Assembly: GCF_000379465.1 (NCBI RefSeq)
Contig: NZ_KB905408.1
Coordinates: forward strand, 1 to 40,036
Direction of reading: 5' to 3'
From: Sciscionella marina DSM 45152
GTDB taxonomy: Bacteria; Actinomycetota; Actinomycetes; Mycobacteriales; Pseudonocardiaceae
Length of the DNA: 40,036 nt
This document shows positions 1-40,036 of this stretch, piece after piece (within the stretch, counting starts at the first letter, position 1; every line of letters starts with the position of its first letter). The position numbers and the translations under genes were made by a program. Below the pieces are notes generated by a model. It was not told the origin of the DNA and ran no database searches. It worked only from the letters and a program-made list of their open reading frames with translations.

Positions 1-258
1 TGGCGTCACCGCATGCGCGGCTCCATGGGCCAGGTCGGCGCAGCGGGTGACAACGCCGCCATGGAAAGCTTCTTCAGCCTCCTGCAACACAACGTGCTCG
101 ACCGCCGCAAATGGGCCACCCGAGAACAGCTCCGGATCGCGATCGTAACCTGGATCGAACGCACCTACCACCGGCACCGACGCCAAGCCCGACTCGGCCG
201 CTTGACCCCCATCGAATACGAAACCATCATGACCACACCAGCCGACCAGGCCGCCTAA
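1..258 (+). CDS. IS3-family transposase OrfB, C-terminal fragment (5' end outside window)
   Basis: The reading frame is open from base 1 to TAA at 256-258, so the start lies outside the window. The residues match the end of the rve/DDE integrase core of IS3-family OrfB. A DNAAMESFF block carries the third catalytic acidic residue (Glu), and a tail of the form W-I-E-R-x-Y-x-x-x-R-R-x-x-R-L-G-x-L-T-P-I-E-Y-E is the usual OrfB ending. The piece encodes about 85 residues, roughly a third of a normal OrfB. Whether the element is complete cannot be judged here. No terminal inverted repeat was identified just after the stop. Confidence 0.85.
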   Translation, partial: WRHRMRGSMGQVGAAGDNAAMESFFSLLQHNVLDRRKWATREQLRIAIVTWIERTYHRHRRQARLGRLTPIEYETIMTTPADQAA

Positions 259-608
259 CCACTGTCACAGTTTCATTCAGCAGCCCCCTTGAGGGACGCC
301 TGGCACCGCCTCGACCGCACCCGAAACCCAGCGTGGCCAGCCATAGCCGAGGTCGTAAACCTGCTTGACCGCGACGGTACGCTCAGATTGCTGCTCGGGA
401 AAAACGCTGGGAGACCTCGATAAGTGCCGCAATGCTCGACGACGAACTTCGCAACGCGCGGTGACCCGTGGGCTTCCCCTAAAAACCCTCCACGATTTCA
501 GGGGAAGTCCATTTCATGGGATAGGTCCCGAGATCGGGTGTGCTTGGGTGGCAAGTGGGGGATTTTGGATCATCGCCGTCGGGCTCGCGAAGATCGTCTA
601 GATCGAGG
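259..608. other. Intergenic stretch, no gene recognised
   Basis: This stretch lies between the IS3 transposase end and the stop of the minus-strand LppA-like gene. Several short open frames exist, but none has a recognisable family, a ribosome site or a consistent start. It probably contains the end of the IS3 element. Confidence 0.4.
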
Positions 609-1493
609 CTATTTGAAGTGGCAGCCGGTTGTCAGATCGACTTGGATCTTGGGAGAGGAAATGTCGATATCGTGCTCGCCGGAGTAGCTTACCTGGAAGT
701 GAATATCGTTCTTTGTGAGGGTGAATGCATCGATTGATGTGCGCTCGCTCGCATAGTGGTATCCGTTTTCTGCTGCTGCTTGCTGAAAAGCACGTTTAAC
801 GTAGTCCCATCGCTGTTTGTCGATTTCCGGATAGTTCGATGTCATGTGGTGTGCTGGATACATCTCGAACTCGCCGTGGTCAGAGACCTGGATCGTTCGC
901 TGGTCGATCGGACCGTGTATCTGGCAGGTCTGATTCCAATACTCTTCGAATAGCCCCCACTTCCAGCTGACGGTATCGGGTTCCTGTGCAGTGATGACGC
1001 GCATCGCGTCGTCATGCAGTCGTTCGATATCGCCGCGCGCGACCGCGAAATTCGGGTTGCTCTTCGCTTCGTCGAGGGATTTCCGGTCTTGCTGTTGCTG
1101 CTCTTTTTCTAGCTGTCGATCTTGGCGTTGAGTGTATGCGGCGCTGTCACCTTGTGAGGCGATGCCTGTGGTGGCGATGAAGGCAATGATGATCACGACC
1201 CAGATACCAAGATGCAGCACGCCGGTTGGTTTGCGGCGCACCACGAGCGGGATGCCGACACTGAGTAGCACGACAAAACCGAGGATCACCGCATAGAGTG
1301 GGATGAAAGCAATGATGTTGCCCGCACTGCCACACATCGGTCGTTGGTCGGGTGCGGAACAGCTGTCAGTGGACATGGCGGCCAGTCCAGCGAAGAACAA
1401 CGCGACCGGGGTGCCGAATAGCAGCAGCAAGCCGCTGGTCAATAGCCCGCTGATACCGCGATTCCGTGATCTGGGTTCTTCGTCTTCTGTCAT
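609..1493 (-). CDS. Membrane-anchored LppA-like hypothetical protein
   Basis: Encodes 294 residues. The ATG at 1493 is chosen because GGGGAGGAAG lies 5-8 bases upstream of it; an in-frame upstream extension lacks such a site. Three hydrophobic segments are visible, at about residues 17-40, 58-82 and 93-112. A Q/E/K-rich linker with QQQQ follows, and then a soluble domain of about 150 residues ending in DLTTGCHF. The soluble part has the features of the actinobacterial LppA lipoprotein family: a Trp-rich start, an internal Cys, a YPEI..W segment and a terminal TGCH. LppA proteins are normally lipid-anchored, whereas here the domain sits behind transmembrane helices with no lipobox. The function is unknown. 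No operon partner is present. Confidence 0.7.
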   Translation of the reverse strand: MTEDEEPRSRNRGISGLLTSGLLLLFGTPVALFFAGLAAMSTDSCSAPDQRPMCGSAGNIIAFIPLYAVILGFVVLLSVGIPLVVRRKPTGVLHLGIWVVIIIAFIATTGIASQGDSAAYTQRQDRQLEKEQQQQDRKSLDEAKSNPNFAVARGDIERLHDDAMRVITAQEPDTVSWKWGLFEEYWNQTCQIHGPIDQRTIQVSDHGEFEMYPAHHMTSNYPEIDKQRWDYVKRAFQQAAAENGYHYASERTSIDAFTLTKNDIHFQVSYSGEHDIDISSPKIQVDLTTGCHFK

Positions 1494-1697
1494 GTCCGCT
1501 TCCTCCCCGTAGTAGCGCGTCGCCATACCCATCTGGCCGCGCTGATGGTAAGGCACCCATATCGGACGCGCACGAGTTATGGACAAGTTTGCCCGAATCG
1601 GTTGGTCAGGTGTATTGGTCCGGTTTATCAGGCAGCGTTATGTTCGCCTGCGCCTCGGGGAGTCGGGATCGCCGTCGCCGGGCTCGCGAGCATTGCC

Positions 1698-1952
1698 GCG
1701 CTGGGCGCGGATGGCCTCTATGTGGAGGCAAATGTGGAAACGAAGCTGCGCGGCTCGTTTGAGGAACAGGCCAGGGTGCTCCAGTCGTCGGTGGGTGCGC
1801 CGTGGTTGACGCGTAACGAGGCCCGCGCACGGGCGAATCTGCCCGCGGTGGCGAATGGGGACGAGCTGGTCACCCCGCTGAACGTGACTGAGGGCGGGTC
1901 GGGCTCGCCGCGCGACACCGCCCCGGACCCCGGCGAATGTGTTGGAGGCACT
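1698..1952 (+). pseudogene. Phage portal protein, C-terminal remnant
   Basis: The frame encodes a block typical of the end of HK97-type portal proteins in actinophages: a conserved LRGSFEEQARVLQSSVGAPW-type stretch, then LTRNEARARxNLP and a DELVTPLNV motif. Only about 85 of the usual 400 or more residues remain. Upstream the frame is open but no longer portal-like, so the left breakpoint lies near 1690. No stop separates this block from the protease-like block that follows, and the two read as one frame. Confidence 0.65.
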
Positions 1953-2213
1953 GTGATTCGCACGAAAGACTTTCACGGCAAGGTCAAGGCCGCGGGTGAA
2001 ACGGACGGGTTGGCCGATGGGCAGTTCACTGCGCTGGTGTCGGCGTTCGGCAGCGTTGATTCGGTGGGGGATGTGGTGCTGCCGGGCGCATTTACCAAGA
2101 CCCTCGACGCGTGGCGGGAATCGGCTGATCGGATTCCGGTGGTCTGGTCGCGCAACTGGGGTGACCCGTTCTCCCACATCGAAGCGATGAGCAGGAGTTC
2201 ATGCCGTTCGTGA
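1953..2213 (+). pseudogene. HK97-family prohead protease, N-terminal remnant
   Basis: Starts at a GTG (1953) with GGAGG just upstream, in the same frame as the portal remnant. The first 76 residues fit the N-terminus of HK97-family prohead proteases: FTALVSAFGSVDSVGDVVLPGAF, then a W.RES.RIPVVWS..WGDPF-SHI segment. Homology stops at about 2180, directly after the conserved DPFSHI block, and the frame ends after ten unrelated residues. The catalytic His/Ser region further on is lost. The break is consistent with a deletion joining this gene to the following connector gene. Confidence 0.65.
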
Positions 2214-2569
2214 AAGCGGTCCGTAAGGCGATCACCAAGGTGACGCGTCTGCCGGGTGGCATGGTGACCGCGGTGCTCATGTCTCCCGAGGACGACGGGA
2301 CGTGGGATCCGTTGCAGGACAAGAATGACCGCTTCTGGCCGGATGGTCTGCGGGCGGTCACGGTCAGCTACGACCACGGATACGGCCCGATCGCCGGTGA
2401 CATCACCGACGGCGTGTTGGGACAGGCGGTGCTGTTGCTGGAACAGGTGGAGCGGTATAAGTCGATCCAGGTTGGCGACGAGCGGTTCACCTTCGCCGAC
2501 CCCGGCGTCACCGGAGCATGGTCCGAGGTCGTCGAACGCTACCGACTGAATCAGGGAGACCGGTCGTGA
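2201..2569 (+). CDS. Phage head-tail connector-like protein (prophage remnant)
   Basis: 122 residues. ATG at 2201 follows AGGAG at a short spacing. The central segment (RFWPDGLRAVTVSYDHGYGPIAGDITDGVLGQAVLL) has the pattern of gp6-like head-tail connectors of siphophages, where a W-P-D-G-P-R-A-V-x-V-x-Y-x-H-G-Y stretch precedes an all-helical C-terminus. The N-terminus probably begins inside the ancestral gene, because the deletion with the protease gene falls at about 2181-2200. The stop overlaps the next start by four bases (GTGA), as in intact phage head modules. It may still be translatable but has no morphogenetic context. Confidence 0.55.
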   Translation: MPFVKAVRKAITKVTRLPGGMVTAVLMSPEDDGTWDPLQDKNDRFWPDGLRAVTVSYDHGYGPIAGDITDGVLGQAVLLLEQVERYKSIQVGDERFTFADPGVTGAWSEVVERYRLNQGDRS

Positions 2570-2886
2570 CCGCACCGGGTGGAGGGATCTTCCCTGGTCT
2601 GATTTTCACGGCGACCATCACCATCGTGCGCGCACCGGACGGCCTGGACGCAGAGGGCAACCTCGTCCGGGACGGGCACCGCGCGGCACGCACGGCGCTG
2701 GTGGGGGTGTCGGTGCAGCCGATCCGGCGTTCTCCGAGCAGCGAAACCCTGGCTGATGATCGCGATGTGGTGATCACCTCGTGGCGGGGCTACACCCCGC
2801 CCGGCCGCGACGCCGACGTACGCGCCACCGACCGGATCGAATGGCTCGGCCAGACCTACGAGGTCACCGGAGAACCGGTCCACTGA
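2566..2886 (+). CDS. Phage head-tail adaptor-like protein (prophage remnant)
   Basis: 106 residues from GTG 2566, overlapping the previous stop and preceded by CAGGGAGACC. It looks like a small head-closure or minor-capsid-type protein. The N-terminus is Gly-rich, and the C-terminal half (TDRIEWLGQTYEVTGEP) has the beta-strand pattern seen in phage adaptor proteins that sit between connector and tail genes. Length and start look intact. Just after the stop, a GTG at 2920 opens a peptide beginning VEFTITRVTA, resembling the start of the next phage morphogenesis gene, but it ends after 21 codons. The phage module is therefore cut off here. Confidence 0.55.
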   Translation: MTAPGGGIFPGLIFTATITIVRAPDGLDAEGNLVRDGHRAARTALVGVSVQPIRRSPSSETLADDRDVVITSWRGYTPPGRDADVRATDRIEWLGQTYEVTGEPVH

Positions 2887-2967
2887 CCCCACCCGTGCCG
2901 AGCGTGCGCGGTGCACCACGTGGAATTCACCATCACCCGCGTGACCGCTAGTTCGCCGGGTTCGGCA

Positions 2968-3321
2968 TCAGGGGCGGGTGGCTGATGCGGTCCAGTACTC
3001 GACGAAGCGGCCGTCACGGAACCGTAAAATGTCGTTGCCGAAGAAGTTCATGACACCGTCGGGAGTATGTCCCTGGCCGGTCCATCGGCCCGCTACGAGG
3101 TCACCTTCCACGAACGGTCCGACTTCGAGGATGAATTCGATGCTGGTGAACATGGCTTGCGTCTCAGCGATGGCGGATGCGAGTTCCTCGGGGCCGTGAA
3201 TTTCGTGGTCGGGCCAGTGACCGTGGAAATCCTCGCTGATGAGGTTACTCGCAGCGGAGTACGGATCGCCGTTCCATAGCTCACTGAGCCAACGGTGGTA
3301 CAGCCCATGCCCCTCGCTCAC
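2968..3321 (-). CDS. SnoaL-like / NTF2-fold protein
   Basis: 117 residues. The start is the GTG at 3321, because AGGAGG sits seven bases upstream; a longer frame to 3426 has no such site. The sequence has the SnoaL/NTF2-like pattern: an N-terminal helix with a WLSELWNGD segment, a YSAASNLISEDFHGHWPD segment, a GPEELASAI helix, and C-terminal strands ending in GRFVEYWTASA. Members are small cone-shaped enzymes or binding proteins (polyketide cyclases, isomerases, hydrolases), and the substrate cannot be read from sequence. It lies 121 bases after the TetR gene on the same strand as the P450 and SDR genes and may act in the same pathway. Confidence 0.75.
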   Translation of the reverse strand: MSEGHGLYHRWLSELWNGDPYSAASNLISEDFHGHWPDHEIHGPEELASAIAETQAMFTSIEFILEVGPFVEGDLVAGRWTGQGHTPDGVMNFFGNDILRFRDGRFVEYWTASATRP

Positions 3322-3442
3322 GTCTTGACCTCCTGCGAGTGAACGTCCTCGTTCAGCTGATGCTGCCAGATCGTGTGATGAGTGCAAACTGGAGGTGTTC
3401 GTGGCAAGACTCGACGACCCGGCCACGGCAACCGGCGCTCAA

Positions 3443-4117
3443 CTACACCTTGGTGATCGGTGCCAGGGCAGTGACGGGTGCTTGGTAGAGACCGACGATC
3501 GCGTCGGTCAGGCCGGTCGCGGCGGCGTCCCAGCTGGCTCTTGGGGTGGCTTTGCGGGTGGCCAGGGCGCGCTCGTGTTCGGCGCACATGTTCACGATGA
3601 GGTGGCGGGCCATGATGCTGCGCTCGACGTGCACCTCGGCGGACAGCTGCGGCAGGCACCGGTTGAATCCGTCGACGATGGCGACCAGTGATGCTGAGGA
3701 CAGCGCTTCGTCGGCGATGGTCTCGTGCAGAGCCGGGTCCGCGATCAGTTGTGCGAGGAAGCGCGCATACCAGCTCGGGCTTCCGGCGGAGGCTAGGTGC
3801 GCGGTCAGCGGGCCGACCAGGCAGTGCGCCCATTCTCTGATCTGGGTGGGGTCGCTCATCGCCTCGATCGCGGCGGCGCGAAGGTGTTCAATGGGTTCTT
3901 CGTGTGTGCGAACGATCGCGCGGACGAGGTCGTGTTTCGTGCCGAAGTGGTAACCGACCGCGGTGTTGTTACCCTGCCCGGCGGCGTCGCTGATCTGCCG
4001 GTTCGATACGGACATGACACCGCGTTCGGCGAACAGCCGTTCCGCGGCGGCCAGGATTGCCACGCGCGTGTGCCCTGCCCGCCGGGTCTCGCCGTCCTGG
4101 CTGCTCATGATCACCAT
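3443..4117 (-). CDS. TetR-family transcriptional regulator
   Basis: 224 residues from ATG 4117. A GTG at 4123 directly after the P450 stop and an ATG at 4108 are alternatives. The N-terminal 60 residues form a TetR helix-turn-helix: RVAILAAAERLFAERGV, then SNRQISDAAGQGN, then a VGYHFGTKHDLVRAI recognition block. The remainder is a helical ligand/dimer domain. The gene is translationally coupled to the cytochrome P450, whose TAG at 4124-4126 abuts it. This suggests an autoregulated unit with the SDR and P450, and the perfect palindrome at 6287-6314 upstream of the SDR gene is the obvious candidate operator. The ligand is probably the pathway substrate, which is not known. Confidence 0.9.
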   Translation of the reverse strand: MVIMSSQDGETRRAGHTRVAILAAAERLFAERGVMSVSNRQISDAAGQGNNTAVGYHFGTKHDLVRAIVRTHEEPIEHLRAAAIEAMSDPTQIREWAHCLVGPLTAHLASAGSPSWYARFLAQLIADPALHETIADEALSSASLVAIVDGFNRCLPQLSAEVHVERSIMARHLIVNMCAEHERALATRKATPRASWDAAATGLTDAIVGLYQAPVTALAPITKV

Positions 4118-4123
4118 GGTCAC

Positions 4124-5362
4124 CTACCAGGTAATCGGGAGCGTGTGCACGCCGTAGGCGAGGTGGTCGTGTTTGAACTCGAGCCGATCCACGGTGGTGG
4201 CCAGTCGCAGGGTCGGTACGCGGCGGAAGAGCGTTCGATACACGATCTGCAACTCGGCGCGAGCGAGATGCTGGCCAACGCACTGGTGTCGTCCGTAGCC
4301 GAAGGCCAGCTGTTTGCTCGCCGTGCGGTGCAGGTCCAGCTGTTCGGGTTCGGAAAACACTCGCGGGTCCCAGTTCGCCGCGGGAAGGTCGAGGATGATG
4401 CCCTCTCCGGCGTGGATGGTCTGCCCGCCGATCTCGATGTCCTCGGTGGCGATCCTGCGCTGCCCCACGTGCGGGATAGTCAGGTAGCGCAGCATCTCCT
4501 CGGTGGCGTTCGCGATCATGCCAGGCTCGTCGTCGTGTTCGACCAGGGCACGTTGTTGCGGGTTCTGTAGCAGCGCCAGCGCGCCGAGGGAGATCATGTT
4601 GGCGCTGGTCTCGTGTCCGGCGACCAGGAGCTGGACGGCGAGCAGCGCCGCCTCGCGTGTGGTGATCTCACCGGAGTGGACTCGCTCGGCGAAATCGGAG
4701 AGCACGTCGTCGCCGGGATCGCTGGTCTTCGCCGCGACGAGCCGGTCGAGGTAGTCGAGCAGGGCTCCGGTGGCGGCGGCGTTCTGCTCGGCCGTGGAAC
4801 TGCGGTCGACCCCGACGCTGCTGTGGTGTTGGAAGAACTGGTGGTCGGCATACGGCACGCCGAGCAGCTCGCTGATCATCATCGACGGCAACGGCAGGGC
4901 GAGCGCGGTGACCAGATCGGCCGGTGTGGCCCCCGCGAGCATCGCGTCGATCAGCTCGTCGGTCATGTGCTGGATACTCGGCCGCAGCGCCTGGATCCGC
5001 TTCACGGTGAACGGCCGGGTCATGATGCGACGCAGTCGGTTGTGTTCCGGTGCGTCCAGGTTGAAAACCATCCCGGGACGCTGATCGACGGTGGCGGCCA
5101 TCGCCTGGCTCCAGAACGGGAACCCCGAACGCCGCTCGTCGACGCTGACCCGCGGGTCGGACAACAAGGCTCGCTGCTCGGGATGACCGGTGACCAGCCA
5201 CGGGGTACTGCCGTCCCAGATCCGCACCCTCACCAGTGGCCGGTCGGCTGCCATCGATCGGGCAGCCGGTGGCGGCGCCAGCGGGCACTGGGCGGCCCTG
5301 CTCATCGGATAATCGGGAATCTCGGCACTGTCCACAGTGGCCTGAGACGCACTGTCCTGCAT
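4124..5362 (-). CDS. Cytochrome P450
   Basis: 412 residues, the usual length for soluble actinobacterial P450s. ATG 5362 is selected because AGGAGAATCCT precedes it. All P450 signatures are present: I-helix AGHETS (248-253) for oxygen activation, the ExxR pair (E289, R292), and the heme-thiolate loop FGYGRHQCVGQHLAR with ligand Cys361. The FNLDAPEHNRLRR segment (100-112) is typical of the bacterial CYP105/CYP107-like classes. It needs ferredoxin and reductase partners, and none is encoded nearby. The neighbouring SDR (22 bases upstream) suggests sequential hydroxylation and alcohol/ketone conversion of one substrate. The substrate is unknown. Confidence 0.96.
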   Translation of the reverse strand: MQDSASQATVDSAEIPDYPMSRAAQCPLAPPPAARSMAADRPLVRVRIWDGSTPWLVTGHPEQRALLSDPRVSVDERRSGFPFWSQAMAATVDQRPGMVFNLDAPEHNRLRRIMTRPFTVKRIQALRPSIQHMTDELIDAMLAGATPADLVTALALPLPSMMISELLGVPYADHQFFQHHSSVGVDRSSTAEQNAAATGALLDYLDRLVAAKTSDPGDDVLSDFAERVHSGEITTREAALLAVQLLVAGHETSANMISLGALALLQNPQQRALVEHDDEPGMIANATEEMLRYLTIPHVGQRRIATEDIEIGGQTIHAGEGIILDLPAANWDPRVFSEPEQLDLHRTASKQLAFGYGRHQCVGQHLARAELQIVYRTLFRRVPTLRLATTVDRLEFKHDHLAYGVHTLPITW

Positions 5363-5384
5363 AGGATTCTCCTGACGATCGAGA

Positions 5385-6227
5385 CTACTTGTCCACCGCG
5401 CCATCGGCGCCACTGTCCTGGCCGGCTCCCTGGCCCAGCTCGGCAGGCGGTTTCCCCGGATAGCCGGCCGACATACCGCCATCGACCGGCAGGACCGTAC
5501 CGGTGACGTATCGCGACCGGTCACCGGCCAGATACAGCGCGGCCTCCGCGATGTCCGCGGCGGCCCCCTCCCGGTCCAGCGGTCTGATCTCCTTCATGAC
5601 CTCGCGAAGCTTCTCGGCCATGCTGTCCCCGTCCCGGTGGTGCGCGGTCGTACTCGACAGGATGTCGGTGCGTATCCCACCGGGCGCGATGCAGTTCACC
5701 CGCACCTGGTGGGCACCCAGATCGATCGCCGCCGACTTGCTGAACTGGATCACCCCGGCCTTCACGGCGCGATAGACCATCTGCGAACACCCCGCCTGCA
5801 CACCGGCGATCGATGCCACGTTCACGATCGATCCGCCGCCGTGGCGCGCCATCCAACGTGCAGCGTGCTGGGTACCGACCATCACCCCGTAGAGGTCCAC
5901 CTGCACGATCCGCTGAAAATCGGCCAGATCGTCATCGAGGAAGCTGGCGTGCATCGGCCCCCCGATACCGGCGTTGTTCACGAACACGTCGAGACGACCG
6001 AACTCAGCGATCGCGAACTCAACCAGATCCCGGACCTGCCCCGAATCCGCCACGTCGACCCTGCGGAACACCACCTGCCCGTCCGAAGCGGCCGCCACCC
6101 GTTCCTGATCGAGGTCGGCAATCACCACTTTCGCCCCCTCGCCCGCAAAGCGGTCCACCATCGCACGGCCGAGCCCTGCCGCGCCCCCGGTGACCACCGC
6201 CACGCGGCCGGACAACTCGCCGCCCAT
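5385..6227 (-). CDS. SDR-family NAD(P)-dependent oxidoreductase
   Basis: 280 residues from ATG 6227, the start that places the cofactor motif at the usual distance; an in-frame ATG at 6266 is possible. The Rossmann motif is TGGAAGLG (13-20), followed by D60-V61 for adenine and NNAG (84-87). The catalytic residues are Ser139 (VASIAG), Tyr152 and Lys156 (YRAVK), and PGGIRTD lies after the active site. An acidic residue at the end of the second strand (ADLD) favours NAD+ over NADP+. It is a classical SDR, and the family oxidises or reduces secondary alcohols/ketones. It is the first gene of the SDR-P450-TetR unit, downstream of the palindrome. Confidence 0.93.
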   Translation of the reverse strand: MGGELSGRVAVVTGGAAGLGRAMVDRFAGEGAKVVIADLDQERVAAASDGQVVFRRVDVADSGQVRDLVEFAIAEFGRLDVFVNNAGIGGPMHASFLDDDLADFQRIVQVDLYGVMVGTQHAARWMARHGGGSIVNVASIAGVQAGCSQMVYRAVKAGVIQFSKSAAIDLGAHQVRVNCIAPGGIRTDILSSTTAHHRDGDSMAEKLREVMKEIRPLDREGAAADIAEAALYLAGDRSRYVTGTVLPVDGGMSAGYPGKPPAELGQGAGQDSGADGAVDK

Positions 6228-6286
6228 TATTCCAAGCACCGTCCCTTTCGAGCCGTCTCCGATCATCCAAGAGAAGCACCTGTCGT

Positions 6287-6314
6287 GTAATAAGTCAATC
6301 AACTGACTTATTAC
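6287..6314. promoter_or_regulatory. Perfect palindrome, candidate TetR operator
   Basis: GTAATAAGTCA (6287-6297) and TGACTTATTAC (6304-6314) are exact reverse complements separated by six bases. The 28-bp AT-rich site stands out from the surrounding GC-rich DNA. It lies 60 bases upstream of the SDR start, in the expected promoter region of the SDR-P450-TetR unit. Size and symmetry fit a TetR dimer site. That the regulator at 3443-4117 binds here is inference. Confidence 0.7.
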
Positions 6315-6610
6315 GATGGCCGGTTCTCCGCGGGGCCCGAGCAGTCAGGTTCGGATCGGCTGCGGGGTTCGTTGGGACTATCGGCCGGGCATCGTGCGAC
6401 GGCGGGGTGTCGGGTCCGACCGGAAAACGGGCCGGGCGCAAGGTCGGTGTTCGGGCCGTTGTGAGGTGTGTGCAGCGGCGATGGGCAGCAGTTGGCTGAG
6501 AAGGTTCCGGCTCCGGACAAGGAGCGGGGCGTTGATCTGGTCGTGCGGCTCATCGGGGCGGTCCGGTGTTCGGGCGAGGCTGTTGCGGTGTGTGGTGACC
6601 GAGCGGGCCG

Positions 6611-8017
6611 TCATCGACCTGTCGGCGAGCTCGCCGAGGGTTCCGGTCGCGCGCTGTGCAGGTCCCGTTCGATGTCTTCCAAGGTGCGGTTCTTGGTTTC
6701 CGGCAACCTGCGGAACAGGTAGGCCACGCCCAGGGTGCCGAGCACGGCGTAGAGCCAGAACACCCCGCTCGCGGACAGTGCGGTGATGAGGGTCAGCACC
6801 GAGATGGACACGGCGAGGTCGAGACCCCAGTGTGTCACGATGCCGAACGAGGATGCTTTGCCGCGGACCGTGGTCGGGAATATCTCGCTGTTCACCAACC
6901 AGATGGCGATACCGAGGCTGCACGCGAACGATGCCTGGTAGAGCGCGAGCACGATCACTGTCCAGGTGGCGACGGCGCCCTGCAAGGGGAATAGGAACAG
7001 CACCCCGATCACCACCAGTGCGATGATCACCGCACACCCGCCACCGAGAATCAGCGGCCGCCTGCCGAGTTTGTCGATGAATACCAGCGCGAGGATGGTG
7101 AACAGGACGTTGAGCGAGCCGATTCCGACCGAGGCGAGCACCGCGGCCGAATTGCCGAATCCGGCGTTCTTCAGGATCGTCGGCGCGTAATAGATCACCG
7201 CGTTCACACCGACCACTTGACTCGTTCCCGCCGCGGCGATCCCGACCGCGATCCACCGCCGGGAGCCTTTCTTGAGCAGTTCACGATAGGTGACACGGCG
7301 TTCGGTGTGCACCACGTTGAGGATGTCGTCGAACTCGGCGTCGACTTCATCGAGTCGCCGGATACGGGACAGGACCGCTTTGGCCTCGTCGTGGCGGCCG
7401 TGCGCGATGAACCAGCGCGGGCTTTCCGGCAGGGTGAGCAGCCCGGCGAACATGATGACAGCGGGTGCGATCGCCAGCCCGAGCATCATCCGCCAGTCGG
7501 CGGAATCCTCGTAGGCGTAACCGATGAGGTAGGAGACCAGAATGCCGACGGTGACCATGAACTGATGCAGCGAGACCAGCCTGCCGCGCACATGTGAGCG
7601 CGCTATCTCGGCGATATAGGTCGGTACCGTCAGCGAGGAGGTACCGATGGCGATCCCGAGTACGAACCGGGAGACCAACATGACGGGAATGTCCGGGGCC
7701 ATCGCCGAGGCCAGCGCCGCCAGGGTGAACACGATCGTGACACCGATCAGGGTGCGTTTCCTGCCGGCCCGGTCGGCGATCGGCCCGCCGATGACCACCC
7801 CGACCACGGCTCCGACCAGCAGCGAGGAGACCACGATCTGCTGCATGGTCCCGGTAAGGTGGAAGGCGGGTGTCAGGTATAGCAGGGCACCGGAGATGAC
7901 CCCGGTGTCGTATCCGAACAGCAAACCACCGAGCGCCGCGATGACCGAGGCCGCCGCGACGGCGAACCCACCCGCACCGCGCACACCCGGCTTGGTCTGT
8001 ACCGATCCATCGGTCAT
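6611..8017 (-). CDS. Sugar-porter family MFS transporter
   Basis: 468 residues. ATG 8017 has GAGGAGG nine bases upstream; the GTG at 8023 would be only three bases from it. Twelve transmembrane segments are evident. The sugar-porter signatures are clear: GGLLFGYDTGVISGAL in the first helix, the GPIADRAGRKR loop (D-R-x-G-R-K/R), PESPRWFIAHGR before the central loop, VGVNAVIYYAPTIL in helix 7, the repeated loop DKLGRRPL, and PETKNRTLE at the end. It is related to proton-coupled xylose, galactose and glucose uptake systems (XylE/GalP type). The substrate cannot be assigned. It is a single-gene unit on the minus strand. Confidence 0.93.
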   Translation of the reverse strand: MTDGSVQTKPGVRGAGGFAVAAASVIAALGGLLFGYDTGVISGALLYLTPAFHLTGTMQQIVVSSLLVGAVVGVVIGGPIADRAGRKRTLIGVTIVFTLAALASAMAPDIPVMLVSRFVLGIAIGTSSLTVPTYIAEIARSHVRGRLVSLHQFMVTVGILVSYLIGYAYEDSADWRMMLGLAIAPAVIMFAGLLTLPESPRWFIAHGRHDEAKAVLSRIRRLDEVDAEFDDILNVVHTERRVTYRELLKKGSRRWIAVGIAAAGTSQVVGVNAVIYYAPTILKNAGFGNSAAVLASVGIGSLNVLFTILALVFIDKLGRRPLILGGGCAVIIALVVIGVLFLFPLQGAVATWTVIVLALYQASFACSLGIAIWLVNSEIFPTTVRGKASSFGIVTHWGLDLAVSISVLTLITALSASGVFWLYAVLGTLGVAYLFRRLPETKNRTLEDIERDLHSARPEPSASSPTGR

Positions 8018-8525
8018 CGTCACAAGCCTCCTCGTGTCAGATTTCCCCAGTCGGCCCTACATGTTCGGTTGGAAATTGACTTGCCCGTACCCAAGGTGAG
8101 ACAGCGCAAAGCACATGTCAATCGGCTGGACGAAATCGGGCCGAGCGGCTACCCGGACACGGCTCACGCCGGTCCCGTACGACCAGCCGCGCGGACAGCG
8201 TCGCCGCCCCCGGCCCTTTGTGGCGGTCCCTTCTGTGGACACCGCCTGCCACCACGCCGGTGGCCGAGACCGCGCGGCTCGACGGGAATCTCGCACTATC
8301 AGCCGTATCGACGACACAAGGCGGGGCCGCCGTCGAGTTCTCGGGACAGGAGCGGTGTCGTCGAATGTCCTCAGCGTCGCCCGGCTGACCTTGGCGACCG
8401 GAGGGCGTACGACCAGATGGTCCTTTTTGTCGTTATCGGGCCGTAAGATGCATGGCACAGCCCGGGCCCCGAACGCGTGAGCACCGCTACGCGGCTCGGG
8501 TACTCCACGAGGAGAGGATCGCTTG
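8018..8525. other. Divergent intergenic region, no gene recognised
   Basis: This lies between the divergently transcribed MFS transporter and methyltransferase and must hold both promoters. Open frames cross it on both strands, but their translations are Arg/Pro/Ser-rich and match nothing recognisable. No clear sigma-A hexamer pair or large inverted repeat was found. Confidence 0.4.
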
Positions 8526-9317
8526 ATGGGTGCGGAGTACGTTTTCGACACTGGTTCCGATCTCGGGCGTCAGCAGGTGGACTGTCTTGCCGAGATGCTC
8601 GATGGCACCACGACGGGGGTGCTTGATGGTCTCGGTGTGCGGTCGGGATGGCGATGTTTGGAGCTGGGGGCGAGGAACGGGTCGATCGCCGGGTGGTTGG
8701 CACGCAGAACCGGTTCCGCTGGCACGGTCGCGGCGGTCGATCTGGACACCAGTCATGTTGTCGCCGATCCGAATGTGGAGGTCCATCGGCACGACCTCAA
8801 CGACGGTCTCCCGCTGGAGGGGCCGTTCGATCTCATCCACTCGCGGCTGGTGTTGATGCACCTGTCCCGGCGCGAGGAGATTCTCGACTCTTTGGTGGAT
8901 GCGCTCGCGCCTGGTGGGTGGTTGGTGCTCGGTGATCTCACCGATCGCCTGCCGTTGGCGGCCTCGGCGCGCGATGTCGCCGATGAAGAACTGTTCGAGC
9001 GGGTCATCGAGACCGGTATGAATCGCGTGGGACGCCCTGCCGGAATGAACCTCGAATGGGCTCGTGACACCGGTCGGCACATGGCCCGTTCCGGGTTGGA
9101 AGACATCCACAGCGTGGAATACAGGTTCACCGCATATGGTGGAACACCGGGACTTCTGTACTACCGCAGTATGTTGGCGCAGGTCGGGCACTTGTTACTG
9201 AAAGCGGGGATCTCCGAAGGCGAGCTGCGGCGCTTCGACGAATTGATGACCGACCCTCGTTTCAGCGCCTGGTCCTATCAGTTCGTGTTCACCTGGGGAC
9301 GTCGGCAGAAGACATAG
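8526..9317 (+). CDS. Class I SAM-dependent methyltransferase
   Basis: 263 residues from ATG 8526, with AGAGG eight bases upstream; a TTG at 8523 is the alternative. The Rossmann-like methyltransferase fold is visible: motif I is CLELGARNGSIAGWLA (a variant of E-x-G-x-G-x-G), followed by the acidic AAVDLD at strand 2, HDLNDGLPLEGPFDLIHSR (motif II/III with the DLI stretch), and LAPGGWLVLGDL (post-motif). The third Gly position of motif I is Asn-Gly rather than Gly-x-Gly. The C-terminal 100 residues are helical and family-specific. The acceptor substrate is unknown and there is no pathway context nearby. Confidence 0.88.
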   Translation: MGAEYVFDTGSDLGRQQVDCLAEMLDGTTTGVLDGLGVRSGWRCLELGARNGSIAGWLARRTGSAGTVAAVDLDTSHVVADPNVEVHRHDLNDGLPLEGPFDLIHSRLVLMHLSRREEILDSLVDALAPGGWLVLGDLTDRLPLAASARDVADEELFERVIETGMNRVGRPAGMNLEWARDTGRHMARSGLEDIHSVEYRFTAYGGTPGLLYYRSMLAQVGHLLLKAGISEGELRRFDELMTDPRFSAWSYQFVFTWGRRQKT

Positions 9318-9833
9318 CGCGGACCAGCTCGAGAAACGCGGCGAGCCTCGATCGGGTACCGTTAGCCGGATTCTCTTTTCTCGTCCGGCATCCCGAGCCG
9401 CGCCATCGGCACTCGCGCAGGTGTGACCGTGAATCCGGGCAGGCGGGGCGCTTCGAGCGGTCGATGTGGGTCAAATCAGCGTGCGTGCCGATCCCACAAT
9501 AACTATCCCAGCTGGGGCCAATTCAACTTGCCGAAACAGAAGAAAGACGCCCATTCCTGGACCTCCAACTGGAATACTGACCCAAAACCTCGACCATCTA
9601 GGTGAACGGCACGGTGGTGTGCGGGCAAGTCTGGCCTCGACAGCGGCAGGCTCATCGATGCGTTCATTGACCAGCCGTGCGGTCTGTGGCGGGTGATCGT
9701 GGCTACCCCGATGACTGCTGCGCGGGCGTGGCGTTCGCCTGTGTGGCGTTCCCGTCCGGGCCTGGGGTGACCGAGGCCCGGACTGGTATCGCCCTGGAAT
9801 CTTGTCCGACTGATCGGATAGCAGTCTTTGAGT
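9318..9833. other. Intergenic stretch, no gene recognised
   Basis: This lies between the ends of the convergent methyltransferase and alpha/beta hydrolase genes. Small open frames on both strands have no family pattern or ribosome site. It may contain decayed mobile DNA but nothing was recognised. Confidence 0.35.
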
Positions 9834-10514
9834 TCAGGTTGCCGCGTCGATGGCCTGAGCGACCGTGTACGGGTTCGCGCAGTAAAGGTTGTGCCCTCCG
9901 GGGAGTTCGACGGGTTCGACCCCGAGGCGGCGCCGTGCCATGTGGCGCATGTATTCCGGGCGGAGGGTGCGGTCGGCCGTGGGCAGCAGATAGGTACTGG
10001 GTACTGCCCGCGGGTCATGTGGTGCGACTTCGGTGTAGGCGCCGCGCAGGTCGCATCCGCGCACCGTGGCCAGGGCGGCGCGAAGCCCGGCGAGATCGCA
10101 GTCGTGGAACAGAAAGTAGGTTGCCAGCACCGGGTCGCTGGTGGGGTCGGCGCCGATCCATTCCGAATTGAACACCGCGGAGTGGTCGGATCGCAGTTCC
10201 TCGAGCAGGCTTTGTCTTCCTACGTAGTCTGCGACCATGGCCGCCAACCACACCTGGTGACGGGCGCCGAGTGCCGCGCTGATGCTGGGCAGCAGCAGGC
10301 CGCTGGCCGAGTGCGCTACGACCACGGGCGCGTCCAGCTCGTGATGGTGCTGCTCGGCCACCGCCTCGGCGAACCGCTCAGCCGTCCAGCTCGGTTCCGC
10401 GGTGGGCAGGTCCGCGCGCACCACGTGATGTCCGCGTTCACGCAACGCAGCCGCCAGGGTATCGAAGCCGGCTGGGGACTGCGTCGTGCCGTGTACCAGC
10501 AGAACGTCACTCAT
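9834..10514 (-). CDS. Alpha/beta-fold hydrolase
   Basis: 226 residues from ATG 10514. The N-terminus DVLLVHGTTQSPAGF is the first strand and oxyanion loop of the alpha/beta hydrolase fold (HG motif). The nucleophile elbow is VVVAHSASGLLLP (H-S-A-S-G, a G-x-S-x-G variant with Ser/Ala tolerated at the first position), and ELPGGHNLYCANP supplies the catalytic His near the end. The acid is probably one of the Asp residues before PSTYLLPTADRT. It is close to small esterase- or salicylate-esterase-type proteins in layout. The substrate is unknown. It lies eight bases after an eroded gene on the same strand. Confidence 0.85.
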   Translation of the reverse strand: MSDVLLVHGTTQSPAGFDTLAAALRERGHHVVRADLPTAEPSWTAERFAEAVAEQHHHELDAPVVVAHSASGLLLPSISAALGARHQVWLAAMVADYVGRQSLLEELRSDHSAVFNSEWIGADPTSDPVLATYFLFHDCDLAGLRAALATVRGCDLRGAYTEVAPHDPRAVPSTYLLPTADRTLRPEYMRHMARRRLGVEPVELPGGHNLYCANPYTVAQAIDAAT

Positions 10515-10523
10515 CTCATGATG

Positions 10524-10729
10524 CTAGGCCGACGAGGCCCGGTTGAGGAGCTCGTCGACAATGGTGCTGGTGGCGCTGGGGAGCGGCCCTTGTGCGGCGA
10601 AGCCGCCGATGACGGTCTCCCAGCTGGTCCGCGCTGTGGTGAGATCCCGTAGCTCAAGGCTGGCCTCGCTGGTGTCGCCAGACTCATCTGACTGGCCATC
10701 GGATCACAGACCAGGATCGAATACGTCAT
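10524..10729 (-). pseudogene. Eroded gene, possibly DUF1028-like start fused to an unrelated-frame tail
   Basis: Reading leftward from ATG 10729, the first residues MTYSILVCDP resemble the opening of DUF1028 proteins (MTYSI-ARDP). About 15 codons later the pattern is lost. In another frame, the stretch just before the hydrolase gene reads as a coherent C-terminus (RTSWETVIGGFAAQGPLP through DELLNRASSA, TAG at 10524-10526). The simplest reading is a gene that lost its middle by deletion plus frameshift. The family call rests on ten residues and is weak. Confidence 0.35.
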
Positions 10730-11119
10730 TCTTCCCCCGGGATAGACCGATGTGCTCGCGAGTCGTGTGCGGCGGCCGGTTTGCTTGACCAGACGGTCCC
10801 TGGCCGTCGTCTGCCGCCGATGACGGATTGGCCAGAGGGCTGCGCGTTGATCAACCTATCCAGGATCCGGCGGAGCCCGACCCCTTGTCGACCGCTCCAG
10901 TCAGCACTGGCACCAGGTCGACGGCCGCCGCGTAGTCGTGGGGTTGCTGCCCGAATTGATAGGGGTTGAGCTGCGGCGGCTATCGTGGTCGGGCATGTTG
11001 GTCGTTCGTGAATGCCTGGTGGTCGTGGCGGCGGTGTTCGGGTCGCCTGGTGAGCAGCTGGCGTGGCCAGGGTAGTGGTCTTGGTGTCTGGCCTATGGCG
11101 GAAATGAACCCGGAGGTGT
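10730..11119. other. Intergenic region upstream of the efflux operon
   Basis: No gene is recognised. Open frames on the minus strand are Arg/Pro/Thr-rich and overlap the adaptor gene. The promoter for the 11,120-14,853 operon must lie here. No unambiguous hexamers were found. Confidence 0.35.
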
Positions 11120-12421
11120 GTGATCGACGGGGACGGTGAAGCGGAGCGGGTCAAGCCGACGAGGCGGCGCAGGCGGCGCTGGCTGATCAATGGCGGGCTG
11201 GTCCTGGTGTTGCTGGTGGTGGCCGGGTGGGCGTTGTCCGGCTTGGTGCGCAACCCGTCCGAGGATGCGACTCGTGCGCTGCGCACTGTGGCGGTGCAGC
11301 GCGGTCAGGTCACCAAGTCGGTCTCGGCGTCCGGTTCGGTGGTCAGTGCGGCCTCGGCGAATCTGAATTTCGAGACCAGTGGAACGCTTCGCCGGGTTCG
11401 TGTCGAGCCGGGGGAGAAGGTGCACCGTGGCCAGGTACTGGCCAGTTTGTCCAGTGCTCAGGCGAATCGGCAGCTCACTGCGGCGAATGCCCAGTTGGCC
11501 GTCGCGCAGCAGTCACTGGACCAGGCCAAGTCGCACAAGGCTGACACGGCTCAGGCGCAGTCTCAGGTCGATCAGGCGCGTGTCCAGGTCGGTCAGGCGC
11601 AGGAGGCGGTGGGGCAGAACACCTTGCGTTCCACCATCGATGGCACGGTGACAGCGGTCAACGGTCAGGCGGGTGACCGGGTGAGCGCTGGGGCGAGTAC
11701 CACGACCAAGGGTTCGTCCTCTATGGGGTCTGGTGGTGCTTCGGGTTCGTCTGCGGGGTCGTCAGGTTCTGCGGGGTCGTCAGGGAGCTCCGGTTCGTCG
11801 GAAAGCTCGAGTCCCTCGGGAGGTTCGGGTTCCCCGGGAGGTTCGGGGTCGGGGGCAGGCTCGTCTGGGGGCGCTGCGGGGACTGCCGGTGCGACGTCGT
11901 TCGTGACCATTGCAGACTTGGATGATCTCCAGGTCAATGCCCAATTCGCGGAGATCGACGCGGCCAAACTGGCCGAGGGGCAGCAGGCCACGCTGATGGT
12001 GAATGCGTTGCCGGGCGAGAAGGTCTCCGGTCACATCACGCACATCGACCCGACGGCGAGTGCGTCGGGCAGCAACGGGTCGGGGACCGTGCAGTACGGC
12101 GTGACACTCGATGTGGATTCCCCGCCGGGTGGCCTCAAACCTGGGCAGTCCACCAGCGTGTCGGTCGTGGTGAGCAAGGTCGGGGATGAGTTGTACCTGC
12201 CCTCGGCGGCGATACAGGGCGCCGGTGCCCAAGCCACGGTCGTGGTGTTGCGCAACGACCAGCAGCTGCGGCGCGCCGTGCAGGTCGGCCTGCGCGGCGA
12301 CCAGACCACTCAGATCTTGTCCGGGGTCGCTGAGGGAGACCGGATCGTGCTGCCCGCCGCGGCGTCGGCTCCCCCGTCACGCAGCGGGCCGGGCGGGGGC
12401 AGCGGGCCGGCGGGAGGATGA
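11120..12421 (+). CDS. MacA/HlyD-like periplasmic adaptor subunit
   Basis: 433 residues from GTG 11120, with CGGAGG only three bases upstream. A basic N-terminus and one transmembrane helix (about 22-43) anchor it outside the membrane. The membrane-fusion architecture follows: a barrel-sandwich half (SGTLRRVRVEPGEKVHRGQVLASL, 87-110), a helical hairpin rich in Gln/Ala (111-165), the second lipoyl half (NTLRSTIDGTVTAVNGQAGDRV), a beta-barrel (DLQVNAQFAEIDAAKLAEGQ) and a membrane-proximal end (LPSAAIQG). A 60-residue Gly/Ser-rich loop (about 198-256) interrupts the lipoyl-to-barrel junction. It is coupled by ATGA to the ATPase gene. It probably acts with the following ATPase and permease in export of a hydrophobic compound or peptide. 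Confidence 0.88.
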   Translation: MIDGDGEAERVKPTRRRRRRWLINGGLVLVLLVVAGWALSGLVRNPSEDATRALRTVAVQRGQVTKSVSASGSVVSAASANLNFETSGTLRRVRVEPGEKVHRGQVLASLSSAQANRQLTAANAQLAVAQQSLDQAKSHKADTAQAQSQVDQARVQVGQAQEAVGQNTLRSTIDGTVTAVNGQAGDRVSAGASTTTKGSSSMGSGGASGSSAGSSGSAGSSGSSGSSESSSPSGGSGSPGGSGSGAGSSGGAAGTAGATSFVTIADLDDLQVNAQFAEIDAAKLAEGQQATLMVNALPGEKVSGHITHIDPTASASGSNGSGTVQYGVTLDVDSPPGGLKPGQSTSVSVVVSKVGDELYLPSAAIQGAGAQATVVVLRNDQQLRRAVQVGLRGDQTTQILSGVAEGDRIVLPAAASAPPSRSGPGGGSGPAGG

Positions 12422-13161
12422 AGCGGATGAGGTCGGGTCGGAAGGCTCGGGCGGCCGAGGCCGACACGGTCACGATTCCTGCGGTCTCCGCGGTGACGCC
12501 GGTGATCGAGGTGCGTGGATTGCGCAAGGTCTACGGCAGTGGGCCGACCGCGGTGCATGCCCTGCGCGGAGTGGATCTGAGTGTCACGCAAGGTTCCTAT
12601 GTGGCGATCATGGGCGCTTCCGGGTCGGGGAAATCCACTCTGCTCAATGTCCTCGGTTGTCTGGACACTCCCAGCGCGGGCCGCTACCGATTGGACGGCA
12701 TCGACGTGCGGCAGTTCAACGAGAATCAGTTGGCCCTGGTGCGCAACAGAAAGATCGGTTTCGTCTTCCAGTCTTTCCACCTGCTCGCCCGCGCCTCCGC
12801 ACTGTCCAATGTGGAACTTCCACTGGTGTACGCGGGCCTGCGCGGCGCGCGGCGACGCCGTAGGGCGCTGGCCGCGCTGGAACTGGTCGGCCTGTCCGAC
12901 CGGGCCGGTCACCGGCCCAACGAGCTCTCGGGCGGTCAGCAGCAGCGGGTGGCCATCGCCCGCGCGCTGGTGACCGGTCCGGCCATGCTGCTGGCCGACG
13001 AGCCGACCGGAAACCTGGACAGCACCAGCAGCGACGAGGTGCTTACCATCCTGGATCGCCTGCACGATGCCGGAAAGACCATCGTGCTGATCACCCATGA
13101 GACCGATGTCGCCGCACGTGCCCAGCGCACCGTGCATCTCCTGGACGGAACGATCCAATGA
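12418..13161 (+). CDS. ABC transporter ATPase, MacB/LolD type
   Basis: 247 residues; ATG overlaps the adaptor stop (ATGA). The nucleotide-binding domain is complete: Walker A GASGSGKS (66-73), Q-loop VFQSFHLL (117-123), signature LSGGQQQR (170-177), Walker B LLADEPTG (191-198) and H-loop LITHETD. The family resemblance is to MacB/LolD/FtsE-type ATPases that work with FtsX-like permeases. An extra N-terminal 28 residues, rich in Arg/Ala, precede the domain. It is coupled by a second ATGA overlap to the permease. Confidence 0.95.
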   Translation: MKRMRSGRKARAAEADTVTIPAVSAVTPVIEVRGLRKVYGSGPTAVHALRGVDLSVTQGSYVAIMGASGSGKSTLLNVLGCLDTPSAGRYRLDGIDVRQFNENQLALVRNRKIGFVFQSFHLLARASALSNVELPLVYAGLRGARRRRRALAALELVGLSDRAGHRPNELSGGQQQRVAIARALVTGPAMLLADEPTGNLDSTSSDEVLTILDRLHDAGKTIVLITHETDVAARAQRTVHLLDGTIQ

Positions 13162-14366
13162 GCGTGCTCGAGGTGCTGCGGTTCGCGCTGCGCGGGATAC
13201 TGGCCAACAAGATGCGGTCGGTGCTGACCATTCTGGGTATCGTGATCGGCGTTGCCGCAGTGATTCTGCTGACCGCGATGGGAAACGGCGCGCAGTCGAC
13301 CATTCAGAGCAGTATCTTCTCGCTCGGCACTGATACGTTGACGATCACCGGTAAACAGCCGGAAGGAAAGGACGCCCCGCCTGCCCAGCCGCTGACCCAG
13401 CAGGACGTGACCGCGTTGTCCGACCGGACTGGTACCCCCGACGTGTCCAGCGTCTCCCCGGTGACCAGTGGCCAGGCCAACGCCGCGCGCGGCACGACGA
13501 CCTACCATCTTCAGCAGGTCGTCGGCAGCACGCCGAGTTACTTCGACGCCAACAGCGCGAAGGTGGCCGCTGGTGCGGTGTTCAGCGAGGACGACGTGGC
13601 CGAGGCACGCAAGGTCGTAGTGCTCGGCTCCACCGTAGCCGAGAAGCTCTTCGGCCAGCCCGCACAGGCGCCCGGTCAGCAGGTGCTGATCGACAACCTG
13701 CCGTTCACTGTTGCAGGGGTGTTGCAGCGCAAGGGTTCTGGAGGGATCCAGACCGCCGATGACCTCGCCGTCGCCCCGCTGACCACTATCCAGGACACCA
13801 TCACCGGGCACGACAAGCTCAACCAGGTGCTGGTCAAGGCGAACTCCTCGAACGCGGTCTCGGCTGCGCAGTCGGAGGTCAGTGCGATTCTCGATGACCG
13901 CCACCACATCACCGACCCGGCCAAAGCCGACTACCAGGTGACCAACCCGCAACAGTTACTGTCCACCATCAACACCACGCTGGATGCGTTCACCACCCTG
14001 CTCGCCTCGATCGCCGGGATCTCCCTGCTGGTGGGCGGGATCGGTATCACCAACATCATGCTGGTCACCGTGGCGGAACGGACACGCGAGATCGGACTGC
14101 GCAAGGCGCTCGGTGCCCGCAAAGGGGCGATCCTCGGGCAGTTCCTCGCCGAGTCCACCGTGCTGAGCCTGCTCGGTGGCGGGATCGGGGTGTTGCTCGG
14201 ATTTCTGGGCAGTCAAATCCGGATCGGCCAGCTGCAACCCGCGGTGAGCGTGGATTCGGTGATCCTCGCGGTCGGTGTCTCAGTGCTGATCGGACTGTTC
14301 TTCGGCAGCTACCCGGCGAACCGCGCAGCCTCGCTGCGCCCGATCGAAGCGCTGCGACACGAGTGA
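13158..14366 (+). CDS. ABC transporter permease, MacB/FtsX type
   Basis: 402 residues; start ATG 13158 overlaps the ATPase stop. It has the MacB permease layout: one N-terminal transmembrane helix (SVLTILGIVIGVAAVILLTAMG), a large extracytoplasmic domain (about 50-270), then three C-terminal helices with the conserved LLVGGIGITNIMLVTVAERTREIGLRKALGA FtsX segment. The protein ends with NRAASLRPIEALRHE, typical of the family. Together with the adaptor and ATPase it forms an export system powered from the cytoplasm by mechanotransmission. Actinobacterial homologues often export antibiotics or lipids. The substrate is unknown. Confidence 0.94.
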   Translation: MSVLEVLRFALRGILANKMRSVLTILGIVIGVAAVILLTAMGNGAQSTIQSSIFSLGTDTLTITGKQPEGKDAPPAQPLTQQDVTALSDRTGTPDVSSVSPVTSGQANAARGTTTYHLQQVVGSTPSYFDANSAKVAAGAVFSEDDVAEARKVVVLGSTVAEKLFGQPAQAPGQQVLIDNLPFTVAGVLQRKGSGGIQTADDLAVAPLTTIQDTITGHDKLNQVLVKANSSNAVSAAQSEVSAILDDRHHITDPAKADYQVTNPQQLLSTINTTLDAFTTLLASIAGISLLVGGIGITNIMLVTVAERTREIGLRKALGARKGAILGQFLAESTVLSLLGGGIGVLLGFLGSQIRIGQLQPAVSVDSVILAVGVSVLIGLFFGSYPANRAASLRPIEALRHE

Positions 14367-14385
14367 TGATGCATGGAGGGCTGAC

Positions 14386-14853
14386 GTGACCGAAAGGTCT
14401 CCGGACTCGGCGGAATCTGCGAAGACACCCACCGAGATCCTTGAAGAACCGATATCGGACGACGATCTCACCGCCGAGATCGCCGACGCTGCCGGCGGGC
14501 CAAGCAAGGTCACGATCGGGCTGCTGATCGCCGTGCTCGTGATGCTCGCCTTCGGAGCCGGCATCTGGGTGCGCTCGACCGTGATGAGCAGGCCGAGCCC
14601 GGTGACCACCGAAGTCGGCGAACCCGGTGTTCTCACCGGAACGGTGCACGCCGGGAACACCGGCTCCATTCTGCCGATCAGTGGCCCGAACGGCAGAACC
14701 ACCATGGTGACCCTACCTCCACGGGACCGGATCTATGTCGCCCAGCAAAGCAGCACCGACCGACTGCGACCGGGCACTCAAGTACGGATCGAAGGGAAAC
14801 CCGGACAGGGCAACCGTTTCGTGGCCGACCGGCTCACCATCGAGCAGCACTGA
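14386..14853 (+). CDS. Single-pass membrane protein of the efflux operon, unknown
   Basis: 155 residues from GTG 14386, which has GGAGGG upstream. An acidic cytoplasmic N-terminus (about 1-42) is followed by one transmembrane helix (VTIGLLIAVLVMLAFGAGIWV) and an external domain of about 85 residues. That domain is built like a small beta-barrel: GVLTGTVHAGN.., then RTTMVTLPP.DRIYV and LRPGTQVRIEGKP. The last part resembles OB-like domains of the DUF5666 kind. It starts 19 bases after the permease, so it is probably co-transcribed, perhaps as an accessory to the adaptor. No function is known. Confidence 0.75.
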   Translation: MTERSPDSAESAKTPTEILEEPISDDDLTAEIADAAGGPSKVTIGLLIAVLVMLAFGAGIWVRSTVMSRPSPVTTEVGEPGVLTGTVHAGNTGSILPISGPNGRTTMVTLPPRDRIYVAQQSSTDRLRPGTQVRIEGKPGQGNRFVADRLTIEQH

Positions 14854-15417
14854 ACACACAACTGCCCAAACCAGAAACACATCACTCAAAGATGTGAGCC
14901 TCCTCTGAAACGAGACACGCGGTAGCTCTGGTGCTGTGCGGATGCTTATCTGGGCACGCCGTTTGACACTTGCGGTGAAGGCACTCCGGGCCCTGGATGG
15001 GCGGTGCTGATCTTCGAGGAAACCTGCCCGGGTGTTGGTGATACCCGACTCCCCGCACACGCTCATCCCTGCCGTAGTGCCGGTGACCGTTGAAATTCGC
15101 GAATGCCGCCGGGTGAGCAGCAGCGCCGTGAGGCCGAAGAAGCTTTCATGCGGTCGGCCCGAAGGCGGGTCGGCCGTGTTCCGATTCAGCACGCGTGTAT
15201 CGCGGTGGTCCCTGCTCTGCCCGCTGGGACGTTTGCCAAACTATTCGGGACATCGGCGCATTGCACAGGCTTGAAGCCGGCGGGTAAAGGCTCGCGGAAG
15301 CACTCACCCCTGATCCCCTCACCGTTACCGAGGAACGAACGTCTCTGCTTCGGGAATTGCAGGGATGTGCGCTCGCTACGGGTCGTGCGCGTCGCTGAGC
15401 CGGGCGTCGCTGAGCTC
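14854..15417. other. Gene-poor stretch before the IS110 remnant
   Basis: No gene is recognised. Several short frames on both strands read through parts of this stretch, but none has a coherent family signal. It may be part of the decayed IS110 element or its flanks. Confidence 0.35.
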
Positions 15418-15702
15418 GGTATCGATGCCCGGCGCCCCCTCGGTGCCAGGAAGATCACCGAGATCTCCCGCTGGCGCCCGCGAGCAGAAGACCTCGCCAC
15501 CGCGACCGCGCGCCCCGAAGCCGTCCGGCTGGCCAACAGGACCCTCGCCCTCGACACCGAAAGCACCGACAACACCACCCGCATCGGTGAGCTCGTGGAG
15601 GCCAGCACCGTCGCCGACTTTGTCGAGGAAACCGGGATCAGGCCCGTCACCGCCGCCACCGTTCTGGTCACCTGGTCCCACACAGGGCGGGTCCGCGCCG
15701 GA
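15418..15702 (+). pseudogene. IS110-family transposase remnant
   Basis: About 95 codons fit the central/C-terminal region of IS110-family transposases. A helical stretch reads ITEISRWRPRAEDLATATARPEAVRLANRTLALDTE. It is followed by RIGELVEAS and the helix-hairpin-helix-like TGIRPVTAATVLVTWSHTGRVR that precedes the catalytic Ser region. The frame becomes unrelated right after GRVR, where intact copies continue with SEAAFA and a PxSSG serine motif. The N-terminal DEDD domain is not recognisable upstream. The copy is inactive. Confidence 0.6.
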
Positions 15703-15999
15703 AAGGGTGCCCGCGGGCCTCCGTTACACCGTCACGGTGTTCGGCCGGGTGGTCCGGATCGGTCTTCGGTCGACGGGCATGCCGGCGCGGACGCGACCAT
15801 TATTCACGATCATGCCGATCGGTATTCACGCTTTCCTGCCGGAAGGCCATAGACCGATGGGCACAATTCATCCGTCGTTGGCTCCGCGTGGTCGTTCTTC
15901 CCGGACCGCTCGGCGACCTCCCCAAAAGTGGTGAGAGCCCTTGTCAGATTCACCGCGTTTTGCTTGACTACCCGCCAGTAATCGTCATTGGAGGTCGTG

Positions 16000-17376
16000 A
16001 TGCGCTTTCGTCTTCGCCTGGTGGCCGCGTGCGTGGCCGCGCTTTCGGTGTTCGGGATGGGATCAGCAGCGGCCGCGACCGGTTCCGGGGCGCGGACGGT
16101 CGAGCAGGGCAAGGTCCCCGCCCCGCAGGATGATCCGTTCTACCGGTACACCGGTTCGAAACCGCTGTCCGAGATCGCACCGGGTACGGTGCTCAAGACT
16201 CGGCTCACCCAGATGCATTTCGAGAAGATCCCTCTTCCGGTCCAGGTGGTGCAGTTGCTCTATCGCACGACCGATACCCAGGGCAGGGTCGATGTCGCGG
16301 CTACCTCGGTGTTCAAACCGAGTGGCGGGCGCTCGGACAAACTCGTCTCCTATCAGAGCGCCTATGACGCGTTGAGTCCGAATTGTCAGCCTTCGTATGC
16401 GATCGCGGGCGGGTTCGATCCCGGATTCATCGCCAGCGCCGAGACGATGCTCATTCCCCTGCTGCTGCATGGTTACACCGTCGCTATACCGGATTTCGAA
16501 GGGACGAAGCTGCACTACACCGCGGGGCCGGAGAACGGGAAAATGGTCCTGGACGGTATCCGCGCGGCACAACATTCGGCGGATGCCGGGCTGACCGAGG
16601 ACGCGAAGGTGGCGATCGGCGGATATTCCGGTGGCGCCATCGGTACCGAGTGGGCCGCTGAGCAGGCGCCGCAATACGCTCCCGACGTCGATCGCCGCCT
16701 GGTTCTGGCTTCACTGGGGGGTGTTTTCGCCGACCCCGTGCACAATATCCACTACGTGGATGGCTCGCTTGTCTGGGCGGGCGTGATGCCGATGGCTTTC
16801 GCCGGACTGTCCCGGGCCTATGGGATCAACCTCGACAAGTACCTGAGCCCGCTCGGTAAGGACTTGATCGCCAAGGCGCAGAACTCCTGCATCGCCGGTG
16901 CCACGCTCAACGGTGTGGCCGCCTCGCTGAAGAAGTTCAGCACGATCAAGTTCGCCGATCTGGTGAAACCCCAGTACGCCAAACCCGAGTCGATTCCCGA
17001 GGTGGTCAGCACGCTCAACGACCTGATCATGGGCAGCCACGGCACCCCGACCGTGCCGATGCTGTTCCAGCAAGGGCTTGCCGGGGAGGTCGACGGAACC
17101 TTCGACAACAACAAGCCCGGCATCGGGCGCGGGGACGGCGTCATGGTCGCCGGTGATGTGCGCAGCCTCGCCCGCAAGTACTGCGCGGCCGGCGTCCCCG
17201 TCGACTACAAGGAACAGCCGCTGGAACACGGTGGTACGGCCGGGACCTGGGCACTGGACACGATGACCAGGCTCCCGGAGGCGTTCCGCGGCGACCGGCC
17301 GAAGAACACCTGCGCCTCGATCAAGCCCGGAAACTCGCTCGACCCGATCGCGTTCGAGCGGCCCGGCGCGCGGTAG
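16000..17376 (+). CDS. Secreted lipase (LIP family)
   Basis: 458 residues from ATG 16000, with GGAGG five bases upstream; GTG 15997 and TTG 15988 are in-frame alternatives. A signal peptide is clear: basic MRFRLR, hydrophobic core, and an AAAA cleavage zone near residue 26. The mature part has the secretory lipase (LIP) pattern: a PFY domain start, SYQSAYDALSPNCQPSYA, a nucleophile elbow IGGYSGGAIGT with Ser210, and a C-terminal EHGG.AGTWAL His. Two Cys pairs are likely disulfides. It should hydrolyse triacylglycerols or other esters outside the cell. It is a single gene ending at a strong stem-loop. Confidence 0.9.
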   Translation: MRFRLRLVAACVAALSVFGMGSAAAATGSGARTVEQGKVPAPQDDPFYRYTGSKPLSEIAPGTVLKTRLTQMHFEKIPLPVQVVQLLYRTTDTQGRVDVAATSVFKPSGGRSDKLVSYQSAYDALSPNCQPSYAIAGGFDPGFIASAETMLIPLLLHGYTVAIPDFEGTKLHYTAGPENGKMVLDGIRAAQHSADAGLTEDAKVAIGGYSGGAIGTEWAAEQAPQYAPDVDRRLVLASLGGVFADPVHNIHYVDGSLVWAGVMPMAFAGLSRAYGINLDKYLSPLGKDLIAKAQNSCIAGATLNGVAASLKKFSTIKFADLVKPQYAKPESIPEVVSTLNDLIMGSHGTPTVPMLFQQGLAGEVDGTFDNNKPGIGRGDGVMVAGDVRSLARKYCAAGVPVDYKEQPLEHGGTAGTWALDTMTRLPEAFRGDRPKNTCASIKPGNSLDPIAFERPGAR

Positions 17377-17401
17377 TCGTCCATCCGGCGGAGTTCGCAC
17401 C

Positions 17402-17444
17402 CCGCTGCTGGCCCGGAAATCATCGACTTCCGGGCCAGCAGCGG
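17402..17444. terminator. Bidirectional stem-loop terminator
   Basis: CCGCTGCTGGCCCGGAA (17402-17418) and its exact reverse complement (17428-17444) form a 17-bp perfect stem with a nine-base loop. It sits between the convergent lipase stop (17376) and the methyltransferase stop, which it touches (17445-17447). There is no U-tract, which is common for actinobacterial intrinsic terminators. Confidence 0.8.
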
Positions 17445-18344
17445 CTATCGCGCCAGGCCGGCGGTGACGATGCGCTGGTGCTCGCCGAACTGTTGGGCGA
17501 TCTCGAACAGTTCGCGCCCGTACTTGATCGCCAGCTCACGCCCGTTGGTGACGGTCACCTGCCAACCGAGCTCGGTCAGCCGCGTGTCGGGACGGGGGCG
17601 GTTGTCGTTGTCATAGAAAAGATCGGCGACATCCACCTGGAACTGCTCGCCCAGTCGCTCCGCCCAGCCGTCCGCGGAGTCAAGCGAATCCAGCACGGTG
17701 GTGAGCGAGTCCGCATGCTCGACGGCGATGCGGCTGCCCGGCGCGGAGAGCCCGTGCACCGCGGTGAGGAGCTTTTCCTCGGCCTCCGCCGGAAGGTAGG
17801 GCAGCAGGCCCTCGGCCAGCCACGCGGTCGGCCGAGTGCGGTCGAATCCCGCCTGCTCCAGCGCGGCCGGCCAGTCCTCGCGCAGATCGATAGCCACCGC
17901 ACGACGTGCACAGCGAGGTTCGGCGCCCTCCTTGGCCAGCACATCGTCCTTGAACGCCAACACCCGCGGCTGATCGATCTCGAACACCGTCGCATCGGCG
18001 GGCCATTCCAGGCGCCACGCGCGGGCGTCCAGCCCGGAGGCCAGAACGACGGCCTGGGTCACGCCCTCGCGCCATCCCTCGATGAAGAAGTCGTCGAAGA
18101 CCCTGGTGCGAATCCCCATCATGGTGGACATGTTCGACCAGAGCTCGTGGTCCTGCCCCTCGCCCGGCTCTGGTTCGCGGGTTGGTGTCGGGACCCCGGA
18201 GGCGTCCACCAAGAGCGCGGCATACGGATCGACGATCAGACGATCGCTGCGCTGCGATTCGATCGCCCGACCGCTGGCCACACCGATCGCGGTCAGACCG
18301 ACGCTCGAAGCGATGTCCCATTCATCGTTTTCGTGCCTTGGCAT
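17445..18344 (-). CDS. LCMT-type SAM-dependent methyltransferase
   Basis: 299 residues from ATG 18344, with GGAGCG upstream. It belongs to the actinobacterial group of leucine-carboxyl-methyltransferase-like enzymes (TIGR00027 type). The landmarks are SVGLTAIGVASGRAIES, the RSDRLIVDPYAALLV segment near the N-terminus, the SAM loop VVLASGLDARAWRLEWP, the acidic FEIDQP, and PTAWLAEGLLPYLPAEAEE after the active site. Mycobacteria and relatives carry many paralogues, generally without assigned substrates. It is convergent with the lipase and stands alone. Confidence 0.9.
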   Translation of the reverse strand: MPRHENDEWDIASSVGLTAIGVASGRAIESQRSDRLIVDPYAALLVDASGVPTPTREPEPGEGQDHELWSNMSTMMGIRTRVFDDFFIEGWREGVTQAVVLASGLDARAWRLEWPADATVFEIDQPRVLAFKDDVLAKEGAEPRCARRAVAIDLREDWPAALEQAGFDRTRPTAWLAEGLLPYLPAEAEEKLLTAVHGLSAPGSRIAVEHADSLTTVLDSLDSADGWAERLGEQFQVDVADLFYDNDNRPRPDTRLTELGWQVTVTNGRELAIKYGRELFEIAQQFGEHQRIVTAGLAR

Positions 18345-19511
18345 ACCTTACGCTCCATACTTTTGCGGCTACTTATCGCAACCCTCCACCCGAATGCTTG
18401 TACCAAGCAAGCAAGCGTGCCGTACGCCACGTTGCCTTGAGGGGAACCCGGAAACGGCACTGGAGAACGGCCGTTCACCGGGGCGCCGGCAGACTCGCAT
18501 GGTCAGGTGCGCGACCGTTGGCCCGATGTTGTGCTTCCGGGGGTTCGTGGAACGGCTATCCGCCGTCGTTCATGACGGTGGCCGTGTGGAGCGGGTGGTG
18601 GATCGTGGTCTGGCCAGTGCGTAGTGGGTCAATGGCCGGTCCTCGTGGAGCGTCGTGTGTGCCTCGAGGACACTCGAGTGGGGTGTGCGCGGCCGCGGTT
18701 CCCGGAGCATGTGGTCCGTGTCGAGCCGTAGGCCGTTGTCGTACAGGTCGTTTTGGTGCGGCCGTCGTAGTCGATGCATGCCGGGAAGCATGACACCGGA
18801 AAAATCTCTGGGCGCGTTCGATGCGAGGAACACGATGGCTGCGGCGATCTTCGCCGCGGAGGCCGTGCGGCCAGGTTGTCGAGGTAACGCTGAAGGGTCG
18901 CAGCCCCCCGTCGTCCATACACGCAGTCCACCGCCTCCTTCTGGGGCACGCCGGATGGCGTCGACCCGGATTCCCAGGTCCCCGGTACCTCACCACTTTC
19001 GATTTCGGCGGACTTTCGGGCCACCAGGAATCGATGAAACGTCTTCACCAACGCCGCTGCCGCGGGGTCCGGCGACCTGCACCATCCCGGGGCTGAAGGC
19101 CCCTCGCCGCGCTACCGGAGCCAATCCCGACGCTATCGCGGCATCGCGGCGCGTATCCATACCCGAGGGGCCGCTGATTGGTGACTACGCAACCTGGACA
19201 AGCACGGTGGTTCGGCGGTTGAACTACCGAACCGGAGGCTAAACGTGGCGGATTCACGAGTCAGGCTGTTGCTGCCGCAACAGAGATGCGGCCTCCACCA
19301 TGTCAGTGTTGTCGCCTCACCTGAGCCGCGATTCGACTGATATGTCGATGACACGTTTTCAGTTTCACACTGGTTTCGGGTGCAGCACATGTCGGGAGGG
19401 GTCCGTCGAGAATGTGCGTCCGAACAAGAGGTTCCCGCGACCAGCACAGCGCCCCGGTTTCGCCGATGACCGAACCGCTGGAGTACGTAACCGGGTCGAT
19501 GTCCTGCTCGC
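18345..19511. other. Long gene-poor stretch
   Basis: More than 1.1 kb between the LCMT-type gene and the end of the nickel permease gene. Overlapping open frames on both strands are rich in Arg, Pro and Ser and have no consistent start or family. Only the SDR-like scrap near 18,800 was noticed. It looks like decayed DNA. Confidence 0.4.
18777..18866 (-). pseudogene. Possible SDR C-terminal fragment
   Basis: One minus frame reads ASAAKIAAAIVFLASNAP and then FSGVMLPG. This resembles the stretch near the C-terminus of short-chain dehydrogenases (EIAAAIVFLASD....TG..LPVDGG). Only about 30 codons fit and the final Asp-Gly-Gly is replaced, so at most this is a scrap. Confidence 0.25.
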
Positions 19512-20651
19512 TCAGGATGGTCGGTATTCATGCGCGGTTCGCTGCTTGGCGTTCCAGCGATTCTCCACGTTGCCGAAGTGCCAGACCGCGAGCGCGATGC
19601 CCCAGGAGAGAATCAGTACGGCGACCATGGCGTAGCCGACATAGTCCAGGTCGAGGGTGCCGAGGAGGCCGAGAACTCCGGTGGTGGTGTCGGTGGCCTG
19701 TGCGATGACACCGAGTAGTTCGATGATCCCGATGATGATCGCCGCCAGTACGGAGACGGCGGTGACGGTGATGTTGTAGAAAACCTTGCGTACCGGGCGG
19801 GCGAAGGCCCATCCGTAGGCGGCATTCATAAAAGCACCATCGGTGGTGTCCATCAGTGTCATTCCCGCAGTGAAGAGTATGGGCAAGACGAGGATCGCAT
19901 ACCACGGAAGATTGCCGATCGCCGCGGCTCCCGCGATTGCCAGCAGGGCGACCTCGGTCACGGTGTCGAAACCGAATCCGAAAAGTACGCCGATGGGATA
20001 AATATGTGATGGTCGGCGCACGAATCGCATCAGTCTGCCGAAAAATCTGGTCAAGAATCCGCGTTGGTCGAGTTGGTGCTCGAGCTCGGACTCGTCCAAA
20101 TCGTCATGACGCATGCGGCGGAACACTTTGACGAGGTTGACGAGGATCAGTAGATTGAGACCGCCGATGAACAGAAGGAATATCCCGGAAATCGATGCGC
20201 CGAACAGTCCCGCGTTCTGTTCTATCACGGAGTTCTGGTCACTGATCTCACCTGCCAGCGCGTGCAGCCCGAAGGCTATCAGCGCTACCATCACGACGAC
20301 CACGGTCGAGTGGCCGAGTGAGAACCAGAACCCTACCGAGACCGGTCGGTTCCCGCGATTGATGGCGGTATGTTCTTCCTGGAGCTTACGAGTGGTGTTG
20401 TCGATCGCGGCGATGTGATCCGCATCGAAAGCGTGCCGGAGTCCCAGTGTGTATGCGGTGACACCGAGGCCGATCCCGAAGGTTCCGTTGGTGCCGAGCT
20501 GAAAATTTCCCGGTACCACGAATGCGAGCAGTATGACCCATCCGAGAATGTGGAAAATGGCAACTACAGCGTACATCCAAACATAAGTCCGCCATGGGGC
20601 GCGAACTACCGGGGAAGCGGAGTTTTCGGTGGACGACCCGGATCTGTTCAT
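19512..20651 (-). CDS. HoxN/HupN/NixA-family nickel (cobalt) permease
   Basis: 379 residues. ATG 20651 is chosen for AGGAGAGG upstream; an in-frame upstream extension is not supported. The NiCoT signature RHAFDADHIAAIDN is at about 72-85, with the metal-binding HX4DH residues His73, Asp78 and His79 in helix 2. Further family blocks are GFWFSLGHSTVV, LFGFGFDTVTEVALL and the FTAGMTLMDTTDGAFM block. About eight membrane helices are visible. The permease imports Ni2+ at high affinity. It faces away from the hydrogenase operon across a 587-base intergenic region, an arrangement that points to nickel supply for the hydrogenase. Confidence 0.95.
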   Translation of the reverse strand: MNRSGSSTENSASPVVRAPWRTYVWMYAVVAIFHILGWVILLAFVVPGNFQLGTNGTFGIGLGVTAYTLGLRHAFDADHIAAIDNTTRKLQEEHTAINRGNRPVSVGFWFSLGHSTVVVVMVALIAFGLHALAGEISDQNSVIEQNAGLFGASISGIFLLFIGGLNLLILVNLVKVFRRMRHDDLDESELEHQLDQRGFLTRFFGRLMRFVRRPSHIYPIGVLFGFGFDTVTEVALLAIAGAAAIGNLPWYAILVLPILFTAGMTLMDTTDGAFMNAAYGWAFARPVRKVFYNITVTAVSVLAAIIIGIIELLGVIAQATDTTTGVLGLLGTLDLDYVGYAMVAVLILSWGIALAVWHFGNVENRWNAKQRTAHEYRPS

Positions 20652-20875
20652 CGCTGTACCTCTCCTTCGCTCACTTCGGTGAACAATCACGGGACCAGAC
20701 CTATAGAGGAACGATCTCGTTGTGCCACGGCGTCAGTGGTCGTCACTCTTCGCCAGGTTTATCGTGGCATACCTATATTTTTGGCCGTCGGGTCCGCCGG
20801 TGCCGAGTCGGTCGGTATCGCCTCGAAGCGCGCGGCGGTCAGGCGATCAGTTGTGTGTCTGTGAGGCTAGAACTG

Positions 20876-20892
20876 TTGCCAGGAATTGGCAA
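20876..20892. promoter_or_regulatory. Nur-like nickel box (inverted repeat)
   Basis: TTGCCA-GGAAT-TGGCAA is a perfect 6+6 inverted repeat with five-base spacing. The Streptomyces nickel regulator Nur (Fur family) is reported to bind tTGCaa-N5-ttGCAA. This site keeps the TTGC...GCAA core and the exact spacing, differing in the two inner positions of each arm. It lies between the divergent nickel permease and hyp/hydrogenase operon, where such control is expected. Binding is inference. Confidence 0.5.
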
Positions 20893-21094
20893 TTAGCAGT
20901 TTCTGGCGGCCGATGATCCGGTGTGTTCTTCCTGAGCGCGGCTTCGAACGGTCCGGGAATCCGTGCGATTCCCGGTGCGAGCTGGATCGGGATCAGCGTA
21001 CGGCCGGTATTCGGATTGTCGATCACTGCGAGCGTACGGAAGTGGCGATTTTCGGAGCCGAGCCAGCCGATCGGGTCCTTCGGGTCGGCAGCTG

Positions 21095-21123
21095 TTGACA
21101 GGCGCGGTCGGCGAGTCTATACA
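21095..21123 (+). promoter_or_regulatory. Consensus sigma-A promoter of the hydrogenase operon
   Basis: TTGACA (21095-21100), a 17-base spacer and TATACA (21118-21123) form a nearly ideal housekeeping promoter. Transcription should begin near 21130, leaving a leader of about 110 bases before hypC1 at 21239. Such complete hexamers are uncommon in high-GC actinobacteria. This position, upstream of the first gene of the operon, is convincing. Confidence 0.7.
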
Positions 21124-21137
21124 CGGGTACTACGAGA

Positions 21138-21153
21138 TGTGTTCCAGGACACA
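21138..21153. promoter_or_regulatory. Inverted repeat just downstream of the predicted start site
   Basis: TGTGT-TCCAGG-ACACA begins about eight bases after the predicted transcription start of the hydrogenase operon. Its position suits a repressor site that would block a strong constitutive promoter. The arms are only five bases, so chance is possible. Confidence 0.3.
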
Positions 21154-21238
21154 CCCGCGGAACTGACTGACCCACCACAGTGCGACGGGTAGTCCTATCC
21201 CGCCGCTTCCGCCGGCTTCGGCCGGAAAGAAGGCGCAT

Positions 21239-21553
21239 ATGTGCCTCGCGGTGCCGGGCAAAGTTGTCCATCTGCGCGATGAAGATGACACGCGCATGGC
21301 CGAGGTCGATTTCGGCGGCGTGCGCAAGGATGTCTGTCTGCAATACATCCCCGATGTCGAGCTCGGTGATTATGTCATCGTCCATGTCGGGTTCGCGATC
21401 CAGCGCCTCGATGAGTCTTCCGCACGCGAAACACTGGCCAGCTTCGAGAATCTGGGTTACCTCGAGGAGGAGTTCGGGGACCAGCTGGCTTTGGCGAGGC
21501 GACAGGCCGGCATGGATGAGGAATCGACCGCTGGGAAGGGAGAGCTGCCGTGA
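21239..21553 (+). CDS. hypC: Hydrogenase maturation chaperone HypC (copy 1)
   Basis: 104 residues from ATG 21239, with AGAAGG upstream. It starts [10 protein letters not shown], with the essential N-terminal Cys2 and the PG turn. The [13 protein letters not shown] and [17 protein letters not shown] blocks are characteristic of HypC/HybG/HupF. HypC binds HypD, carries the Fe(CN)2CO unit, and passes it to the large-subunit precursor. The C-terminal 25 residues are longer than in E. coli HypC. First gene of the operon; its stop overlaps the hypD GTG start (GTGA). A second HypC is encoded at 31,799. Confidence 0.96.
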
Positions 21554-22662
21554 AATACCTGGAGGAGTTCTCCGATCCGCAACTGGCCCGGCGATTGCTC
21601 GACCAGATTCATGCGACGGTGACCAGGCCGTGGGCGCTCATGGAGGTGTGCGGCGGGCAGACACACTCGATTATCCGGCATGGGATCGATCAGCTGCTTC
21701 CCGAAGGCATCGAGATGATCCACGGCCCTGGGTGCCCGGTGTGCGTGACCCCGCTGGAGATCATCGACAAGGCGCTCGAGATAGCGGCGCGCGAGGACGT
21801 GATCTTCTGTTCGTTCGGCGACATGCTGCGTGTGCCGGGCAGCAAGCACGATTTGTTCCGCATCAAGAGCGAGGGAAGCGACATCCGCTTGGTGTACTCA
21901 CCACTGGACGCGCTCAAGATCGCCAAGGAGAATCCGCAGCGGCAGGTGGTGTTCTTCGGGATCGGTTTCGAGACCACCGCCCCGGCCAACGCGATGACCG
22001 TGTACCAGGCCGAGCGGCTCGGTATCGAGAACTTCTCGCTGCTGGTTTCGCACGTGCTCGTTCCCCCGGCGATCGCCGCGATCATGGAATCGCCATCGTG
22101 TCGTGTGCAGGGTTTCCTGGCCGCGGGGCATGTGTGCAGTGTGATGGGGACACGTGAGTATCCGGCCCTGGCCGAGCGCTTCGAGGTCCCCATCGTGGTG
22201 ACCGGGTTCGAGCCGCTGGACATCCTGGAAGGTATCCGCCAGGCCGTCGTGCAGCTGGAATCCGGGCGTCACGAGGTACAGAACGCCTACCGCCGGGCGG
22301 TGCCGGAGGACGGTAATCCGGTCGCCAAAGAGATGTTGCGGGACGTGTTCGAGGTGACCGACCGCGCATGGCGGGGGATCGGTTCGATTCCGCGCAGCGG
22401 CTGGCGCCTTTCGGAGCGGTACCGGCGATTCGATGCCGAGCGGCGGTTCGCGGTGGCCGACATCCACACCGATGAGTCGTCGGTCTGCCGCTCGGGCGAA
22501 GTGTTGCAGGGCTTGATCAAACCCAACGAGTGCGCGGCCTTCGGGAAACAGTGCACACCGCGTAATCCACTCGGGGCCACCATGGTCTCCTCCGAGGGCG
22601 CATGCGCGGCCTACTACCAGTACCGCAGGCTCGATCTCCTTCCGGCGGGAGCATCACGATGA
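21550..22662 (+). CDS. hypD: Hydrogenase formation protein HypD
   Basis: 370 residues from GTG 21550. HypD is the iron-sulfur scaffold on which CO and CN are attached to iron. The key segments are [10 protein letters not shown] (Cys34), GPGCPVC (Cys62, Cys65), and the redox-site region around [16 protein letters not shown]. The C-terminal four-Cys cluster has Cys at [22 protein letters not shown] and EGACAAYY. Length and motifs agree with the family. It is coupled upstream to hypC1 and downstream to hypE (ATGA). Confidence 0.97.
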
Positions 22663-23750
22663 CTGAGGACACGCTGCCCACGAGCACGGCGAGCGGTCCC
22701 GCGATCGACGCCGATTCCTGGGTCTGCCCGCTTCCCCTGCGCGACTCGCCGAACATCGTGATGGGACATGGCGCGGGCGGTGCCCTGTCGGCAGAACTGG
22801 TGACGCATCTGTTCCAACCCGGTTATGGTGCCGCGGGCACGACCGAACTCGGCGACGCCGCCGTCATCGCTGCGCAGCCGGGCAGGCTGTCGTTCTCCAC
22901 CGACTCGTATGTGGTCAAGCCGACCTTCTTTCCCGGAGGCAACATCGGCGATCTCGCGGTCAACGGCACGGTCAACGATGTCTCGATGTGCGGTGGCAGG
23001 CCGATGTTCCTTTCCACGTCGTTCATCCTGGAAGAGGGCACCCCACTGGAAGATCTCGCTCGCGTGGCGCGGTCCATGGGGTGGGCGGCCGAACGGGCGG
23101 GAGTCCGGCTGGTGACCGGCGACACCAAGGTCGTCGATTCCGGGAATGGTGACGGTATCTACGTCAACACCGCTGGTATCGGCGTGATCCCGGATGGCGT
23201 GGACATCCGCCCGGATCGAGCACAGCCAGGCGATGCCGTGCTGCTCAGCGGTTGCCTGGGGTTGCACGGCATCGCGGTGATGAGCAGCAGGGAGGGCATC
23301 GATTTCGGCACCACGGTCGAAAGTGACACCGCTGCGCTGAATGACCTCGTCGATGTCATGATCGGCACCGGCGCGGACATTCATGTCCTGCGCGATCCGA
23401 CCCGCGGTGGCCTGGCGGCGGCGGTGAACGAGATCGCGCGGAGCTCAGAGGTCGGGATCGAGATCGAAGAGTCACGGTTACCGGTTCCCGAGGCCGTGTC
23501 CAACGCCTGCGGTCTGCTCGGCCTGGATCCGATGTTCGTGGCCAATGAAGGCAAGCTGATGGCGATCGTGGCCGAGCAGGAGGCTGACCGGGTGCTGGAG
23601 GCGATGCGCGGACACGAGGCCGGGCAGGACGCGGTGTACATCGGGCGATGCGTCGCCGAGCACCCTGGTGCGATGGTCGCGCGCACCGGAATCGGCGCGA
23701 CGCGGGTGGTCGACCTTCCGATCGGCGAGCAGTTGCCGCGCATCTGCTGA
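22659..23750 (+). CDS. hypE: Carbamoyl dehydratase HypE
   Basis: 363 residues; ATG 22659 overlaps the hypD stop. HypE dehydrates a carbamoyl group, delivered by HypF onto its C-terminal Cys, to make the cyanide ligands. The terminal PRIC, with Cys as the last residue, is present. The GHGAGG segment near the N-terminus, [39 protein letters not shown] and [16 protein letters not shown] are the ATP-binding blocks shared with PurM/SelD. A 30-residue N-terminal extension precedes the core. It needs HypF, encoded at 33,233. Confidence 0.97.
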
Positions 23751-23778
23751 GTCATGAGTGCATTCGAAGGGAGGATGC

Positions 23779-24594
23779 GTGTCTGCTTCTGAGGACGGTG
23801 CCGCCATGTTCGCCCGTTACGCGTATCCGCCGAATGAGCTCGGTTACTGCGGGCCGCCTTCGGCGATTCCATACGACGCCCGGTTCACCGGCGAATCCGC
23901 TGTGCGGCTCGCCCGCCGGTTCGCTGGAGCCTGGTGTTATTTGCAGACCATCGCGTTCGCGACCGGGTATGCGAATCCACTCGACCGCGCGATCGTGGAG
24001 GCGTATTGGCTGGGTGGGCCGCTGCTCGAGCAGGTGGACGGCGAACTGTTCGCAAAGGCGCTGAGCGAACAGTTCCGGGGACAGCACGGAGCCCGCATGG
24101 CGGGACTGGCCGACGGCACCGCACGCGCGCACCACGGTTTCCACGTCTTCGAGGTCTATCCCTGGTCCGGAATGCTCGAGCACACCGAGGGGCCGGCTCT
24201 GACCATTCTGGACAACTGCCGGATCCGGTGGGGGACGGTGATCGGGCTGGATGGCGATCGGGCTTCCGTGCTCTCGAAGCCGTTGTGCTGGGACGGTGCA
24301 CATCTGCACCTCGGCCAGGAACGTGTGGAACGTCCGCGCTGGCGGCAGTGGGAATCCGCACTGGTGGCCGGGCTGGCCGAAGGGGACGAGGTCGCGCTGC
24401 ACTGGGACTGGGTGTGTGATCGACTCGGCCCGGAGCAGCTCGAGGCACTGCGCGACGGCACCGAGGCACAGCTTCGCAGGACCAGCAGGGCGATCGCCGC
24501 GCAAGACGGCCGGATGCGGCGTTCGGAATCCCGGCCGGTGGCCGCGTCAAGCCGTTCGGACAGCGGTATTTCCCGTGTGGCCCGTTTCGGATGA
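23779..24594 (+). CDS. DUF6390-like hydrogenase-associated protein
   Basis: 271 residues from GTG 23779, which has GGGAGG four bases upstream; a GTG at 23758 is an alternative. The N-terminal stretch FARYAYPPNELGYCGPP is the most recognisable part and resembles the DUF6390 family found beside actinobacterial group 1h hydrogenases. A WCYLQTIAFATGYANPLD block and HHGFHVFEVYPWSGML suggest a compact soluble enzyme-like domain. The last 40 residues are polar and probably disordered. It sits between the maturation genes hypCDE and the structural genes, with a four-base overlap into the small subunit frame. Function unknown; a maturation or assembly role is inferred from position alone. Confidence 0.75.
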   Translation: MSASEDGAAMFARYAYPPNELGYCGPPSAIPYDARFTGESAVRLARRFAGAWCYLQTIAFATGYANPLDRAIVEAYWLGGPLLEQVDGELFAKALSEQFRGQHGARMAGLADGTARAHHGFHVFEVYPWSGMLEHTEGPALTILDNCRIRWGTVIGLDGDRASVLSKPLCWDGAHLHLGQERVERPRWRQWESALVAGLAEGDEVALHWDWVCDRLGPEQLEALRDGTEAQLRRTSRAIAAQDGRMRRSESRPVAASSRSDSGISRVARFG

Positions 24595-24614
24595 ATTCTC
24601 AAGGTGGTGACATC

Positions 24615-25685
24615 ATGCCGACAGAAACCGTGCCGGAGAATGCCGGTGCGCGCACCGAAGATCCGGTCATCCACATCCTCTGGATCAATGCCGGACTCAG
24701 CTGTGACGGTGATTCCGTCGCGCTCACCGCGGCGACCCAGCCGAGTATCGAGGAAATCGCGCTCGGCGCGCTTCCCGGCTTGCCCAACGTGGCGGTTCAT
24801 TGGCCGCTGATCGACTTCGAATGCGGTTCGGAGAAGGGGGCCGATGATTTCCTCGAATGGTTCCGCAAGGCCGACCGCGGCGAGCTGGAGCCGTTCGTCC
24901 TCGTCGTCGAGGGATCGATCCCCAATGAGGAGATCAGCGGATCCGGCTATTGGTGCGGTTTCGGCAATGACGAGGAGACCGGGCAGCCGATCACCACGAA
25001 CGAATGGCTCGACCGGTTGGCGCCCAAGGCTCTCGGTATCGTGGCCGTGGGCACCTGCGCCACCTATGGTGGTATCCATGCCATGGAAGGGAATCCGACC
25101 GGAGCCATGGGAGTTCCCGACTATCTGGGCTGGGACTGGAAGTCGAAGGCCGGGCTGCCGATCGTGTGCGTACCGGGCTGCCCGATCCACCCGGACAACC
25201 TGTCCGAGACCCTGACATATCTGCTTTACCAGGCCAGCGGCCAGGCGCCGATGATCCCGCTGGACGAGGCGCTGCGGCCGAGCTGGTTGTTCGGTAAGAC
25301 CGTGCACGAGGGATGTGACCGTGCGGGCTACTACGAGCAGGGCGATTTCGCCCACGAATACGGCTCGGAGAAGTGCATCGTCAAGCTCGGCTGCTGGGGT
25401 CCGGTCGTGCGGTGCAACGTGCCGAAGCGGGGCTGGATCAACGGGATCGGCGGGTGCCCGAACGTCGGCGGCATCTGCATCGGCTGCACCATGCCGGGAT
25501 TCCCCGACAAGTTCATGCCGTTCATGGACGAGCCACCGGGCGGAAAGCTGTCCACCACCGTCGTATCCGGCTACGGCTCGGTCATGCGTTCGTTGCGCGG
25601 GATCACCCGTAAGACTCTGGACAAGGAACCCAAGTGGCGCCAGCGCGGTCGGCAGCTGCTGACCGGTTACCGGCAGGAACGCTAG
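24615..25685 (+). CDS. hhyS: [NiFe]-hydrogenase group 1h small subunit
   Basis: 356 residues. ATG 24615 has AAGGTGG at good spacing; an ATG at 24591 overlapping the previous stop would add eight residues. The subunit carries the electron-transfer clusters. The proximal site reads SCDGDS: Cys30 is kept, but the usual second Cys is Asp33, the three-Cys/one-Asp ligand set known from the actinobacterial-type hydrogenase of Ralstonia eutropha. VGTCATYGG and VPGCPIHPDN supply the other proximal ligands. HEGCDRAGYY, LGCWGPVVRCN and GGCPNVGGICIGCTMPGF fit the distal and medial clusters. There is no Tat signal peptide, so the enzyme stays cytoplasmic, as expected for group 1h. Confidence 0.95.
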   Translation: MPTETVPENAGARTEDPVIHILWINAGLSCDGDSVALTAATQPSIEEIALGALPGLPNVAVHWPLIDFECGSEKGADDFLEWFRKADRGELEPFVLVVEGSIPNEEISGSGYWCGFGNDEETGQPITTNEWLDRLAPKALGIVAVGTCATYGGIHAMEGNPTGAMGVPDYLGWDWKSKAGLPIVCVPGCPIHPDNLSETLTYLLYQASGQAPMIPLDEALRPSWLFGKTVHEGCDRAGYYEQGDFAHEYGSEKCIVKLGCWGPVVRCNVPKRGWINGIGGCPNVGGICIGCTMPGFPDKFMPFMDEPPGGKLSTTVVSGYGSVMRSLRGITRKTLDKEPKWRQRGRQLLTGYRQER

Positions 25686-25752
25686 GACCGGGAACCGACC
25701 GCGCTCGAGCGGAGCCGCCAACCCTTCCCGACACGGCTTACGGAGGCCGCTG

Positions 25753-27549
25753 ATGACATCCACGAAAGCCCAACACCGGCAGACCGAGAAGAAGCCCTCG
25801 GAGCCGAACCTCGTCGAGATGAACTGGGATCCGATCACCAGGATCGTGGGCAGTCTCGGGATCTACACCAAGGTCGACTTCGCCAACAACACCGTGGCGG
25901 AGTGCAAGAGCACCTCGTCGATCTTTCGCGGGTACAGCATCTTCATGAAGGGGAAGGACCCACGCGACGCGCACTTCATCACCAGCCGGATCTGCGGTAT
26001 CTGCGGTGACAACCACGCGACCTGCTCGTGCTACGCGCAGAACATGACCTACGGCGTGAAACCACCGCATCTCGGCGAATGGATCGTCAATCTCGGTGAG
26101 GCCGCGGAATACATGTTCGACCACAACATCTTCCAGGAGAACCTGGTCGGGGTGGACTACTGCGAGAAGATGGTCTCCGAGACGAATCCCGGTGTACTCG
26201 CCAAGGCGGAGAACACCGCGGCGCCGAACGCCGCCGCGCACGGCTACCGCACCATCGCGGACATCATGCGTGCGCTCAACCCGTTCTCCGGGGACTTCTA
26301 TCGCGAGGCGCTCCAGGTCAGCCGTTCGACCAGGGAGATGTTCTGCCTGATGGAAGGGCGGCACGTGCATCCTTCCACGCTGTACCCCGGTGGTGTCGGC
26401 ACGGTGGCCACGATCCAGCTGATGACCGACTACATGACCAGGCTGATGCGCTATATCGAGTTCATGAAGCGCTCGGTGCCGATGCACGACGACCTGTTCG
26501 ACTTCTTCTACGAGGCACTGCCCGGCTACGAACAGGTCGGCAACCGCCGGATATTGCTCGGCTGCTGGGGATCCTTCCAGGACCCCGAGGTGTGCAACTT
26601 CTCCTACAAGGACATGGTCGCCTGGGGCCGGCGGATGTTCGTCACCCCCGGTGTCGTCGTGGACGGCAAACTGGTCACCACCAGCCTCGTCGACATCAAC
26701 CTCGGCATCCGTATCCTGCTCGGCAGCTCCTACTACGACGATTGGGAAGGCCAGGAGAAGTTCGTCAGCCACGATCCGCTCGGCAACCCGGTCGACGCGC
26801 GGCACCCGTGGAACCAGCACACCAACCCGCACCCGCAGCGCAGGGACCTGGACGACAAATACAGCTGGGTGATGTCACCGCGCTGGTTCGACGGGCACGA
26901 CCACCTCGCGCTGGACACCGGAGGCGGGGCGCTGGCGAGGCTCTGGACGACGGCGCTGGCCGGGCTGGTCGAGACCGACCATCTCAAGGCAACCGGCTCG
27001 AGTGTCCAGATGGAGTTGCCCAAGACGGGACTGAAACCGGCCATGCGGCTGGAGTGGAAGATCCCGAAATGGAGCAACACACTCGAGCGAAACCGGGCCC
27101 GGACCTACTTCCAGGCGTACGCCGCGGTGTGCGCGCTGCATTTCGCGGAACAGGCGCTCGCCGAGATCCGCGCGGGCAACACCAAGACCTGGGAGCGGTT
27201 CGAGGTGCCGCAGGATGGGATCGGCTGCGGGTTCACCGAGGCAGTCCGCGGTGTCCTCTCACACCACATGGTCGTGCGCGACGGGAAGATCGCGAACTAC
27301 CACCCGTACCCGCCGACGCCGTGGAACGCCAGCCCGCGCGACAACTACGGCACGCCGGGACCCTACGAGGACGCGGTGGCCGAGCAGCCGCTGTTCGAGG
27401 AGAACGACCGGGAGCACTTCAAGGGCATCGACATCATGCGCACCGTTCGCAGTTTCGATCCGTGTCTGCCGTGTGGGGTGCACATGTATCTCGGGAAGGG
27501 CAAATCGATCGAGCGGCTGCACTCGCCGAGTGGGAGCCCGGCCGAATGA
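25753..27549 (+). CDS. hhyL: [NiFe]-hydrogenase group 1h large subunit
   Basis: 598 residues from ATG 25753, with GGAGG upstream. It holds the Ni-Fe active site. The L1 motif RICGICGDNH (Cys81, Cys84) and L2 motif DPCLPCGVH (Cys571, Cys574) provide the four cysteines. His577 is the expected protease cut site, leaving a 21-residue C-terminal tail to be removed. The length, the FRGYSIFMKGKDPRDAHFITSRICG block and the sequence around the motifs match the high-affinity H2-oxidising group (Hhy of Streptomyces, Huc of Mycobacterium smegmatis). These enzymes scavenge atmospheric H2 and pass electrons to the quinone pool. It is 67 bases after hhyS and overlaps the next gene by ATGA. Confidence 0.97.
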   Translation: MTSTKAQHRQTEKKPSEPNLVEMNWDPITRIVGSLGIYTKVDFANNTVAECKSTSSIFRGYSIFMKGKDPRDAHFITSRICGICGDNHATCSCYAQNMTYGVKPPHLGEWIVNLGEAAEYMFDHNIFQENLVGVDYCEKMVSETNPGVLAKAENTAAPNAAAHGYRTIADIMRALNPFSGDFYREALQVSRSTREMFCLMEGRHVHPSTLYPGGVGTVATIQLMTDYMTRLMRYIEFMKRSVPMHDDLFDFFYEALPGYEQVGNRRILLGCWGSFQDPEVCNFSYKDMVAWGRRMFVTPGVVVDGKLVTTSLVDINLGIRILLGSSYYDDWEGQEKFVSHDPLGNPVDARHPWNQHTNPHPQRRDLDDKYSWVMSPRWFDGHDHLALDTGGGALARLWTTALAGLVETDHLKATGSSVQMELPKTGLKPAMRLEWKIPKWSNTLERNRARTYFQAYAAVCALHFAEQALAEIRAGNTKTWERFEVPQDGIGCGFTEAVRGVLSHHMVVRDGKIANYHPYPPTPWNASPRDNYGTPGPYEDAVAEQPLFEENDREHFKGIDIMRTVRSFDPCLPCGVHMYLGKGKSIERLHSPSGSPAE

Positions 27550-28415
27550 ACGGCGAACGGATCGAGGAACTGCTGGCTTCGTTCGCGGCCAACGGACCGC
27601 TCTCGCGGGCACGGGCTGAGGAATTGGTGCGGTTGGTCACCGAATTCCACGGTTCCGGCATCGAGCGGATCCTGGAGGTCGTGCACGAGACCGGCGCGCT
27701 CTCGACCGAGCTCCTCGACCGGCTCGCACGCGACGACCTGGTCTCGGGGCTTCTGCTGCTGCACGGACTACACCCCGATGACGCCCGCACACGCGTCGAG
27801 GAGGCGCTCGAGCGGGTACGTCCGTACCTGCGCTCGCACGGCGGTGAGGTGAAACTGCTCGAACTCACCGAGGACGGTGTCGCGCGACTGCGGCTGCTCG
27901 GCAACTGCCAGGGCTGCCCGTCCTCCTCGGTGACTCTGAAGCTGGCCGTCGAGGCAGCAGTGGAGGCGGCCGCTCCGGAGATCGAGCGGGTCGAGTCGGT
28001 GGACACCGGCGCCGAACGCGATGGCGCCTCGGTGATTCCGGCGGATTCCCTGCTGCAGCGGATGTTGCCCGCAGACAGCTCACCGGGAACGCACTGGGAG
28101 CCTGTCCGTGCGCCGGATCTGCCCTCCGGGGCGAGTGCCCCGATGACCGTGGGCGGTGTGGAGGTGCTGCTCTGCCACCTGGGTAGCACCATGTACGCCT
28201 ACCGGGACCGGTGCGGCCAGTGCGGGCAGCGGCTCGGGCAGGTCGGTATCCCGATCGAGACCGGGACACTGACCTGCCCGCAGTGCGGCACCGGATTCGA
28301 TGTCCGTAAAGCGGGAATCGCCGAGTTCGAGGCGGGTGTCCACCTCGACCCCTTGCCGTTACTCGAATCGGATGGTCAGCTGGAGATCGCGCTGCCGAAA
28401 GCGGTCCCGGCATGA
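27546..28415 (+). CDS. NifU-domain protein with a Rieske-like four-Cys domain
   Basis: 289 residues; ATG 27546 overlaps the hhyL stop. Residues 1-75 are helical. Residues 80-150 are a NifU C-terminal (Nfu) domain: VRPYLRSHGGEVKLLEL, then GNCQGCPSSSVTL with Cys121 and Cys124. Residues 185-289 resemble a Rieske domain in layout, but the metal ligands are Cys223-G-Q-Cys226 and Cys244-P-Q-Cys247. The two Rieske histidines are missing. This CxxC...CxxC set predicts a rubredoxin-type Fe or Zn site. A Rieske-type protein (HucE) accompanies the M. smegmatis hydrogenase. An electron-transfer or Fe-S delivery role for the hydrogenase is inferred. Confidence 0.85.
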   Translation: MNGERIEELLASFAANGPLSRARAEELVRLVTEFHGSGIERILEVVHETGALSTELLDRLARDDLVSGLLLLHGLHPDDARTRVEEALERVRPYLRSHGGEVKLLELTEDGVARLRLLGNCQGCPSSSVTLKLAVEAAVEAAAPEIERVESVDTGAERDGASVIPADSLLQRMLPADSSPGTHWEPVRAPDLPSGASAPMTVGGVEVLLCHLGSTMYAYRDRCGQCGQRLGQVGIPIETGTLTCPQCGTGFDVRKAGIAEFEAGVHLDPLPLLESDGQLEIALPKAVPA

Positions 28416-29104
28416 CGGTCGGGGAGTGGTTCTCGGTCGGCACGGCGGTGCGGTCGTTGCGGATGGCGCTGCGCGGAGACATCGGGGAGGGCGAGGCGGT
28501 CGTCGAACGGTGTCAGATGTGCGCCGAGCGAATCGAGGAACACCACGGGCACGTGGTCGATCTCGACTCACGCCGGTTGTTGTGCACTTGCCGACCGTGC
28601 GCGCTGCTGTTCGACACCGACGCGTCCGCCGGGCACTACCGCACGATCCCGCAGCGGTATCTCGCTTTCCCGGAATTCGTGCTGGACCGGGTTCAGTGGG
28701 AGGCGCTGCAGATCCCGGTGGGGCTGGCGTTCTTCTTTCACAACTCCCGGCTCGGCCGCACGGTCGCGTGCTATCCCAGTCCGGCAGGGGCCACCGAATC
28801 CGAACTGCCGATCGAGGCGTGGGAGAACATTCTGGCGGCCAACCCCCGGCTGCGCACTGCCATGCCCGATGTGGAGGCCGTCCTCGTGGCGGACGCGGGT
28901 GCGGAGAATCTCGCCCCGCCGAGCGAGGACGGCGGTTTCGCCTGCTTCCTGGTGCCCATCGACAGCTGCTACGAGCTGGTCGGGCATCTGCGCATGAGCT
29001 GGCGCGGATTCGACGGTGGACAGGAGGCCAGGGAGCGGCTGGAAGGGTTTTTCACCGAACTGCGCGGCAAATGCCGGCCCGTCGAGGTGTGCGAGGCGCG
29101 ATGA
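28412..29104 (+). CDS. DUF5947-family hydrogenase-associated protein
   Basis: 230 residues; ATG 28412 overlaps the previous stop. The N-terminal part has a zinc-ribbon-like Cys set: Cys34-x2-Cys37, then Cys58-x-Cys60-x2-Cys63 in RCQMCAERI...LLCTCRPCALLF. A helical and strand-rich domain follows, with FPEFVLDRVQWEALQIPVGLAFFFHNS and ending near CYELVGHLRMSWRGFDGG. This is the pattern of DUF5947, repeatedly found in group 1h hydrogenase operons. It probably binds Zn or Fe. It is coupled to its neighbours on both sides, so a stoichiometric partner or assembly factor is plausible. No activity is known. Confidence 0.8.
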   Translation: MTVGEWFSVGTAVRSLRMALRGDIGEGEAVVERCQMCAERIEEHHGHVVDLDSRRLLCTCRPCALLFDTDASAGHYRTIPQRYLAFPEFVLDRVQWEALQIPVGLAFFFHNSRLGRTVACYPSPAGATESELPIEAWENILAANPRLRTAMPDVEAVLVADAGAENLAPPSEDGGFACFLVPIDSCYELVGHLRMSWRGFDGGQEARERLEGFFTELRGKCRPVEVCEAR

Positions 29105-29742
29105 CCCAGCTGCGGTTCGAGGTGCTCGATATCCACGCGCAACGGTACGCCGTCGTGCCGATACTGCAGGTCCGGGTGCGCATCCAGGAAAACACCGGCG
29201 AACGGGTACACGCCATGCTGTTGCGTGCCCAGGTGCGCATCGACGCGCAACGCAGGCACTACGACGAAACCGAACGGACCGGACTGGCCGATCTGTTCGG
29301 CGAACCGTCCCGGTGGGGGCGCACACTCAAACCCTTTCTGTGGACCCACTGCGCGGCGGCTGTGCCGGGATTCCAGGAGACCACGGAGGTCGAGCTCCCG
29401 ATCCCGGCGACCTACGACTTCGAATGTACCGCCGCCAAATACCTGCACACGCTCGGCACGGGAGAGGTTCCGTTGTCGCTGAGCTTCGCCGGGACCGTGT
29501 TCGTCCGGGGAACGAGCGGTTTCGGCGTCGAACAGATCGCTTGGCACCACGATGTCGAGCACCGGATGCCGGTCGAGGTGTGGCATGCGCTGATCGCCGA
29601 GCACTACCCGGACACCGGCTGGATTCGATTGCGCCATGACACCGTGGCCGCGCTGCACCGGTTCAAGGCCGAGCGGGGACTGCTCGATCTCGACGAGGCA
29701 TGCACCACGCTGCTGGCCCGATCGCAGGCGCATGCGCCATGA
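29101..29742 (+). CDS. DUF6084-family hydrogenase-associated protein
   Basis: 213 residues; ATG 29101 overlaps the DUF5947 stop. It looks like a mainly beta protein with the opening FEVLDIHAQRYAVVPILQVRVRI, a LADLFGEPSRWGRTLKPFLWTH block, and VEVWHALIAEHYPDTGWIRL near the end. This is the DUF6084 pattern of actinobacterial hydrogenase loci. There are only two Cys residues and no membrane segment, so it is probably not a metal carrier. The strict four-base overlaps on both sides imply that it is made together with DUF5947 and the next protein. Unknown function. Confidence 0.8.
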   Translation: MTQLRFEVLDIHAQRYAVVPILQVRVRIQENTGERVHAMLLRAQVRIDAQRRHYDETERTGLADLFGEPSRWGRTLKPFLWTHCAAAVPGFQETTEVELPIPATYDFECTAAKYLHTLGTGEVPLSLSFAGTVFVRGTSGFGVEQIAWHHDVEHRMPVEVWHALIAEHYPDTGWIRLRHDTVAALHRFKAERGLLDLDEACTTLLARSQAHAP

Positions 29743-31154
29743 CCGAAGATCCGTTCGCGGGCGCGCGCGCCGTCGCCGACGCGGTCCTCTACGAGGGATA
29801 CCTGCTATATCCCTACCGGGCCTCGGCGGCGAAAAACCAGATCCGCTGGCAGTTCGGCGTTCTCGGGCCACCGAGCCCTGCCGGCGCGGTGCCCGTCGAA
29901 CCGTCGACCATGGCCACCGACTGTCTCATCGAAGGAACCGGCGGCGGGCAGATCGCGATCCGCGCCCGGTTCCTCCAGCTGCAGGCACGCACCGTGCAAC
30001 GGTGCGCCGGGGAGCGCCGGTTCGTCGCAACCGAGGAGCTGCACGGCACGGACGGTTCCTGGGTGAACTGGGACGAGGCCCACGAACACGAGAGGAATCT
30101 CGGCTGGTTCGACCTCGATGCGCTGACCACGACCGCGCAGAGCGTCCCGATCTCGGTGCCGGGCGGAGTGGACCTCGAAGACCAGCACGGCGATTCGGGT
30201 GCGGTCATCGGTCGGCTCGTCCGACGTCGCTGGGCGGCGGAGGCCGTGCTGCGGGTCAGCTGTGCAGCGGGCACCGGACCGGTGCGCAGACTGCGCCTCG
30301 AACTTCGCAACACCACGGGCAGCGGGGCGGTCGAGGAACCGACCGAGCCCGACGACCGCCATACCGACGACCGCACGCGTGCGCTGCGGCACGCTCTGCT
30401 CAGCGCCCACTTGGTGCTGCACGCCGAGAACGCCCGGTTCGCTTCGGTGATCGATCCTCCTCCGTGGGCCGGGGCCGCCGCGGCGCGCTGCCGCAGTGAC
30501 CGGCTCTGGCCCGTACTGCTCGGGGAGCCTGAATCCGCGGATACCGTCCTGGCCGCCCCGATCATCCTGCCCGATCATCCCCGGATCGCCGAACACAGCC
30601 GTGGTGCGCTTTTCGACTCCACCGAGATCGACGAACTGCTCTCGTTGCGGGTGATGACGATGACCGAGGAAGAGAAGCGCCAAGCCAGGGCCACCGATCC
30701 GCGCGCGGCCGAGATCGTCGACCGCTGCGAGCACATGAGTGCCGCCGATCTCGCGCGGATGCACGGCATCGGCACGCTCGCCGGGGGCGCGCCGGAGCCG
30801 GTACCCACCTGGTACACCCCGGCCGAGACCGGCGGTGCACCATGGTGGGATCCGGCGGTCGACGCCGCGGTCGATCCCGCGAGCGACACCGTCGAGGTCG
30901 ACGGGGTGGCCATCGGACGGGGGAGCGCGGTCCTGCTGCGTCCCGGTGCCCGGGCCGACGCGCAGGACCTGTTCTTCGCCGGTCAGGTGGCCACCGTGGT
31001 CGGAGTGCACCACGACGTCGACGGCAGAATCCACCTCGCCGTATTGCTGCGCGACGACCCGGCCAGCGAACTGCACGAGTGGTACGGGCGGTACCTGTAC
31101 TTCGGCACCGGAGAAGTCGAGCCGCTCCCTGCCGAGGGGAAGGAAGCGATGTGA
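29739..31154 (+). CDS. Uncharacterised 471-residue hydrogenase-cluster protein
   Basis: ATG 29739 overlaps the DUF6084 stop. The N-terminus AVADAVLYEGYLLYPYRASAAKNQIRWQFGVLGP is followed by a 300-residue soluble domain, a helical linker (TMTEEEKRQARATDPRAAEIVDRCEHM) and a beta-rich C-terminus. The C-terminal part (VDGVAIGRGSAVLLRPGARADAQDLFFAGQVATVVGVHHDVDG) looks like a small SH3- or OB-type barrel. I do not recognise a named family with confidence, though similar proteins accompany group 1h hydrogenases. There are no transmembrane helices and no Cys metal motif. The size and place in the run of unknown genes suggest a structural or assembly partner. Confidence 0.75.
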   Translation: MTEDPFAGARAVADAVLYEGYLLYPYRASAAKNQIRWQFGVLGPPSPAGAVPVEPSTMATDCLIEGTGGGQIAIRARFLQLQARTVQRCAGERRFVATEELHGTDGSWVNWDEAHEHERNLGWFDLDALTTTAQSVPISVPGGVDLEDQHGDSGAVIGRLVRRRWAAEAVLRVSCAAGTGPVRRLRLELRNTTGSGAVEEPTEPDDRHTDDRTRALRHALLSAHLVLHAENARFASVIDPPPWAGAAAARCRSDRLWPVLLGEPESADTVLAAPIILPDHPRIAEHSRGALFDSTEIDELLSLRVMTMTEEEKRQARATDPRAAEIVDRCEHMSAADLARMHGIGTLAGGAPEPVPTWYTPAETGGAPWWDPAVDAAVDPASDTVEVDGVAIGRGSAVLLRPGARADAQDLFFAGQVATVVGVHHDVDGRIHLAVLLRDDPASELHEWYGRYLYFGTGEVEPLPAEGKEAM

Positions 31155-31642
31155 TGAAAGAACGCGTCCTCGTCGCCGGTATCGGCAACATCTTCCTCGG
31201 CGACGACGGTTTCGGCAGCGAGGTCGCGAGCGCCCTGGCCGCCGAGGGCCTGCCCGCGCATGTGCGCCTCGTCGACTACGGCATACGGGGAATGCATCTC
31301 GCCTACGATCTGCTCGACGGATTCGCGGCCCTGGTCCTCGTCGACGCCATACCCGGAGAGCAACGGCCCGGCGCCGTCCACGTACTGGAGATCACCGAGG
31401 AACACCTCGAGACGCACGGCGGGCTCGACGCGCACGGTATGCATCCCGGCGCGGTGCTCGCGAGCTGCCGGATGCTCGGCGGCCGCCTGCCACGTACCTT
31501 CCTCGTCGGCTGCCGCCCGGAGCGGATCTCGGAGGGGATCGGGCTTTCCGCACCGGTCGCGCAGGCGGTGCCGACCGCGCTCGCCGCGATCCGCTCACTG
31601 CTCGAGCACGAACTGGCCGACCTCGCCGCGACGGCGGGGTGA
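31154..31642 (+). CDS. Hydrogenase maturation protease (HyaD/HybD family)
   Basis: 162 residues from ATG 31154; a GTG at 31151 is also in frame, and both overlap the previous stop. The family motif is GIGNIFLGDDGFG with Asp18 in the place of the nickel ligand Glu16 of E. coli HybD. LVDAIPGEQRPG holds the second acid (Asp64), and HGMHPGAVL supplies the His (His94 or His97). The protease senses Ni in the precursor of the large subunit and cuts after the final His of DPCLPCGVH, closing the active site. It is the natural partner of hhyL in this operon. Confidence 0.93.
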   Translation: MKERVLVAGIGNIFLGDDGFGSEVASALAAEGLPAHVRLVDYGIRGMHLAYDLLDGFAALVLVDAIPGEQRPGAVHVLEITEEHLETHGGLDAHGMHPGAVLASCRMLGGRLPRTFLVGCRPERISEGIGLSAPVAQAVPTALAAIRSLLEHELADLAATAG

Positions 31643-31665
31643 CCATCGAGGAAAGGAGAGAACCC

Positions 31666-31785
31666 ATGCGCAAGATCGGCAAACTCACCACCATGATGCT
31701 GCTCATCGGGCTCGGCGCCGCGGTGGTGCTCGGGATCCGTTCCGTCCCGGACGTCAAACGCTACCAGCGTATCCGGGACATGTAG
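31666..31785 (+). CDS. 39-residue single-helix membrane protein (DUF6893-like)
   Basis: ATG 31666 follows a strong AAGGAG ribosome site, 24 bases after the protease stop and 13 bases before hypC2. The peptide is MRKIGK, then a hydrophobic helix (about 8-24), then a charged tail (SVPDVKRYQRIRDM). This is the pattern of the DUF6893 small proteins of actinobacteria. The ribosome site and conserved context make translation likely. A single helix with a basic cytoplasmic tail could tether or recruit a soluble complex to the membrane. That role is inference. Confidence 0.8.
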   Translation: MRKIGKLTTMMLLIGLGAAVVLGIRSVPDVKRYQRIRDM

Positions 31786-31798
31786 GCAGGAGCGGGCA

Positions 31799-32071
31799 AT
31801 GTGCCTGGGTATTCCCGGCTGCGTCGTCGAACTCGCCCCCGACAACGACCAACTCGCCGTGGTCGAGGTCGCGGGGGCACGGCGAACAGTGAACATCGGC
31901 CTGCTCGAACCGGCGGCGATCGGGCCCGGCGACTGGATCGTGATCCACATGGGCTTCGCCATGGAACGGGTGGAGCCCGAGCAGGCCGCCGCCGCGCTCG
32001 CCGGACTGGAGACGATCGGGCGCCCGGACGCCGAGCTGCCCGGCAGACCGGTTCGTGAGGGGAACGGATAG
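31799..32071 (+). CDS. hypC: HypC-family maturation chaperone (copy 2)
   Basis: 90 residues from ATG 31799, with AGGAG upstream. It begins MCLGIPGCVVEL, keeping the essential Cys2 and the PG turn, and has the GDWIVIHMGFAMERVEPEQA block of the family. Compared with copy 1 at 21,239 it is shorter, has an extra Cys at position 8, and lacks the KDVCLQYI segment, so this is not a recent duplication. Two HypC-type chaperones often divide labour, one for Fe(CN)2CO loading and one for precursor binding. It lies just before hypA and hypB. Confidence 0.93.
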   Translation: MCLGIPGCVVELAPDNDQLAVVEVAGARRTVNIGLLEPAAIGPGDWIVIHMGFAMERVEPEQAAAALAGLETIGRPDAELPGRPVREGNG

Positions 32072-32082
32072 GAGGTGGGGCC

Positions 32083-32412
32083 ATGCACGAGCTCGCGATC
32101 AGCGAACAGATCGTGGAAGGTGTCGCCGAGCGGATGGGCACCGCCAGGATCGTCGGCGTGCGCCTCGAAGTCGGCAAGCTCTCCGGCGTGCTTCCGGACG
32201 CACTGCGCTTCTGTTTCGAGCTCGCGACCGAAGGAACGACACTCGAGGGCGCCCGCCTGGATATCGAGGAACCGGATGCGCGAGCGCACTGCCGAGGTTG
32301 CGGTGCGGACTTCAGCACCGCGGATCAGATCGTGCTGTGCGCCTGCGGAAGCGCCGAGGTGGACCTGCGTTCCGGTACCCAACTCCGTATCAGATCGGTT
32401 GAGGTGATGTGA
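32083..32412 (+). CDS. hypA: Nickel metallochaperone HypA
   Basis: 109 residues from ATG 32083, with GGAGGTGG upstream. It starts MHELAIS, where His2 and Glu3 bind nickel. The zinc domain has Cys70-x2-Cys73 and then Cys86-x-Cys88. The second pair is one residue closer than in the classical CxxC...CxxC form. HypA works with HypB to insert Ni into the large subunit after the iron centre is in place. It lies one base before hypB. Confidence 0.95.
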   Translation: MHELAISEQIVEGVAERMGTARIVGVRLEVGKLSGVLPDALRFCFELATEGTTLEGARLDIEEPDARAHCRGCGADFSTADQIVLCACGSAEVDLRSGTQLRIRSVEVM

Positions 32413-32413
32413 C

Positions 32414-33208
32414 ATGTGCGCGACATGCGGCTGCTCGGACGAAGCAGGGGTACGGGTGGACGGCACCGCCCTGCCGCACGAGCATTCCCACGAGCACGGG
32501 CATTCCCATCATCACGAGCCCGAACGGACGCTCAGGACGGTGTCGCTCGAACAGGACGTGCTCGCCAAGAACGCCGCGCTCGCCGAACGCAACCGCGGAT
32601 GGCTGGCCGCCAGACACATCGCGGCGATCAATCTGATGAGCTCGCCAGGGTCCGGCAAGACCACCCTGCTCGAGCGCACCGTCGCGGAAGCAACCGGCTT
32701 GTCGATCACGGTGATCGAAGGGGACCAGGAAACCCCCATCGACGCCGACCGGATCCGGGCCGGTGGTACTCCGACGGTCCAGATCAATACCGGTGCGGGC
32801 TGTCACCTCGACGCCGAGATGTTCGCGGGAGGCCTGCGCGCCCTCGATCCGCAGGAGGGCGCGGTGGTGCTGATCGAGAACGTCGGCAACCTCGTCTGCC
32901 CGGCGCTGTTCGACCTCGGTGAGCAGGCCAGGGTGGTGCTGATGTCGGTGACCGAAGGGGCGGACAAGCCGCTGAAGTACCCGCACATGTTCCGGGGCGC
33001 GGACCTGGTGGTGCTCAACAAGGTCGACTTGGTGACATACGTGGATTTCGACGAGGACCGCTTTCACGCCGATTTGCGCACGATCAACCCGTCCGCCCCG
33101 GTGCAGCGGGTATCCGCCACCCGCGGAACGGGTATGCGGGACTGGTTCGCCTGGCTGACCGAGCAGGCCCATTCGGCTGGGGCGGCCGCTGAACCGATCC
33201 TGCCGTGA
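32414..33208 (+). CDS. hypB: Nickel-inserting GTPase HypB
   Basis: 264 residues from ATG 32414. The N-terminal high-affinity nickel site MCATCGC (Cys2, Cys5, Cys7) is followed by a His-rich stretch (HEHSHEHGHSHHHE, about 22-35) that can store metal. The GTPase domain has the P-loop SSPGSGKT (76-83), GAGCHLD for the metal at the dimer interface, ENVGNLVCPA and the guanine motif NKVD. It is the last gene of the operon. Its stop is 24 bases from the convergent hypF stop. Confidence 0.96.
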   Translation: MCATCGCSDEAGVRVDGTALPHEHSHEHGHSHHHEPERTLRTVSLEQDVLAKNAALAERNRGWLAARHIAAINLMSSPGSGKTTLLERTVAEATGLSITVIEGDQETPIDADRIRAGGTPTVQINTGAGCHLDAEMFAGGLRALDPQEGAVVLIENVGNLVCPALFDLGEQARVVLMSVTEGADKPLKYPHMFRGADLVVLNKVDLVTYVDFDEDRFHADLRTINPSAPVQRVSATRGTGMRDWFAWLTEQAHSAGAAAEPILP

Positions 33209-33232
33209 TTCGGCCGCCGACCGAAACAAGCG

Positions 33233-35533
33233 TCACGGAGTGGGTGCCAGGGTGCCCGCGCGGTCCCGGGCGCCCGCGATGACGGCCTGACCGAAGCTGA
33301 TCCCGCCGTCGTTGCACGGGACCCTTGCCTGTGTGAGCACCGTGAAACCCTGTTCCCTCAACCGGTGCAGGCATGCCCCGGTCAGCAGCGTGTTGGCGAA
33401 CACCCCGCCGGACAAGGCCACTGTTTCGTGCCCGGTACGCTCGCGGATCAGGGCGCAACCGGACGCGATCGCACTGGCCAGTCCATGGTGGAATCTCGCC
33501 GCCGACACCTCGACCGGTGTCCCGGACAGATGGTCCTCGGTGACCGCGCGGATCAGCCCACCGGTATCGAGCTGGAACGGTTCCGCCGTGCCGATGGTGA
33601 CCGGGTAGGCATCGTGTTCCCGGCGGTCGGCCAGCTGTTCCAGCTCGACCGCGGCCTGCCCCTCGTAGTGCACCGAGTCCCGGACACCCAGGATCGCGGC
33701 CACCGCGTCGAACAGCCGCCCGGCGCTGGAGGTGCGCGGACTGTTGAATCCGCGCCGGAGCATGGTCAGCACCGCGTCCCACTCCTGCTCGTGCCGATCG
33801 TGCAGGCCGAGCTTTTCCGGCACCGCTCCGTCGAACGCGGCGTCGAGATGGGCCAGGGCCATTCGCCAGGGATGACGGATAGCGGCGGCGCCCCCGGGCA
33901 TCGGGACCGGGCTCAGCAGACCGGCGCGGTCGAATCCGAGTAGATCGGCGAGCAGGAACTCGCCGCCCCAGATGGTGCCGTCCGTGCCGAAACCCGTGCC
34001 GTCGAAGGCAACTCCGATCACCGACTCCGTGCGCTCGTTGTCGGCCAGACAGGATGCGATGTGCGCGTGATGGTGTTGCACACCGACCGTCGCGAGACCG
34101 TTCAGGGTTCGTGCGTGCTTGGTGGACAGGTACTCCGGGTGCAGATCGAAGGCGACCACTTCCGGTGTGATCTCGAACAGGCGGCCGAACTGCTCGATGC
34201 CCTCGGTGAACGAGCGCAGTGTCTCCAGGTTCTCCAGATCACCGATATGATGCGAGATGAATGCGCGGCTGCCTTGCGCGAGGCAGAACGTATTCTTCAA
34301 TTCCGCACCACAAGCCAGCACCGCCCGGGGAAAGCCGGCGGCCACGCGCAGTGGTTCGGGCACATAACCACGGGAGCGGCGGATCACGCATTCCGCGCCG
34401 CGTCCGGTGGGATCGGGGCGCACGACGGAATCATCGGTGCGGGTATGGATCGGCCGGTCGTGCATGAGGAATCCGTCCGCGATCGGTGCCAATCGCTCGA
34501 TGGCGTCCTCGTCACGGTAGGCGATCGGCTCGTCCGAGACGTTGCCACTGGTCAGCACGATCGGCCCGCCGAAGATGCCCAGCAGCAGGTGATGCAGTGG
34601 AGTGTAGGGCAGCATCACACCGAGTTCCCGGTTCCGCGGTGCCACCGAGGCGGCAACGACCGCATCCGGCCGTCTCGGCAGCAACACGATCGGTCGGCGT
34701 CTGCTCGTCAGCACCGGCTCCTCGGCGCGCTCCAGTCGGCACAGCTCGCGCGCGGCATCGACATCGGCGACCATGACCGCGAACGCCTTGTCTTCCCGGT
34801 GTTTGCGGGAGCGCAGCGCCGCACACGCCCGTTCCGCGCGCGCATCGGTGGCCAGGTGATAACCACCGAGCCCTTTCACCGCCAGCACGCCGCCTTCGCG
34901 CAGCAGCGCGGCCGCCCCCGCGACCGGGTCCGCGCCTGACTCCTGTCCCGCCGCGTCGACCAGGCGCAGTCGCGGACCACAGTCGGGACAGCACACCGGT
35001 TGCGCGTGGAACCGGCGATCGGCCGGGTCATGATACTCGCGGGCGCACCGCGGGCACAGCGCGAAACCGGCCATCGTCGTCGACGGGCGGTCGTAGGGAA
35101 TCCCGGTGACGATGGTGAAGCGCGGCCCGCAATTCGTGCAGTTGGTGAACGCGTAGCCGAACCGCCGATCGGTGGGATCGGCGAGCTCCGCCAAACAATC
35201 GGCGCAGGTGGCGCTGTCCGCGGCGATCAGCGTGTCACGATGTCCTGCATCGGTGCTCTCCACGATGCGGAAACCCGGTTCGGCGCGGACGGGAACGACC
35301 GTACTGTGCACCTCGTCCACTGCCGCCAGTGGTGGAGGTTCCGCCTCGAGAGCGTGGACGAACCGCTCGACCGCCGTAACCGCCCCCTCGATTTCGGCGA
35401 ACACCCCATGCACATCATTACCGACGAAACCGGCCAACCCGAGCCGGGTCGCCAGGCCGTAGACGAACGGGCGGAAACCCACCCCTTGCACGACACCGGT
35501 GACCCGGACCCTGAGCCGGACCCGTTGCTCCAT
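33233..35533 (-). CDS. hypF: Carbamoyltransferase HypF
   Basis: 766 residues from ATG 35533, with TGGAG close upstream. All domains are present: the acylphosphatase-like N-terminus (VTGVVQGVGFRPFVYGLA), two Cys4 zinc fingers (CADC..CTNC and CPRC..CPDC), a YrdC-like domain (GGVLAVKGLGGYHLATDA, TSGNVSDEPIA), and a Kae1-like domain with the VQHHHAHIASC His motif and VAFDGTGFGTDG. HypF makes carbamoyl-AMP from carbamoyl phosphate and ATP and loads HypE. It is the only hyp gene on the minus strand. Upstream on its own strand lies the Cys-rich gene, with an IdeR-like box before it. Confidence 0.96.
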   Translation of the reverse strand: MEQRVRLRVRVTGVVQGVGFRPFVYGLATRLGLAGFVGNDVHGVFAEIEGAVTAVERFVHALEAEPPPLAAVDEVHSTVVPVRAEPGFRIVESTDAGHRDTLIAADSATCADCLAELADPTDRRFGYAFTNCTNCGPRFTIVTGIPYDRPSTTMAGFALCPRCAREYHDPADRRFHAQPVCCPDCGPRLRLVDAAGQESGADPVAGAAALLREGGVLAVKGLGGYHLATDARAERACAALRSRKHREDKAFAVMVADVDAARELCRLERAEEPVLTSRRRPIVLLPRRPDAVVAASVAPRNRELGVMLPYTPLHHLLLGIFGGPIVLTSGNVSDEPIAYRDEDAIERLAPIADGFLMHDRPIHTRTDDSVVRPDPTGRGAECVIRRSRGYVPEPLRVAAGFPRAVLACGAELKNTFCLAQGSRAFISHHIGDLENLETLRSFTEGIEQFGRLFEITPEVVAFDLHPEYLSTKHARTLNGLATVGVQHHHAHIASCLADNERTESVIGVAFDGTGFGTDGTIWGGEFLLADLLGFDRAGLLSPVPMPGGAAAIRHPWRMALAHLDAAFDGAVPEKLGLHDRHEQEWDAVLTMLRRGFNSPRTSSAGRLFDAVAAILGVRDSVHYEGQAAVELEQLADRREHDAYPVTIGTAEPFQLDTGGLIRAVTEDHLSGTPVEVSAARFHHGLASAIASGCALIRERTGHETVALSGGVFANTLLTGACLHRLREQGFTVLTQARVPCNDGGISFGQAVIAGARDRAGTLAPTP

Positions 35534-35675
35534 GGCTCCAGTCTGCACCCAGTCGAGCCGCGTGGCAGCCGCCGACACGATCGGGTCGACGGCACTGTGC
35601 CGTGATTCCGCGTCGTACCGCCCGCGCTCGTCGTGCGATGGCCTGTCGGCACCCGCCACCGGACCGCTGCTCGGT

Positions 35676-36014
35676 TTACCGGCCGATCTGCTCACCGTGG
35701 GCGAATACCGCGTTCCTGCGCTCTCCGGGATCACGAGCCGAGCGGAGCGCCCTGGTGTCCACTGTCCACAGACTCGTGCAGTCAGGGCACTGCAAACAGA
35801 CGCGCGAACCCCTGTTACTCAGTAGGTATTGCCAGTGCCGCGCACAGTTCACACCGTCGAGGCAGTCGGCACAATCGCCGCCATGGTCGCAGGATGCACA
35901 GGGAAGCCAAGCACGGCGCGCGAGCTCGGCGCCCGGATCGAGTGGCAGGCGAGCACGCGTGGAACACGACGCCAGGTGGCGCCGTGTCTCGGCATCCCAG
36001 GACCGGTGCGTCAT
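35676..36014 (-). CDS. Cys-rich small protein, unknown
   Basis: 112 residues from ATG 36014, with AGGAAACCGA upstream. Nine Cys residues occur, eight of them clustered: Cys39-x2-Cys42-x5-Cys48-x2-Cys51-x5-Cys57, then Cys73-x2-Cys76-x2-Cys79. The NCARHWQYLLSNRGS and QCPDCTSLWTVDT parts look like a conserved actinobacterial zinc-ribbon family of unknown function. The arrangement could hold two Zn ions or an Fe-S cluster. It lies 142 bases upstream of hypF on the same strand, with an iron box 59 bases before its start, so an iron-linked role is possible. Confidence 0.7.
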   Translation of the reverse strand: MTHRSWDAETRRHLASCSTRARLPLDPGAELARRAWLPCASCDHGGDCADCLDGVNCARHWQYLLSNRGSRVCLQCPDCTSLWTVDTRALRSARDPGERRNAVFAHGEQIGR

Positions 36015-36658
36015 TCGGTTTCCTCACCTCGTCGTCGATTCGATGAACAGCAGGCTTCTCGATCTGCTGAAATTAGGCAAGGCTAACTTTACTGACTTCA
36101 CGGGTGCAACGGTGCCCTGCGTCACCCACGGCCCTGTCGTGACGTTGGCTCGGACGTGCCGATGAACAGGGAGCCGGGGCCGCGTGTTGCGTTGATCGGG
36201 CACTTCTTTTGTGCTGTCCGCGCATCCCCGCACATCGGTCAGCCCTGGTGTTCCAGCCGACGATGGGGGCTCCGTGGCGTGGCCCGCTCGTCGAGGTATC
36301 GCAGCAGCCGACCCAGGAGGTTCTGGCCGGGACCACGGTTGGGCCCACCTATGGCTACGACACTGGGATGATCGCGGGTGCCGTGCGACCGGCAGCCGGT
36401 GGCGAGAAAGATGTCACCGGCGTTGGTGATCGTGCGGGTTTCGGGTGCCGTCGAAACGACCGGGCCGTAGACAAGCCGTCGTGGTGCTGGAGTGTGGCTG
36501 AAGTCGTGTCGGCGCCCGGGGAGGACCGGACGAGGTACTGACCGTGATCGTCGCTTGCGGGGTGTGTTGGACCGGGCTGGGTGAGGAGGTGTTGGTTCGG
36601 CTGGCGTGATCGCAAAACTCCGTGTCGGCCGAGCGGTTGATCGAGTATCTGTACTCAC
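36015..36658. other. Divergent intergenic region with an iron box
   Basis: This lies between the Cys-rich gene and the DUF885 gene. The iron box at 36,073-36,091 is the only regulatory site seen. A plus-strand frame near 36,340-36,385 reads PTYGYDTGMIAGAV, which resembles the first helix of a sugar porter, but it is surrounded by unrelated sequence. No intact gene is recognised. Confidence 0.4.
36073..36091. promoter_or_regulatory. IdeR/DtxR-like iron box
   Basis: TTAGGCAAGGCTAACTTTA agrees with the actinobacterial IdeR consensus TTAGGTTAGGCTAACCTAA at 15 of 19 positions, including the central AGGCTAAC. It lies 59 bases before the Cys-rich gene and upstream of hypF. The usual action is iron-dependent repression, and binding here is inferred. 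Confidence 0.6.
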
Positions 36659-38305
36659 ATGAACACTGTGACCGAGCTCGCCGACGGGATGCTTGCCCTG
36701 CTCCACCACGAGAGTCCGGTGCGGGCCTCCTTGCTCGGAGTCCGCGGGCATGACCACAGATTGGCTGATCTCAGCACAGGGGCCGGTCTTGCGCACAGGG
36801 CTCACGCCGAGTACATCGCCCAGCGTGCGAGCAGCCTCGATGGACTCGGCGAACAGGACGTCGTGACCCGGGCTGTCGTCGTGGAGCAGGCGAAGGCTCT
36901 GGTGACACGAGTGGACGCCGAACTGATCGAACACACGCTTGCGTTTCAGCTGACCGCGCCCGCCGGATCGCTGCTGCATGGCCTCGCGCTGCTGCGGCCT
37001 GCGGGAGATGAGGCGGAGCGTTCCTATCTGACCAGGTTGGCCGCGATTCCCAGCTATCTCGCGGATGCCGCGCAGCGTCACCGTGCAGGAATGGCCTCGG
37101 GCAGGCTTCCGGTTGCCTACCTGGGGCGCGTCGCCGTCGCCGCTCTCGACCAGTACCTTGCCGCCCCGGAGCGCGATCCGCTTCGCGAGCCGGGTTTGAC
37201 CGGCTCGCGTGCCACCGAGCGTGACGAGCTCCTGGAACACGTAGTCCGTCCGGCGTTCGCCCGCTACCGTGACGTGATCGACACCGAGGTCGTACCGCGT
37301 GGAAGGCCGACGGAAAAGCCGGGCCTGTGTTGGTTGCCGGACGGGCAGATGGTGTACGCGGCGCTGTGTCGGGAGCATACGACCACCGGACACACGCCGG
37401 ACGAGCTGCACCAGACAGGCTTGGACCTCATCGAGGAGCTTGCCGGAGAGTACGTCGAGATCGGTTCTCGGGTCTTCGGTGCCGTAACCGCCGAGGAGGT
37501 ACATGACCGGCTCCGCACGGACCCGGCGTTGCGGTGGCAGGCCCCAGAGGAGGTCCTGGCCACCGCACGCGAGACGGTCGGGCGCGCCGAGCGAACGGCC
37601 CCGGGCTGGTTCGGGCGGCTGCCCACCGGACATTGCGTCGTGGAGCCCGTTCCGGAAAACGAAGCGCCCGCCGTGTCCGCCTACTACAACCGACCCGCGT
37701 TGGACGGTTCCCGCCCGGGAACGTATTTCGCCAACACCTACCGGGCCCAGGAACGTGACCGGTTCACCGCGGAGGCGGTGGCGTTCCACGAGGCCGTTCC
37801 GGGGCACCATTTCCAGCTGGCGCTCGCGCAGGAGATCCACGGGCTGCCGATGCTTCGCCGTCTCGCGGACATCACTGCCTACGTCGAGGGGTGGGCGCTT
37901 TACGCCGAACGGCTTGCCGATGAGATGGGGCTGTATACCGGTAGCCTCGCAAGACTGGGCATGCTTGCCGAGGATTCCCTGCGTGCGGCCAGGTTGGTCG
38001 TCGACACCGGGCTGCACGCACGAGGCTGGAGTCGCCGGCACGCGGTCGAGTTCCTGCGTACGCACACCCTGCTGTCCGAAGCAGACGTGCAGGCTGAGAT
38101 CGACCGCTACATCGAGTGGCCAGGCCAAGCGTTGTCGTACATGATGGGGCGCCTGGAGATCCAGCGCCTGCGAGCCGTGGCCGAGCACCGACTCGGCACG
38201 AAGTTCGAACTCAAGGCATTTCACGACCTCGTTCTCACCAACGGCCCATTGCCGATGACCGTGTTGGCCGGGGTCGTCGACAACTGGATCGACACTGTGC
38301 GGTGA
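36659..38305 (+). CDS. DUF885-family metallopeptidase-like protein
   Basis: 548 residues from ATG 36659; no clear ribosome site precedes it, so a leaderless message is possible. The protein is mostly helical. The zinc motif FHEAVPGHHFQ (His377, Glu378, with His383/His384 near) is the DUF885 form of HExxH, and AYVEGWALYAERLADEMGLY supplies the downstream Glu. LGRVAVAALDQYL and DGSRPGTYFANTYRAQERDRFT are other family blocks. Members are thought to be cytoplasmic or secreted peptidases. There is no signal peptide. It is a single gene without obvious partners. Confidence 0.9.
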   Translation: MNTVTELADGMLALLHHESPVRASLLGVRGHDHRLADLSTGAGLAHRAHAEYIAQRASSLDGLGEQDVVTRAVVVEQAKALVTRVDAELIEHTLAFQLTAPAGSLLHGLALLRPAGDEAERSYLTRLAAIPSYLADAAQRHRAGMASGRLPVAYLGRVAVAALDQYLAAPERDPLREPGLTGSRATERDELLEHVVRPAFARYRDVIDTEVVPRGRPTEKPGLCWLPDGQMVYAALCREHTTTGHTPDELHQTGLDLIEELAGEYVEIGSRVFGAVTAEEVHDRLRTDPALRWQAPEEVLATARETVGRAERTAPGWFGRLPTGHCVVEPVPENEAPAVSAYYNRPALDGSRPGTYFANTYRAQERDRFTAEAVAFHEAVPGHHFQLALAQEIHGLPMLRRLADITAYVEGWALYAERLADEMGLYTGSLARLGMLAEDSLRAARLVVDTGLHARGWSRRHAVEFLRTHTLLSEADVQAEIDRYIEWPGQALSYMMGRLEIQRLRAVAEHRLGTKFELKAFHDLVLTNGPLPMTVLAGVVDNWIDTVR

Positions 38306-38932
38306 TCAACGCCACCGACGCGCCACGGCGTCGCCGATGCGGGGCAGCGCGGAGTAGCGGAGTCGTGTAGATCCCACCGATTGCCGGGTCAGCTCGGTGT
38401 CCGGGCACTTGTCGCGGGGCACGGGATCTTGTCCGGACGGGCGGCGGGTGAGCAACACCGTGCCTTGGCTACGGTCGGCGAGCAGCCGACCGACCGCAAC
38501 CAGGTACGGAAGTGTAAGCGATGCCCGTACACAACCACACTGGCCAGGCTGTCGCCGGCCTGCGGCGCGCTGAGAGCGTTCACCAGGACGTGCTGGGATT
38601 GAAATTATGGTTCGAGTTCTGATTCGAGAGGAATTCCCCATTCGCAGCGGTGAGAGCCGCCGAATACGGCGATCACACGATCGAAGACAGCATCGGCGCA
38701 GGCGTGCTGATCCGCGATCCGAGGGACAGCTCACCGAATTACTGGACAGCAGTTTCCGTGACGTGCTGCCAACACACGCGTTGCTCAGCGGGTAGAAACC
38801 AGCATGCAGTCAACCGGGCCGAACTGTTGGCCGTGGACCGGTCGCAAAACGATGTGGTGAGGATCTGATACAGCGTACACACGTACTTATGTAGGGCCGC
38901 GACTTTCGCCGCAGAGAGATCAAAATCAGGAT
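38306..38932. other. Gene-poor stretch, probable decayed DNA
   Basis: Short frames on both strands have no recognisable family. It lies between the DUF885 gene and a broken group II intron reverse transcriptase, so mobile-element decay is likely. Confidence 0.35.
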
Positions 38933-39139
38933 GGCCGTGAGACCGTCCACGCCGGGCGTATTCGCACCTCGGTTTCCCGCGACCCTGGTGAACGCCACGA
39001 TCAGCGTAGCCGGGTCATACACGAAGTTGGACACATCGTCGAACCTGCGGCCAGGATCGGCCGCGGCTCAACGGTGCAGCTCGGCCTGCATCTCCGATAC
39101 CCGTTGCCGTGGCCCTTTCGGAACCTCGGCCGGGGGCAT
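38933..39139 (-). pseudogene. Group II intron reverse transcriptase/maturase, N-terminal remnant
   Basis: Reading leftward from ATG 39139, the frame gives MPPAEVPKG, EMQAELHR, then a TGA (39068-39070), then AAADPGRRFDDVSNFVYDPATLIVAF and RVAGNRGANTPGVDGLTA. This is the N-terminus of a group II intron-encoded reverse transcriptase. The TGA most likely replaced a Trp codon (RWA in relatives). Homology ends near 38933, before the catalytic YxDD region, so the element is both truncated and nonsense-mutated. Confidence 0.65.
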
Positions 39140-39171
39140 CACCGTGCAGTAGTGCGTCTTTCGGCATGACA

Positions 39172-39260
39172 GCCACCATCTCCTCCGCTGTCGCCCTTCC
39201 CCATGCACCAGGCTTTCCCTGACTCGGAGTACTACGGCGACTCCGCCCCACTCCAGACTG
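39172..39260 (-). other. Probable group II intron RNA segment upstream of the maturase remnant
   Basis: On the minus strand this stretch reads like the conserved structured region that precedes the maturase gene in actinobacterial group II introns: a GAGTCGCCGTAGTACTCCGA segment, then AGGGAAAGCCTGG and GGGAAGGGCGACAGCGGAGG. The catalytic domain V was not found in the window. Confidence 0.4.
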
Positions 39261-39620
39261 ATCGGTTGACGATGAACCCAGCCCATACCTCCACAATGGA
39301 CTTGTGGAGGTGGGCGAAATCCGAAGTGGTTCCCGTGTTCACTGTGGTTCGCTTGATCGAGGAGGAGCCCGACTCTGCCCCAGCGGCCTCGCTACGCTTA
39401 CGCCGCAGACCCTTCAGCGCAGCCTTCCGGCGGCCCGTTTCAAGACTCACCCGGATTTGCCCCCGCAGGGACGTGCACCGCACCCGGCCCATATCCACCA
39501 GATTTGAGCCGATTTCAGCGTTGTGGGACGTTACGACATCGGTTCCTCGCGTACTCCTCTCGATCCTGCTCGCCGGACCCGCATCAGCTGGCAGTACTGA
39601 CACGTCCCGGCTTTGTCAGG
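39261..39620. other. Stretch between intron debris and IS3 fragment
   Basis: No gene is recognised. The part nearest 39,261 may be more of the intron's 5' RNA. Open frames have no family pattern. Confidence 0.3.
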
Positions 39621-39728
39621 GCTGAGCAACCCCGCAACATGCCGCACCGCAGCCATCAAGTCCAGATGCTCGGGCCTGGCCTCATCGAGCATCCGCAACG
39701 CACCCTCACGCAGCTCCGGCGAGTACCT
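39621..39728 (-). pseudogene. IS3-family OrfA, N-terminal fragment
   Basis: The frame reads [20 protein letters not shown] and then LMAAVRHVAGLLS, the helix-turn-helix start of IS3-family OrfA. It lacks its usual start codon, because it runs directly from the IS256 remnant. It stops matching after about 36 residues. Confidence 0.65.
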
Positions 39729-40036
39729 CTGATTCGTCGTGTTGTTCGGCCAACACGGCGCCGACGAGGCGGACGATGGCGGCGCGGTCGGGGAAGATCC
39801 CGGCGACATCGGTGCGGCGTCGGATTTCCTTGTTCAACCGTTTTTGCGGGTTATTCGACCAGATCTGCCGCCAGATCTGTTTCGGAAACCCGGTGAACGA
39901 CAACAGCTCCGCCCGCGCTTGGTCGAGATGATCGGCCACTCTCGGGAGTTTCTCGGCGAGTGCGTCGAGCATCCGATCGTATTGCGCCACAACGCTTTCC
40001 GTGTCCGCCTGGTCGAACACCGAGTGCCACAACGTC
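39706..40036 (-). CDS. IS256-family transposase, C-terminal part (5' end outside window)
   Basis: The frame is open to the right edge of the window. It shows the mutator-type (IS256) C-terminus: [20 protein letters not shown], then [21 protein letters not shown] and [23 protein letters not shown]. Intact relatives continue after HDE with W and a RRY segment. Here the match breaks at about 39733, followed by eight unrelated codons that overlap the IS3 OrfA fragment. The transposase is therefore truncated by, or recombined with, the IS3 element. Confidence 0.8.

Follow-up and report, generated by a model that had tools for sequence, protein, structure and literature searches.

Genes of the locus and its relatives

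The window, that is the whole 40,036-nucleotide stretch of Sciscionella marina DSM 45152 DNA that was analysed, contains 15 genes on the plus strand between positions 21239 and 33208, as the original prediction had described. The first three encode maturation proteins: hypC1 (21239..21553; TIGR00074, 82 bits against a cut-off of 48), hypD (21550..22662; TIGR00075, 491 bits) and hypE (22659..23750; TIGR02124, 422 bits), the hypE start at 22659 giving an ATGA overlap with hypD. They are followed by the gene for a DUF6390 protein (23779..24594, start at 23758 or 23779; PF19927, E = 1.5e-84), the hydrogenase small subunit gene hhyS (24591..25685, start at 24591 or 24615) and the group 1h large subunit gene hhyL (25753..27549). 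Next are hhyE (27546..28415), encoding a NifU-like domain (PF01106, E = 5.7e-22) and a C-terminal part that bears two CxxC motifs, the genes for DUF5947 (28412..29104; PF19372, E = 1.8e-71) and DUF6084 (29101..29742; PF19562, E = 1.1e-86), and g10 (29739..31154), whose conserved 471-residue product had no match in Pfam or NCBIfam. A HycI-type hydrogenase maturation protease gene (31154..31642; TIGR00072, 122 bits against a cut-off of 47) precedes that of a 39-residue DUF6893 microprotein (31666..31785; upstream sequence AAAGGAGAG). The series closes with hypC2 (31799..32071; TIGR00074, 63.6 bits, cut-off 48), hypA (32083..32412) and hypB (32414..33208; TIGR00073, 266 bits), whose product has a histidine-rich N-terminal part. 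HypA was accepted on context because its TIGR00100 score (87.7 bits) fell just below the curated cut-off (88.1 bits).

On the minus strand, hypF is convergent with these genes (33233..35734; TIGR00143, 766 bits); its match began at residue 76, and the true start probably lies inside this open reading frame. The nickel transporter gene nicT is divergent from them, also on the minus strand (19512..20690; NCBIfam NicT equivalog, 470 bits against a cut-off of 450), and a second copy, 56% identical, is present elsewhere in the genome (G000:C24). Family searches therefore named each member of the predicted maturation set HypC, D, E, A and B (HypC twice), and the predicted protease and opposite-strand hypF were likewise found. 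The five poorly known proteins that had been counted are DUF6390, DUF5947, DUF6084, g10 and DUF6893. An Rfam search of positions 18000-36500 found no family. A Mutator transposase was observed at the contig edge.

Comparisons were made across 110 loci, comprising the window, 19 loci from genomes of the phylum, the best 80 of at least 576 matches in named genomes, eight same-family loci, C. necator pHG1 and one M. intracellulare plasmid. Residue counts refer to 110 relatives, a set in which Methylocystis (L185) replaces the window. The module hhyS-L-E-DUF5947-DUF6084-g10-protease was present in 100 of the 110 loci, a sample biased towards close relatives and including some redundant loci and some cut by contig ends. 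The exact 15-gene order was found in 4/110 and is common to Nocardiopsis salina and two same-family genomes.

The Nocardiopsis salina Hhy locus (L050) has all 15 genes in the same order and hypF opposite. It differs in its upstream genes, CbiM and CbiQ (cobalt uptake families), with no NicT match in the stretch examined. Its HhyL is the nearest to that of the window (91% identical) and its sister in the HhyL tree (SH-aLRT 96; 102 of the 141 collected rows used), where 13 of the 15 other same-family rows were placed elsewhere. One other genome of the genus was examined and gave no HhyL match. Because the exact order is rare yet common to N. salina and two same-family genomes, movement as a block is suggested, and the 15 genes may have been acquired horizontally; the tree position of HhyL, the genus genome that gave no match and the Mutator transposase at the contig edge all speak for this. 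Close copies (87-88%) occur in two same-family genomes, so vertical descent with losses is possible.

The Cupriavidus necator H16 pHG1 locus, encoding the actinobacterial-type hydrogenase (AH, HofKG, PDB 5aa5), shares the nickel transporter, small subunit, large subunit (74% identical to HhyL), NifU, DUF5947 and DUF6084 genes, a hypothetical protein in the position that g10 occupies here, the protease and the hyp genes. There, however, hypFCDEAB follows the protease, whereas in the window hypCDE comes first and hypF is opposite. The pHG1 HhyE is also short (192 aa), its match spanning only residues 4-150 of the window protein, and DUF6390 was neither listed nor matched in the stretch examined. 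Gene order differs as well in the mycobacterial and streptomycete loci examined, which were those of species other than Mycobacterium smegmatis and Streptomyces avermitilis. The locus is an ordinary, well-conserved member of a known system.

Gene junctions and transcription

Distances at the 14 junctions depend on start codons picked among candidates. At six junctions a 4-nt overlap is the only good reading (hypC1/D, hypD/E, hhyL/hhyE, hhyE/DUF5947, DUF5947/DUF6084 and DUF6084/g10). Three are ambiguous: DUF6390/hhyS at -4 or +20, g10/protease at -4 or -1, and protease/DUF6893 at -4 or +23. The remaining five are hypE/DUF6390 (+7 or +28), hhyS/hhyL (+67), DUF6893/hypC2 (+13), hypC2/A (+11) and hypA/B (+1). 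The many ATGA/GTGA overlaps noted originally thus amount to six to nine of the 14 junctions. A terminator scan of both strands returned 5 sites where shuffled sequences would give 4.6, which lends no support to an internal terminator; the result of a promoter scan was at chance level. On gene spacing and the lack of terminators, a single operon is plausible, and transcription would most likely yield one transcript, or a few overlapping ones, from a start in the 20691-21238 gap.

It is possible, if somewhat unlikely, that the 15 genes instead form two or three transcription units, such as hypCDE-DUF6390, hhySL to the protease, and hypC2AB. The equivalent S. avermitilis genes are reported to be transcribed as three units, one of them monocistronic and two polycistronic (PMC4767420), and with the 67-nt hhyS/hhyL gap this makes more than one promoter possible. 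In relatives the core stays constant while the hyp genes around it change place and orientation, which shows that it can be separated from them. Such a division is opposed by the 4-nt overlaps at six to nine junctions, one of which may be DUF6390/hhyS at a proposed boundary, and by internal terminators that are not above chance.

Hydrogenase class and hydrogen oxidation

In a structure database search the top match of HhyL was 5aa5_C (E = 0; next hydrogenase, 4e-44) and that of HhyS was 5aa5_A (E = 8e-167; runner-up, 7e-41). HhyS residues C38, D41, C156 and C197 were present in 110/110 relatives and their columns align with 5aa5, including the cysteines and aspartate of the proximal site; from known hydrogenase structures we take these four to be the proximal-cluster ligands. 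The aspartate predicted for this cluster is D41, within CDGD. Likewise, C81 and C84 (L1) and C571 and C574 (L2) of HhyL were found in all 110 relatives. The large-subunit chain of 5aa5 ends at the histidine matching H577 of HhyL, after which cleavage is expected. When HhyS was read by eye, neither a Tat signal nor a C-terminal membrane helix was visible, in keeping with the predicted cytoplasmic small subunit.

The L1 (TSRICGICGDNH) and L2 (SFDPCLPCGVH) motifs of HhyL, which had been cited as those of the class, are identical to the group 1h motifs given in PMC5364354. A further trait of the group is present in HhyE, a partner that combines a NifU domain with a pair of CxxC motifs in its C-terminal region, as defined in PMC6883350. 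The phylogenetic check called for originally was run: HhyL and HofG of C. necator fell in one group (HofG and 90 other rows; SH-aLRT 98), although the placement of other hydrogenase groups in this tree is unreliable because the tree was quick and its outgroup branches were very long. Structure match, motifs and tree support assignment of HhyL to group 1h, as predicted. The literature places two further actinobacterial enzymes, Hhy of M. smegmatis and HAH of S. avermitilis, in group 1h, formerly called group 5 (PMC6883350, PMC4767420).

Both subunits with conserved metal ligands, both active-site motifs, HypA-F, the protease and a nickel importer are present in the sequence. This is very probably a complete group 1h [NiFe] uptake hydrogenase (Hhy) locus, transcribed as one or a few overlapping transcripts and used for survival on low H2. 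From what is known of these families, the Hyp proteins would build the NiFe(CN)2CO centre, the protease would trim HhyL after H577, and the HhyS-HhyL enzyme would be active in the cytoplasm. The NiFe site would oxidise H2, and electrons would pass along the clusters of HhyS, the proximal one held by three cysteines and one aspartate, first to HhyE and from there into the quinone pool. The enzyme would most likely serve survival on low H2; co-transcription and atmospheric H2 uptake are what we infer. In agreement with this scheme, deletion of hhyE or hucE in M. smegmatis is reported to lower H2 oxidation and the double deletion to eliminate it (PMC6883350).

Trace-gas-scavenging class, the name given in the original prediction, is correct for the class, but the features offered in its support are no proof of function. 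According to PMC7174314, the enzyme of C. necator has low affinity (Km 3.6 uM) and is incapable of atmospheric H2 oxidation, so membership of group 1h does not guarantee this activity. That the window enzyme is such a low-affinity hydrogenase, and not an atmospheric H2 scavenger, is improbable: its core gene set and aspartate ligand are the same as those of HofKG, but HhyL groups with actinobacterial copies in the tree and not next to HofG, and oxidation of atmospheric or tropospheric H2 has been reported for both Hhy of M. smegmatis and HAH of S. avermitilis (PMC6883350, PMC4767420). A group 2a (Huc-type) uptake hydrogenase was rejected as next to impossible, for although Huc is likewise a trace-gas enzyme of actinobacteria and has a partner protein of NifU type (PMC6883350), its chains (7uus/7utd) matched HhyL only at 4e-32 against 0 for 5aa5, and HhyE carries the pair of C-terminal CxxC motifs that marks HhyE proteins in place of the Rieske-type motif found in HucE (PMC6883350). 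M. smegmatis Huc resembles the proposed scavenger in outline, as an H2 scavenger feeding menaquinone, and has HucM as its membrane stalk (PMC10017518); by the structure match it is only a distant relation.

Conserved partner proteins and the DUF6893 microprotein

HhyE residues C121, C124, C223, C226, C244 and C247 were each present in 73/73 rows with at least 80% coverage, and in 91-104 of 110 relatives when short copies were included. In DUF5947, C34, C37, H45, H47, C58, C60 and C63 were each found in 106 or 107 of the 107 relatives with a match, forming the near-invariant pattern CxxC-x7-HxH-x10-CxCxxC. DUF5947 and DUF6084 look like usable sequence markers for group 1h hydrogenases. The DUF6084 model, predicted from 30 rows (29 of 77 usable loci plus the window), had a mean pLDDT of 90 and is predicted to be rich in beta-strands, with helices; that of g10, from 36 rows (35 of 74 usable loci plus the window), had a mean pLDDT of 76. 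Foldseek returned no informative relative of either model (top TM-scores on the query of 0.32 and 0.22, respectively). A small piece of g10 resembles PetP of cytochrome b6f (7r0w_V; TM 0.76 on the 64-residue target, E = 9e-3). A sequence search of DUF6390 against solved chains gave no relative, only a chance match.

DUF6893 consists of a single hydrophobic stretch or helix and a basic C-terminal tail, and its PF21833 match was above the Pfam gathering score (38.9 against 24.6 bits). The tail consensus S-[IVL]-P-D-x-R-R-Y-x-x-x-R-x-Met-end was found in 94/110 loci with a pattern that itself requires the terminal methionine; in a motif-free scan the listed ORFs showed the same ending, except one in L048 and one in L175. 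The motif search missed an ORF directly after the protease of C. necator pHG1 (L173:14703-14855). This ORF, absent from the gene table, was found by a transmembrane-ORF scan and by an HMM derived exclusively from actinobacterial loci (73 distinct sequences, taken from 76 of 80 loci), for which it was the only match at E <= 1 in stretches L173 and L174 (E = 1e-5). It is a probable unannotated DUF6893 homologue, and it refuted our own prediction that DUF6893 accompanies only the membrane-bound enzyme and would be missing in C. necator, where the enzyme is soluble. In Methylocystis (L185) visual inspection alone picked out a similar but shorter ORF, for which the HMM gave no match at E <= 1.

Across 390 same-family genomes there were 61 DUF6893 matches over the cut-off; for 9 of them no hhyL match lay inside 10 kb, and the same was true of 9 of 24 weaker matches. 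These counts do not support the idea that DUF6893 accompanies hydrogenases alone. Five genomes had an over-cut-off DUF6893 and no full HhyL (two with HhyL fragments, three with none at E <= 1e-20). One stray copy adjoins an apparent frame-broken hhyS, and among the neighbours of stray copies that were tested none had a hydrogenase family. Fisher's test on the same genomes, which ignores relatedness, gave p = 2.8e-24.

According to PMC7174314, group 1h subunits have no membrane anchor, although the enzyme associates with the membrane in several bacteria; in the case of Methylacidiphilum, enzyme affinity reportedly depends on this association. A tentative reading, and one we think rather doubtful as a whole, is that DUF6893 could be an overlooked membrane subunit of group 1h, its helix lying in the membrane and its tail docking HhyS-HhyL-HhyE for access to quinone, with DUF5947 a metal or Fe-S protein of the electron path or of cluster assembly.

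The hydrogenase locus itself is one more carrier of a widespread, already described system; relatives of the enzyme sustain soil bacteria on trace gas from the air. DUF6893 and DUF5947 are uncharacterised and are conserved with the enzyme tightly enough to merit first deletion. If the membrane-subunit reading is true, the question of Hyd-1h membrane association raised in PMC7174314 would become testable via one 120-bp gene.

Hydrogenase class and gene layout

The original assignment of the hydrogenase to group 1h was upheld by structure matches, motifs and a tree. Against solved structures, HhyL had its best match, at E = 0, in the actinobacterial-type large subunit of C. necator (5aa5); the second-best solved hydrogenase was at E = 4e-44 and group 2a Huc at E = 4e-32. 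HhyS gave the same pattern. The L1 and L2 motifs of HhyL were identical, letter by letter, to the group 1h motifs in the available part of PMC5364354. In a tree of 102 of the 141 collected sequences, HhyL grouped with HofG (SH-aLRT 98); this tree was a quick build with very long outgroup branches and was therefore used for the 1h grouping and near neighbours only. HhyS C38, D41, C156 and C197 and HhyL C81, C84, C571 and C574 were each retained in 110/110 relatives, D41 being the Asp ligand proposed from the sequence. We infer trace-gas use by the enzyme.

The predicted gene list and coordinates were correct. Fifteen genes occupy 21239-33208 on the + strand in the order hypC1, hypD, hypE, DUF6390, hhyS, hhyL, hhyE, DUF5947, DUF6084, g10 (a 471-aa protein without family), protease, DUF6893, hypC2, hypA and hypB. 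The hypF gene (33233-35734) is convergent with this run and the nickel transporter gene nicT (19512-20690) divergent from it. The overlapping junctions described earlier were also found, with a 4-nt overlap at 6 of the 14 junctions and 3 further junctions readable likewise. A terminator scan inside the run gave no site above chance. The 15 genes presumably form a single operon. Two distinct HypC proteins are encoded in it (21239-21553 and 31799-32071); as a guess, one is perhaps for HhyL handling and the other for cofactor assembly. Elsewhere in the window, consecutive HlyD-like, ABC ATPase and MacB-type permease genes (11120-14366) look like an export system.

Distribution and origin of the locus

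HhyL was matched at E <= 1e-200 in 130 of 390 same-family genomes, the window's own counted, and at E <= 1e-100 in 34 of 246 phylum genomes. Of those 34, the 25 matched at 64% identity or more, some by partial sequences, were taken as 1h carriers. One second genome of the window's genus was examined and was without an HhyL match. In the HhyL tree, the loci of the same-order genomes G038 and G096 were placed among Mycobacterium and Mycolicibacterium, which makes a different actinobacterial family of this order the probable home of the window's host. The closest HhyL among the matches listed was that of Nocardiopsis salina (91%), followed by two same-family genomes (87-88%).

The exact 15-gene order was found in the window, Nocardiopsis salina and two same-family loci, and in no others among the 110 loci compared; hypF of one of these four (L165) is located elsewhere. 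In the other loci the core is mostly constant and the hyp genes change place around it. Upstream of the Hhy operon in Nocardiopsis salina lie CbiM and CbiQ family genes (L050:2614-4052), which possibly substitute for NicT in nickel supply.

The window is an entire 40,036-base contig within an 8.54-Mb genome, with a Mutator-family transposase fragment at its edge (39706-40032). A second NicT of the same genome (G000:C24:420975-421991) is 56% identical to the window NicT, as is the single NicT found in the sister genome, so that the window copy may have arrived together with the hydrogenase genes. The extra nicT copy and the edge transposase fit a mobile block; vertical descent plus losses is a possible alternative. 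A group 1h locus is also carried by the M. intracellulare plasmid NZ_CP012886.2, typed mobilizable, where NADH-quinone oxidoreductase subunit genes A to G begin ~0.7 kb past the locus.

Conserved core, DUF5947 and DUF6084

The core hhyS-hhyL-hhyE-DUF5947-DUF6084-g10-protease was present in the same order in 100/110 loci. Six of the ten exceptions stop at a contig end (L038, L039, L047, L052, L054, L075). L034 and L060 had no protease match in place; L044 and L045, which belong to one genus (f5, g6), had g10 ahead of hhyS and no DUF6084 match. In L038, DUF5947 is also absent from its place between hhyE and DUF6084, as it is from the whole genome (G042). In the public annotated record of the C. 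necator megaplasmid pHG1, the core, an adjoining nickel transporter and a full hyp set lie on one strand. The available text of PMC6883350 describes HhyE and its CxxC motifs, and reports that H2 oxidation is lost on deleting hhyE and hucE together; conserved hypothetical genes hhaABC up-regulated with a group 1h enzyme are reported in that of PMC6776052. Given the recurrent core, the pHG1 counterpart and these published results, the window locus belongs to a known kind.

A second hhyS-like gene was seen in Actinoplanes relatives (L066:5670-7195, L080:6190-7122, L109:6166-7095), 69-72% identical to the window HhyS (339 aa in L066). No large-subunit match adjoins it; the L066 gene is followed by an hhyE-like match. 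Such an orphan small subunit was unexpected.

DUF5947 was matched in 107/110 relatives, pHG1 and Methylocystis included. C34 and C37 were kept in 106 of these, H45, H47, C58, C60 and C63 in all 107, and C186 in 104, a pattern as needed for a putative metal or Fe-S site. In the phylum sample, DUF5947 was present in 24/246 genomes, namely 23 of the 25 1h carriers (not G042 or G184) plus G189, where it adjoins DUF6084 and there is no HhyL match. DUF6084 was likewise present in 24/246: 22 of the 25 carriers (not G128, G171 or G184), G189, and G216, whose HhyL-like matches are just 42% identical. Each was found in 0/14 control genomes.

The DUF6893 microprotein

The window DUF6893 is 39 residues long, with a single hydrophobic segment and a tail that is basic and ends in IRDM; its gene is preceded by a strong ribosome-binding site. 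On the operon strand, 94/110 loci carry the tail motif; the opposite strand over the same 1.25 Mb has none, and 1.98 Mb of flanking strands has one. Downstream sequence is incomplete in 7 of the 16 motif-negative loci. DUF6893 was detected by HMM in L049 and pHG1; the pHG1 copy (L173:14703-14855; E = 1e-5) is a small ORF directly after the protease and does not appear among the genes listed for that stretch. In L104 the copy has a changed tail, the longer look-alikes in L044 and L045 were judged by eye only, and none was seen in L034, L046, L048 and L169.

The same-family set of 390 genomes gave 61 PF21833 hits above the cut-off, in 59 genomes; 52 of the hits lay no more than 10 kb from hhyL, and 54 of the 59 genomes carry Hhy. 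At E <= 0.01 a hit near hhyL was obtained in only 67 of 130 Hhy genomes; the model, of 32 positions, probably overlooks diverged copies. Copies away from Hhy are few, indicating strong association without exclusivity. In L182 (G444), an hhyS-like stretch split over two reading frames (L182:2429-4933) lies ~1.3 kb from a DUF6893 copy and some 216 kb from hhyL on the same contig.

According to the available part of PMC7174314, group 1h enzymes are membrane-associated in Methylacidiphilum and other bacteria, detachment lowers affinity, and the Methylacidiphilum group 1h genes encode no membrane anchor. Huc gets to the membrane via HucM (available text of PMC10017518). DUF6893 is a candidate for the corresponding anchor of Hhy, considered a rather unlikely one. 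The single helix and a C-terminal tail of near-constant length, positively charged and so probably cytoplasmic, support this role. Against it, DUF6893 is also encoded beside the enzyme of C. necator, reportedly cytoplasmic and of low affinity; it adjoins the protease or g10, not the structural genes; a few genomes have it away from Hhy; and for the Methylacidiphilum operon, PMC7174314, in the same part, indicates two other hypothetical membrane proteins, which Actinobacteria lack. DUF6893 could equally be an assembly factor.

The literature searched lay mostly outside subscription journals. There, DUF5947, DUF6390 and DUF6893 gave no match by name, and no study of the conserved partners DUF5947 and DUF6893 was found. 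DUF6084 is mentioned once, in a paper whose abstract deals with aurodox biosynthesis. "Small membrane protein" together with atmospheric H2 hydrogenase was found, in the text available, as a description of gel migration and in a reference title. The main interest of the locus lies in its two conserved partners, DUF5947 and DUF6893.
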